A stretch of 64,000 bases of DNA, taken from Panopea generosa (Eukaryota > Mollusca > Bivalvia > Adapedonta > Hiatellidae). The stretch lies in contig CM055896.1 in NCBI GenBank assembly GCA_029582155.1, positions 10,223,463 through 10,287,462 on the forward strand, read 5' to 3'. The translations under genes and the position numbers were made by a program. The notes beneath the pieces were generated by a model. That model was not told the DNA's origin. It worked only from the letters and a program-made list of their open reading frames with translations, and did not search any database. This document shows positions 1 to 64,000 of this stretch, in pieces; the first letter of the stretch is position 1, and every line of letters starts with the position of its first letter.

Positions 1-235
1 TTAGAAAATGAAAGTTTGTAGACTGGCTACTGCATGCAATAGATTTAGTGACTGGAGGCAGTCGATAAAATGCATCTATAGCTGTTTATGATTGGTTTAA
101 AAAATAGAATGGACCAATCAAATAGGGGGTAACAGTGTAAACATTGGATCGTACGCGCAGCAGTCCAATAACGAAAGTAGAGGCAGTCTATCGAAAGTTA
201 CACAAAACAACAAATTATAATTGCATTATAACGGT

Positions 236-420
236 TTATTGGTTGATAATCAGAGTCCCTGGCAATCTCTCCCACAGCTATGTATGGTGTCCTTGAGCAA
301 GACACTTTTTCCGAATATACACTGCTTCCAAATGTTTGTTCCCTTTTGACAACAGTGAACTACTTGTCCTAGTGGTCTTTGATGCACACATATAAATTAT
401 TAAAATAATGTGTTTGCCAT
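236..420 (+). mobile_element. SINE-E-like fragment, 5' end lost
   Basis: The phrase GGTGTCC.TGAGCAAGACAC, followed by a (C)CGAATATAC..TG stretch, is shared with the better preserved copy at 32824-32998. The tRNA-like head is missing here. Confidence 0.35.
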
Positions 421-1009
421 AGGAATATCATTTGTCTCCTATAAAAACAGGAATACATTTTCTCTCTAGAGCTGATATGTCTTGTTAATCGTATCGCTTA
501 GTTCTTGGCTACCCATTTCTTGGCTACCTGATGTTTTTGAAACCTTTTTGTGGAAGATGCCTCTGCATGAGTGGCCCCTTCTATGAAAAATAGTCTTTCT
601 AATGAAATGGATCAGGATCGCCTTGAGTGGTACATACAAGATGACACTGCTCTGTCTGCAGACAAGCTTATATTGACAATGTCTAAGCTAAACCTTGTTA
701 CATCCGGGCAGAAACAACCAACCACCATTAGACACACAAGCTCTAAAATTAAAAAGAAATTCAAACTTATTTTATTTTTTTTTAGTGATCATTGTTTATT
801 TAAATAATCTCCCATTCAATGATAAATGTTTAGTTTTCATTTTCAAGTATATGCATTCATAAACAAATATTTAATTAATAGAAACCACACAATGAATGTG
901 TAGTCGTAAAGAGATGTACAATTTTTTTTTTTTACAAAACATGTAGTAAATCAAGAACACAGCTGTTTATGTGTATGTTTTTAAAAGTCGATAATGACAT
1001 TTCACCTCT

Positions 1010-1134
1010 TCCTCGCGCCAAAGTACTTCTCCCTTGCGTCAAAGTACTCCTTCCTCGTGTCAAGTACTTCTTCCTCGAATCAAAGTACTTCTCCCTCGCG
1101 TCATAGTACTTCTCCCTCCCGTCAAAGTACTTCT
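1010..1134. repeat. 21-bp tandem repeat, about 6 copies
   Basis: The unit is close to TCCCTCGCGTCAAAGTACTTC. Copies differ at a few sites and one is a base shorter. It lies 1 kb upstream of the first exon. Confidence 0.85.
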
Positions 1135-1780
1135 CTAAATTCCAAATAAGGAGATTTTTCTCCTAATTTGAAGACACTATGTTTGACTTAAAATGCAATA
1201 TTAGTCAAGTATACCAAAAGGTAATAATGGTGCTAATTTAAAAATATTGAATAACAGTCACATTTTAGTCTGTAGAAAGTAACAGCACATTTGGGCCATT
1301 GATTGGTCCGTTGCTTCAAGGAAAGATTGCTTGACGTTATAGTTTAGTAGTCATTCAATTGCTATGAATTGTGGGACAGGCATGGAATTCCCTGCTTTTT
1401 TTTCGTTAGGAATTAATAGACCTGATTCAGGAGATATCATGTTCTATGTGTAGACTGACATCGCAGTTACAAAAATACTATGCACTGTACAAAGTAAATA
1501 GAGAATGGATGTTTACGACTAACACAGTCACATCGAGTGAGAAAAAAACAACAAAAAAACATGTGTTTATTATCATTCAATTTGGCTGCTGGTGTGTCTT
1601 TTCTTTGTGTAGCCTATTTATTTCCTACTCCTGCGCAAGGCTCAGACCTGAAAGGCCTTTAATATTTAGGATAAAAATAGGTTGTGGGGAAGGGAAGAGT
1701 TGTTTCTGTTTTGTTGGTTATACTGTAAGAGCTATATTCTTAGCATCTGCACTTGATGCTGACAATTTGTTTGTTTGAAT

Positions 1781-2020
1781 ATGTAGCGTCATTTTTACGG
1801 CAGCGAAGGCTAATGGGTGATCAGTTAACCTAACCACTCTTTCCTGGGATCCGAAAGTATCTGATAACTTTCAAACTTGAAACAGAAGTAAGAAACAAAT
1901 GACAAGTAGATGCAATATAGTTAAACAATCATCCCGGAGACTACCCAGATAAGGGTTCAAGTTCACAAGCACTGAAGTCAAGACCGACTACTGACTGGGC
2001 TAACCAGACCCGACTCGATG
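1781..2020 (-). mobile_element. SINE-A, decayed copy
   Basis: The 3'-tail complement (TAGCGTCATTTTTA) is followed by CAGTTAACCTAACCACTCTTTCCTGGGATC and ends in a worn tRNA-like head complement (GGCTAACCAGACC). It ends about 100 bases before exon 1. Confidence 0.7.
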
Positions 2021-2123
2021 CTGACAAAAGTTGTAATTTTTACAGTAGACTATAACAGCAGTAACGTCTTATTGCAGGTCTATGGTCGGCGTTATACTTA
2101 TTTCTACTTGTTTTACTTTGTAG

Positions 2124-2280
2124 CATGATACAGCTGAAGTCCCTGTCCAAGGAGGACCTAAAGAACTTGGCTAAGCAGGCACAGAAAGACAAGCGAGACC
2201 AGGAGGCCAAAACAGCCAAGATTAGGCCACAGACATATGCATCTATGGGTTCCAATGTCAGTTTTGATGCCCCAGTAAAG
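2124..2280 (+). CDS. AFF: AFF exon 1 (first recognised coding exon): N-terminal homology block
   Basis: The exon follows a pyrimidine-rich acceptor ending TTTGTAG (2123) and ends at AAAG|GTGAAT (2281). It encodes 52 residues if ATG 2125 is the start. Residues about 11-28 (LKNLAKQAQKDKRDQEA) are basic and probably helical, and the exon ends FDAPVK. This matches the DRN.LR..ERERRNQE...EPYK pattern at the start of vertebrate AFF proteins, the segment that contacts cyclin T1/CDK9 in AFF4. Only one base (C) separates the acceptor from the ATG. So either the 5'UTR is in upstream exons and translation starts here, or one more short coding exon lies upstream in phase 2. I cannot decide between them. 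The exon ends in phase 0. Confidence 0.82.
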
Positions 2281-2330
2281 GTGAATATTAAAATATTCCA
2301 TACTAGGTTATAATGTTTTATATGTGGAGT

Positions 2331-2505
2331 CAATCTCTCTCTTTTTTTCTCTTTCTTTGTCTCATTTTCTCTTTCTTTATCTATTCACCTGTCTGTCTCT
2401 GCACTTTTTTCTCCATTTCTCTTAAGTTTCGCCTTATCTTTATGTCTGTCTGTTTCTTCCTTTTTCTGTCTGTATGTCCGTGTCCCTCTTTCGCTTTTTT
2501 ATAAG
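2331..2505 (+). repeat. Pyrimidine-rich tract
   Basis: About 175 bases are almost entirely C and T on the + strand, built from degenerate TCTCTTTCTTT and CTGTCTGT blocks. The tract starts 50 bases after the exon 1 donor. Confidence 0.7.
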
Positions 2506-3197
2506 TGATTGCACTTTTTGCACCTTTTTGAGGATTTGACTGAAATGTAGACTCACATATTCTGATTTCCACACAAGGAACTGATACATACACGTTTATA
2601 AAAATTGTATTTCCTTTGACAGACCACCACACCATTATTCAAGCCCGCACATACTTAAATTAAATGTATTGCTTAAAAGATACAACTAGACACAGACACA
2701 CTAATTATTACTTCAGTCACTGCGATTAAATCTACCACATCTTTCAGGCGAAGTGAATTCATTTTGTTTGTTAATTCATCAATTGTAGTAATGAAAAGCG
2801 AATTTTAAAAGATTTTTCAACTTGTGAACTCTTAATGTATTGTTTGTGAACATCAATTCTCATTATTTTAAACAATAGAAATATGTGAAAAATGTAACCG
2901 AGATTATCATGTAAATAACTCGCAGTGAGGAGGGTCTACATTGTTTGGCATTCAGTTAGTTAAAAAATCACACTGTGTAATGGACAGGGCCAGCAACAAA
3001 GATCACAGATTATTATAGTAAGCATCTATAGGTTAAAGGTCAAGTGTAGATGGAGATTTGTAGTCAGATCAGGGCATTAACAGTTCTGTAGCATAGGTAG
3101 TTCATGGAAGGAATCTTATATGCTGAGCAAGTTAAAGAATCATATGAACACCACTGGTTATAAGAGGTCATGTTAAATATGTTTTGTAGATTCCATT

Positions 3198-4531
3198 TTT
3201 AGCTCTACTGGCCAAAGGCCAGAAGTGCTTATGCGATGGCGCGTTGTCAGTCGTCCGTTGTCTGTCTTCTGTCGTCTGACGTCTGTCGTCTGTCGTCTGT
3301 CAGCAGCACTTTCTCTGAAACCACTTGGCCAATTAAACTGAAACTTCACATGGGTGTTTCTATTGCATAGGAGACTATACAGAAGATTTTTTTTTTTCGA
3401 TCTGAAATTCAAGATGGCTGCCGTTATTAAAAATAGTCCAAAACTTAAAAAATCTTCTTCTCATGAACAGCCTAACAGATTTTCAAAATGTTTATGTAGT
3501 AATGATGACCAACTATAGTTTGGTTAGATTTGTTCAAATGGTGTCCCTAGGGTTAAATATGACCCCGCCCCGAGGGTTCAATTAGGGGACACGTGTCATT
3601 ATAATATATATATATATATTTTTTTTTAAATGGAAATGATTTTGCCTATATCTTCACTAAAGCATTGTTTGGTGAAGGAGGTTCAGATTTGTAAAAATGA
3701 CTGGGTTCCTATGTCTTAACTCTTTACTTCATAAAGACGCCTATTCCCGCACCAATCACAGAAGGCCTTTGAAAACAGTGCAGGAAGAGTTCAGATTGCT
3801 TGTAACGAGCAAACTGAACACTTCCTGCACTGTTTTCCACTTTGTCAGTTAAAATAAACATAATTCACCCAATAATTCAAAGCTTTCTATATTAGGCGTC
3901 CAAAGGTGTATATATTACAGGTGTCCAAAGGCGTCTATATGAAGTAAAGGGTTAAGGGGTCAGGAGGGGCCCCAAAAGGGTACAAATTGGGAATTAGTAA
4001 AATCGTTTTCTTAAGAACTGGCATGTCAGATTTGTACATATTTGATATAAATTATCCCTATGTGTAGGGGTTTGATTGCATATAAGAATTTAGGGGCTAA
4101 TTATATAGTGGCCCTGTAAGGAGACTTAGAATTTTACATAGGGATACTATGGGAAAACAGAAAATTCTCTTTTTCTTTCATCTGTTCTGAAACCACTAGG
4201 CCAATTAAACTGAAATTTCACAGGGATGTTTCTATTGCGTAGGAGACTATACAGAAGAATTTATTTTTTCGGTCTGAAATTCAAGATGGCCGCCGTTACT
4301 AAAAATATTTCAAGACTTAAAAAATCTTCTTCTCATTAACAGTCCAACAGATTTTCAAAATGTTTATGTAGTAATGATGACCAACTATAGTTTTGTTAGA
4401 TTTGTTCAAATGGTGTCCCTAGAGTTAAAAATGACCCCGCCCCGATGTTTCTATTGCATAGGAGAATTTCAAAAAGTGCTATGGCCACTATGAGTCAGTA
4501 GAGCGTCCTCAGGCCCTCTTGGGCCTCTTGT
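3198..4531 (+). mobile_element. Rep-L dispersed repeat, long copy
   Basis: It opens TTTTAGCTCTACTGGCCAAA with a CTGGCCAAAGGCCAG stem, then a (GTCGTCT)n-like tract. It closes CCTCTTGGGCCTCTTGTT. The internal phrases CCACTAGGCCAATTAAACTGA and GAAATTCAAGATGGC(C)GCCGTTA occur twice, so part is duplicated in tandem. A shorter copy lies at 50496-50873. There is no coding capacity. It resembles non-autonomous repeats I associate with bivalve genomes. Confidence 0.7.
3716..3955 (+). mobile_element. MITE-P (TTAA-flanked), nested in Rep-L
   Basis: It is bounded by TTAACTCTTTACTTCATA and TATGAAGTAAAGGGTTAA. The palindromic core pairs AAAACAGTGCAGGAAG with CTTCCTGCACTGTTTT. TTAA at both edges and CCC/GGG-like termini are the signature of piggyBac-type elements. 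Rep-L sequence resumes on both sides. Confidence 0.78.
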
Positions 4532-5027
4532 TCTCAGCTTCTGCATCACTTACTCATTAATTAACATGTACAAATTAATGGATCCTCAAACGTTGGTGTT
4601 CAAATGTTAGGTAAACTACCAAAGGAATTACACATAAAATACAGAAATGAGATATAAAGTCCTCATACAGCTTAGTGATTAAAGAACATTGCTGACAGGG
4701 CAATATAGGAGCTGCATAGCATGCTTGTAGCAGATGGCTCCAGTATTGATGAAAACATTGATCTTATGTATGTTACAATAAACCAGGGTAAGTCAAGGAC
4801 GTTAGAATGGATTGTTCAGATGTGGGGTAGGGTGAAAAATCATAGCTGATTTGTTTTCAGGGAACTTGCTGGCACTTTTGGGAATGGCGTCGGTGCCCCT
4901 GACTTTGGGAAAATTAACATTATTTTTTAAAGAAATCGAGAAAGGTCCTTCAATATATGTAACAATATATATGTGTAATGTATAATTAATGTATACTTAA
5001 TCTTAATGAAATTCTGGAATTGTCAGT

Positions 5028-5375
5028 CGGGTCTATTGATTGTATGTTTAGCAGCATTTTTATACCATCGAGGGCTAACAGACGATCAGTTAACCTAACC
5101 ACTGTTTCCTAGGATACTGAAAAGTTAACCAGCAGTACATGAGCACACCTCATGTCCACACAAAAATGAAAACTTTTCCACTTGAATCAGCAGTGAAAGG
5201 CAAATGATAATGGGACAATGCCATATATATACACCGTCATGGAGACTGTGATCTGATGGGAATGCGTTATCCATTGCTGGATAGTCTTGACACACTACAT
5301 ATTACTGATCAGAGCAAACTCGCAACACTTGGATTGATAGCCAGACACGCTACCAATTGAGCTAATTGGGCATGG
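5028..5375 (-). mobile_element. SINE-A
   Basis: It runs from the tail complement (GATTGTATGTTTAGCAGCATTTTTATACCATCGAGG) to the head complement (ACCAATTGAGCTAATTGGGC). A second partial head complement (GGGATTCAAACTCACGACC) follows at about 5450-5475. Confidence 0.75.
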
Positions 5376-5564
5376 ATAGTCGCTCTTTAAAGTACTCCAA
5401 GTAAAACTGAGTTCTGGACTTGTCTTTATTGTCCAAATAGCTGGGTTGGGATTCAAACTCACGACCCCTGACCCCAATATTAATATTGTCTGATTACCCT
5501 TGATAGCATAAAAAATAAATATTCAAACACTAGATGGAAGACAGTCATCACTTTGTATTGATAC

Positions 5565-5735
5565 TGGCCACACTAGCCCAACCAGTCAAGAACTATCCTC
5601 TAAATGCTGAAGCGTAAACGAGAAAGCTTCTGGTTACATTTTTCCAGTCATTGGTACGACCTGGCTTTGGATTGAGACCATGGCATTTCGTCTGTGATGT
5701 GGGGAACTGTATCACTAGGTCACCGCTGAGGTCAA
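5565..5735 (-). mobile_element. SINE-C, partial
   Basis: The complement of the SINE-C body and head is recognisable: ATGCTGAAGCGTAAACGAGAAAGCTTC, TGGTACGACCTGGC, then CACTAGGTCACCGC. The tail side is missing. Confidence 0.55.
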
Positions 5736-6084
5736 ATAACAATACTACTAATGGATTACAAAACAATTTTTATGGGCTTTTGTTTCAGCTGTAGGTATTG
5801 ATCTACAAATAAACATTACAAAATCAGATGAATGTTATGATTTTATGGTGAGATTCGTCCACACTCTTGTCTTCTTGAGAATTCATTACTGATGAAAAAT
5901 GACAATTGACCATGAGAGAGTCTTTCAAAGTCGCTCTGCCCATTTGCCACATATAATTGTCTAAGGACTTCTTGTTGTGGATTGTGTTAGTAGGAATGTT
6001 GTAATTACTTCTACGGAGTGAAAAGTTAAGTACCAGCAGCCGACACTACATATGCTTGGAATTACAGAATATCTATAATCTTAG

Positions 6085-6200
6085 GTTCTTCCAAATATGT
6101 CTATAAATAGACTTCCAAATTTATCTAAAAATAGACTCTTCCAAATATATCTATAAATAGACTTCAGAATTTATTTATTAAAAGACTCTTCCAAATATAT
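6085..6200. repeat. Short degenerate tandem repeat
   Basis: TCTTCCAAATATATCTATAAATAGACT recurs about 2.5 times with a spacing near 48 bases. Confidence 0.6.
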
Positions 6201-6802
6201 CCTAAATCTTTGTTTTTGTACAATTCCTTTATCACTGAGAAGTGGTGTTTATATACTGACTATACCGACTGAGAGCCAAACAACAACATGATCGGGTTGC
6301 AAGTTTCTTGCATTCTGAACTGGCTCGACATTGTTTACCAAAAGCTTTGTATGGAGATACATAGAAAGCCAAGAGTTAGTAATATTGACAGAGTAAGCAT
6401 ATACTTCATTAGGTCTAAGTGACCCTTCATTAGGATGATACAGATAGTACTATACGTGACTGGGGTCAACCAGGGTCAGGCAGGCTGCTATAATCCTGCT
6501 CACTTATTTTCATATTCTATGTGATAAACAGCTGCACACAGTGAGACTGTGCCAAGAATTAACCACCAGAAGGTGTCTGGACTGGTGTATATAAAATAGA
6601 TGCAAAGAATGTGTATTTGTAGTTATCCATACCTCAATATTGCCGGAAATATGTGAATTTGACAGTCATATGTACAAGTTGTTAGCCGAACATGTTGTAA
6701 ATCCACTTATATTGTATTCTATATCATATGGCACAAAGATGGGAGATGGGGTAACCTTCATTGCTAGTGTTATAGACGTTTAGAAATCATTTACCTGCAC
6801 CC

Positions 6803-6915
6803 ATGGGGTCCACATTGGCTGAATGGTCGTAAGCGTCATCTCAAGATCAATTGTCTCTCATCACTGAGGTTCTGAGTTGGAGCCCAGCTTGGTACATAAA
6901 TTTTACGTGAGAAAG
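6803..6915 (+). mobile_element. SINE-B, head fragment
   Basis: It shows a worn GGCTGAATGGTCGTAAG head, CATCTCAAGATCA, the TCTCATCACTGAGGTT block and ACGTGAGAAAGTA, in SINE-B order. Confidence 0.5.
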
Positions 6916-7594
6916 TAGCGTCAACAAATAAACATCTTTTGAGCCGATACTGTTTTAAGCTTGGATGTCTGTCCGTCTTACATAAATTGGCACAAATGTT
7001 TGCCATTTTGGTGTCACTGTGTTGTCTTTTAAGGAAACCAGTTATTGTGCTTTTTTATGTGAGAATCATTCCAGCTATGAAAAAAAAAAACAGTCACTTT
7101 ATAACAGGCAATTTAAGTGGATTTTTTTTATCATGGAAATCTTAGACCTTATTTTATAAAGAACAAAGAACAAATTTCAACTGTGTAGTAATACCTGAAA
7201 GAAATGGGTCAGAAACATCATGTGGCAGTATTGCAAATGGTATCAGATTTCTTATCATCTATTTCTCCAGCAGAAAATCATAGTTTATTAAAACAGTGCT
7301 CCAGATAAGCACTGTTTGGGGGTATATAAGCACTGACATTTCTGAATAAAGCATTGAAATTTAAATAAAGGGTAAAATAAGCATTGGTTATTCTCAATTT
7401 CATTTAACATTTTGAAAATAAGTATTGCATACTTATTCAAGGGGTAATATACGCATTTGAAGAAAAACTTATCATTCTGTAGCACTGATTATTAGTACTT
7501 GTACACTTTGTGTTCTGGTAAATTTGATCATTTTCATTTTTTTCTCCCACCTCAAACCCTAACATTCTGCCAATATAATTTATTAATACATGTA

Positions 7595-7880
7595 TAATAA
7601 GGCCATAAGGAAGCAAGTCAGATGGGTATCTAAAGTAAGGCCATACAGGAGTGGGTCGGGTCTAATGTAAGGCTATAAAGGAGCGGGTTGGGTCTAATGT
7701 AAGGCTATACAGGAGTGGGTTAGGTGTAATGTAAGGCCATATAGGAGTGGGTCGGATCTAATGTAAGGCTATACAGGAGCGGGTTGGGTCTAATGTAAGG
7801 CCATTAAGGAGCGGGCAAGTGAAATGTAAGGCCAAACAGGAGCTGTCTTGTTCAGGTGCAGGAGTGGGTTGGGTGGGCAT
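7595..7880. repeat. 32-bp tandem array, about 8 copies
   Basis: The unit is near GTAAGGCTATACAGGAGTGG then GTTGGGTCTAAT. The outer copies are more degenerate than the middle ones, the usual pattern of a minisatellite. Confidence 0.85.
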
Positions 7881-8934
7881 CTAATAGTGCATTTTGGTTT
7901 TGTGGCTTTGCTGCATCAAATATTTATGTGATGTTTAGACTGATGTTATGTTATTCCAAATACAATCAATAGCATCTATTTCTTTCTAGTTTATATTGAT
8001 AGTTAATGTCCTCTATCTTTAATGATAAATGCTGTAACATTGCCTTTCTCATAACTTGGCAGCCAGATAGTGGTAAATATGAATTTCCAAATTTACAGTT
8101 TGTGTTTCAGAATGGCCTTAATTGTTTAGTTGTCAAGTGATGGACGAGGATTGGTAAACATGGTTACATTAGATAGTACCAATTGTAGTTCTAGTATATA
8201 ACTCATGATAGTTGTAATCTGTTGTGTACACATGTTGGCATGCAGGTAGGAAAGTGTAGTAAATAATTTACATGGCAAAACAATACAAATTTTTAACACA
8301 TGAGATGAGCAAATCTGAACGATATTGATCATATTTAGTGCCTGCCATGTTGAAATGATTGAATGGATGATATTTTATGGTATACAAACGCTGTAAGTTA
8401 ATTGGTTTGTAACTGATCCCCTACAGAAATATGTGGGCTCTTTCATTCCCGATTTATCCACATTTTTTTTAATAAAAACACATTGGGCCTCATTTAGAGT
8501 AGGTATCTTTGTGTGTTTAATGTTTTATATTAACACCGCATGTGTCGCTAGGAAGCATGATGTTAACATTAGCTGTTGCGAACTGGGCAGTTTGAGTTTT
8601 TTATCCTAAACAATTTTTTTCATGATGCTCTATATACTTTAGATATGCCCTATAAAATGACGCTATTTCATTGGTTATTGGAATCTGAACCGAGTAAAGT
8701 GGTTAAAAAATTAACTTAATTATTAGGCCGTTTTTTTTTTAAATAGAACTTTAATACATGGCTTTAATACAATAATAATACAACACATTTCACAAAATGT
8801 TATCGGAATTGGCATGTCAAAAAACAATTAGTTATTAAAAATAAAAATGTTGATTTTACCTGAAACTGTCTGTCTGTTGTTTTTCTTGTCAGCAGTTACC
8901 ATTTATGTCTGGCTCCAGGCTATGTTATAGTTGT

Positions 8935-9235
8935 GATCAATAAATTTAGATCACAAAATGTTCTGTACAGTAAGTTATTTAATACAGCTTACTATAAACA
9001 TGTAGATCAAGAAATGTTGGTAGATATAATTGATATAATTATATATATCATAGTTTAGTTGAGTTCGGTTGATGTAAATGTAGGTCAAGAAATGTTGGTT
9101 GATCAGTATTATACTACGGGTTAATTGAGTTCAATTAATAAAAATGTAGGTCAAGAAATGTTGATATTATACTATAGTCTAATTGAGTTCAATTAACATT
9201 AATGTAGATCAATTGATGTAGTTAAATAGATTTAG
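8935..9235. repeat. Degenerate tandem array, period near 61 bp
   Basis: GTAGGTCAAGAAATGTTG and TTAATTGAGTTCAATTAA-type blocks alternate about four times, grading into the next array. Confidence 0.65.
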
Positions 9236-9725
9236 TTTCATTTGTGTCAAATGGCATATTTCCATTTGTATCAATTGGTTTGGTAGGATTAAATTAGCTC
9301 CATTTATTTTATTTGGTTGGGTTGGATTGAATTAGTTCCATTTGTGTCAGTAGGTGCGATTGGATTGAATTATTTCCATTTGTATTTATTGGTTTGGTTG
9401 GATTAAATTAGCTCCATTTGTATCATTTGGTTGGGTTGGATTGAATAAGTTCCATTTGTATCAATTGGTTTGATTGGATTTAATTAGCTCCATTTTTATC
9501 ATTTAGTTTGGTTGGATTGAATAAGTTCCATTTGTGTCAGTAGGTGCGATTGGATTGAATTAGTTTCAGTTGTGTCAATTGGTTTGGTTGGATTGAATGA
9601 GTTCCATTTGTGTCAATTGGTTGGGTTGGATTGAATTAGTTCTTTTGTGCCAATTGGTGTGGTTCAAGTGATTTAGTTTGATGTGGTTCAGTCCGTTTAG
9701 TTCCATTTGTGTCATTTGGTGTGGT
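9235..9725. repeat. 38-bp tandem array, about 12 copies
   Basis: The unit is near CCATTTGTATCAATTGGTTT then GGTTGGATTGAATTAGTT. TGG/TTGG content is high on the + strand. Read on the other strand it gives an Asn/Leu/His-rich open stretch, which is a repeat artefact. Confidence 0.85.
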
Positions 9726-9749
9726 TGTTTTTTTAACTCCTGCAAACAG

Positions 9750-9960
9750 TCTAATAAGGGGTATAGAGGAGTCGCTGTGTCAGTTAGTCTTATAGGCCCC
9801 GACATAGTGACTCCTATATATCCCCTATATAAGTTTTGGTTGGTGTTTTGGTCGGTTGGTTTGTCAGCAGCTTGTGGAATGAACGACAGTTTTCAGGTGA
9901 TTGACTTGAAAATTTGAATACATATATATACATCATGTGTGCATGAGTGTGGCACTTTTA
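9750..9960 (+). mobile_element. Rep-K dispersed repeat with terminal palindrome
   Basis: AGGGGTATAGAGGAGTCGCT (about 9757) pairs with AGTGACTCCTATATATCCCC downstream. Then come TTGGTCGGTTGGTTTGTCAGCAG and GATTGACTTGAAAATTTG. The second half is shared with 42005-42250. Confidence 0.55.
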
Positions 9961-10162
9961 TCAGGGTTAGAAAATTCTACTCTACTTGTCCATCGCTATG
10001 ATGAGTAAGTAAGATTTAAAAAACTGACCCTAATATTTCTTTGATTTTAAGCATCAGATTAAAAATGTTGTAAAGGGAGGACGGATAGTTTCATAAGAAA
10101 TTTTAAACCCTTTTACATATTTATAATTACTTATCCATAACACGATGTTTATATAATTGTAG

Positions 10163-11032
10163 GTATCAGAGGCTGCCGAGGATAAGCGAAAGATGGATCG
10201 CATACTTGGTCCATACGAGGCCAGTGTTACCGCCATAATGAGTAGGAAACAGCACGAGCTGATGGGTGTCGAGCGGCAGCCGTCAACACCACTACCTGCC
10301 AAACGCCAGGACAAGGCATTTGCGTTTGCCTCGTCTAATCGTAATGCAAACCAGATATCAAAAAAGCTTTATGAAACAGGTAGAACTACCAGTGATACAG
10401 CTGTGTCTCAGAGAGCTGGAGACTCCAGACTAAGTGCTTATAATGATTCACATAGTGCTAGTAGTAACAGGACGAAAAATTCTGCAACCAATATGGTAGC
10501 AAGTGCTGAGAATAATACAAAACCAAAATCCTTGAATTCTGTGAGCGGTTCAAGTAATAGAAATTCTTCCAGCAATGCTGAGTCCAGTATATCAACTACT
10601 GTGAATTCAACTTCGCATCGATCTGATCAAAAGAGTGAAATTAGTTCTCACAATATTAAAAAAACGAATGTGCAAAAGTCAGTGAAACCTGATAATAGTG
10701 TTAACCTATCAGTGAAAAAAGAGAAAGAACCAGTGACATACTCTGCAAAACATCAGCCAATCAGCAGAGAGCCTGTTCTTCAGTCATTAAAGCAGGAGTT
10801 AATTACTGGTAACCTTTCAAAACCAAACACAAATGTTAACCAATTAAGGCCAGGATCTAGTTCAACAAAAAGTTCTTCCAATAGTCAACAGTCCTCTACC
10901 AAATCTATGGAGAGAAAGGATTCAAAACCAAGTTTAGATCCATTTTCAGTTCTGCAGGTTAAAGAGGAAAACAGAAATGGTGCTGTGAATGGTGCCAAGT
11001 TGAAACATCGACCTAGATTAAATATACCTGAG
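10163..11032 (+). CDS. AFF: AFF exon 2: long Ser/Asn-rich exon with LGPYE motif
   Basis: This 870-nt exon is phase 0 at both ends, with acceptor ATAATTGTAG (10162) and donor GAG|GTAATT (11033). It encodes residues 53-342, starting VSEAAEDKRKMDRILGPYE. That matches the K.D.LS.RIQ..LG.Y segment completing the P-TEFb-binding region of AFF proteins. The rest is low-complexity, rich in Ser, Asn, Thr and Lys and probably disordered, as in the same part of the family. Three psi-K-x-E motifs are visible: VKKE at 236-239, LKQE at 261-264 and VKEE at 318-321. A long exon following the EPYK-type junction also fits my recollection of vertebrate AFF gene structure. The open frame continues a few codons into intron 2 before a stop, but the GT donor and the next exon in phase support ending at 11032. 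Confidence 0.88.
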
Positions 11033-11317
11033 GTAATTGTCAATATTTAAAAGCAATGCTTTAAGGACACCTTGGCTAAAGGTCAAGGTGAGCTTTTGTG
11101 ATCACCTTGTGAACGTCTGCAGATTAGTTAAGACTGTTTTATTAGTAGAATTTTTTTTTCTTCAGTACATAAATTGATAAAAATGTTGAAGGTGTTTCCA
11201 TCATGTGGCAAAGTTTTCCATTTTTTTGTCTGAAAAAACCCCCCAACAAACAACAAGTGTAAAATTGGTCATCTTTTGGATAACTTCGATTGGGTAGCCA
11301 CAGAATTCGGTCTCTGT

Positions 11318-11568
11318 TTAACCCTTTACTCCATAGATACGCGTTTTCCCCACCAATCACAGAAGACCTTGGAAAACAGTGCAGGACCTTTGTAACGAGC
11401 AATCTGAACACTTCCTACACTGTTTTCCACTCTGTCAGTTAATATAAACATAATTCACCAAATAATTCAAAAGCTTCTATATAACGTGTCCAAAGGTGTC
11501 TATATTAGGTGTCCAAAGGTGTCTATATCAGAGGTGTCAAAAGGCATCTATATGAAGTAAAGGGCTAA
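11318..11568 (+). mobile_element. MITE-P
   Basis: It starts TTAACCCTTTACTCCATAGA and ends TATGAAGTAAAGGGCTAA, with one change in the right TTAA. The core palindrome around AACAGTGCAGGA/TCCTACACTGTT is partly deleted on the left. Confidence 0.8.
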
Positions 11569-12464
11569 TAAGGGTTAAAAGCCCTGAATAATCTTAAGTG
11601 TTTGAGCTGGCCTGATTGGATAGCTACAGGGTTCTCCACAGCAAGTGGAACAGATATATTCAGGTTCAGTATATATACTTTGGTGCCTTTAAGTACGTCC
11701 TATCAACTCTCTCCCCATGTAACTTATGTGTAATAAATTGGGCTTAACTCTATTAATAAATATGAACAAATACAAACTTTATTTAGTCCAGCAATATTTA
11801 CGCATATTAAGTTGGACAGTCAACTATTGATTTCATTTGTCGCCTGCAAAAATAATCGCTGATATATTAAACAGACTCCTTTATGGTAGCTGTGAATGTG
11901 GCATCAAGGTCTGTCACAAATATATTTGATTTAACATTCAGATAACATGCTATATTATCCAGTGCTTGTCTGACCATTTGAACTTTATGGTCTGATCTAT
12001 TAATAGTTGTTTTGATAGACAGTTATAAAGGTCCTTCACCTGTTGATACTGTGGAGTTGAGAAATATTGTAATCTATTTGACCACAGGTTGGTCAGTTAA
12101 ACAATTTGATCCGGATGGAAAACTGTTAGGCTGATTTCTTATGTCTTTTATAATGGTAAGTTGATGGAAATAGGATTTTTTTTTAAAGCTTAAGCAAACT
12201 GGAAAATGAAGCAGAACACTGTTAAGATCTTGTTCTAACCAATAATTATCAGATATAACAATTATACTTCATATCCATTTTTTTATCCCCTAATGTAAGA
12301 AAAAATAAATGAATTGGGAAGCTATCGAATGTCGGCCTCTGTTTAATAAGGTAAAAAAGCCATGTGTTGTTGGTTTGTTGGTTCCGACCGACCCTCAAAA
12401 ATGATGATTGTCTATTTCAAACTTTGATTTGACTAAATTTAGGATTTTGACAGTCCTGCTAATG

Positions 12465-13343
12465 GGGGGACTACGATAATGGTGCACCAGATTCTGACAT
12501 TGACATCAGTTGACATTTTAGGGACGATCACTGTTCTATTGGAGAGACTCCGGCAATTGTGCTCCAGATTCTGACATTGACATTTTAGGGAAGATCCCTG
12601 TACTATTGGAGGGACTCCGGTAATTGTGTACCAGATTCTGACATTGACAATTTAGGGACGATCACTGTACTATTGGAGGGACTCCGGTAATTGTGCACCA
12701 GATTCTGTCATTGACATTTTAGGGATGATCCCTGTACTATTAGAGGGACTCCGGTAATTGTGAACCAGATTCTGTCATTGACATTTTAGGAATGATCCCT
12801 GTACTATTGGTGGGACTCCGGTAATTGTGCACCAGATTCTGACATTGACATTTTAGGGACGATCCCTGTACTATTGGAGGGACTCTGGTAATTGTGCACC
12901 AGATTCTGATTGACATTTTAGGGACGATCACTGTACTATTGGAGGGACTCCGGTAATTGTGCACCAGATTCTGACATTGACATTTTAGGGACGATCACTG
13001 TACTATTAGAGGGACTCCGGTAATTGTGCACCAGATTCTGACATTGACATTTTAGGGACGATCACTGTACAATTGGAGGGACTCCGGTAATTGTGCACCA
13101 GATTCTGACATTGACATTTTAGGGAAGATCCCTGTACTATTGGAGGGACTCCGGTAATTGTGCACCAGATTCTGACATTGACATTTTAGGGACGATCACT
13201 GTACTATTGGAGGGACTCCGGTAATTGTGCACCAGATTCTGACATTGACATTTTAGGGATGATCCCTGTACTATTGGAGGGACTCTGGTAATTGTGCACC
13301 AGATTCTGAAATTGACATTTTAGGGACAATCCCTGTGCTGTTG
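12465..13343. repeat. 67-bp minisatellite, 13 copies
   Basis: The unit runs GTAATTGTGCACCAGATTCT, GACATTGACATTTTAGGGAC, GATCACTGTACTATTGGAGG, GACTCCG. I counted 13 occurrences of CCAGATTCTG. Copies fall into GATCACTG and GATCCCTG variants in a mixed order. Confidence 0.93.
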
Positions 13344-13631
13344 AGGATGTCAGACAAGCACAATGCAGTAAAAGAATTGCTGTATGCTCTGATTGGCAAT
13401 ATATGCCAGGCAAAGAAAACCATCTATTTCAATAATACTTTATTGAATTAGTCTGCAATGTTGCTGTTGTCTGTCTGCTGCAGTTAAAACAGCTTGACCT
13501 GTCTTGCTGCATCTCATGTTAATGTATTCTGTAGTTCTGATCCAATGGAGGACTTGTCTGAGATTTAATGGTTATTTGTTCCTCATATTCAAAAACATTT
13601 AATCTTATAGCATAGTTTATTCTTTGTTTTG

Positions 13632-13850
13632 GAGTCCTCTGAGTGGTCTTGGGTGCTGTCTCAAGAACGTTTATCTCTCACCGCTAAGGTTGTAGGTTCG
13701 AATCCTGCTCGCTTCAAAAAACTTATGTGAGAAAGTTTGCCAGTTACTCGAGGAAGGAAGGTGGTTCTACTCGGATTCATTCTGAGGTCTTCCTCCATTA
13801 GTAACCTGAAATGTGTTGAAAAATGGTGTTAAGCCCCATTAAAAAATTGA
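13632..13850 (+). mobile_element. SINE-B
   Basis: The head is worn (GAGTCCTCTGAGTGGTCTTG) but the B-box-like GGTTCGAATCC is intact. TGTGAGAAAGTTTGCCAGTTAC, TTCATTCTGAGGTCTTCCTCC and CCTGAAATGTGTTGAAAA follow. Confidence 0.78.
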
Positions 13851-14109
13851 ACCTTTTTGTTTTACATTGATTGAAAATCTGTTGTTTTTTCTCCAATTCA
13901 TGCTAATAAATGTCTTAACTCAAGGACAAAACACATTGTATAGGCCAGGGATCGAACCTTCAACTCTTAGATCTTGGGTCGGAAGCATAAAGGTTTTAAT
14001 GGATGAGCTGTTAAGTATTAAAGACTTAATTAGAGATACATTTTTACTTGAAATATTGACACAACAGATTGATCATAAAGTGCTAAGAGCAATTCATAAT
14101 TATTTTTTT

Positions 14110-14280
14110 TGTCCACACCATTTCTCTTCAACCTCTGGTTGGCATTTTATGAAACTTGCTAGGTTGCCTCTCTACCAAGTGGAGATATGCATATTGTCTT
14201 TGTGTTTTGGTTCAACATTTTTTTTTTATTCTGTCTATTACCAAATCCTTGTTTTTGCATCTCCTTTAGGACATCTTTTA
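14110..14280 (+). mobile_element. Rep-M dispersed repeat
   Basis: The order CTTCAACCTCT, TTTATGAAACTTGCTAGG, ACCAAGTGGAGATATGCATA, TTGTCTTTGTGTTTTGGTTC, CCAAATCCTTGTTTTTG is shared with 24820-25500. It holds a GCATATTGTC phrase like that of the adjoining 34-bp array. Confidence 0.6.
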
Positions 14281-14610
14281 TAGGACAATATTGTTCAAGC
14301 ATATTGTCCTTTATATAACAAAGATTGTACAGGCATATTGTCCTTAATGTAACCAATATTGTACAGGCATATTGTCCTTTATGTAACCAATATTGTACAG
14401 GCATATTGTCCTTTATGTAACCAATATTGTACAGGCATATTGTCCTTTATATAACAAAGATTGTACAGGCATATTGTCCTTTATGTAACCAATATTATGC
14501 AAGCATATTGTCCTTTCTATAACAAAGATTGTGCAGGCATATTGTCCTTAATAGGACAAATATTGTGTAGGCATATATATATTGTCCTTTATAGGATATT
14601 GTGCAGGCAT
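14281..14610. repeat. 34-bp tandem array, about 9 copies
   Basis: The unit is near CAGGCATATTGTCCTTTATG then TAACCAATATTGTA. It may have grown from the GCATATTGTC segment of the neighbouring Rep-M. Confidence 0.88.
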
Positions 14611-15267
14611 AGATAGAGATGTCTGAAGCCACAAGGCACAACTTAAAATTTTTGATTTTCGAAATATTGCATTTGTTTTATCTGTTTGCCTTTTTTCTTC
14701 TTCTGAGACAAGTACTTCAAATATCCAAGTGCCAGAAATTTCTACATGCATTTTAAAAAAAGCATGGTTAAGTGCTGAAAATCGGTAGCCTGATATTTCC
14801 AGGAAGTATAATGTGACCAGAATTCTACTCTGTTATTCATCTGATAAAAATCTGCTTCATTAAAGCTCAGTTTATTATTTTAAAGACATCACACCATACT
14901 TCATAAATTGGTTGTCATAGCAACACTATAGATTGAATATTAGTTTGTAATTATACCCGGTTAAGCCTGTCATTACATATTTGTGATGTAGAAGCTGTCC
15001 ATTATAATTAACCCAGACTTGTTTCCTGACAAATTCTGGTTACAATGAAACAGATTCATGCAGAACTCACTCGTAAATTTATGCAGTATTTATAAAAAAT
15101 TTTGTTGGAAAAGAATTCGCCACATTGCAATTATAAATGGAAAGAAATTACCATATTACATAATAATTGAAAAATAATTTCCCTTATTATAAAATAAATG
15201 AAACAGAATTCACCATATTATAATATTTATGAAACAATCAAATTGTTTATGAATAGATGTTTGTTTG

Positions 15268-15560
15268 GTGTATTGTGTTTAGCGCTGCTTTCAGTTATAT
15301 CGCGACAGTGTCTACTTGAAACAGAATTCTAAGTGCTGCCACACTGGAGTATCATGCTGCAGACACATAGTACGATACCCCACCCAGTCACATTATACTG
15401 ACACCGGACCTAGACCTAGAACAATCCTTCAAATGCTGATTGCCAAGCGAGGAATCTTCTAATACCATTTTTTAAGTATTTGGTTCGACCTTGCCGGGGA
15501 TTGAACCCACAACCTTCTGCATAAGAGGGGGACGGACGCTCTATCCTTTGACTGTGGTAG
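15268..15560 (-). mobile_element. SINE-C
   Basis: This is a near full-length complement: TTAGCGCTGCTTTCAGTTAT, CACACTGGAGTATCATGCTG, GACACCGGACC, then CGGGGATTGAACCCACAACC and a worn head. Confidence 0.8.
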
Positions 15561-15609
15561 TTTATGAAAAGATAACTTTTTTATAATTATTATATAAATT
15601 GTGAATTGC

Positions 15610-15816
15610 GCCATTATAAATAAATTTTTAGATTATCATCCAAATTTTTCTTAAAAAACGGATGGGGGTGGGGATTTTATATTTTATTTATCTTTTTTCA
15701 AAATTTGTTTTTGTTTTATTTTGTGTTTTTTTTTAAAGAAAATAAAAAGGGTTGGGGCGGCATGGAAATTAGGGGGCAGGCGAAGATGATAATCTATTAA
15801 TTAATTAATTTTGGCC
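15610..15816 (+). mobile_element. MITE-G (G-rich interior)
   Basis: The left end GCCATTATAAATAAATTTTTAGATTATCATCC (bases 15610 on) is the approximate complement of the right end ATGATAATCTATTAATTAATTAATTTTGGCC. The interior carries GGATGGGGGTGGGG and GGTTGGGGCGGCATGGAAAT. Related copies lie at 42657 and 54417. Confidence 0.7.
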
Positions 15817-16276
15817 TTAGCATATAGTGCAGCTAGAACAGTTCAAACTTGTCTAAGAGTCACCCATGCAGAGGACATAGGAAAGAAATGAGATTAAGTA
15901 AAAGGGAAGTGAGCGAGGGTTTGTGTGGTGTTATGCATAATTTTTATTGAATTGTTCAGATTCACTTTCAACAAGTGTGATTTATGATGGCTGTTAATTA
16001 TATTAGTTACCAAACTCTTTTTGCCAAATTTTTATTTTGCATAGTCATTTAGGTAAACAGTAATGGACCGAGATTTTGAAAAATTATTTTTAACTCTTTG
16101 AAAGGCAATAAATAAATTTGAGTAGTAAGTAGGTAGGAGCATGGCAAACAACTATTTTTTAAGGACGGCCTAAATCAGTTTTATCAGATTGCAGATAAAG
16201 ATAGAATCACTCTGCAGATAGGTTTGGGTTTCATTTACAGTTTATCATTTTTTTGTCATGTTTATTATTATGCTTA

Positions 16277-16405
16277 CTTGTGGAGATGGGGTGTGCTGGA
16301 GTACTGGCTAATGGTCCAGGATCCCAGGAAACAGTAGTTAGATAACCTGATCAATGACATAAAAATGAGGCTAAATTTTCAATTAATTAATCAATCAATC
16401 ATTAT
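16277..16405 (+). mobile_element. SINE-A, 3' fragment
   Basis: It begins within the body at CTTGTGGAGATGGGGTGTGC and ends TTCAATTAATTAATCAATCAATC. The tRNA-like head is missing, as after 5' truncation during retroposition. Confidence 0.68.
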
Positions 16406-16410
16406 TATGC

Positions 16411-16585
16411 TTAACTCTTTACTCCATATGCATTTTAACTGGACTCTTCCAAGCTCAAAAGTCACACATAGTCAAGTTCCATGAATAGATACATTTTACC
16501 TATTTATTCTGATAAAGCATAAAAACAGTGCAGAACCTCTATATTAGAGATGTTCAAAGGTCTCCTTATGAAATAAAAGGGTTAA
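16411..16585 (+). mobile_element. MITE-P, divergent short copy
   Basis: The ends match the family (TTAACTCTTTACTCCATATG and TTATGAAATAAAAGGGTTAA). The interior keeps only AAACAGTGCAG and TATTAGAGATGTTCAAAGGT; the rest of the core differs. Confidence 0.62.
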
Positions 16586-16587
16586 AT

Positions 16588-16664
16588 TACCAACCCTTAG
16601 GCGTGTGGTTCCAGGGTGCCAAATTGAGTGATGGCAAGAATAGGACCAGTTTGGCTCAGACATT
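16588..16664 (+). repeat. Short dispersed repeat
   Basis: TACCAACCC, TGTGGTTCCAGGG and GAGTGATGGCAA occur in the same order at 53010-53090. The class is unknown. Confidence 0.5.
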
Positions 16665-16930
16665 TTAACCCTTTACTCCATAGATACGCCTTTTCCCGCA
16701 CCAATCACAGAAGGCCTTTCAAAACAGTGCAGGAAGAGTTCAAATTGCTCATAATGTGCAATCTGAACACTTCCTGCACTGTTTTCCACTCTGCCAGTTA
16801 ATATAAACGTAATTCACCCAATAATTCAAAAGCCTTCTATATTAGAGGTGTCCAAAGGTGTCTATATTAGAGGTGTCCAAAGGTGTCTATATTAGGTGTC
16901 GAAAGGTGTCTATATGTACTAAAGGGTTAA
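16665..16930 (+). mobile_element. MITE-P, full copy
   Basis: It is bounded by TTAACCCTTTACTCCATAG and GTACTAAAGGGTTAA. The core arms AAAACAGTGCAGGAAGAGTT and ACACTTCCTGCACTGTTTT are intact. Near the right end, GGTGTCTATATTAGAGGTGT repeats in tandem. Confidence 0.85.
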
Positions 16931-17037
16931 TTGCATTTAGTAAGCAGGGGGGGGACTTACATGAATCACTAGCATCTATTTTCTGATCTGGTTAAAACTG
17001 GTACCGAGTGTCAATTTTGAGAGATCACCAGATTAAG

Positions 17038-17100
17038 TCTTGGATTGAACCAACAACCTCTGCTTTAAGCGGCCATTACTCTACCCCCTATAGTTCTTAC
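17038..17100 (-). mobile_element. Possible SINE-D head fragment
   Basis: TGGATTGAACCAACAACCTC followed by TGCTTTAAGCGGCCATTACTCTACCCC is read as a tRNA-like head complement. Only this part is present. Confidence 0.35.
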
Positions 17101-17609
17101 CTGCTCATTTATAATTAAGAGTAAAAAAAACATGTTACAGTATAGAGACCAACAGACAGATAATCAATTGAAATTAGTTTAAACAATATTTATTCGTTTT
17201 CAACATATTACATATAAATATATTCAAATATACAGCGATACATAACAATAGAATTGAGAAGAAAGCTATTTCTAGCTTATACAAAGTCTCTCTTCTGAAA
17301 ATTTAATGCTCATAAAGATGTCCATCAGATATATAAAGATAAAACACATCCTATTGAGCATTTGAAATTCAAACAGACATTGCCTGAGTGACATAAACTG
17401 TCTTTGAGAAAATTTGTCTCATTTCATGCTCAGTCTGATTGTTGTGGAATGGCTTCCTATATACATTTGAAGTATTTTGCAGACGGTATTAATTGTACCT
17501 TGCAAGTTTGTCTAGCCGAGTTACCTGATGCATTTGATAGTTATTGCAAAGTGCCCAGCCATTTAAAAAGTTATAATTACGTTTGTGTTTTGATAGACGA
17601 TAATAATAG

Positions 17610-17900
17610 CAATGTAGTACTGCAAAACTGTTTCAATCTTCTCAAGAAAATGTTGATCACAGCAAAACTGTTTCAGTCATTCAAGAAAACTTAGTGACAG
17701 CAAACTTCTATCACAGCTGAAATATTTTAGGCTTGAATAGACTTCAGTCCCATAAACTTGTTTCAGTCTTCCAGAAATCTTAAAACACAGTATAAATTTT
17801 TCAGTCTTCAAGAAAACTCCAATCACAGCAGAACTGCTTCGGTTTTCCAGAAATGTTCAAATACAGCAAAGAAAGCTCTATCCATCTTCAAGAAAACCTA
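17610..17900. repeat. Degenerate tandem repeat
   Basis: CAGCAAAACTGTTTCAGTC..TCAAGAAAA recurs about five times at irregular spacing. Copies diverge strongly, so this is an old array. Confidence 0.6.
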
Positions 17901-18430
17901 AATTTATTGATATTAAAGAAACTAATTGGAACAATGTATCAAACTTAAAAAACTATACTTCACTTCTATCTGTCCCCCTGCCAGAAAATGTGTTTTTACC
18001 CATCCCTTATCCAATATGGCTGCCATAACTAAAAATAAAATAAATAATTTGAATTTCAAATAATGCTTTTGACTAAATAAAAATCATTTGAATACTAAAT
18101 TGGGGTACATCAGCATTCAATTTTCATTAACAACTTTATCAATGTTGCAATTTGCAGGCACATATCACTAAATGAACCATGAACTGTACTTTCCCTCCTA
18201 CGATGAACTAGAGGGCCACATCATACTTGTATAACCTTGTTAACTGCATTTTAGGCCATTTGCACAATTTCTGCAGAATCATCAGTCAATTTTAACTGTA
18301 AAACATTCATTTGTAGTCTGAGAAACGTGTTTTCAACATTAGTTTTATCTAAATGTGTGCGTTAATGATGAATACATCATTTACAATGTGTATCATTAAT
18401 GAATGTTTTGTTTTGTTTTTTCTGTTTCAG

Positions 18431-18454
18431 AAGAATGTGGAAGACATGTTGAAG
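18431..18454 (+). CDS. AFF: AFF exon 3: 24-nt microexon, first half of ELL-binding-like motif
   Basis: The acceptor TTTTTCTGTTTCAG ends at 18430 and the donor is AAG|GTTTGT (18455). The exon encodes exactly eight residues, KNVEDMLK, in phase 0 at both ends. Joined to exon 4 it gives VEDMLKELTH, matching the VEEILKEMTH segment of vertebrate AFF proteins, so it is very unlikely to be chance. The donor has T at +3 and is weaker than the other donors in this gene. A tiny symmetric exon with a weak donor could be skipped without changing the frame. Confidence 0.85.
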
Positions 18455-18630
18455 GTTTGTATAGTTTTCAAGGTTTTCAATGTATTTAATTTTCTTTTCT
18501 TTTTTTGAGAAACATGAATTTAATGACTGTTCAAAAAACAATGATGAGATAAATTTAGAGACATAATATTTCGCTTATATGCAATTTTCTGTTTACGAAA
18601 GTTTTACAATATCTAGATTTTCTGAATAGA

Positions 18631-18794
18631 TACAGTAAAACCTGTGTTAAGCTGCCAGTCAAGAGAAGGAGCCTTTTTAGACAGGTTGTTTGTTAATACA
18701 GGTCAATTTGTTCTGAAAGTGTAGACTTGGGGAAATAGCAGTTGCGGCTGGTTCAAGGCAAGTGGCTGCTTATTGGAGGTGACCTTTGACCGTA
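18631..18794 (-). mobile_element. MITE-T
   Basis: It starts TACAGTAAAACCTGTGTTAAG and ends AGGTGACCTTTGACCGTA, in the opposite orientation to the 56653 copy. TA at both edges with CAGT-type ends suggests a Tc1/mariner-pogo non-autonomous element. Confidence 0.65.
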
Positions 18795-18832
18795 GTAAAA
18801 TGAGCCCCATGTTATTATTAATGGAGTAACTG

Positions 18833-19035
18833 GTCCTCCTTCGTGGCTTAGTGGACTGAGGCCCCATCTCTAGGTCACTTACCTTTGAATATCACCACTA
18901 GAGTTGGGTGTTCGAGCACAGGTCTGTCAAAAATTTTTGTGAGAAAGTTTGCCACTTACTTGTAAAAGCCTTCATCTACTTATATAACTGGGGGCCCCAC
19001 ATATACTTGAATGTGATGGAAATGAATCCCTATTC
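18833..19035 (+). mobile_element. SINE-B
   Basis: The head CCTTCGTGGCTTAGTGGACTGAGGC is followed by GGTGTTCGAGCAC at the B-box place and GTGAGAAAGTTTGCCACTTAC. The 3' part is shortened. Confidence 0.68.
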
Positions 19036-19326
19036 AAAGGTGATTGATTGATTGATCGAATATTTAGCATATTTTCTATGCCATCAAGGACTAACTGATG
19101 ATCATCCTAACCAGTCTTTCTTGGGATCTTGGAAGGTTAACCAGTATTTGAGCCCATCCATCTCCGCAAGTAACTGTTAACTTTCCCACTTGAATTCGGA
19201 GTGAGTGATTAATGATAATGAAATGCAATGTTGTGTGTCAATCATCACAGGGACTAAGCAGGGATTAAAACTCACAACCCCTAGATTGATAGTCGGATGT
19301 GTTACCATCTGAGCTAACTGTGCCTA
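19036..19326 (-). mobile_element. SINE-A
   Basis: The full complement runs from GATTGATTGATTGATCGAATA to CATCTGAGCTAACTGTGCC. Confidence 0.82.
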
Positions 19327-19544
19327 AGTAATAACTGAGCAGGTTAGTGTGTAAATGCCCCCCCCCCCCCCCACACACACACAAAGTCTGAGTTGATTGA
19401 CTAAATGACTAAATGTCGCATTAAGCACTAGCAGTGTGTTTTATTGCATTTTACATACATTTCTTACAAAATTAACTGATTTCTCTGGCCCCAAACAAAA
19501 AAAACCTTCACAAAATGCATTGTCTGGTTGCATTTATTAGGGGT

Positions 19545-19835
19545 GTCAGGCTTGATTAACTCAGTTGTTAGCATGTCTGACTATCAATCCAGAGGTCATT
19601 ACTTCAAATCACCATCCAGCCACAGTCTCTGTGATGATTGAAATACGACATAATGTCTCAGTATCATTCGTCGTCTCTCACTGCTGTTTCAAGTGGGAAA
19701 GTTATCAGTTACTTGCGGAGATTGGGTGTGCTTGAGTACTGGTTTACCTTCCACCAGGATCCCATGAAATAGTAATTAGGTTAGCACTCAATGGCATAAC
19801 AATGACGCTTAATATTCAATCAATTATTTAGGGGG
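19545..19835 (+). mobile_element. SINE-A
   Basis: The head TTGATTAACTCAGTTGTTAGC and TGACTATCAATCCAGAGG are clear, and the tail is TTAATATTCAATCAATT. It faces the copy at 19036 tail to tail only in part, since they are in opposite orientations about 220 bases apart. Confidence 0.82.
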
Positions 19836-20572
19836 TTTATGGTATGTTTGTCAGGACGACACAAGTGTAAGATTTAAGGAAGTTTAGCTAAATTTCGTGA
19901 AAGTATGACCTATATCTGATAGTTTATGGGGGGATTTGGTCATGTTTTAACTAACGTTTGAAGAATTGGGTATTTTAACCTAGGGCAGTGTGCTGATGAT
20001 TAGTTTTAATATCGGTTAATCAGTCTTCCGATGCTGTTTAAATGAGCCTCATTCACCTATCTTACTTAGGAACGTTATGCATTATTAATTGCCTTTTAAT
20101 TGCAGTGGAACATTGTTTGGTTGGACTATTTTTAACATAAGTTTATATGTGACATCTTTATGTAACTGTCCCTGTGTATGAATAGGCAGGTTAATTGTTC
20201 TCGGCTTTTTTGATTACAATGAAACTGCATTCTTCTGCTTGTGTTTCAACTGGAAATTCTTTGACACATGCTTTTTATGTACATATGGCCAGACGGCGTC
20301 TTGCTTTAGGATTGAAACAATTACATTAGTGACGCCTCTGAGCTCCTCATTTCTATCTTGGTCTTTGATCTAGACAAAGAGTGTGTTTCACAAGATTTCA
20401 GAATTTTTTATTTTTTTTTTTTTATTATATTTTCAGCTCTAGCAATTTTTATTCCATACCATTCACTGTATATGAAAATAAATGCGGATTAATTATATTT
20501 TCAACACTTACCAAGTTAAATATAGCATGTTCAGGTTTTCTTGGTGAGATAAGACCGCAGAATGAATCTGAG

Positions 20573-20690
20573 TAGAACCACCTTCCTTCAGCAAGTAACT
20601 GGAAGATTTCTTACATAATTTGGACCCAGCTTGGATCGAACCAAACACCTTAATGGTGAGTGGTTAGTGGTTGTAAGATATCGACATTGC
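20573..20690 (-). mobile_element. SINE-B, fragment
   Basis: AGTAGAACCACCTTCCTTCA, GCAAGTAACTGG and GGATCGAACCAAACACCTTA match the SINE-B complement. Much of the 3' part is absent. Confidence 0.5.
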
Positions 20691-20914
20691 CATGTCCCAC
20701 TCCGTTACGGAGGATCCTGTATATGAATAGGAAAATGAGGTAAACTGAAATGGTGTAATGTACGAGTAAAACATTTTCATTTTGGATGAAGAGCACTTGC
20801 CGCATTCTTGAAACTTGATTGCTATCTGTTATTAGTTAAATTAAATTTTGATAATATGACTTATATTTTATAACATTACTTGTATGTGGTTAATATTTTT
20901 GTGTCTCTCTTCAG

Positions 20915-20986
20915 GAGTTGACCCACCTACCTCAGCCCCTGACAGGCATACAGACACCGTTTAAGGACTCCAAATTTCCATTCATG
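20915..20986 (+). CDS. AFF: AFF exon 4: PLTGIQTP/KFPF motif
   Basis: The acceptor TGTCTCTCTTCAG ends at 20914 and the donor is ATG|GTGAGG (20987). This 72-nt exon, phase 0 at both ends, encodes 24 residues including ELTHLPQPLTGIQTP and SKFPF. It is the most diagnostic AFF sequence in the window, aligning to EMTH..PPPLTAIHTP...SKFPF. In AFF4 this region binds the C-terminal occludin-like domain of ELL2, so the exon should help recruit ELL to the elongation complex. The function is transferred from the family, not shown here. Confidence 0.92.
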
Positions 20987-21149
20987 GTGAGGAATATAAA
21001 TTAAAGTAACTGATTGTGGAAACTGAAATTTAATTAGGGTGTTACTTTATTGGGGTTTTACTTTATTGAATTGTTTTAGATATCATTAGTGCTAGTTTAT
21101 GTTTCAAAATTCAAGGCGTTCCAAATATGTATTTGTATATGTTTTTATA

Positions 21150-21303
21150 TACAGTAAAACCTGTCTTAAACAGTAAATGAGACCCCTTTAGACAGGTGGT
21201 TGCTAAGTAGAGTGATTAAAATTAAAATTATGAAAATAGAAAATAAGGTTGTTTAAGACATGTGGCTGGTTGATAGAGGTGACCACAAACACAGATTTGA
21301 CTG
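21150..21303 (-). mobile_element. MITE-T, decayed
   Basis: TACAGTAAAACCTGTCTTAA at the left and GAGGTGACCACAAACACAGATTTGACTG at the right fit the family. Both edges are worn. Confidence 0.55.
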
Positions 21304-21967
21304 ATTTTGGAAAATGTCGGAGGGGGTGGGGGGGGGGGGTGGTGTCTTCCCCCTAAATGTCTGAATCTGCCAGTGTAGAGTCGCTCATGCTTCGTTCCTG
21401 TGAAATGGCCCTGTCCCCCCTATCTAAAAATAGTTAAAAAAACATTGAAGGAAAATCATGGATTGGAAACCTTTCAATATAAATTAAAGTAAATATTGTG
21501 TTTGCCCTACCACGAAATGTACACAGGGTTTACAACGTTGTGAAATGGCTGTCAGCCAAGGTGATATATTTACTACAATGTTTATCTTTTTATCTTTACG
21601 TGTACATTTTATTATAGTATATGATAGACAAGAGCTGGTAATGAAGGCATTGGGGGTTAACCACCATTTTCAACACATAACAGATTACATATGGCTTTCT
21701 GCATTTGTTTGTGGATATAAAACCTGATGAACAAATACATGAAATCTGTGTAAAGTCAGTCTTTCTGTATTTAAACCACTGTCTTTTCCGCGCTCTACTG
21801 GCAAAGGTTTTCACTTAAAAACCAACTCTTTGCACTAACCTGACAACCGGTACAGGATCAGTGTAGATAATGTTATGGTAACTGCCACTTCCTGAGTTAC
21901 ATTTATTTGACCGACTTCTTCAGTAAACACTATGACCTTGTTATTGTGAAGTGCTGGTATGCAAAAT

Positions 21968-22942
21968 GCTAGCTCTGAGCTGAAGGCTCACAGGTAAGAT
22001 TTTATGATCGCTCCGAGTGATGTTAGTTTATCTGAGCTGAAGGCTCAGATGTGAGCTTATGGTCACTCTTTGTGATATTAGCTTATCTGAGCTTAAGGCT
22101 CACAGGTGAGATTTTACGATCGCTCTGTGTGCTGCTAGCTTATAAGAGCTGAAGGCTCACAGGTGAGATTTTACGATTGCTCTGTGGGATGCTAGCTTAT
22201 CTGAGCTGCAGGCTCACAGGTGAGCTATCAGCGCTCTGTGTGAGCAGCTTATCTGAGCTAATGGCTTACAGGTGAGCTTTGATGATTGCTCTTTGTGATT
22301 TAGCTTATCTGAGCTAAAAGCTCACAGGTGAGCTTATGATTACTCTGTGTGATGTCAGCTTATCTGAGCTAAAGTGAGCTTTTATTATTACTCTGTGTGA
22401 TTTTATGATTGCTCTGTGTGATGATAGCTCATCTGAGCTGAAGGTTCACTGTGAGCTTTTATGATCGCTGTGCGAGTGTCTATCATTAATTGTTCTGTAC
22501 TTGCTTCAAACCACTTTATGTTATAACACTATGACAGATTTTCACTACATTTTGTGTGAATCATTCTTACATGAATCTCTCTGTGAAGTTTTTTCAGATA
22601 ATGACCCTGGGGTCAAATTTGTTGAGGCTGGGTCCTGTTAAGGGTATTTAATATCCATTAAAACGAGATAAAATTGTAGTTCCAAAAAATCTTCTAGAAA
22701 GATTCTTCATAATTATTTGGTATAAAAGATCCATACGAATTAAGAATTTTAAGTTTGTTGAAATGATAGGGTAAGGATCCAATGGGGCCCAGTAAGGGTA
22801 CTTTGGTTTTTACACTGAAATATTATGATAAAACAGATAATTTGCATCTATAAATTCTTAATAAGCTTAGTCCAGTCAATATCTGAAAAATAAATTGACA
22901 AACGAATCAGGTGAGCGACTTAGGCTCATATGGTCTCTTGTT
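21968..22942 (+). mobile_element. Rep-L-type dispersed element with internal tandem array
   Basis: From 21968 to about 22470, GAGCTGAAGGCTCACAGGTG..GATCGCTCTGTGTGATG..TTATCT recurs about eight times at roughly 58 bases. A unique body follows. It closes CAGGTGAGCGACTTAGGCTC then a CTCTTGTTT end, like the 3' end of Rep-L. Confidence 0.65.
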
Positions 22943-23621
22943 TATCATAGTAACATCTTTTTTAAGATTTCAAAAATTTTTAATGTTATAGAAAAAAGCG
23001 AATTTTAATTGTAATGAAGATTCATGGGTAAAATAAATATGACTAATTTTGCGTATAGTTTCTGTTTAATGATATTCATACAAGACCCTTCTCATCGGAT
23101 GGTCATTAATGCAGAGATATGGCGTTCATTATTTGCAACAATTTTCTTGTCATATTTGAGGTGTATGACAAGTTAATGTGTCTGCATGGGTAAATAAGTA
23201 GGAAGATAGTCTACAAAGATTCCAGAGGAGTCTGTAAATTTTCTTTTTCCAATAAATTAGTTGCCAAATTTGGCGCAAAATTGAGTTATGTTTGTAAAAA
23301 AAAGATTATTTTGGTGTTGTCTGTATAAATGAAGTCTTTTTGTTTGTTAAGCGGGTGGAGGAGGGGGTTTACACAAGTTTGACTGCTTGAAAAAATCTTT
23401 TATATTAAAGGTTCAAAAAGCATTTCGGCTATAAATAGAAAATGTGAGTTAATTATAAATCTTTTTAATTCAGACTTGCATTAAATTGCCCTGCCCGCCA
23501 TTTCCTACAAATTAAATAGTTTCTATACACCCATTGGTTGTATGTGCAGATGCAGTGCAGTAAAGTGTTGTGGAAAAGTTTGTTCAATATGTTTTTTCCT
23601 TTTGATGTTATGGTAAAATGT

Positions 23622-23955
23622 TCAGGTCGTGGTTAAAGTCAAGGTCATGGTTAATGATAAATAGAGAAATTACTTTTGTGTTAAATCAGGTCGAGGTTAA
23701 AGTCAAGGTCATTGTAAATGATAAATAGAGAAATTACTTTAGAGTTAAATAAGGTCGAGGTTAAAGTCAAGGTCATAGTAATGATAAATAGAGAAATTAC
23801 TTTTGAGTTAAATCAGGTTGAGGTTAAAGTCAAGGTCATAGTAAATGATAAATAGAGAAATTACTTTAGAGTTAAATCAGGTCGAGGTTAAAGTCAAGTA
23901 AAGGTCACTGTTAATGATAAATAGAGAAATTACTTGTGAGTTAAATTAGTCAATG
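23622..23955. repeat. 64-bp tandem array, about 5 copies
   Basis: The unit runs GTCGAGGTTAAAGTCAAGGT, CATGGTAAATGATAAATAGA, GAAATTACTTTAGAGTTAAA, TCAG. It lies 140 bases upstream of exon 5. Confidence 0.9.
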
Positions 23956-24095
23956 TCATATAAGATTTTAAGTTAAAACATATAATAATTATTTCATGAG
24001 ATATATGGTAAAAATTGCACTACTTTCTGTATGATAATGTATGAACAATCTATAATAAGTACATACTTTTACCATGTGTTGTTTATCAATTGCAG

Positions 24096-24138
24096 GACAA
24101 CACAGATATGAAGCCTGGTCACTCAGATATAAGTACAG
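24096..24138 (+). CDS. AFF: AFF exon 5: short linker exon
   Basis: The acceptor GTTTATCAATTGCAG ends at 24095 and the donor is ACAG|GTAAGT (24139), a consensus match. The exon has 43 nt, entering in phase 0 and leaving in phase 1. It encodes DNTDMKPGHSDIST plus the first base of the next codon. The sequence is not conserved enough to recognise alone. It is supported by strong splice sites, by phase continuity with exons 4 and 6, and by a position matching the linker after KFPF in AFF proteins. Confidence 0.78.
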
Positions 24139-24737
24139 GTAAGTTAGTGTGCCATCATCTTAGTATAGGTCATTGGAGTTCATTAATGAAACACGATATC
24201 ACAGTACTCTACATTACTGTGGGAGAATATCCATTTGTAAGACTTACTGTACAGTTATTTGCTGCTATATTGAAAAGAAAAAAAAAATTTGAAGATACAA
24301 TGATTAAACCACTAGCCTTATGTTTTTTTTATTTAAAGTAATGCCAAGTGTACTTTTCCCGATTTAAGAAGAAAAAAAAAAATCTTTTTTTTTTATTCGT
24401 ATAAGTGTCACAGGTGACGTAAAACGACAGGCTAAATTTTTTTTTTTCTTAGATTCACAATTTTAAAATAATCAGATTTGTCAAATATAAACAACACTGT
24501 AACTTTATTGATGTTAATCACATCTAACAGAATGGTTGTTTTTTTTGTGAAGGATATGTGTAGTTATTCCGACATTGCTAGTTTTCACCACAATAAATTC
24601 ATACTGACATATAATTTTTGTATTTTTAACTGGGTTACTTTTCAAGTGATGCACATGGACACAGATACTGGTAAACAGCTTGGTATGTGATTAATGTTAT
24701 GTTATTATGCTTTCTGAACCATTTCGGGGAAGCACCT

Positions 24738-24780
24738 TTATATATATATATATTTATATATATATATATATATATATATG
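24738..24780. repeat. AT dinucleotide microsatellite
   Basis: An interrupted (TA)n run of about 43 bases. Confidence 0.9.
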
Positions 24781-24819
24781 CAGCTTAGTCCATCCTTGCA
24801 TGCATGTATTTGTGCATCA

Positions 24820-25500
24820 CAATATTCTTATATGGTCTGTTTCTCAACAACCTCTTGTTGTAATTTCATGACACTTGCTAGGATGTATCACTACCAAGTG
24901 GTGCTATGCAAATTGTCTTGTGTTTTGATTTTTCACATAGTGCCGGCCATTTTATTAGGTTAATTATCAATCGTTATCTGCGCTAATCTCTTCAACTTCT
25001 ATATGGAAATGGGCCCGATTAGCTCAGTCGGTAACGCATCTGACTATCAATCCAGGGGTCATGAGTTTGAATCCACTGCCCGGCAACAGTCTCCGTGATG
25101 ATTGATATACGGCATTGTGTCTCATTATCATTCGTCTCTCACCACTGATTCAAGTGGGAAAGTTATCAGTTACTTGCGGAGATGGGATGTGCTCGAGTAC
25201 TGGTTTATCCAAGGAAACAGTAGTTAGGTTAACTGATTGTCTGTTAGCTCTCGATGGCATAAAAATGACGCTAAATATTCAATCAATCAATCAATCTATA
25301 TGGAAATTTATGAAATATGACAAGATGCATCACTACCGAGTGGAGATGTGGATAGTGTCTTTGTGTTTCAGTTAGATGATTTTTCACAGAGCTATGACCC
25401 TTTGATTGTGTCCCATACCAAATTCCTTGTTTTTGATTTTTTTTTTTTTTCCTGATTTTTTTTCACTTCAGCCTCTGGAAAGAATTTTACGAAACTTGCT
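24820..25500 (+). mobile_element. Rep-M, split by a SINE-A
   Basis: The left part contains CTCAACAACCTCTTGTTGTA and GCTAGGATGTATCACTACCA. The right part, from 25308, contains CACTACCGAGTGGAGATGTG, TTTGTGTTTCAGTTAGATGA and CCAAATTCCTTGTTTTTG. SINE-A occupies 25011-25294. Two or more Rep-M copies may be joined here. Confidence 0.6.
25011..25294 (+). mobile_element. SINE-A, full copy with 13-bp target duplication
   Basis: The head is GGGCCCGATTAGCTCAGTCG with the B-box-like GAGTTTGAATCC. The body is GATTCAAGTGGGAAAGTTAT and the tail AATATTCAATCAATCAATCAA. TCTATATGGAAAT is perfectly duplicated at 24998-25010 and 25295-25307, which shows insertion by target-primed reverse transcription. Confidence 0.93.
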
Positions 25501-25744
25501 AATTGCTAATTGTAACATTTATTTGTCCCACAGATATTGTGTTGTATATCTGACAAATATTGCAAACATTTGCCTGCAACATGAACCCTGATGTGGGCTT
25601 ATTCTAGTACAGCATTGGCAACAGCTGTATGTGTATGCTTTTTATATTTGCTATGTGTGTTTTTAGATTTATATCACTGTCATAAGTCTGGGTGCCATAC
25701 ATTTGTTTTATCTTTCAAATGTAACAATGAGTTGTTCTTGTATG

Positions 25745-26030
25745 GTGTTTAACAATTTTTCAGTAATATCACGACGTTGTCTACTTGAGACAGTATTCTA
25801 AGCACTGCCACACTGAAGAATCATGCCACAGACACATGGTATTATACCCCACCCAGTCACATTATACTGACAACGGGCCAACCAAACCTAGATGCTAAAT
25901 GCTGAGCACTAAGTGAGGAAGCTTCTAGTACCATCTTTCAAATCTTAGGTATGACCCATCCGGGGATCGAACCCACAATCTTTCGCTTGCAAGGTGTACA
26001 CTCTACCACTAGACCACCGCTGCGGTGTAT
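25745..26030 (-). mobile_element. SINE-C
   Basis: The complement is nearly full length: CACTGAAGAATCATGCCACA, TACCCCACCCAGTCACATTA, CGGGGATCGAACCCACAATC, then CACTAGACCACCGCTGCGG. The A- and B-box regions are recognisable. Confidence 0.83.
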
Positions 26031-26449
26031 AACAATAAGATACTAAATGAGCTGACTGGCCATTTATTTGTAAGATAATATTCAACAACTTCTTCAAACA
26101 AACTTTGTTTCTTGTATGTGAATAATTGTGAAATTTGATAATATTGTGTCAAAGGCTTCTCCTGTTTAGATTTAAATTAAGTTATAGAATGTTTTATAAG
26201 CAGCCACTAATCAGATTAGTTACTGAATTATTGTGAACCCAGGCTACCTCTTATAATAAAATGCAAAGAATCTTCTTAGAACAACTGAATGAGGAATGCC
26301 ATTGAAAAGTTTGCAAACTGCTTCTTTAAAGTCACACAGATCATATTAACAGATGTCCAGCATACAATTAAATAATTACTTTCAAGGGTAGGGCCATAAG
26401 ATGCATTGGTGTCTGGCTGGCTCTCTTATCCTTGAAGTCATGTGTTTAA

Positions 26450-27000
26450 CAAGTTAATATTAGCTAAGTTGAAAGCTGGCAAGTTGAAGATATGTTGATA
26501 TTTGGCAAGTTAATATCTGGCAAATATAAAGCTGGTAAGTTATAAGCTGGCAAGTTGAAGCTAAGTTAATAACTGGCAAGTTGAAGATGTGTTGATATCT
26601 GGCAAATATATAGCTGGCAAGTTGAAGATATGTTGATATCTGGCAAGTTAATTATATCTGGCAAGTATTTAGCTGGCAAGTTGAAGATATATTGATATAA
26701 TACAATTTGATATTTGGTAAATTCATAGCTGGCAAGCGAATAGCGAAGTTTATAGCTTGCAAGTTGAAGCTAAGTTAAAAGCTGACAAGTTTATAGCTGG
26801 CAAGTTGAAGCTTAGTTAATAGCTGGCAAGTAAGTAGCTTGCAAGTTGAAGCTTAGTTAAAAGCTGGCAAGTTGAAGCTCAGTTAATAGATGGCAAGTAA
26901 GTATCTGGCAAGTTAAAGCTTTTAAAGTTAATAGCTGGCAAGTATATATAGCTGGTAAGTTGATGGTAAGTTTATAGTCGGCAAGTTAATGGTGAAAGAT
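26450..27000. repeat. Degenerate array of GCTGGCAAGTT units
   Basis: AGCTGGCAAGTTGAAG and ATATCTGGCAAGTTAAT blocks of roughly 20 bases recur more than twenty times in irregular order. Confidence 0.85.
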
Positions 27001-27574
27001 GTCGGTTCTATTTGGATTCAATTTCTTATCTTAACCCAATAAAATATTCTGATGCCTTCAAATTTGGTTTCATCTCTCCATCTGATCAGCCCCATGTAGC
27101 ATATTTTCTTTTTTTCACTTTACAAAACAGTTATGTGCACAGAATCAGTCAGTCAGTGATCATAAAATACAGTTTAATATTTGGCAATGTCAGTCAGCTT
27201 TACAGTAGTCAGAAAAAAATAGAAACAATACTTTATAATATAAGATTATTATACCGATATAAGATTATTATACCGGCACGTACATGGAGACTGATAGAAA
27301 CTGATGGATTTCTTGTAGAAAATGTAGACTGCCATAATCCCAAATGAATTCCTTAATCACATAATGTCTATGATTGATATTGCATCTTAACTGGCGGTTG
27401 TAAAGGCCATCAGGGTGTGTGGTGCATAGGAGTATTAACTGTTTAAATACAATATTTGGTTGGCAGTTTGGTGTGAGAGAGAATAAGATCTGATTTTGGT
27501 AATGTGGTTAGTGCACTGGCTTTGGTGTGTTACCAAGGGTTATGAATTTGGCTCATTACCATAGTTATAGATAG

Positions 27575-27965
27575 ACCCACAGAGGGTCATGTATTGTGGG
27601 AATATGGAATAATTTATAGACATATAGAGGGTCTCTTATTATGGGAATGTGGGAGAATTTATAGACATATAGAGGGTCTTGTATTGTGGGAGAATTTGTA
27701 GACATATCGAGTTTTGTATTATGGGAATATGTGAGAATTTATAAACCTATAGAGGGTCTTTTATTATGGGAATATGGGAGAATTTATAAACATTGAGAGG
27801 GTCTTGTATTATGGGAGAATTCATAGAGAGTTTTGTATTATGGGAATATGAGAGAATTTTTAGACATATAGAGGTTCTTGTATTATGGGAGAATTTAAAG
27901 ACCTATAGAGAGTTTTGTATTATGGGAATTGAATTTATCTTTTGGTTTGGGAATGATGGAGAATT
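27575..27965. repeat. Tandem array, period near 46 bp, about 8 copies
   Basis: The unit is near TTATAGACATATAGAGGGTC then TTGTATTATGGGAATATGGG and AGAATT, with frequent internal deletions. Confidence 0.85.
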
Positions 27966-28599
27966 TAGTATACACAAACTATGAAAAAGATTACTTTAAA
28001 ACATTTTTGCAAAAAATGTTGATGCATGTCTGATTTCCACAAACTTGGTATGCATTGTTTGTGTCTCAGTCTGTTAAGTCTTCTAAATAATAATGGAATA
28101 TTCCAGAAGTGAATGATGGTAGAGTCCATTACTAGAAAATAGCAAGTTAGGGGTCACGACAAAAAATGAAAAACAAATTGATGCAAGGTAACTTGCATAC
28201 TCTGCATGTTACTTGTAATAAAAGATTAATGTACTTATTCCATGTTGGTGATCTGATTCATTTACGTACATCTCCATTTCAAAGTTCAAAGTTTACATGG
28301 TTATACTGAGGTCATTCTTTGGGTTGGTACAGGTATTTCCAATTATCTGGTAATCTGCACAGACTGAAAGAATGAAACTATTAACTATTGTATCTCAGTT
28401 ACTTCATTACAGTGTGCTGTGAGAGAGTGTTGTGTGATGTAATCGAGTACAATTTTAATCATCATTTACGTTGTGTTCTCCGGTGCAGTCACCTGGTTTT
28501 TTGGAGCAGTTCAATGATTATTAAGACATTTTCTGGTACTGTCCCATGGTGATTTAGACATGATTTTTGGCACATGCATAACTAAGTAAAATTATAGTA

Positions 28600-28780
28600 T
28601 ACTGTCAAACCTTTGTAAGTGGTCACCTCTATTAAACAGCCTCTTGTCTTAAGCAGCCACATTTGTTATTTTGCATTTATATGCTTTCAGAACAAATTGA
28701 CCTGCATTAACAATAAACTATCTTAAAAGGTCATTTTTGCTTCTTCTCTTAACTAGCTGCTTAAAACAGCTTTGACTGTA
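28600..28780 (+). mobile_element. MITE-T
   Basis: It starts TACTGTCAAACCTTTGTAAG and ends AACAGCTTTGACTGTA, with CACCTCTATTAAACAGCC and TTGTCTTAAGCAGCCAC inside. Confidence 0.78.
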
Positions 28781-29385
28781 TATATATAATTTTGGGTCAA
28801 AGGTAAAAGGTTATCACTTGATAACAAAGTATACTTCCCGTGCAGTCTTGCACTTGTATAATATAATTTCTTAATGGACAACGGTAATAAAACAGTATTA
28901 AAACATATGTGTTCTATTAAAGTTGCATTTATATATTATAAAATTCTATTTCCAGATGTATTTGATATTGCTGATTAGGAAAGGAGCCAGTTTTTGAATG
29001 TTTACAGTTTTATTGTTATGGCATGGTATGATAAAGCACAGTTGTTCATATATACAAAACATACTTCTAAATCAGTTCCATTTCTTGTTTAAATGATTGG
29101 TTTTGATCTTTGTAATATAAATTTGGTTTATATTTCAGGCAATTTACCTTTTACCTTTTTTTTTTTCAAAGCTCTCCTGATTTGTGTGTGCTTTTTAAGA
29201 TTATTGATATGTTTGATAGAAAATTGATAGTAGATTGTCTCCCTTGGATTATAAAATGTGATTTATATGAATGTGTGAATTTCTCTATCTCGTCAATAAA
29301 TAACTATGAACAAAGTGAACCTCGAGAAAATAAGTCCGATAAAGGGTATGCAATGTTTGTCTCTCAGTCAGTAAAGCCATATTAA

Positions 29386-29410
29386 CCCCCCCCCCCCCCC
29401 CCCCCCCCCC
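29386..29410. repeat. C25 homopolymer
   Basis: An uninterrupted run of about 25 C. The length may be a sequencing or assembly artefact. Confidence 0.8.
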
Positions 29411-29917
29411 AGCCCTTTGTGAATTTTATTGGAATGGTTATATATAACAATGATTGATGAGTGCATGATAGACATTTTACCTAATTGACGATGTAACAAC
29501 ATATTATCTACATGCAAAGATTGATTACCAAAACTCTTTTGGCAATAAAACCAATAATTTTTTTATGATGGTGTGTGTTTGGTTTTGATGTATTATTGTA
29601 CCATGGAGAAGTATGCGTAAGGCTTATCAATCAACAAATTGTGTATGTGTACTTTGTGTTTGATGTGTCTCTGTCATCACGTCCTGCAGTTGGTATTTCA
29701 GTCAATCTGTTTCATTAAATAATTTTTTTTGTAGTAACTCAGTGGAATTAATGTTCAAGGTTGCAATAGTGCAGTGGTTTCATATATTTTAATGGATGTT
29801 CTGTAAAGCAAATTTGGCAGTATGATATTGTTTAGTTAATACTTATTTATTTTACGTTGATTGTGAAACAAGTTTTTATGACTTCAAATTCTTCCTAATT
29901 AAAGCCAGTACAAAGTA

Positions 29918-30104
29918 TACAGTCAAACGTAAGTTAGTGGTCACCTCTATTAAGCAACCAGTTGTCTTAAAGAGTCACATTTTCTATTAACCATTTAAAT
30001 ATTTTTGTTTTGTTTTAATTAATCTGTATTAAGCAGCCACCTGCCTTTAAAGTGTCATCTTTGCTCTTTCCCTTGAGTGGTTGCTTACAACAGGTTGAAC
30101 TGTA
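29918..30104 (+). mobile_element. MITE-T
   Basis: It starts TACAGTCAAACGTAAGTTAG and ends AACAGGTTGAACTGTA. CACCTCTATTAAGCAACCAG and TTAAGCAGCCACCTG are conserved. Confidence 0.78.
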
Positions 30105-30109
30105 TATAG

Positions 30110-30235
30110 ATAAAAGTATTTTGGTCATGCATGGACACCCACAACACATGATGGGGGGTGGTGATTGAACCTGTCGCCCTCCAGTTCTGGTTATATACTG
30201 CTCTACCATATGCTTCACCAATCAGCCATATGTTT
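30110..30235 (-). mobile_element. Possible tRNA-like SINE head fragment
   Basis: GGTGGTGATTGAACCTGTCG, then CTGCTCTACCATATG and a further block ending ATCAGCC, resembles a tRNA-like head complement. The family is not assigned. Confidence 0.35.
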
Positions 30236-30429
30236 ATATTATGACCAGATCATGTGCAAACTATTCCATTCCATTGTCCGTGTCGACAAATAAGGTTGAA
30301 TGACCTTTATTGCATTTAATTTTACTTCTTTACTTCATTACCTGCTGTTTTTCACTGTTGAATACAATCTAAATAAGTTAAGTCTTTTCCTGGAAATACC
30401 GTCAGCAATACTCAATCAACAACAACGGG

Positions 30430-30545
30430 GCATAGTCAAATAAGGCATTATCTGAAAGTCAGTTACCGCTCATCTCAGGTCATAGGTTCGAACCGAGTTC
30501 AAAGAATTTACGTGTGAAATACTGCTAGTAAATGATGTTCTTACA
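30430..30545 (+). mobile_element. Possible SINE-B fragment
   Basis: CATAGTCAAATAAGGC, CATAGGTTCGAACCG and ACGTGTGAAATACTG fall in SINE-B order, but the match is weak. Confidence 0.35.
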
Positions 30546-31118
30546 TTGTGTTGACCAGTAGTTCTACTCAGTGTCATCGTTCATTATTTCTGGACCGATT
30601 AAACTAGATTTCATTATATAACCTACTTTCCCTACCTCCCTGTCTGTAGAATTACTTGACCGAGTACCATAGACATCTTTGATTGTCGGATTTAATTAAT
30701 ATTACGCCATCTAATTCTCCTACACTTCTCTTCTAATTCATGCATGCACCTTCTTTGTTAACTTTTTTTCTGGAATGATTTTTAATCTATAGAGAATGGG
30801 CAGTTGTGTTGTTGATAGGACATATTGACGTTTCCCATCTTACAGACAAAATCTGTCATCTCCCTGACATTATTACATTACGTTTTGATGAAGAGTCATT
30901 GCGAGATATTTACTGTGATGAAGACTGTGTGGAAGATCATTGTAAGCAGACATGCCGGCATAAATAATGTATTATCTGTACGGAGAGGAGGATGCTTTAC
31001 AGTTATAATGATACATGATTGGATTTGTCCAACAGATCCTCCTTGTTGGGAAAATATAGTCTGTATATATATATCTCTGTTCTCAAAATGCAGTTCCGAA
31101 TTTATTCTAAACATATTG

Positions 31119-31262
31119 AGGGATCGGCCATGGCCGAGTAGTCTAAGGCTCCATCTCAAGATTACTTGCCTCTCACCACCAGGGTCGTAGGTTCAGAGGT
31201 TCACTCCAAAAGCTTTATGTAAGAAAGTTTGCCAGTTACACGGGAAGGACGACGGATCAAGT
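31119..31262 (+). mobile_element. SINE-B, 5' part
   Basis: The head GGCCATGGCCGAGTAGTCTA is well kept, followed by TCTCACCACCAGGGTCGTAG and GTAAGAAAGTTTGCCAGTTAC. It is cut off where a SINE-C in the opposite orientation begins. Confidence 0.72.
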
Positions 31263-31279
31263 CAGATTCTTTTTTTAGG

Positions 31280-31497
31280 TATATTGAGAGCTGTTGCTGT
31301 TATACTTGAGTATCATGCTGCAGACAAATGGTATGATACTTCACCTTGTGACTGACACCGGACCGCCTAGACCTAGAACAATCCTCCAAGGAGGCTTCTA
31401 GTACCATTTTTCAACTCTTTGATATGACCCTGCTTGAGATTGAACCCATGACCTTCCGCATGCAAGACAGACTCTCTATCACTAGACCATCCTGTAG
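31280..31497 (-). mobile_element. SINE-C, shortened
   Basis: TTGAGTATCATGCTGCAGAC, GACACCGGACCGCCTAGACC, TGAGATTGAACCCATGACC and CACTAGACCATCC follow in the complement order. Confidence 0.7.
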
Positions 31498-31975
31498 TAT
31501 ATCAATAATGTATCAATATTCTATTTCTATCCGCGACAGTTTTGAAAAGTGACTGCACCCCTACAAGTGTCACGCTAGAATAAAGCTATCTCAGAATTTT
31601 CAAGGTGCCAGTCTGGTTCACATTGCAAGTTGCGAACTCTGTTTAACAGTCTTTTTTTCTGCAAACATTGAAAATTAATTTTCATATCAAAACTTGCACT
31701 TTGACTAAATTCTAAATCAATAGATGGAGGGCAAGTTTAAAATTTCAGACAGTAATTTACATTAAATGCTGTCCAATTAATTTATGTCCTGGAGTTATTG
31801 TTGCGGCTGTATTGATATAATGAAGAAAATCAATACACTAGACGTATTGCACATTCAGAGATTCTGCTAGATTAGCTTCCGTTCTGTAGACACCTTAAAT
31901 AACCAAGGCTTCTGGATCATGGCAAAATGTTCATGGCAAGAATTGTTATTATTTTGTATAGTTCTAAGTGTCGTA

Positions 31976-32253
31976 TTTAGGGTCCTGTGGCCGAGTGGTC
32001 TAAGGCACCGTCTCAATATCACTAACCTCTCACCGCAAAGGTAGTAGGTTTGAATCCCGCCCACTCCAAAAAGTGTGCCAGTTTTGCAGAAAGAATGTGG
32101 TTCTCAACTTTATTTGTTTATACTAATATATTTTAGCTTGATTGCGATGAAATCACAGAGCTTATATGAACTACTCTTGAGTCAGCTTCCAGGGTAGAAC
32201 CGGTACTGTAACCAGAAATGTGGTGAAAATGGCATTAAATCCCATTAAAAAAA
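31976..32253 (+). mobile_element. SINE-B interrupted by a reversed SINE-D
   Basis: The head GGTCCTGTGGCCGAGTGGTC and the GGTTTGAATCCCG box are intact. SINE-D sequence replaces the middle from about 32100 to 32205. The SINE-B tail GAAATGTGGTGAAAATGGC resumes and ends in CCCATT plus poly-A. Confidence 0.78.
32100..32205 (-). mobile_element. SINE-D, 3' part, nested in SINE-B
   Basis: TTTAGCTTGATTGCGATGAA, CAGAGCTTATATGAACTACT and CAGGGTAGAACCGGTACTG are the complement of the SINE-D 3' half. Confidence 0.65.
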
Positions 32254-32394
32254 AAAATAAGAGTCATATTTCTATATTTATGTTATTATTTACAAACAAT
32301 GTAGACCCAGACCAGTCAGCACGTATTTCTCTTCATTGGTTTACTCCCAGTTAAATTTTTGCAATGGATTTCTATGAACATTTACCTTGAACAG

Positions 32395-32525
32395 TTTTTC
32401 AGTCATATCTCGACAATGTTAACTTGAGACTGTAAGCATTTTAAGTATTTGGTATGACCTGGCCGGTGATTGAAACTACGACCTGCGTGCGAAATGGACA
32501 CTCAATCACTAGTTCACTGCGGCAG
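32395..32525 (-). mobile_element. SINE-C, internally deleted
   Basis: TTTTTCAGTCATATCTCGACAATG and TTGAGACTGTA are joined directly to GGTATGACCTGGCCGG..GATTGAAAC and a head complement. The middle is missing. Confidence 0.6.
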
Positions 32526-32823
32526 TACTTCTTAACGTAGATATCATGCCCATATTATACTGCTTAACAATCTTCTTCTTGTCATTCTGACTCAGTCGAA
32601 AATGAAACATAATCAATGAAATGTACAGCACTATATTTTTGACATGTTTTGGACAGATATCCTTACAGGCATGATATATTGGAAAAAAGATTTTTGTCAA
32701 TTTTAAAATTTTGAAAATCGTGATAAATGTTTTTTGTAAAGTTATATTGTTGTAATTTTGAGAAGCTACAGTTTGATAAATCTTTTACAATGAAGAGCTG
32801 TATGAATGATGGAAAGAAACTTG

Positions 32824-32998
32824 AAGTGGAGTGCGTGATCCAGTGGTAGCGCATTGGATCCATGATTGGGGAGTTGTAAGTTTGATCCTCCTCCGTGGCT
32901 GTGTGTGGTGTCCGCAAGCAAGACACATATTCGGCATATGCTTAGTACTGGTTCTAACCAGATAGACTTTGAGCGTGACTTGTGTAAATTTTAATAAC
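32824..32998 (+). mobile_element. SINE-E (fifth tRNA-like type)
   Basis: The head is GCGTGATCCAGTGGTAGCGC, with a B-box-like AGTTTGATCC. The body GGTGTCCGCAAGCAAGACAC is unlike SINE-A to D. A remnant lies at 236-420, and a related head (GTGGTCCAGTGATAACATG) at about 35964. Confidence 0.5.
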
Positions 32999-33314
32999 TT
33001 GTTTCAAAATTGTGGTTAAAAAAATAAGTTTGTAAGCTAAAAAAAACAAACTGGAGACTAAACTAAAGTATTAACGGAGACACGGTTGACTCGATACGTA
33101 AGATCAGATGGCAAGTAACAGATGACGTTGATGAAACAACATCTGACAGGGTGGGCAGTTTTTATTACATGGTTGTGTTGTATATAAGCTGTACTTCTTC
33201 TCATGTTACATGGCAGTGAGATGTAGGATAATGTGTCAGATATATATCCTTGCCCTATTTAATGAGATTAATATAATTATAATTTAGTGCACCAGATAAG
33301 TACTATTTGGGGGG

Positions 33315-33512
33315 TATTTAATTTATACTGGAATATTTTAGCTTGATTGCAAAAAAGGTCACTGCAGTAGATGAACTTCTTTCATTTAGTTTGCTACCTA
33401 GGTAGAACCCGTACTTTTTTTTTTTTCATGAGAGGCATCAGGCCAAGCTGGTGATTGAACCTGCAACTTCTGGCATGAGCAGGCAATACTCTATCCGCCA
33501 TCCTACCACCCT
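33315..33512 (-). mobile_element. SINE-D
   Basis: TTTTAGCTTGATTGC, CTAGGTAGAACCCGTACT, a T-run, GAGAGGCATCAGGCCAAGC and GATTGAACCTGCAACTTCTG form the SINE-D complement. Confidence 0.65.
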
Positions 33513-33751
33513 ACTTATATAATATATTTTTAAACTTGTTATAATCCCTGGATACTGTGCTTTTGGAGGTTACATAGTTGTTCATGAAATTGTGGAAATG
33601 TTACCATACACCTACTGATACAAAATATTATTTAATGCTGTTTAAATTAAAATATATAATGCATTTTCTAAAAGAATAGACTGTCCTGTTTATAATGGCT
33701 TAATGGCTTACAAGTGCAAACAGAGTTCTAAATCCCTGCCTCTGCTTTGTT

Positions 33752-33978
33752 GGGTGTCCGCTGTGGCCGAGTGATCTAAGGCTCTGTCTCATGACCACTT
33801 CTCACCACTAAGGTTGTAGGTTTGAGTCCCTGTCCCTCCAAAAACTTCATGTGAGAAAGTTTCCAGTTACTTGCGGAAGGACGGTGGTTCTACTCAGTCT
33901 GAGGTTTTCCTCGACTAATAAAACTGGATATGCCATATATAACCTGAAATGTGTTGAAAATGGCCTTAAACCCATTCT
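33752..33978 (+). mobile_element. SINE-B
   Basis: The head is GTCCGCTGTGGCCGAGTGAT and the box GGTTTGAGTCCC. Then come GAAGGACGGTGGTTCTACTC and CCTGAAATGTGTTGAAAATGG. Confidence 0.82.
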
Positions 33979-33992
33979 GCTCTGTTAAGCCA

Positions 33993-34312
33993 CAGGGTGG
34001 TCTAGTGGTAGAACATTGACCTTGCATGCGGAAGGTCGTGAATTGATATCCAGTCGATTCATACCAAAGACTTGAAAATGGTACCAGAAGCTTCCTCACG
34101 TGGCACTCAGCGTTTAGTTATGGATAGTTCTAGGTCTGGTCGGCCCGGTGTCGGTATAATGTTACTGGGTGGGATATCATACCATGCTATTGCGGCATGA
34201 TACTCCAGTGTGGCAGCGCTCGGAATACTGTCTCAAGCAGACACCATTGTGATATGACTGAAAAATTGTTGAAAGTGATGCTGAACACCGTACAACAATA
34301 CAACAACTGCTT
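33993..34312 (+). mobile_element. SINE-C
   Basis: The head is GGTGGTCTAGTGGTAGAACA. CATACCAAAGACTTGAAAAT, CGGTGTCGGTATAATG and ATGATACTCCAGTGTGGCAG follow, ending AACACCGTACAACAAT. It lies directly after a SINE-B. Confidence 0.83.
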
Positions 34313-34384
34313 TGTTTGTAAGCGAGCGTTGTGTCTCCTTAATTGAAGGGATAGGTCTTCTTAAGAAAGGGTTTTCTAAAAAAT

Positions 34385-34530
34385 TGCTGCATTTGGCATA
34401 ACTGGAAAAAAAAGTGACACTTTGCATATATCAGGGCAAATAGCAACACTTAGCATATATTGAAGAAAAAAGTGGCAGTTGGCATATGTTGGGGGTGAAA
34501 AAGTAGCATTTGACTTGCATTGGAAATGTA
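34385..34530. repeat. Short tandem repeat, period near 36 bp
   Basis: GTGGCA(C/G)TTGGCATAT(A/G)TTG..G.AAA recurs about four times. Confidence 0.6.
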
Positions 34531-34590
34531 AAATTAAGAAATAAAACTAAAAAATAATTTTTATGTTAATTGAGACTTGGCAACAGCAAA

Positions 34591-34683
34591 CTGATCATAA
34601 CGAGCAATCTGAACACTTCCTGTACTGTTTTCAAAGGCCTTGATTGGTGCGGGAAAACACGTATCTATGGAGTAAAGGGTTAA
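34591..34683 (-). mobile_element. MITE-P, one half
   Basis: TAACGAGCAATCTGAACACT, TGTACTGTTTTCAAAGGCC and ATCTATGGAGTAAAGGGTTA are the complement of the left half. The other half is missing. Confidence 0.7.
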
Positions 34684-35499
34684 ATGGCAAAATACGGTCT
34701 TTGATTATGATTTTTGACCTTTTCCTAGATTGGTACATGTATTTATATATTTAAATAATATATTCTTTTAATCTGGGATGTCATTATTTTTTTGTGTGTT
34801 TGGATCATGCAAATACCTCGTATTTCTGTATTACAACCAGGTATGTTTGAATACATTCTTTTCTCGAGTTAGATAATTGAGTCCAGTAATTGGAATAGCT
34901 AAGGGACTAACTAATTTTTCACTGACAAACAAAAGGAAGCCATTTGTTTCTCAGTTATTCTTTTCGGCATTGTTATTTGTAGTGACATTTTATATTTTGT
35001 GTTGGACCTAATTAAGAAAAAAATCCAATTAACATGGGTGCTTTAGAAATAATCAGCATTTGCTCTAGAAAAACACACAAAAAAAAATCCAACCTAAACT
35101 CAGTTTGTTTCTTGGCAGGTAGTTGATAGCTGCAGGTGCACAACTTTCCTGTCAGTAATTTACCTGTTTTGTACTTTGTGTTAATTAGTGCCACTGACTT
35201 GCCTTGTACCAGAAGATATAACACTTGTTATGAGGGAATTATTATTGTACTCCTCATGTGTCAATGGCAGTCTTGGTTGGAGAATGGTTGATGCAATTTT
35301 GCAAGTTTGTATACTGCTGTAATTACTTATGTGGCATGGACTGGAATTTCTAACAGGTGCTGGAAATCTTGAAATCACCAGACTGAGCAAGCATTTTAGT
35401 ATAGCTGTAGGATATGCATGTGTATAATAATGTCAGGAATGCTGAGTGTAACTATAAGATATTATTGTACTGGCTTGTGTAGAATAATAAACTGAACTC

Positions 35500-35960
35500 A
35501 TGTATTATGAAAAAAACATAAATATAACGGATAACAGTATTGCAGTGAATAGAATAATAAAACTAAGAACAGTGTATAAAAAAAAGATTGAAGTATTGCA
35601 AAGTACAAAAATTTTAAACACATCACAGTGTATAAAATGCAAAATGACAAACAGACTGAAGTATTAGCGTTTAAAATGGTACACAATCCACTGTGTATAA
35701 AATTCAAAATGCCAAACAGACTCAAGTATTACAGTGTATAAAATATTAAATCAAATGTATAAAATGCAAAAGGCCAAAAAAACTAAAGTGTATAAAATGG
35801 TACACAAACCAATATGTATAAAATTTCAAACAGTAGACAGACCACAGTGTAAAAACTATAACAGTTACTGCACCAATCAGAACCAGAGTGTATACAGTTA
35901 CAAACACATTATCAAAATGTAAAAACACTATCAACAAGTCGTGGTGAACAGTAGCAAATA
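35500..35960. repeat. Degenerate repeat region, GTGTATAAAAT-type units
   Basis: CAGTGTATAAAATGCAAAAT, GGCCAAA and GACAAACAGACT-type blocks recur about eight times with irregular spacing. Confidence 0.6.
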
Positions 35961-36109
35961 AGTGGTCCAGTGATAACATGATGGATTTACAGTGCAGGAG
36001 ATTTGAGTTTGATCCCCATGCTTTTCCACTGTCAGTCTTCAGATGAAACTAAATGTTATAGAGCCAGAGGGCACTTTGAATGGGGGACAATATTAAAATT
36101 GGATACATA

Positions 36110-36255
36110 CCGTGCCAACAACACTATATACAGACCGTAGTCCACAACACCATACACAGAGGACAGTGAACAAAATTATAAATAGACCACAGTGGACCAA
36201 ACTAAATAGATCACAGTGGACCAAACTAAATAGACCACAGTGGACAAAACTAAAC
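36110..36255. repeat. Tandem repeat, about 25-bp period
   Basis: AGACCACAGTGGACCAAACTAAAT recurs with small changes four to five times. Confidence 0.65.
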
Positions 36256-36439
36256 TTACAATAATTTTTGTCTTATTACAATATTCCCATTAAATATATA
36301 ATGCCATAGTAAGCTTCCAATATAGCCTTTAATCTCTCCCTAAACGTGGGTCGCACCATCAACAGCATCTGTATTACTGCTTGTTTTCATTTTTGGAGAA
36401 CTAGGAATAAATTTGTTTTTGTTTTTATTCAGGATCCAA

Positions 36440-36680
36440 ATGGGGTCCTTCATGGCTGAGTGGTATGAGGCACTGTCCTCTAATGATTACTTAATCCTAC
36501 AGCTGAGGGCATGGGTTTGAGCCTAGCTCTGGCTTAAAACTTGCGAAAAAGTTTGTCAGACTTGTGGAAGATGTTGGTTCAACTCAGATTCATTCTGAGG
36601 TCTTCCCCTACCAGTAAAATTTGATTTGCCATAATGTAATCTGCCATGACAGTGTTGAAGTCAATTTAGAATTAAAATAA
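36440..36680 (+). mobile_element. SINE-B
   Basis: The head is GGTCCTTCATGGCTGAGTGG, with GGGTTTGAGCC at the B-box, AGATTCATTCTGAGGTCTTCC and a GTGTTGAAGTC tail. It ends about 145 bases before exon 6. Confidence 0.72.
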
Positions 36681-36824
36681 TATCTTGTTGTATAATTTTA
36701 TTACAGGATAAGTAAGAGAAGTACTGCTCAATCAACCAAATATTCCAAAAACTACCAAATATTCCAAAAACTTAGCAACCTTGGTATAATTTGTAATGTC
36801 CTTTACATTTTGTTTATTCTGCAG

Positions 36825-37065
36825 ATCTGTCGAGTAGTCATGCAAGAACTAATAACAAAGTTGCCATAGCAATGAAAACTGAGCCTCGACAGAAAGTAGT
36901 TGAGCAGATTACGGAGAAAGAAGATAGCAGCGATGATGGAGATGATAATGATGATGATGACGATGATGATGACAGTAGTGGTGGTTCCAGTGGAAGTGAT
37001 AGCGATGATGGCAATAACATGGTAACAGAGGTTGAAGAGCGGGAGATTAAATCTGACAATGAACA
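36825..37065 (+). CDS. AFF: AFF exon 6: acidic Asp/Ser tract
   Basis: The acceptor TTTGTTTATTCTGCAG ends at 36824 and the donor is GAACA|GTAAGT (37066). The exon has 241 nt, entering in phase 1 and leaving in phase 2. It encodes residues 389 to about 468. The first part is polar and basic (SSSHARTNNK, then AMKTEPRQK with a psi-K-x-E site). Then comes an acidic stretch with eight consecutive Asp (431-438) followed by SSGGSSGSDSDDG. AFF proteins carry a Ser/Asp/Glu-rich tract at this point, after the ELL-binding motif. The clear MLEDDL-type motif that precedes it in vertebrates is not seen. It may be lost, or lie in an exon I missed in intron 5. Confidence 0.82.
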
Positions 37066-37361
37066 GTAAGTAACAAGCAGCAGGGCTGGTGGTGTAGTGG
37101 ATAGACACTGTGTTGGCCACCTCATGTCAAGAGGTTATGTTGCATGTCAAGAGGTCATGGGATTCTTCATTTAAAAAATAAATTCTGAACTTCCCAAGCA
37201 AACTTTAAAAATTAGTATTTTAAATAAAATAGTAAATTCTGTTGATGACATTACTAAATCAACCTGGAAATTGAGGCATTGTTTTGTAAATATTTTAAGT
37301 TTTTCTCGTATGAAATAATTCTTTGGATATAGGCAATGGTATATCTATCTTGCATCTGTAT

Positions 37362-38067
37362 CAATCCCCATATGACATGATCTGTATCAATCCTCTTGTG
37401 ACATGATCTGTATCAATCCCCATGTGACATGATCTGTATCAATCCCCATGTGACATGATCTGTATCAATCCCCATGTGACATGATCTGTACCAATTCCCA
37501 TGTGACATGAGCTGTATCAATCCCCATGTGACATGATCTGTATCAATCCAAATGTGACATGATCTGTATCAATCCACATATGACATGATCTGTATTGATA
37601 CCCATGTGACATGATCTGTATCAATCCCCATGTGACATGATCTGTATCGATCTGCATGTGCCATGATCTGTATCAATCACCATGTGACATGATCTGTATT
37701 GATACCCATGTGACATGATCTGTATCAATCCCCATGTGACATGATCTGTATCAATCTGCATGTGCCATGATCTGTATCAATCACCATGTGACATGAGCTG
37801 TATCAATCCGCATGTGCCATGATCTGTATCAATCCCCATGCAACATGAGCTGTATCAATTCGCATGTGCCATGATCTGTATTAATCCGCATGTGCCATGA
37901 TCTTTATCAGTCCCCATGTTACGTGATCTGTATCAATCACAATGTGACATGATCTGTATCAGTCACAATGTGACATGATCTGTATTAATCACCATGTGAC
38001 ATGATCCATATCAATCTCCATGTGACATGATCTGTATTAATCCCCATGTGACATGGTCTGTATTAAT
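37362..38067. repeat. 26-bp minisatellite, about 27 copies
   Basis: The unit is CATGATCTGTATCAATCCCC plus ATGTGA. Higher-order blocks recur (CCC / CACC / GCATGTGC variants in runs), which suggests segmental duplication within the array. It begins 297 bases after the exon 6 donor. Confidence 0.93.
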
Positions 38068-38220
38068 TTAGGTTACCCCATGTTTGGTACAGTAAGGATA
38101 ATTCAATGTTAACAGTTGCATTTGTTTCATTGTCTTTATTTTGATCTTAATGAAGAAAGCCATAAATGTCAATGGGCATTTTGTTTGAATTCTGTAATAG
38201 ACTCCTCAATACTTGTTAAC

Positions 38221-38450
38221 TGGGATTGGTTAGCTCGGTCGGTAGCACATCATACTCTCAATTTAAGCGTTGTAAATTCGAATCCTATCCGGTCACACAG
38301 TTTCCATATTGATTGATATTGGATATTGTGTCTCATGTAACTGGTGGAGATTAGTGTGCTTGAGCACTGATTAACCTTTCAGGATCCCAGGAAGGAGTGG
38401 TTAGTCTGTTAACCCGTAATGACATAAACAATGACGCTAATTATTTAAAT
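38221..38450 (+). mobile_element. SINE-A, diverged
   Basis: The head is GGGATTGGTTAGCTCGGTCG with the box TAAATTCGAATCC. The tail is CAATGACGCTAATTATT. Part of the middle is deleted. Confidence 0.75.
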
Positions 38451-39162
38451 AAAGTATCAATACTTGTTTTAGACTTCCATTATCAGAAGGAGTGTTTTAT
38501 AAAAACCTACTGCCTGAAAGCAAATTAATATAAATAGTTACGGAACTCGGTTCTGTTTCATAAAGATTTAAGTATTAAGATTTTCATATGCCCAAATTGT
38601 GGCACCATTGAATGTTTCATTTGCACAATACTTTAACACATTTTAAAAAAATGTTATTTACAAGGCTAACAAAAGTTTGGAAATGATTTCATTGAAACAC
38701 TGAATGAATTGCCTCAACCGTTTTTGTAAACTTTCGAACTTAGTGAAATATGCCCTTGAGAGCTACTCGTAGGTTGATTTTGATTTATATTGTTTGAAAA
38801 TGGTATCCTTGACGCAAACAACAAGATACAAGTTACACAGTTCTAACAATAAAAGAAGGAGCCAGTGTGTCTTTATCTCCACATTAAGTCAGGAGACTGT
38901 ATGTCTGATATGCATTTCATTGCCTGTACTGGAACTTCAGTCATTATGCAAACTCACATTTAATGTATTGAAAAGGACAACTGTTTATTTTAACTTTTGG
39001 AGTTGTCAATTAAAAAATACATATCGATGCACTGCATATAATGAAAAAAGAAGATTGGAAAAGACATGCATTTTAAGCAAATTTGTGGTGGTGTGATAAA
39101 ATATTGGTTATAAAAATGTTATTAGAATATTTATTATCGATTTTAAATTATTCTCTACATCG

Positions 39163-39300
39163 CAGCAGTGTTCTAGAGCGTCTGCCTCGCATGCTGAAGG
39201 TTGTGGGCTCAATCCCCAACCAGATCATACCAAAGACTTGAAAAATGGTACAAGAAGCATTGTCGCTTGGCACTAAGATGTGTGCTTTGCAATACTGACT
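39163..39300 (+). mobile_element. SINE-C, 5' part
   Basis: CGTCTGCCTCGCATGCTGAA, GTGGGCTCAATCC and CATACCAAAGACTTGAAAAATGG are present. The second half is missing. Confidence 0.7.
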
Positions 39301-39600
39301 GTATATGACCTGCTGAGGGCTGTCATTCAAACAAATTGATAATCTATTCAGCAACGATATTGCCTCAAGGTTCACCATTTTCCTTAGACAAACAAACAGT
39401 CTCTTTAAGTAAACACTACATTCTGTTACATTGTATTTACTTGGACAAACAACTCCATGTGGCCAGTGGGCAGAGCTATAGTTGCTCTCTCGTCAGGTCA
39501 ATTGAATGCGACAGATACTTTGAAAAAATTAGGCAAATTTTGATAGTATCTGTTAAAAAGTTCTGTACAATTCTTATTCAACGTCTACAATTGAGTGTGC

Positions 39601-39870
39601 TGGGCCAGATTAGCTCATTTGGTTTCGCATCTGACTATCAATCAAGTTGAGTTCGAATCCCCTTGACGATTGATATATGACATTTTGTCTCATTATCATT
39701 TGTCTCTCACCACTGATTCAAGTGGGAAAGTTATCAGTTACTTGCAGAGATAGGGTGTTCTCCAGTACTGGTTAATCCCAGGAAAAAGTGGTTAGGTTAA
39801 CTGATCGTCTGTTAGCCCTCGATGGCATAAAAATGATGCTAAATATTCAATCACCCAATCAATCAACAAT
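39601..39870 (+). mobile_element. SINE-A
   Basis: The head is GGCCAGATTAGCTCATTTGG and the box GAGTTCGAATCC. The body is GATTCAAGTGGGAAAGTTATC and the tail AATATTCAATCACCCAATCAATC. A few bases are missing before the B-box. Confidence 0.83.
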
Positions 39871-40239
39871 TGAATGTGGATGAATGTTTGAAAAGTGTCT
39901 CTTAAAATTTTGTTCATTTCATGTAGATTTTTTTTTATATACGGACCCCTGTCTTTAAAGCATGCGTTTTCAAATGGTTGTAATAAGCTTTGTATTCTAA
40001 ATGAGCTGCAATCATACAGAAAAATAAAACAATAAGACGGTTTTATAAATATTATGTCAACTTATTAGAGCAATTACAGTTTCAAGGACAAGAAAACAAA
40101 ACTTTTTGTTGTTGTTTTGCTTGAAATATCATAAAGCTCAGAACTTACTGGTCACAAGACACTGCAAGCTAATGTTTGGGAAACATTTTCACATAGTATT
40201 TAGGTTCAGGGATTATTAAATTTTACCTTATTAAATGTA

Positions 40240-41170
40240 GGCTGAAGTTTCGCTACTTCCCGATAAAAAATGTGTTTTTCCCAATTGAGGCTAAAAAAGA
40301 ATTCCCAAATTCGAAAAAAAGGGAAGGGGAATTTTTCTTATTTGAGAGGATAAAACCCTACTGGATATGAAGTATATTGTATTATCTGATAATCAATGGT
40401 TAGAACATGATCTTAACAGTGTTCACTTTATATTCCAGTTTGCATACAGCCTAAACTATTCCAATTTCCTCTCATTCTCACTGTTTTTTCCCCAGTCTCG
40501 AAGGCTTGGGCCTCTTCCCATTTTTGACAAGGAAATTCCTAACTTGGGCTACGTCCTAGGTTAGATTAAATTAGATTTTCTGCTTAAAATTGCAACATAT
40601 TTTGTGACACATTTAATGAGTTGGGTGATTTTGTTTTGATTTCAGTTTGATCCGTTATACATGTTTGCACATAGTAAAAAAGATTTCATCTTAGAAAGAG
40701 TCTGACTGACGATGCGAAGCAGTATTGAAGTGTATTTTTAGAATTAAGATTTCATTTCAAGTTTAAATATTGTTTTTCTCACATTTTTCTGGATTTGACA
40801 TGTATACCAAACCATTCAAATTTCATTTATTAATGCAGTTTTTTTTTTCACCAGTTTAGGAAGATGACCCATACCGTTGGAATTGGGAATTTTAGCGGCG
40901 TTTTCATTAACATTGGGAAAACTTTTGCATTAATATATTTGTTCAACTTCATAAAAATGGTTACACTTGCTTCTCTGGCCATTTAATGTCATACTCAATT
41001 CAGAATGGGGAAAACTTTGTTTATTTTATCAAAGAATTATGGCAAGTTTCAATTTACAATTTTTGAAACTTTCAATTGGGAATTTATACCACTCAATTGG
41101 GAAAAAAAGATACTTTTTGCCATTGGGAATATGACCCAATAACGGCTATAAAACTGGCCAAAAAAAACAC
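40240..41170. repeat. Suspected dispersed repeat region
   Basis: Several TTCCCAATTGAGGC, CCCAAATTCG, ATTGGGAATTTTAGC and ATTGGGAATATGACCC phrases recur in both orientations. TTCCTAACTTGGGC at 40535 resembles them. I could not define element borders. Confidence 0.35.
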
Positions 41171-41272
41171 TGTAATGATAATGAGTTGCTTTTTATCCAT
41201 TTTTTTAAAGACATTTAAAGCGTTTTTTTCTGACACTCTCCCTTTAAATGACTACTTTGTATATACTTTCAG

Positions 41273-41330
41273 TGACAAAATTGACACAGGTGGTCATGTT
41301 CAAGCGGAAACGGTGAAAATACTGGAACAG
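41273..41330 (+). CDS. AFF: AFF exon 7: short exon (DKIDTGGHVQAETVKILEQ)
   Basis: The acceptor TATATACTTTCAG ends at 41272 and the donor is CAG|GTAAGA (41331). The exon has 58 nt. It enters in phase 2, so its first base completes a His codon with exon 6, and leaves in phase 0. I do not recognise the sequence. The support is good splice sites, an exact phase match to exon 6 and exon 8, and an open frame. A strong inverted repeat begins about 23 bases into the next intron. Confidence 0.68.
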
Positions 41331-41352
41331 GTAAGACAAAAAAAGGTCACCA

Positions 41353-41525
41353 TTTATGGATTAAAAGCCAAATTTGAGTTTATATCTGGTGATGAAAAAC
41401 ATTAGGCCAGTTTAATGTTTGTGAAGCCCTTTGGGAAGCCTGAAGGGATTCTTGGCAACAGTAAACTAGGGATATGATTTTCATCACCTGATGAAAACTC
41501 AAAATCTGGCCTTTAGTCCTTATAT
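41353..41525. repeat. Long inverted repeat (hairpin) beside exon 7
   Basis: The left arm TTTATGGATTAAAAGCCAAA then TTTGAGTTTATATCTGGTGA pairs with the right arm, read inverted as ATAAGGACTAAAGGCCAGA then TTTTGAGTTTTCATCAGGTG. Arms are about 50 bases with roughly 85% identity by eye, and the loop is about 71. It starts 23 bases after the exon 7 GT. Confidence 0.75.
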
Positions 41526-42004
41526 TTATTTTACTATTTTAGATAAATTTTTGTCATTTTGATATTTAAAAAGCAAAGTATATGCATTAAATTGCAAAGC
41601 CAATGTCTTGAATGTAGCGGTGACATTGTCTACATACTGAATACGTGCACACGTGTGTATGGCAACTTATGAAAAACGTTGCGTGTACTTAACGGCAACG
41701 TGATTTCTCACCAGCAAAACAAAATCATGCAACCAATGAAATGCAAACTGGTCTTTTTCAGCTTCACCCAGCTGCAACTATTTTTCATTGGGCAATGAAA
41801 TGCAGTTAATCTATATATAGTTCATTTGGACGGATAGCAGTAGGAATGTAAATACTCATTGTTATGTAATATTTATTGAATGTTGCAAAGTTACATTTAT
41901 GTTTTAATTCAGTATACCGTGGTAAATGAAGATAGATAGGGTGGATGTATATGTAAAAAAGATGAGCGACTATTTATAGAGAATGGCACATTTAATCTTT
42001 CTTG

Positions 42005-42250
42005 AGCCCCTATATATGTGAGTGGCTGTTGTCAGTCAGTCGGTCAGCAACTTTTGGAGCTAACTACTTTAACAATTTTAACAACTTGCAGGAGATTGAC
42101 TTGAAACTTTGCATACATGATCAAAATCGTGTGATTTTATATGCTATTGCATGTTTTTAGTTTAATTATTATTAATTGAAGATATATTTACACATGCACA
42201 TATCACAAGCTAATGGGAACATGAAATAAATAAGGCAAAAGCCTCTGGCC
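42005..42250 (+). mobile_element. Rep-K dispersed repeat
   Basis: CCCCTATATATGTGAGTGGC, CAGTCAGTCGGTCAGCAAC and GGAGATTGACTTGAAACTTT match the 9750-9960 element. Confidence 0.55.
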
Positions 42251-42656
42251 ATGAAGATTTGCATTATATCATTATTGCTTAGTATGAATTTGAAGGACAT
42301 AATTATGCATCTTTTTTGGTCTAATAGGAGAGTTAGCCTAACCAGCCAATTTTACATGTTTACTCAGTTTATTCCATGAGAAAGCATAGAATTTTATTAT
42401 ACAAATTGGATAAAAAGTATTTTCCAGGGCAGGAAGAACGGGGCTGAAATTTGGTTCCAAATGTTCAAATGAGGGCCCTGATAGTTGGGTAATAAGGAAG
42501 TATTATTCAAATCCATGCAGCATTTTTAGGGATACCTCGACCTCCATGAATAGTTAACTTTATTTCTTTGCATGTTACCAGTCTCCATCATTAAAAATTC
42601 ATAGACAGATATCATGATAATTTATGTATTGCATTTCTTTTTCATTTGATTGTTTA

Positions 42657-42847
42657 GGCCATTATAAATTAATTGCTAGATTCTCATCCAATTTTTTTCT
42701 TAAAAAGGAAAGGGAGGTTACGATTTTATATATATTAATTTTGTGTTTTTTTGTTGTTGTTTTTTTTTTTTTATAAAAATGAAAAGGGTCGGGGCAGCAT
42801 GGAAATTAGGGGGCGGACCAGGATGATGAACTAGCAATTGATATAGT
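42657..42847 (+). mobile_element. MITE-G
   Basis: The left end is GGCCATTATAAATTAATTGC then TAGATTCTCATCC. The right end, inverted, is ATATCAATTGCTAGTTCATC then ATCC. The interior has GGGTCGGGGCAGCATGGAAA and TTAGGGGGCGG, shared with 15610. Confidence 0.75.
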
Positions 42848-42963
42848 GTTGATGGCTAGACTTCTTCAATGTCTGACTTTGTGATATAGCGTTATGGGTC
42901 AAGCATTTGATTCTGTGGAATTCTCTTGTACTGTTTATTATTTTCTCCTTTTATCATTTCTTC

Positions 42964-43273
42964 CGTGATCGTGGCGTGGTCTAGTGGTAGAGCGTCCGCC
43001 TCGCATGCGGAAGGTCGTGGGTTCAATCCCTGGCCGGGTCATACCAAAGACTTTAAAAATGGTACTAGAAGCTTCCTCGCTTGACGCTTAGCATTTAGAG
43101 GAGAGTTTTAGGTCTGGTAGGCCAGGTGTCGGTATAATGTGACTGGGTGGGGTATCATACAATGTGTCTGCGGCATGATACTCCAGTGTGACAGCGCTTA
43201 GAATACTGTCTCAAGTAGACACCGTCGCGATATGACTGAAAAATGGTTGAAAGCGACGCTAAACACCATACAA
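42964..43273 (+). mobile_element. SINE-C, best-preserved copy with 9-bp target duplication
   Basis: The head is GTGGCGTGGTCTAGTGGTAG, then GTCCGCCTCGCATGCGGAAG and GGGTTCAATCCC. A 7-base CTCGCAT loop between CCGC and GCGG gives a CGC anticodon position, as in an Ala-type tRNA. The tail is GACGCTAAACACCATACAA. CATTTCTTC is duplicated at 42955-42963 and 43274-43282. Confidence 0.92.
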
Positions 43274-43691
43274 CATTTCTTCAGTATGTCGTGCCACTTA
43301 TTATAGTGATATAGAAATTTTTTCCCATAGACAATGTATGATTGTATGTGTTGTCATTATAAACAATAACCAGAATCAAATGATTTGTCTTTCTGTATGG
43401 TTTTCGAAAGTATATGTCCTATTTGGCTACCTTAAGGACCATGGAAGTGGCCTATTAGTAGAACAAAGGCCTAATGGATTCTTCTCTACAGTGTCCCCAG
43501 ATCACATGACTAGAAACAGTTATCTGTTTTGCAGGAGGTAGGTCTGTAGCTGTACTGTTCCTGAGAGTCTTTGGAATGTTTTTATCTAAATTTGGATTTA
43601 ATGATTGAATCATGCTATGTTGTCATAACATTATTTGTTGATGACTTATGAGTTTGTGGTGCACAACTCTTCATGATTATGGTCTTTAATA

Positions 43692-43935
43692 TCCCTGGGG
43701 ACCTCTGTGGCAGAGTGTTCTAGCGCGTCGTTTCAAGATCACTTAACTCTCATCGCTAAGGTTGTAGGTTTGAGTCCTGCTCTCTCCAAAACTTTATGTC
43801 AGAAAGTTTGCAAGTTGCTTTGCAGAAGGATGGTGGTTCTACTCAGATTCATTCTGAGGTCTTCCTTATACCATTAAAACTGGATATGCTTTAGTTATAA
43901 AGCCTGAAAATGGCATTTAAACACCATTGAAAAAA
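43692..43935 (+). mobile_element. SINE-B
   Basis: GGGACCTCTGTGGCAGAGTG, GGTTTGAGTCCTGC, GAAGGATGGTGGTTCTACTC and TCATTCTGAGGTCTTCC are followed by CACCATT and poly-A. Confidence 0.8.
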
Positions 43936-44054
43936 AACTAACAAAAAAACTTGAATTTCTATTTTGATATCTCTGTAGAACACTGACAAAGCTACTGCTA
44001 CTAAAAATAGCAATATACTTTAAACATCTCCTTTGGAACCATTCAGCCAAATTC

Positions 44055-44335
44055 AGTTGATTTTCATATTTTATACTTGTCAGCTTTTTCACATTTTATG
44101 CCCATCAGCTTTTCCATATTTTATCAAATTATGCTCGTAAACTTTTTAATATTTTATGCTCATCAGCTTGAGATTTTCTGGACTGAAAAATGGCCCTGTC
44201 CATGATTTGTTATGGTTTCATTTGCTTGTTACAGCAATGGATGTTGGTTTGGGCTTCATTTGCTTGTCACAACGAAAGATGTTGGTTTGGGCTATGTTTG
44301 CTTGTTACAGAAAAGTATGTGAGCTTGGATTTCTG
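44055..44335. repeat. Two adjoining degenerate tandem repeats
   Basis: CATATTTTATGCTCATCAGCTT recurs about four times to 44170. Then TTTGCTTGTTACAGNNAANGATG with TTGGTTTGGGCT recurs about three times. Confidence 0.6.
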
Positions 44336-44403
44336 CCTGAAAATTAAAAGGAGAATGTTTGCAGAAAGAAATTCTACTTAGCATTACATTTTAAAGATTT
44401 CTT

Positions 44404-44680
44404 CCAGGCTTGGTTAGCTCAGTTGGTAGCATATTTGACTATCAATCCAGGAATTGTGAGTTTGAATCCCCACACAGAGTCTTCGTGAAGATTGATATGC
44501 AACATTGTCATTCGCTTCTCTTCTCTGATTCAAGTGGGGAATAGTTATTAGATGTTTGTGGCGATGGGGTGTGCTCGAGTATTGGTTAACTTTCCACGAT
44601 CTTAGGAAAGAGTGGTTAGTGGTCAGCAGCTGTAAGCTCGCGATGGCATAAAAATGAAGCTAAATAACCAAACAAATAAA
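44404..44680 (+). mobile_element. SINE-A
   Basis: The head is GGCTTGGTTAGCTCAGTTGG and the box GAGTTTGAATCC. The tail is AATGAAGCTAAATAACCAA. Confidence 0.8.
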
Positions 44681-45304
44681 CTGATACCTCTGTAATTATA
44701 GAAACATGGAGATGTATTAAATCAGCATTTGAAACAAAAAAACTAAAACATTCATTAACAACCAAGATATATAAATTTTGTGACCATTTAACTGAATTCA
44801 TATGAAGAAAAAAAAACAACTTTTGTGTAATAAACGCTGACATTTGAAAAGTATTAGAAAAGTAATTAGTGCAGCAAGACTTGGGGAGAATATCTTGAGA
44901 CAGTTATTGATTTGGGAATTAGATGTGAGCTTGCGGGGACTATTTTCTACTTAATTACCCTATTAATCAGGCAAGAACTGAAAGACGACAAGATCATTTA
45001 CTGTAAAAGTTCCCTAGACGACTGATCGGTCATATCTCCTTTAATTGTAAGCCTCTTTTGGTTTTCTTTTCAGTTTTCAGCATTTTTTTCGGATATCTTT
45101 TTAAAAACTAGATGGTATTTATTGATATTGCCCCAATGTCTTTTTAGGGAATGAATGTAAAGTTTACAAGCGTTAATGAAATATTAGCAATATGTTCTTG
45201 GTAATCCGTTCTGTGATGAAGTGGTCTGAGCTGGTTTCCCTTCTCAAGATGACTTACCTTAAGAATTTTAATAGATTGTCGATTACTTATGTAATTAAGG
45301 ATAG

Positions 45305-45548
45305 TTGTAAAAAATGTTAGCTGAAGTTAATTAATTGATACAGATTTATTTAAGCTTGATTGTGAAAGCTTGATTAAAGCTCAAAGCTTATAATGAAAAA
45401 TCTGCTTTCGAGACCGTTTCCTGGGTAGAACCAATTCTGTGTGTGTGTGTGTTTTTTTTTTTTGAGAGTCAACGGGTGGAGCTGGGGATTGAACCCTGCA
45501 ACCTCTTGCGTGTTAGGGCAACTCTCTCACTACACTTCTGCCCCACTT
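45305..45548 (-). mobile_element. SINE-D
   Basis: TTAAGCTTGATTGTGAAAGC, CCTGGGTAGAACCAATTCTG, a T-run, GGGATTGAACCCTGCAACCT and a head complement ending TTCTGCCCCA. A short internal duplication lies around AGCTTGATT. Confidence 0.7.
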
Positions 45549-45552
45549 TCAT

Positions 45553-46085
45553 TTTAAAACCGCAGCATTGGTCTAGTTGTAGGCCATTTGTCAGGTCAAA
45601 CGAAATACTTGGAAAATGGTACAATAAGCTTCCTCGTATAACGCTCTGCATTTAACCCTTTACTTCATATAAAGGCTTTGGACACCTGTAATATAGATGC
45701 CTTTGGACACCTCTAATATAGACCCCTATGGACAATTTATATAAAAGGCTTTTGAATTATTGGGTGAATTATGTTTATATTAACTGACAGAGTGGAAATA
45801 GTGCAGGAAGTGTTCAGAATCTGAACTTTTTCTGCACTGTTTTCAAAGTCCTTCTGTGATTGGTGCGGGAAAACGTGTATCTATGGAGTAAAGGTTTAAA
45901 AGGTAGTTGTTAGTTTGAGCCGTTTTAGTTGGCCCAGTGTCAGTATAATGAGACATGGTGGGGTATTATATCATGTGTCTGCAACAGGACGTCATCATGA
46001 CAGCACTGACACATAGTACGCAAAATCTCCAGCAGACACCGTCAGGATTAGGATTAAAAGTGATGCACAAAACATTACAATAGAG
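45553..46085 (+). mobile_element. SINE-C split by MITE-P
   Basis: The left part is ACCGCAGCATTGGTCTAGTT then ATGGTACAATAAGCTTCCTC up to GCATTTA. The right part resumes after 45899 with GGCCCAGTGTCAGTATAATG and ends CACAAAACATTACAATA. The break falls at the GCATTTAGAG position of the intact copy at 42964. Confidence 0.8.
45652..45899 (-). mobile_element. MITE-P nested in SINE-C
   Basis: TTAACCCTTTACTTCATATA and ATCTATGGAGTAAAGGTTTAA form the ends, with TTAA on each side. The core arms are CAGTGCAGGAAGTGTTCAGA and CTGAACTTTTTCTGCACTGT. Confidence 0.87.
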
Positions 46086-46494
46086 AGCACTTGAGAGGAT
46101 GGTAGTAAAAAAAGAGGGTTTGCAAAGTAACTAAAAGAGAAAAGTAATTCTACTTCTACATTCTGAGGTCTTCCTCCTCCAATAAAACTGGATGGCGTGT
46201 ATGTTATGACAGTAGATTTGTGTCTGTATTCGATCTATATAATTCAATTGATCAAATAATAAAGTATTTACTTCACAGTACAACAGCAGCATGTTATAAG
46301 TACATGTATATGTTTGATTCAAGGTTCATGCATCTATATTGGTAAACTACTGATTTGTTTCATTTTAAATAAATAAAAAAAGAGTCTACCAAAACTTGAT
46401 TTTTATATTTTTATTAACTAAATAAAATTTAATATGGATTTTTTTTTTAATATTTTGGGGATTTTCAACACATGACAGGGTTATACATTTATTC

Positions 46495-46615
46495 AGTTTT
46501 ATTGGTGGAGGAAGACATCGGAATGAATGCGAGAGAAACCATCGACCTTCCTCAAGTCACTTGCAGACTTTCTCACATTAAGTTTTTAGATTGAAACCCT
46601 CTACTTCAGTGGTTC
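46495..46615 (-). mobile_element. SINE-B, fragment
   Basis: GGTGGAGGAAGACATCGGAAT, AACCATCGACCTTCCTCAAG and GCAGACTTTCTCACATTAAG follow in the complement order. Confidence 0.6.
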
Positions 46616-46627
46616 AAAGGTAGGACA

Positions 46628-46828
46628 GGGCTGTAGTCTAATGGATAGAGTGTTGACCGCTCACGCCAGAGGTTGTGGGTTGTGGGTTGGTTCACCAGCT
46701 TGACCCGATGCCTCTCATAAACCAACACTCAGTACTGGTTCTATCCCAGAATCATACTCGAGAGCGGTTCATATAAGCTCTGAGCTTTCACTGCAATCAA
46801 GCTAAAATAAATTAGCATAAACTAAACT
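46628..46828 (+). mobile_element. SINE-D with 12-bp target duplication
   Basis: The head is GGGCTGTAGTCTAATGGATA. CGATGCCTCTCATAAACCAAC and CTCTGAGCTTTCACTGCAAT follow, with the tail AAATTAGCATAAACTAAACT. AAAGGTAGGACA occurs at 46616-46627 and 46829-46840. Confidence 0.9.
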
Positions 46829-47337
46829 AAAGGTAGGACAACATTTTTGATGACAATCCCTAGATCACTCAGCCAAGGAGGACACACTAAAGTCTTAGAT
46901 ATAATAAATTGCATAAGTTCAAAATAATGTACATTGTATTATAACCACATACAAAACATTAAACATACTCGGAAAGCTACCACACAGGATGTACACTTGA
47001 TAATTATAAAAGTTTAAACATAATTATACATGGCATGATATCTAACTGTAACATGTAAAATGCATTTAAAATCTCTCTGGATTACATTGAGGAGGTGGGG
47101 GGAGAGAGGTTATTTATAGAGCACGCCCCAATTGTTATTGAATAGATTAATACAGCGCATTATTTATAATGGCGAGTTTTAGATTTAGAGTGGCAAGTTT
47201 TTATGTATTTATTTTCCTGATGTCCATTTTATGTAGTGTTTATTATCAACGATAAACCAGTTGTTTAATACTTTGTGATTAACTATTTTTTAAAATTCAA
47301 TGTTTATAAACTGAATCTCAGATTAGTTTAAATACTA

Positions 47338-50301
47338 TTTAAAGGGTACCGCACGTCAGAATATAAATGGCTATTTATCGTTAAATAGACATGTAAATAA
47401 CACAAAAATCAACAAATTTTAATTGTACGAAATTTATCAAATGAGAAAAATGACATTAAATATCATGATTTCAAGCGTTTCCTAAATGCTATGGGCGCCG
47501 CCATTTTGTAGCTCTTTTGTGATGGAGGTATTCGGTGACGTCATAACTGCACTTCCGTTCTAGTTATCGCGCAAATTGTATTGTGTCGTTAGTGACTGCT
47601 CTCTACTGAAACTCTTATGTATATACACTAATATACGTAATCAGTTTATATACAGATATACAGTGCATTAGTGAACATCGAAGGTAGACAATTAAACGCG
47701 AAAACGATTCTGAATTGAAGGACTTAACCCATTAAACATTGTTTTCTCCAGCGGAATAAGTGGGTGGAGTAATGCGATATGTTTTGTGGGCAGTGTTGTT
47801 TTTAGTTTTCCTAATATGTGATTTCACATTGCCTCAGTGTCAAGCTTCTGGTGACATCACGCGCAAAACGCCTTTATACTTTGGGGTAGGACTTAAGATT
47901 GTAGAATGAAGCGTACCAATGCCTTGGCGTACTACTATCCAAGGATACAATTTCTGATGATTTCAGTACGAAGATGACCATATGCGACATACATATAAAC
48001 ATAGTGTATATTATCCAGTGGGAAGCTCTTAAAAATGTGCTTATAACATATAGCTCAGCTGATTTCTGAAATTTAATTTGTAATTTTATATACTCTTCCA
48101 AAATATTGTGAAATTGATATATCAAACTTTCACAATATTATAATTGCAGGCTGTTTGAACAGGTGTGATAATCCAATTAACAATAAAAACAAGAGGTTAA
48201 TGCCAAAACATAAGGTGTGAAAACGACATGGTATCTAAAAGTTGTTATTAAAATACAAATTAAGGCCAATTAATTGTGACAGGCCCGATTAGCTCAGTCA
48301 GTTACGTGTCTAACTATCAATCCTGGTGTCTCGAGTTCGAATCCCAACCCGGCGACAGTCTCTGTGATGACTGACATACAACATTGTGTCTCAATATCAT
48401 TTGTCTCTCACTGCTGATTCGAGTGGAAAAAATATCAGTTACTTGCGGTTGTTGGGTGTGCTCAAGTACTGGTTAACATTTGCAGGAAACAGTGGTTAGG
48501 TTAATTGAACATCTGAACAGTAAACCCTCGATGACAAAAATTGATGCTAAATATTCAGTCAACCATTAATTGTTCATAAACTCATTTTATTAATTTTATA
48601 ATCAATAGGCAATTTAGTTTATTGATATATGGCTTTTTCACAGTCAACTAGGTCATTATTCTTGAATAGACATTTGAACTACCTCTACTTCGCAATGAAA
48701 AAAGATAAAGTAAAACCTTTGTTCCTTTATTTATTCATTAATACATGAAAAGTTTTTTTTACTGTTAAAATAGTGTTCTGGTATACAATTTATGAAAAAT
48801 ATTCATAAAATCATATAACATAATTTTTTTACTTGTAAGTTTGCATTGATATTGAAACCCTAATTAACTGAAAATGTTTAAATTAGTAATAAGACATAAT
48901 ACTATGTGATATAACATCCTGTCATAAACCCTGGGGTCATTAAACCTGGGGTGATCACGCTTATTAGGGTACAATATGCACAATGTGGCAGGGTATTTCT
49001 CATTACCACATGGTGTGAATGTGGTGTTGGTGAATTATGAAAGCTCAGCAGGGTGCCAGTAGCTGGACAGTAACATACACTTTGTGCAATATGCCTGTAG
49101 ACATTATATTTCATATGACACTCCCTATAAGGAGACACATTCATATATGTTCAGAGAACTGGTAGAATAGATAATCATCATATATCAAATTGGGTAGTAA
49201 CACCATTTGAATAACCAAAAGACAGTGCCAGTTATGTAAAACAACACCCCCCCCCCCCCCAACTCATTCATGCTTCATCTAAATTTACTAAAAAGGATAT
49301 GAAATCAAAATTTTATCAGCCATTTCTCAGTACGCAACAATGGCCGCACCAGCTAAACACGATAAGAAAAGAGATATAATATTATTTCTTATTCTCTCTT
49401 AGACAGGTAAATATATGTAACAAAACATTTTCCCTTAAATTCCATTCTTGGTCTAATTAGTGTTTTTTTTTTTGATAATGTATTGACTGAGTAGCAAACA
49501 GTATATACCCTGATAGTACAGCATGAATGTGCAGGCTCGCCTGGATCTACATCAACACTGACGGCAATAATTACTTTTTTATCAAGCTAAGGGTAATTTT
49601 ACTATTTTGAAAAATTCAATCATCAATGGTAGGCTACATGATAAGATGTCAGAGTTGTGATTGATGGGTTTCGGGTTTGATCTCTGGTTCATGATCGGTG
49701 TGACTGTTTAACAGTTATCATCTTTTTGGGTGAAAACTTCATAAGACATTGCTGTGACATCTCTGTATTATTTCTGTGATACATTCTAAATCTTCTAAAT
49801 TTCCAATAGTGTGAAATTGCATCTGCAGCACGTATTTTCGTCAGACGAAAGCATCATTACAGTTTTCGCAGCTGCAAAAATCTTTCACGTGTGTGAACAA
49901 CTGTGCCGTCTCACTATTTCTCTCGTCTTCTAATTCATTTAACTCTGGTTATGAAAATTCTGGTTCAAAGTTGTAGGCCACAAGTCCTTCTCCGTTACTA
50001 AAATCCATTTTATTATTCTTGCGAGTACTTTTGCCGGTGACTATAATTGCACGTTTCTACATCTGCTGTAGCGTATAAATCAATTATGTTTTAAACCGGA
50101 AGTGCAGTTATGACGTCACACAGGTATCCAATATGGCGACTTCCACCATAAAGTCGATGTGCGAAAATGACCGTTACAAAACGAGCTGATATATCTTTAT
50201 GGACTCGAATTTATGCATAATAATACTATTAATAGAAAGCTGAACTCATAGCTATTCATATTATCCTGTTTTATACACAGGGTTGCGTTCCCCTTTAAGT
50301 T
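47338..50301. mobile_element. Possible 3-kb non-autonomous DNA transposon with long terminal inverted repeats
   Basis: The left edge is TTTAAAGGGTACCGCACGTC. The right edge, inverted, is TTAAAGGGGAACGCAACCCT. About 200 bases in, both sides carry GCC(A/G)CCAT.TT-like and TGACGTCATAACTGCACTTC at matching distance from the edge. The sequence between these is diverged. No transposase frame is seen. A SINE-A sits inside. It could instead be two separate copies of one MITE facing each other. Confidence 0.5.
48282..48572 (+). mobile_element. SINE-A inside the inverted-repeat region
   Basis: The head is AGGCCCGATTAGCTCAGTCA and the box GAGTTCGAATCCC. The tail is TTGATGCTAAATATTCAGTC. Confidence 0.85.
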
Positions 50302-50439
50302 TAAAGAAATGTTTTCTCTCAAATAACTGAAAGTGCAATTATCAGAAAATATTAATTTTTTTAATGTGGTTCAATACACATTTTCAACACAAAGAAGTTT
50401 CTGGCATATCCAGTGTTGTTGATCGAGGAAGACCATGGA

Positions 50440-50485
50440 ATGAATCTACATAGAACCACTGTCATTCATTAAGTAACTCCGATTT
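50440..50485 (-). mobile_element. SINE-B, short fragment
   Basis: GAAGACCATGGAATGAATCT then AGAACCACTGTCATTC matches the complement of the SINE-B middle only. Confidence 0.45.
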
Positions 50486-50495
50486 AAATATCTAT

Positions 50496-50873
50496 TTTTA
50501 GCTCTACTGGCCAAAGGACAGAAGTGCTTATGCGATGGCGATGTTGTCCGTTGTCTGTCGTCTCTCCCAAGTGTGTTCACATGGATGTTTCTATTGCATA
50601 AGAGACTATACAGAAGTTATTTTTTTTTCTATCTGAAATTTAAGATGGCCGCCATTACTAAAAAAAGTCCAAAACTTAAAAAAATCTTCTTCTTGTGAAC
50701 ATATTTATGTAGTAATGATGACCAACTATAGTTTTGTTAGATTTGTTCAAATGGTTTCCCTAGGGTTAAAAATGATCCTGCCCCGATGTTTCTATTGCAT
50801 ATGAGAATTTCAAAAAGTGCTATGGCCATTATGAGTCAGTAGAGCATCCTCAGGCCCTCTTGGGCCTCTTGTT
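50496..50873 (+). mobile_element. Rep-L, shortened copy
   Basis: It opens TTTTTAGCTCTACTGGCCAAA and closes CCTCAGGCCCTCTTGGGCC then TCTTGTTT, like 3198-4531. Most of the interior is deleted. Confidence 0.75.
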
Positions 50874-51498
50874 TAGTATATATTTAACATACCAAACCAT
50901 TCAGATTTATATTTATTAATGATAATGAGATGCTTTTTATCCATTTTAAAAATAATTATATTTTTTTTAAGACATTGATAGCATTCATTCCTGATGTACT
51001 CCCTTTTGTGATCAATTATATAATATCAATCGATTTTTAAACCATTGAACTTGTTTTTCAAGTCTTGGACAGCACCCTTTTATTGAGATTAATTATTGAA
51101 TGTCAACCTATGTACTTAGGTCTGCCCCGAAATTACTGTAAAGTTTGATTGAAATTAAGTATGTCCATACAGATTTGATATATAAGAATATTCTGTCTAG
51201 AATATTTTGGATATTTGTAGAGAAATTGCTGGTCATATAGAGGACAACGGCTTTGAAATGTTGGCATGTTTATCATCCAAGAAAAATTATCCATGGTGTT
51301 TTATAGCCTTGTGAAGGAGATGAAATTGATTGTCATTTTCTGTAATTCCAGATTATTTCTTCCTTCATAAATTTATGTCCATATTGCCTAACAAAAAAAG
51401 ATTTAAGATTGGAAAACAAAGTGAGATGAAGTTATAAAATACAGGATTTGACAAAGATGGTATGGGTCAGTAATGTTTGTTTTATTGGAACACAGCTG

Positions 51499-51726
51499 TT
51501 AACCCTTTACTTCATATAGACGCCTTTGGACACCTCTAATATAGAAAGTATTAATTCACCACTTATCAGTCATGGGTGAATTATGTTTATATTAACTGAC
51601 AGTGGAAAACAGTGCAGGAAGTGTTCAGATTGCTCGTTACGAGCAATCTGAACTCTTCCTGCACTGTTTTCAAACGCCTTCTGTGATTGGTGTGGGAAAA
51701 TGCTTATCTCTGGAGTAAAGGGTTAA
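51499..51726 (-). mobile_element. MITE-P
   Basis: TTAACCCTTTACTTCATATA and CTCTGGAGTAAAGGGTTAA form the ends. The core AACAGTGCAGGAAGTGTTCA, GATTGCTCGTTACGAGCAAT, CTGAACTCTTCCTGCACTGT is almost a perfect palindrome. Confidence 0.9.
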
Positions 51727-51739
51727 ATTGAATGTATGC

Positions 51740-52010
51740 ACAGTGTTAAGCGTTGACTTCAGCCATTATTCAGGCATATTACAACCTTGAGATAGTATTC
51801 TCTGCACTGCCATCCGGGGAGTATTGTATCGTGCCAAAGTCACATCGTATGATTCCTCACCCGGTCATATTACACTGACACACCCGCCAAATCTGGTACT
51901 GTTCTCTAAATGCTGAATGCAAAGCTAAAAAGCTCCTCGTACCAAGTCTGGTATGACTCGGCCAGGGATTAAACCCACGGTTGTTCACATGTAAAACAAA
52001 CAATGATCTA
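51740..52010 (-). mobile_element. SINE-C
   Basis: AGCGTTGACTTCAGCCATTA, GCACTGCCATCCGGGGAGTA, CTCACCCGGTCATATTACAC and GGCCAGGGATTAAACCCACG follow in the complement order. Confidence 0.72.
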
Positions 52011-52059
52011 AAGATAAAAATGTGATTACATATAGTTAGACTGCAAGTGAAGGTTTTAT

Positions 52060-52352
52060 TGATTGATTGAATATATTTAGCATCATTTTTATGCCATCGA
52101 GGGCTTACAGACGATCAGTCAACCTAACCACTGTTTCCTGGGATCCTGAAAGGTAAACCAGTACTCGAGCACACCCCATCTCCGCAAGTAACTGGAAAAT
52201 TTTCCAGTCTAATCAGCGGTGAGAGACAAATTATAATGAGATACAAATGTCATATATCAATCATCATGGAGACTGTTGCAGGACGGGGATTGGAACTCAC
52301 AACTCCTGGATTGATAGTCAGACGCATAACCGACTGAGCTAATCGGGCCTCA
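52060..52352 (-). mobile_element. SINE-A
   Basis: The full complement runs from GATTGATTGAATATATTTAG to ATAACCGACTGAGCTAATCG then GGCCT. Confidence 0.88.
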
Positions 52353-53009
52353 GCTTGCAAGTGAAGGAAAAACATGAAGATAATGTAAAATGAATATGAT
52401 ATCACATTGGTGGTATAATCAGTCAGTGAAGGAATGAATATATCTGTATGAACTATATGACCCAGGTAAAATACATTCTGAAAAGGTGAAGTAAAACCAA
52501 TAGTTAATAAAAATTCACATGCAGTAATGTAAACATATAAAGCAGCTGGTTTTAATATTAAATGTTTATGGAACAAAAAACTGCCCAGACGAATGTCATG
52601 ATGAATTATTTCTACAAAAGCTTAAAGTTTAGAAGGTGCATTTCATTTAGATGTAATTACTCTCTTCAAACTGCAATTGATTCCCAGTGCAACTTTCTAA
52701 ATGAGTGCTAACTGTATGATAGCACTTGTAGACGTTTGAGAAATTGAAAAATAATGGTAGAAAACTATTCATTAAATATGTTTAAAAGCCTGTGAATGAT
52801 ATAGCAGGCATTGTTAATGCAAATTGCGTGACCTTGATCAGTGACTGAAATCTGTTAAAGATGCATGTATTTGTTAAATCCATAGTTGCATTAACTTTTA
52901 GTTTGGTTCTGGCTAATAATATAATCACTGCCATTCTCTGCAAAGGGGTAGGAATCCTCTGAATGGGTGTCATGTTAATTTTATTATTTTTGTCATGTTC
53001 ATTATTGTG

Positions 53010-53090
53010 GTTAAATTACCAACCCCTGTGTGGTTCCAGGGAGTCATATGAGTGATGGCAATGTAGGATCACTGTGGCTCATGCATGAAG
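53010..53090 (+). repeat. Short dispersed repeat, second copy
   Basis: AATTACCAACCCC, TGTGTGGTTCCAGGG and GAGTGATGGCAATG match 16588-16664. Confidence 0.5.
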
Positions 53091-54416
53091 ATAGAATTTA
53101 CTGAAACTTTGCAGTTCTGCAGGTATCAAGGTTCTAGGTTCATTCTGTTTATTCATTTTTGATGTATTTTTTTAATCTGTATGTTAATTTGTTGTTTTTG
53201 TACATGTATAGTGAACCTGTAATCTTCCTTTCTGTTGGTATAGAATTACATGTTATGTGTTGATAAGCCATAAAACACCATTTATTCATTTACAAATGTA
53301 AACAATGTAAATCCAGATAAGAGTAGGTCAGATTTACTAAGTATTCAGCAAAAAGGGAAATATTGTTTTGAATGATAGAATTGGAGGTTGCAACATATTC
53401 AACTTAAGACGCATCCTTTCTATTGTTGTATAGCATTCACCCATAACTCGTAAAACAAAATCGCTGATTAACTGACATCCCCATGATTACCCCATGTTAT
53501 GGACAAGGGAGAGCTTAATTAGAACACTTTTATGTAATTTATATTACTCGGATACAAAAGAGTGGAAAGTTCGAAATATTGTTTTTTTTTTGTTGTTTTT
53601 TTTTAAATTAATTTTTAACGAAACTAATTCCCAAAGAATATTAAAAATTAACCTGGAACAAAATAAAAAAAAACAACACAAATTAATCCCAACGAAAAAA
53701 ATGATTTCACATTGTCACAGATTTATGATCAGAAATAAAGATGTCTAGTGATATTAGTATCGCAAAAGGACAATTTCAGTAGACATATTTGATAATACAT
53801 GTGTCTTTATGTACCAACAAAGGACATAAACTATGCTATATTATTCTGTCGTAGAGACCCGGCATGTTACAAGGGATTAGCCACATTAGCGTATTGATCA
53901 GTAATTCGTGTCATTCTGAATGTGCTATTTTATAGACAGATTCTTGTCTCTTTCCACTTTTATTAGCTCAACTTTTCGAAGACAGAGAGATCTTAAAGAA
54001 ATTATCCCAGCATCGGGGCTCGGAATTTCTTAACAGAAATATTTTTTTTTGCGTAAGCTGAACTCATTTGAACTAATTTTGGGCGCACAGCTTGTTGACA
54101 GTATTATATTTCAATAGATTTGGGTTCCCATGATACCCAAACTGACAGCCCCATTAACTCTGCACTATGTAAATAAAATATTGATATTGAATTTAATGTT
54201 GACATCGGGGTCTTTATCGTTTATTATGACATAAATAATAAATGGACATAAAAATGTTTGTCAGATTATTGCTTTGTATCCTGTGGTTTTATTACTAGAT
54301 GAATTTTAAAACCCTTCAAAAAGCTTTTATTCATTGTGTACAATCGTTTGTACTTAAATTGTCCATGAAATATATTTCTTAACAATAATAAAACTCTAAA
54401 TAATTTCAACTAATAA

Positions 54417-54564
54417 ACTAAATTTCATGCCGCGCTAACTCTTTTTATTTTCATAAAAAAAAATAAAAATAAAAATAAAATCCCCCCCCCCCCCCCCCTC
54501 CCCCCATCCCCCCACCTTTTTTAAGAAAAATTGGATGATAATTTTTCAATCAATTGTAATGGCC
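54417..54564 (-). mobile_element. MITE-G, reversed, with C-runs
   Basis: AAATTTCATGCCGCGCTAAC is the complement of the family interior. C-rich runs follow at 54482-54517. The end is ATTGGATGATAATTTTTCAA then TCAATTGTAATGGCC. Confidence 0.65.
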
Positions 54565-55069
54565 TTATGTCAAAACACAAGTGCTTGATTTAAAACTATA
54601 GCAAGGCTTCATCGTCATTTGAAAAATGGTGAAGGGGCGTTAAGTATTTCCATTGGTCTGTCCATCCGCGAATACTTTAAGAAATAGATGCTAACATTCG
54701 GACCCTTCCCTAGCAAAATATTTCACATTTCTCCTATTTTCAAAATAAATTCCCCTTCACTGACTTTTTTTTTTATTCCTGTCACACATACTGGCCCATA
54801 ACTTTTATTATCATCAATTCTCATAATGACCCAGACGCACGAGTGATCATCATTTGGCTTCCAGAAATGATTAAGTACACAATTTGCTGATATTAATTTA
54901 CAAAGGGAGGTTACTGTAGCGCAACTGGATGTGACGTACATGTTAAAAATGCCAGAAAGCCCAAACTTGGTCTCAAGATTGATTAGATGCCAATTTACAC
55001 ACCCATCACCCCAAATCTTACTTGTCATTTAGATGTTTAAATGACTGGAAAATTTTACTTTTTTATTTA

Positions 55070-55103
55070 CAACAACAACAACAACAACAACATTTTTTTA
55101 ATA

Positions 55104-55193
<90 letters not shown>
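55070..55193. repeat. (AAC)n microsatellite
   Basis: Two (CAA/AAC) runs, of about 23 and 88 bases, are separated by CATTTTTTTAATAAAA. The same flank follows the second run, so the flank was copied with the repeat. Confidence 0.95.
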
Positions 55194-56050
55194 ACATTTT
55201 TTTAATAAAATTAAAATAACATTACATACTGTTAATGTACATTATTATAATCATTCTCTTCAAAGTTTCCCTAATTTTCAAAAAAATCGTGCTTTATTTC
55301 TCCTAATTGAAAGGATAGACTTTTTTCAGAAAACATGCACATCATTATTACAAATGTAGCTTGGTTTTATGTAGGTGGATATAAAATAAAATGACAGAAT
55401 CCCTCAACATCCTCCAATTTAAATTGATTATATTTTTGTTTATAGTTTGGCTAATGTTATGGGTTTTAATGTGGTGGATTTGATTTCGATTAATTACGGC
55501 CTTATCTGAAAATGTACCTCCCAGTAAGAACCTTCGAAATGAAATTGACCAGAAATTACTGTAATGATTGTGTAGTTTGAAATTCCTTTTTACCTATAAC
55601 ATTTTTCCTTAAATATAGTAAGTAATGAATTCAGCTGTTCTCGCAGTGATAATTTTGTCCAAGCATGCAGTGAAAATCCAATATTATAGCAACAATGTCT
55701 CGCTTTTATTGAATAGCATACACAGCTCATAGAGAAATAGTGGATTTGTATTTACATAGCTAATCTGTATTGCCGACACCAGAAACATGCTTTTGTGTAT
55801 TCTTACAAACTTATCAAAATGTTAACAAGGGAAAACCTGTTTTAATCAAAGGAGAAATATTTTGTGTTTGACCTGAAATGCCCCGTGTAGTTTTTCAGGG
55901 AATGGATTAACCCATTTGTGTGTCGGTGTTATTGGGAAAGTCCATTTCAGTTATTAGTGAAAGAAGAAAATGTTATGGCTGACGAATTTCAAGGATAATA
56001 ATGTGAAAAGAGTAAAAAAAATCACGCAGGATGTTTTGTCTATTTTCCAG

Positions 56051-56118
56051 GTGCCTGTTACCGGCTCGACAACGACGATGCAGTCAGTGCACACAGCGGC
56101 ACCGGTGAAAGAACCAAA
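56051..56118 (+). CDS. AFF: AFF exon 8: Thr/Val-rich linker, last exon seen
   Basis: The acceptor TTGTCTATTTTCCAG ends at 56050 and the donor is CCAAA|GTAAGA (56119). The exon has 68 nt, entering in phase 0 and leaving in phase 2. It encodes VPVTGSTTTMQSVHTAAPVK and then EPK. The local base composition is clearly more GC-rich than the surrounding intron, with several CG dinucleotides, which supports coding use. The sequence is not diagnostic, and the exon rests on splice sites and phase. The next exon must enter in phase 2 and was not found before 64000. Confidence 0.68.
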
Positions 56119-56652
56119 GTAAGATGTTTGTTTATAAACAGAACGATTATTCTGGAATGGTTCTCTGACCTTTGGAGCAAACTAATTCATTTAACTGTAA
56201 ATAACCACTATAATAATATGACTGTCAGTCTATACTTGGCTTGTCATAACATCACTGACATAGATTCTTTGTGATGTGGTAGTAAAGAACGGTAACCAGA
56301 GGAAACTGTGAAGTTCCATGTTGATAAGAGCTCCTTTTGATGTGTCAGGACTAGAATATTGATTTGATTCAATCATAGTTTCATTTCATACATTAGTTAT
56401 TTGCTGTACATTAGTTATTTGATGACCACTTGGAGCATTAAGGTGCCATGTATATATCATGAAACATTAAGGCACCATAGTAGGCTGAGGGGTTGATGAT
56501 TAATTAAAATTGACCCTAGTCTAATTATCTTGAGATCATTGTGTTGTCATGTTTTTGTTGAAAGTGGCAAATCAGTCAAATTTTCAACTGTAGAACTACT
56601 GACAAGGTTTTAATACCGTGATGTCATTTAACATACTATAGGAAATTTTGAA

Positions 56653-56834
56653 TACAGTCAAACCTGTGTAAGCGGCCACCTCTATTAAGCAGCCACTTGT
56701 CTTAAGCACTCATATTTGCTATTTCTCATTTCTATACTTTCAGAGCAAATTTACCTGTATTAAGCAACAACTTGTCTTAAAAGGCCACTTCTGCTCCTTC
56801 CGTTGACTGCCTGCTTAAGACAGGTTTGACTGTA
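56653..56834 (+). mobile_element. MITE-T, best-preserved copy
   Basis: TACAGTCAAACCTGTGTAAG and TTAAGACAGGTTTGACTGTA form inverted ends flanked by TA. The interior is CACCTCTATTAAGCAGCCAC then TTGTCTTAAGCAC. About 178 bases lie between the TAs. Confidence 0.85.
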
Positions 56835-56849
56835 TCTTGTTTGAAGTTT

Positions 56850-57005
56850 TAGTGTGGTATTTATCACGTTGATGGCAAACAAAGGATCAATTTACCTAAC
56901 TACTCTTTGGGATCCTGGGATGTACCAATACTCTTGTTCGCCCATGTCAGCAAGTCAATGATAAGTTTCCCACTTTAATCAGTGGTGAGAGACAAATGAC
57001 AATTA
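56850..57005 (-). mobile_element. SINE-A, fragment
   Basis: GATGGCAAACAAAGGATCAA, GGGATCCTGGGATGTACCAA and CAGTGGTGAGAGACAAATGA match the body complement. The head is missing. Confidence 0.55.
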
Positions 57006-57199
57006 TACGCTTATTCATGAATTTACAAAAAATATAGATAACATAACATAAAAAAATACATACACCCTGCAATATCATATATATATATATATATATATTT
57101 TATGTAACAATAACAAAGAACAAGTCATGATATTATTACGATCTGGCACATTACATAAATCTGTATAAACTATGACATAAAATGAAGGTATTGTATACT

Positions 57200-57405
57200 G
57201 TTCTACATAAGCCCTGCCACACTGGATTGCCATATCACAAACATGTGTTAGATGGATGATTCCAACACCTGGTCAACCAGAACTAACTGCTGAGCACCAA
57301 GAGAGAAGTTACTTGGACTGTCTTAAAATTGTAATGATGGAGTCTGACTTTGAACCCAATAATTCCCACATTCCTGAAAACTCACTACCACTAGACTCCC
57401 CTCCC
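57200..57405 (-). mobile_element. SINE-C, diverged
   Basis: TAAGCCCTGCCACACTGGAT, ACTGCTGAGCACCAAGAGAG, CTTTGAACCCAATAATTCC and CACTAGACTCC follow in the complement order. The large array begins at its edge. Confidence 0.5.
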
Positions 57406-57439
57406 CCAATTCCCTCCCATTCTCTGTTCTTACACTTAC

Positions 57440-59522
57440 TGATATTCTCTCTGTTTTCATACAAAATTGTCTTTCCTGTTTTTCTCACACTCACTAATCT
57501 CTCATCTGTTCTCACACTTGCTGATCATTGTTCTGCTCTCACACTTGCTGAGTTTTCCTCTGTTCTCACACTCACTAAACTTTCTTATGTTCTCACACTC
57601 ATATCTCTCCTGCTCTCACACTTGCTGATCTCTCCTCTGTTCTCACACTTGCTGATCTCTCCTCTGTTCTCGCACTCTGATCTCTCCTCTGTTCTCACAC
57701 TCTGATCTCTCCCCTGTTCTCACATTTGCTGATCCCTCCTCTGTTCTCACACTGATCTCTCCCCTTTTCTCACATTTGCTGATCTTCCCTCTGTTCTCAC
57801 ACTTGCTGATCTCTCCTCTGCTCTCAAACTTGCTATCACAATCTGTGATCTTTCCTCTATTCTCACATTTGCTGATCTTTCCTCTGTTCTCACACTGACT
57901 GATCTCTCCTCTATTCTCACACTTGCTCTCACAATCTGTGATATTTCCTCTGTTCTCACATTTGCTGATCTTTCCTCTGTTCTCACTCTGACTGATCTCC
58001 TCTGTTCTCACACTTGTTCTAACAATCTGTGGTCTTACCTCTGTTCTCACATTTGCTGGTCTCTCCTCTGTTCTCAAACTTGGTCACAATCTGTGATCCT
58101 TCCTCTGTTCTCACATTTGCTGATCTTTCCTCTGTTCTCACACTGACTGATCTCTCCTCTGTTTCACACTTGCTCTATCAATCTGGTCTTTCCTTTGTTC
58201 TCTCACTTGCTGATCTTTCCTCTGTTCTCACACTGACTGATCTCTCCTCTGTTCTCACATTTGCTCTCACAATCTGATCTTTCCTCTGTTCTCATATTAC
58301 TGATATTATCTCTGTTTTCACTCTCTGATCTTTCCTCTGTTTTTACACTCTGATCTTTCCTCTGTTCTCACATTTGTTGATCTTTCCTCTGTTCTCACAC
58401 TTGCTCTCACAATCTGTGATATTTCCTCTGTTCTCATATTACTGTTATTATCTCTGTTTTCACACTCTGATCTCTCCCCTGTTATCACACTTGCTTATCT
58501 TTCCTCTGTTCTGACACTACTGACCTCTCCTCTGTTCTCACACTGACTGATCTATCCTCTTTTCTCACACTTGCTCTCACAATCTGTGATATTTCCTATG
58601 TTCTCATATTACTGATATTATCTCTGTTTTCACTCTCTGATATTTCCTCTGTTTTCACACTCTGATCTTTCCTCTGTTCTCACATTTGCTGATCTCTCCT
58701 TTGTTCTTACACTTGCTGATCCCTCCTCTGTTCTCACACTTTTGAGGTCACATTTGCTGATCCTTCTTCTGTTCTCACACTCTAATCTCTCCCCAGTTCT
58801 CACATTTGCTGATTTTTCTCCCGTTCTCACACTTGCTGATCTTTTCTCTGTTCTCACACTGATTGATCTCTCCTTTGTTCTCACACTTGCTCTAACAATC
58901 TGTGATATTTCTTCTGTTTTCATATTACTGATATTATCTCTGTTTTCACTTTCTGATCTTTCCTCTGTTTTCACACTCTGATCTTCCCTCTATTCTCACA
59001 CTCACCGATCTTCCCTCTGTTCTCACTCTAATCTTTTGTCTATTTTCACACACTCTGATATTTTCTCTGTTCTCACAATCACTGATTTCTCCTCTGTTCT
59101 CACACTCACTGAACTTTCCCTTGCTCTCACACTCTGTTCTCACACTCACTGATCTTCTGTTCTCACACTCACTGATCTTCCCTCTGTTCCCACTCTGATC
59201 ATTCATCTGTTCTCACACACTCTGATCTTTCCTCTGTTCCCACACTAATTGATCTCTGTTCTCACACTCACTGATCTTTCCTGTTCTCACACTCTGTTCT
59301 CACACTCTGATCTTTTGTCTGTTCTCACACACTCTGATATTTCCTCTGTTCTCACACTCTCTGACCTTTCCTCTGTTCTCACACTCACTGACCTTTCCTC
59401 TTTTCTCACACTCTGAACTTTCCTCTGTTCTCACACTCACTGACCTTTCCTCTGTTCTCACACTCTCTGAACTTTCCTCTGTTCTCACACTCACTGATCT
59501 TTCTTCTGTTCTCACACTCACC
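57440..59522. repeat. 2.1-kb minisatellite, 24-27 bp units, about 80 copies
   Basis: The main unit is CTCTGTTCTCACACTTGCTG plus ATCTTTC, with ACTGACTG and ACTCTG variants. The variants recur in sets, for example with a CTCACAATCTGTGATATTTCC block. On the minus strand it reads as RTEERSANV-like repeats. These open stretches follow from unit length and no splice or start context supports coding. Confidence 0.93.
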
Positions 59523-60059
59523 CTATTAGTGAAAATTTCTTAATCCCACAGTTAAAATACAAAATGTTTATTTACTGACAAGTTTACATGAAGCGTTCTT
59601 GTATGCAATTCAGTTAAACTTGAGTTGCTAGTAGTTTCTGTTTTAATTGCCTTTTCCTTGTGTGACCTTTTCAAAAGTGTCAAAATATTTTATTACGCCT
59701 TCAATTTATGAGGCCGTTTATAATATTCCAGGGTAATTATAAATGGCATTTGATTGATTGCTAGTTACCATACATGTTCTTATAAATGAGTAAGGCATTC
59801 AAATAATTCCGGTAACTGAAAAAAAATGCATCTTGGCTGTAATTGGTTTCCAAGCAGGTGTGAAAGGATTTCAGTTTTTAATTCAACTATTCCTAGAAAT
59901 AGAGAATATGTTATTTTATTCCAGAACCCCACCTGGTGTTGCTTTTTGAGTATATATTTGTAGCAGTTATTTCACACAGTTGTGTTTATACTCCTGGGTG
60001 ACAGGGTGAATAAGTTGATTTATGGGCTTTTTTTCTTTATTTAGAAAATTAGGTTAATT

Positions 60060-60134
60060 TATATTGTGTGTAAACTTTAGGAGTGCTATCTCAGCAACCT
60101 TTTGTCATACAGTAATGAAGCTTTTCAAATGTTT
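60060..60134 (+). mobile_element. Rep-M, short fragment
   Basis: TATCTCAGCAACCTTTTGTC then GTAATGAAGCTTTTCAAATG fits the Rep-M start and is cut by a SINE-D. Confidence 0.35.
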
Positions 60135-60137
60135 TTC

Positions 60138-60334
60138 AAGTGGGGCGGTAGTGTAATGGATAGAGTGTTGGCCGCTCACGCCAGAGGTTGCGGATACGAT
60201 ATCCTGATGGACCCGATGCCGCTCATAAAACAACACGCAGAACTGGTTCTACCCAGGAAGCGGACTTGAGAGTGGTTTATATAAGCTCTGAGCTTTCATC
60301 GCAATCAAGCTAAAATAAATTAGTATTAACTAAA
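60138..60334 (+). mobile_element. SINE-D
   Basis: The head is GGGGCGGTAGTGTAATGGAT, then GGCCGCTCACGCCAGAGGTT and CCCAGGAAGCGGACTTGAGA. The tail is ATAAATTAGTATTAACTAAA. AAATGTTTT(T)CA flanks both sides, a likely target duplication with one indel. Confidence 0.87.
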
Positions 60335-60462
60335 TGTTTTCACCGCTGGCAGAGGCAAGTCGGAAAAAAGATGTTTTGCATTGCTTTGAATTTTGGCAGA
60401 GTAATCACCATTGATAAAATTAAAAGTTTCTAAAAAGTTTAATAGCTTTATCAATGAGGCCA

Positions 60463-60545
60463 GGCCTGATTAGCTCAGTCAGTTATGCGTCTGACTATTA
60501 ATCCAGGGGTCATGAGTTCGAATCCCAGCTCGGCAACAGTTTAGT
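60463..60545 (+). mobile_element. SINE-A head only
   Basis: GGCCTGATTAGCTCAGTCAG then TGACTATTAATCCAGGGGTC and GAGTTCGAATCCC are clean, but the body stops after GGCAACAGT. It is the part most like a tRNA gene. The flank does not give a matching 3' acceptor strand, so it is taken as a truncated SINE. Confidence 0.65.
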
Positions 60546-61244
60546 TGTGAGATATATAATTAGTTCATGTGCTCAGCTTGTTTCATTACTAATTCTAATA
60601 TTTTTAACAAAAAATTATTCTGAGGTAATTCTGTAATTATATGAAATATCATCACTTATAATTTAAGATGATGTTCGCGGTAAAATAATGTTTATAGGAG
60701 GTATAAAGGGTATTGAAGGTAGATAAAAGGACATTTTCAGAAGACTAGATACATGAAGATTAAAAATAAATAGAGGTTAAAGAAAAAAAGTGAGAAAAAA
60801 ATAATATGTAGCCTTCCTGAAAATTTGTAAATTACATTTTATTGGATAAAAAAATCTCCATTTATTGTCAGTTTGACAAGTTTATCGTATTTTAATGCTA
60901 TTTATTCCTCAGTTGATATTTGTTTTCGTAAATATCAAATGTGTGTGACATTTTGACATTTATTGGTGAAAATGTAATATTTTGCACCGAAAATTATGTA
61001 ATTGACTGCTTCCGTTGAGATTGTCTATTGAACGGAATGATGTAGTCTTACCATTTCATGAAGAGACACAATTTGCAAACATTGTAGACGTAAATCATAG
61101 CCGTCTGATGAGGATTTACATTCAGTCAATTCCCGGAATTCCTAAAGACACATGCATTTTCATGAAATAGTGGATGTTTTTGGAAGCAGTTAGCTTCAAA
61201 GGTCAGTGTCACCTCAAGTCCTGGTAATTAATTTCAGCACATGA

Positions 61245-61531
61245 GCGTATTGATTGATTAAATATTTAGAATCATTTTAATGCAATTGAGGGCTAACAGA
61301 TGATCAGTTAACCTATCCACTGTTTCCTGAAATTAACCAGTACTCGAGCACACCCCATCTCTGCAAGTAATTGATAACTTTCCCACTTGAATCAGCGGTG
61401 AGAGACGAATGATAATGAGACACAATGTCATATATCAATCATCGGGGAGACTGTTGCCAGGAAGGGATTCAAACTCACGACTTCTGGATTGATAGTCAGA
61501 CGCGTAACCGACTGAGCTAATCGGGCCTGGT
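61245..61531 (-). mobile_element. SINE-A
   Basis: The full complement runs from ATTGATTGATTAAATATTTA to GCGTAACCGACTGAGCTAAT then CGGGCC. The tRNA-like head is well kept. Confidence 0.9.
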
Positions 61532-62807
61532 TCACACATAAGAGGAACATGATTTCAGGGGCCAGTTTCACTAAGCATCGCACTGGAGATTTCCGTCTAC
61601 TCATAAATCTAAATTTCTCTAAATTATTTCTTGGAACATTAAAACTAATGACATCACAGATTTGAAGTGAGAACAAAATCTCGATTCATTGGTAAAAGAC
61701 AACTTGCAAATTGGTCAATATAAAAATTGTTATAGCATTTCAAATTTAATGGGAAGAAAATCTCAAGAGGTTGATAAAATAATATCTTAATACTGTTGTA
61801 TTATAATTTGTTATTTACAAGGAGTTGAATGCGTGTTGTTATGGTCTAACTATAACTAACTATTGTAGATTGTTTCATAAATAAATAAACGGTAAAAAAA
61901 AAAACTTGCTACACACGTGTACAGGTTTGACTGCCAATTATTGAGAGCTTACTTTGCCAGAGATTGTGTTTTGTGATAACATGGCATGGAGCTGGGACGT
62001 CAGCATTGTTGTGTTACCATGACTGCCAGATGCCAATGTATTATTACTATATTTGACATCAGTTGATGACCAACATGAAACCTTTCACAATATGTTCAGA
62101 TCATGTAATACTTTTTCGTTTTGTCAGAAAAGTTCTATAATTATTGTAGCTGTTTCTCTAGTTTGCGAGCCCGTTTGTGGTCATCACAATGGTAATAGTA
62201 GACTTATGTGTGATTTTTAATCTTAAATCTTGACTGATCTCAAACGAAGGTTTCTTTGTCAAAAAATGAAACTCGGCTGCATTTAGACACCTGCTGCCTG
62301 ATTCTCTAAACTTACCGCGCACTGTGTTCTGATATAAGGTTGAACCAGTGTCAAGGAAAATAAGTTAGCTAATATTCGCAAAAAAACTTTTAACCGAACT
62401 GAACGCAGCCTTAACGTTAGAATTGGGAAAAATGTTTACGCTGAAGCTTGTTTCCTGAGTAATTGCACAGTCAGTCGTTTGTGAAGTACGCACATATCAG
62501 CAGAGTGCACATTAAAAGGTTATATTATACACATGTGAACAAGATGCTGCCATAACTTCAGAGATGCAGAATTCGAAAGTGCAGTGAGTTCAGTTGATGA
62601 TGTCTGTAAATGCACTGTTGTATGCAAAACAGACAAAAACTCAGCTAACCATTTTCTCTAAAAGTAGTCGGTTATTTTTAGATATTTTGGAAAATGAAAT
62701 AAGATGGATGCTTTTGTTGATATTGTAGAAATATTTAGCAATCTTTGTACATACATTGTAGTGTATATGTAGAAATAGGGCTTGTACATTTTATAACTCG
62801 GAGTAAC

Positions 62808-63475
62808 TGTGAATAAATGTCTGATACATTTTATATTTTATAGCTTTGAATAAGGGTCTGGTACATTTTATAGCTGTGAATAAAGGTCTGGTACATTTTA
62901 TAGCTGTGAAGAAAGGTCTGGTACATTTTATAGCTGTGAATAAAGGTCTGGTACATTTTATAGCTGTGAATAAATGTCTGATACATTTTATAGCTTTGAA
63001 TAAAGGTCTGATACATTTTATAGCTGTGAATAAATGTCTTGAAACATTTTATAGCTTTGAATAAAGGTCTGGTACATTTTATAGCTTTGAATAAAGGTCT
63101 GGTACATTTCATAGCTGTGAATGAAAGTCTGATACATTTTATAGCTTTGAATAAATGTCTTGAAACATTTTATAGCTGTGAATAAAGGTCTGGTACATTT
63201 TATAGCTTTGAATAAAGGTCTGGTACATTTTATAGCTGTGAATAAATGTCTGATACATTTTATAGCTTTGAATAAAGGTCTGATACATTTTATAGCTGTG
63301 AATAAATGTCTTGAAACATTTTATAGCTGTGAATAAAGGACTTGTACATTTTGTAGCTGTGAATAAAGGGTACATTTTATAGCTGTGAATGAAGGTCGTA
63401 TACATTTTATAGCTCAAAACTAATAAAAGGTCTTGTACATGCACATTTTATAGCTTAGGTAAAAGGTCTGCATTT
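62808..63475. repeat. 30-bp minisatellite, about 22 copies
   Basis: The unit is TGAATAAAGGTCTGGTACAT plus TTTATAGCTG. Because 30 is a multiple of three, both strands stay open over several copies (NKGLVHFIAV on plus, QTFIHSYKMY on minus). No splice site or start context marks it as coding. Confidence 0.95.
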
Positions 63476-63764
63476 GTAAAACATTTATATAGGATCATGT
63501 ACATAATTCATCTATGTAGAAGATTTTGCATATTTGATACATTTGAATAATTATTGTTTATATAAATGCATTTAATATAAGCAATAAGCATGTTGCATCT
63601 GAGAAACGTTAATTCACATTTATGTCTGTATTCATCTTTAAAAAAAAACAAAAAAACGTTGACAAATATTGAATATTCACGTAAAATGTCTCTCCTAAGA
63701 AAATTTTTTTTTTATTTATATAGTATATATATATATAAATCTGATTTCCTGTTAGTGGTTTGCG

Positions 63765-64000
63765 GCTCTATAAAATTAACATTTAGCGTCATTTTTATGT
63801 CATCGAGGGCCAACAGGTGATCAGTTAACCTAACCACTCTTTCCTGGGTTCCTGGAAAGTTAGACAGTACTGGAGTATAGCCATCTCTGCAAGTAACTGA
63901 TAACTTTCCCACTTGAATCAATGGTAAGAGACGAATGAAAATGAGACGCAGTTATATAGCATTCATCACTGAGACTGAAGCCAGGTTGGGATTCGAACTC
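63765..64000 (-). mobile_element. SINE-A, cut by the window edge
   Basis: It runs TTAACATTTAGCGTCATTTT, CATCGAGGGCCAACAGGTGA, CAGTTAACCTAACCACTCTT through to GGTTGGGATTCGAACTC. The rest of the head lies beyond 64000. Confidence 0.88.

Follow-up and report, generated by a model that had tools for sequence, protein, structure and literature searches.

In an AFF (AF4/FMR2 family) gene of Panopea generosa, a 24-nt microexon (18431-18454) is probably obligatory and, under normal conditions, always included, a verdict reached from sequence signals and base rates. It lies in a 64,000-nt stretch of contig CM055896.1 (GenBank assembly GCA_029582155.1), hereafter called the window. The microexon would encode the larger part of the helix that the AFF scaffold uses to grip ELL at its occludin-like domain, and the 72-nt exon that follows would supply the remainder of this helix. 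The microexon would owe its small size to an old layout of fragmented exons in this part of the gene, where an intron in phase 0 interrupts the helix between the counterparts of human AFF4 Lys321 and Glu322. The features needed for the argument are given below, one per line.

10163-11032, + strand: large coding exon, 870 nt, phase 0 to 0, ending ...RPRLNIPE before GTAATT (open frame and splice borders)
18428-18433, + strand: tandem NAGNAG acceptor CAGAAG, whose second AG would yield a 21-nt exon encoding NVEDMLK
18431-18454, + strand: microexon KNVEDMLK, 24 nt, most of ELLBow helix alpha-1 (match to 5jw9_A; best of 333 segments)
18455-18460, + strand: donor GTTTGT, weak by the standard of this gene (score 4.5, 91.9th percentile among 3942 GTs)
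19051-19317 and 19556-19824, no strand given: two inverted copies of a dispersed repeat, 70% identity, in the intron after the microexon (repeat comparison)
20915-20986, + strand: 72-nt exon ELTHLPQPLTGIQTPFKDSKFPFM, end of the helix and elbow joint (sequence, splice borders and match to 5jw9_A)
24096-24138, + strand: probable next exon, 43 nt, phase 0 to 1, DNTDMKPGHSDIST (top combined splice score)
36825-37065, + strand: probable downstream exon, Ser/Asp-rich, phase 1 to 2 (open frame and splice borders)

The microexon encodes KNVEDMLK between AG and GT borders, in phase 0 at both ends, and its context is ...TTTTTTCTGTTTCAG/AAGAATGTGGAAGACATGTTGAAG/GTTTGT..., with a long U-rich tract and CAG upstream. 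The 72-nt exon (...GTCTCTCTTCAG/GAGTTGACC...CCATTCATG/GTGAGG) is likewise in phase 0 at both ends, its peptide running from ELTH to FPFM. Both exons had been proposed, with these phases, in a sequence-only reading of the window, and their AG/GT borders and open frames confirm them. They are adjoined upstream by an open frame of 870 nt which ends in phase 0 at GAG/GTAATT, so that the 870-nt, 24-nt and 72-nt exons join in frame. As had also been claimed, skipping either exon keeps the frame, and so does skipping both, since all joins are in phase 0. Splice sites were scored with matrices of consensus frequencies, which are not trained on this species and are not those of MaxEntScan. By these matrices the acceptor of the 870-nt exon is poor (-3.1, 71.8th percentile), which makes its 5' end less sure. 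This exon presumably has a human counterpart; its first 45 amino acids find no match in the PDB, and pattern searches for its relatives returned 4 matches in viral contigs and 35 in genome contigs, a collection holding no animal genomes, none of which was confirmed by tblastn.

Further downstream, an exon finder was applied to 20987-36830 with thresholds of at least 1 for the acceptor and at least 4 for the donor. Among the 16 segments retained, 24096-24138 has the highest combined score; its donor is near-consensus (12.8), and its phase fits the exons on both sides, linking the ELLBow exons to the acidic frame at 36825. It is the probable next exon, and the open frame at 36825-37065 would belong to the same gene as the microexon. 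In Pfam scans, neither the former (within longer products) nor the latter (alone) gives a known AFF match. Other exons may be missed by this procedure, since the acceptor of the 870-nt exon would itself fail its thresholds. The introns flanking the microexon measure 7398 nt upstream and 2460 nt downstream. Exons of 24, 72 and probably 43 nt in a row between large introns suggest that the gene is fragmented here and that the microexon is not an isolated cassette.

The assignment to the AFF family comes from the ELLBow, the ELL-binding element of human AFF4 (residues 301-351, PDB 5jw9), with which the window motif has in common the pattern V-[DE]-x-[IM]-L-K-E-[ML]-T-H ... P-L-T-x-I-x-T-P ... S-K-F-P-F (Qi et al., 2017; PMC5290273). 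Judged by this predicted ELL-binding helix and elbow motif, the gene is a member of the AFF (AF4/FMR2) family. The 32 residues of the joined exons match 5jw9_A in phmmer with E=2e-4, VEDMLKELTH lying over VDEILKEMTH, which bears out the earlier proposal that the two exons together form an ELL-binding-like motif. A query that also includes the 14 residues upstream scores 23.1 bits (E=6.1e-4), and its score drops to 16.8 bits (E=0.062) when the microexon is left out of the same context. Human residues 314-321 align with the microexon and those from 322 onward with the 72-nt exon; the exon border thus falls inside the helix, between the counterparts of Lys321 and Glu322.

A chance resemblance or a decayed copy, in which case the microexon would not be a working exon, is very improbable. 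Between the neighbouring exons there are 333 open AG..GT segments that are in phase 0 and 18-300 nt long, with 208 distinct ends; among these, VEDMLK scores 18 against the human helix VDEILK, and the next-best end scores 9. The comparison nevertheless covers six residues only, and a less strict scan of both strands, covering 4985 stop-free hexamers that precede a GT anywhere in the window, finds one further hexamer, VDAILQ, that ties at 18. Moreover, the longer products stay below the curated Pfam AF-4 cutoff of 26.9 bits (10.9 bits for the 322-aa and 17.3 bits for the 140-aa product, both from an incomplete gene model), as does the 32-aa peptide (20.8 bits, E=2.8e-4), while AF-4 finds nothing in the 290-aa large exon alone or in the 416-aa product of the same incomplete model. 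Against a chance or decayed origin stand the correct order and phase, the strong acceptor and the completion of the ELLBow exactly at the exon border.

The remainder of the family architecture was searched for in the window. For the N-terminal P-TEFb-binding region, Pfam scans of the three forward frames of 1-10001 give no AF-4 match and one weak unrelated line; the N-terminal exons may lie upstream of the window. For the C-terminal homology domain, Pfam gives no match in the three forward frames of 36825-46823. Motif searches for N- and C-terminal AFF exons gave many loose hits, and the microexon alone was accepted as AFF. Duplicate or mutually exclusive copies of the ELLBow were rejected because tblastn over the window gives no good second match: beyond the two exons, the best hit of the whole peptide has E=0.53, and the 72-nt exon alone has no further match better than E=0.32.

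In human AFF4, the ELLBow opens with a helix (315-324), with Val316, Ile319, Leu320 and Met323 buried in ELL2 and a salt bridge formed by Asp317 (PMC5290273). The window motif keeps Val316, Leu320, Lys321 and Glu322 identical and has Glu for Asp317, Met for Ile319 and Leu for Met323. Over the aligned stretch it has 29 residues to the 32 of human AFF4; two residues are missing at the elbow tip, Asp stands in place of Pro342, and Trp327, which is the centre of the human interface (PMC5290273), has no counterpart. Since W327D costs human AFF4 fourfold in affinity and P342D threefold (PMC5290273), ELL binding of the window motif may survive these differences, and the Panopea generosa protein would be expected to bind ELL. 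Loss of the helix is another matter. In human AFF4, the I319D/L320D pair lowers affinity more than 25-fold, a helix-breaking proline mutant lowers it 10-fold, and L320D blocks the binding of both ELL1 and ELL2 in cells (PMC5290273). A transcript skipping the microexon would read ...RPRLNIPE/ELTH..., which places Pro at the Leu320 position; given the effect of L320D, the structural argument is sound, and the skipped form is predicted not to bind ELL. The earlier argument that skipping would remove half of the ELL-contact motif therefore stands; without the microexon the greater part of the helix would be gone, which is predicted to destroy ELL binding.

Skipping of this kind might be put to use. 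It can be hypothesized that the microexon is a regulated cassette whose omission gives an AFF protein that retains its other binding sites but does not bind ELL, so that super elongation complexes would contain or lack ELL depending on the tissue, perhaps in neurons. This explanation, which is considered unlikely, is favoured by the symmetric phase 0 of the exon, by its weak donor and 86-nt AG exclusion zone, and by the IPE/ELTH join, given the human L320D and proline mutants. It is opposed by a very strong U-rich acceptor and by the absence of UGC, UCUC, CUAAY and TGCATG signals nearby; moreover, in literature on AFF1-AFF4 (under their current names), the sole mention of a microexon among the matches listed concerns TAF1.

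Regarding the splice sites, the microexon donor scores 4.5 and is the lowest of the four scored (the others reaching 6.4, 6.7 and 9.9), yet it exceeds 91.9% of the 3942 GTs in the window. The description of GTTTGT as weak thus holds by this matrix; a truly weak donor leaves room for regulation but is insufficient for a switch. The acceptor, which the sequence-only reading does not mention, is above 99.8% of the 3440 scored AGs of the window, that of the 72-nt exon being equally strong (99.9%), and T occupies 13 of the 16 positions from -20 to -5, versus 8, 10 and 10 for three further exons in the gene model. Over the 150 nt that precede the microexon, the sole TGC lies at -73, and neither TCTC/CTCT nor CTAAY occurs; GCATG is absent from the 300 nt on each side. 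At 86 nt, the AG-free zone ranks among the longest 1% of AG gaps in the window (33 of 3441 being at least as long), but zones of 77 nt at the 72-nt exon and 63 nt at the large exon mean that it does not single out the microexon. RNA pairing was also considered as a means of hiding the donor. A 34-nt stretch of the microexon and its donor is 71% complementary to 17941-17974; the duplex energy was matched in 14 of 300 shuffles, and the openness of the donor is 0.27 versus 0.37 +/- 0.19 for 150 random GTs. This pairing had been chosen after the fact, and it was rejected as evidence.

Neural use is more frequent among the very smallest exons (under ~28 nt) than in the whole class of up to 51 nt, and the prior for a switch is therefore not negligible. 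Base rates for the whole class are nevertheless weighted towards constitutive use: in human brain, 6469 of 7949 micro-exons of 51 nt or less are described as constitutive and 1480 as alternative (Li et al., 2015; PMC4317164). The constitutive ones are reported to have stronger splice sites and a thymine-rich stretch 5-20 nt upstream, with donors stronger than in other classes as a tendency, not a rule, and a median following intron of 955 nt; both classes of micro-exon have shorter introns than longer exons do (PMC4317164). The window microexon resembles the constitutive human ones in its strong U-rich 3' splice site and differs from them in its weak donor and in flanking introns above the human median.

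The neural micro-exons controlled by SRRM/eMIC offer the other point of comparison. In flies, they are described as combining weak splice sites at both ends with long AG-free zones, UCUC tracts, a UGC close to the acceptor and a strong branch point of the form CUAAY; mammals are said to share this code apart from the weakness of the donor and the downstream position of the branch point (Torres-Mendez et al., 2022; PMC8797185). The window microexon has in common with them its small size and long AG exclusion zone and, with the fly set only, a weak donor. In contrast, its acceptor is strong rather than weak, and no UGC, UCUC or CUAAY lies near it. Known from flies and mammals (PMC8797185), the code is an imperfect yardstick for Panopea generosa.

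Taken with the alignment, these comparisons favour the always-included exon. On its side are the strong acceptor, the T-rich tract, the absence of neural signals and the short neighbouring exons (72 and probably 43 nt); against it count a donor that is the weakest of those scored, introns of 7398 and 2460 nt that exceed the 955-nt human median (PMC4317164), and the 86-nt AG-free zone. The proposal in the sequence-only reading that alternative use of the exon makes a switch between AFF forms thus goes unsupported, the acceptor being strong, the neural signals being mostly absent and constitutive micro-exons prevailing in one survey of human brain.

A further explanation concerns the acceptor itself. 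The tandem CAGAAG could produce a variation of a single residue, KNVEDMLK or NVEDMLK, with ELL binding kept. A NAGNAG is present at the microexon, and in human AFF1 the NAGNAG acceptor of exon 4 yields transcripts with or without Gln in 8 and 3 of 11 clones, respectively (PMC7941496). However, the second AG of the window tandem follows an A and scores 1.2 against 7.0 for the first, and variation of this kind is accordingly held to be improbable.

The same human exon bears on the age of the layout proposed for the obligatory microexon. Human AFF1 exon 4, at 45 nt and in phase 0 at both ends, extends further 5' than the window microexon; it would end ...VEEILK, at exactly the position where the window microexon ends, so that exon 5 would start EMTHSW. 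Should this VEEILK/EMTHSW border be correct, the intron that interrupts the helix predates the divergence of this lineage from the vertebrates, and the microexon and human AFF1 exon 4 would descend from the same short exon.

Published KMT2A-AFF1 fusions locate the human exon. Two junction siRNAs for different cell lines carry the common tail AAGCAGACCUACUCCA (PMC10457349), and in RS4;11 cells the AFF1 exon starts with CAG at a NAGNAG acceptor (PMC7941496, whose text numbers it exon 7 and whose legend numbers it exon 4), from which it follows that human AFF1 exon 4 begins CAGACC. The clones with and without Gln mentioned above are of the KMT2A-AFF1 fusion transcript. The probe and the reverse primer of an RT-PCR assay that detects the fusion of exon 8 to exon 4 translate to WPPPLT and EPSKFPF (PMC7388219); both fall within the AFF1 ELLBow peptide, so that the motif lies downstream of the exon 4 start within one amplicon. 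Human AFF1 exon 4 thus shares with the window microexon a NAGNAG acceptor and a start upstream of this motif.

Several repeats occur around the gene. The two inverted copies at 19051-19317 and 19556-19824 could fold into a hairpin, and further copies of this dispersed repeat are found across the window. In the intron before the microexon, 12510-13343 holds a tandem repeat of 67 nt in 12.5 copies with 93% matches, and large tandem arrays occupy 37354-38067 (period 26), 57421-59521 (periods of about 27-170, overlapping fits) and 62835-63414 (30 nt). ARAGORN places a tRNA-Ala (CGC) at 42969-43040, overlapping a copy of the dispersed repeat at 42988-43241; Rfam reports no family at gathering score and no tRNA at 42969-43040, so that the element may be a tRNA-like repeat.

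If the microexon were regulated, its skipping would exchange the Leu320 equivalent for Pro and let one gene provide both ELL-recruiting and ELL-free super elongation scaffolds, an option that human AFF1 could share. While such a scheme is rather doubtful, it would be a simple splicing route to uncouple ELL from the super elongation complex. If, as is probable, the exon is always included, its significance is that of a warning for annotation: an exon of 24 nt is easily missed by gene finders, and with its omission most of the ELL-binding helix would disappear from the predicted AFF protein, which would then appear unable to bind ELL.
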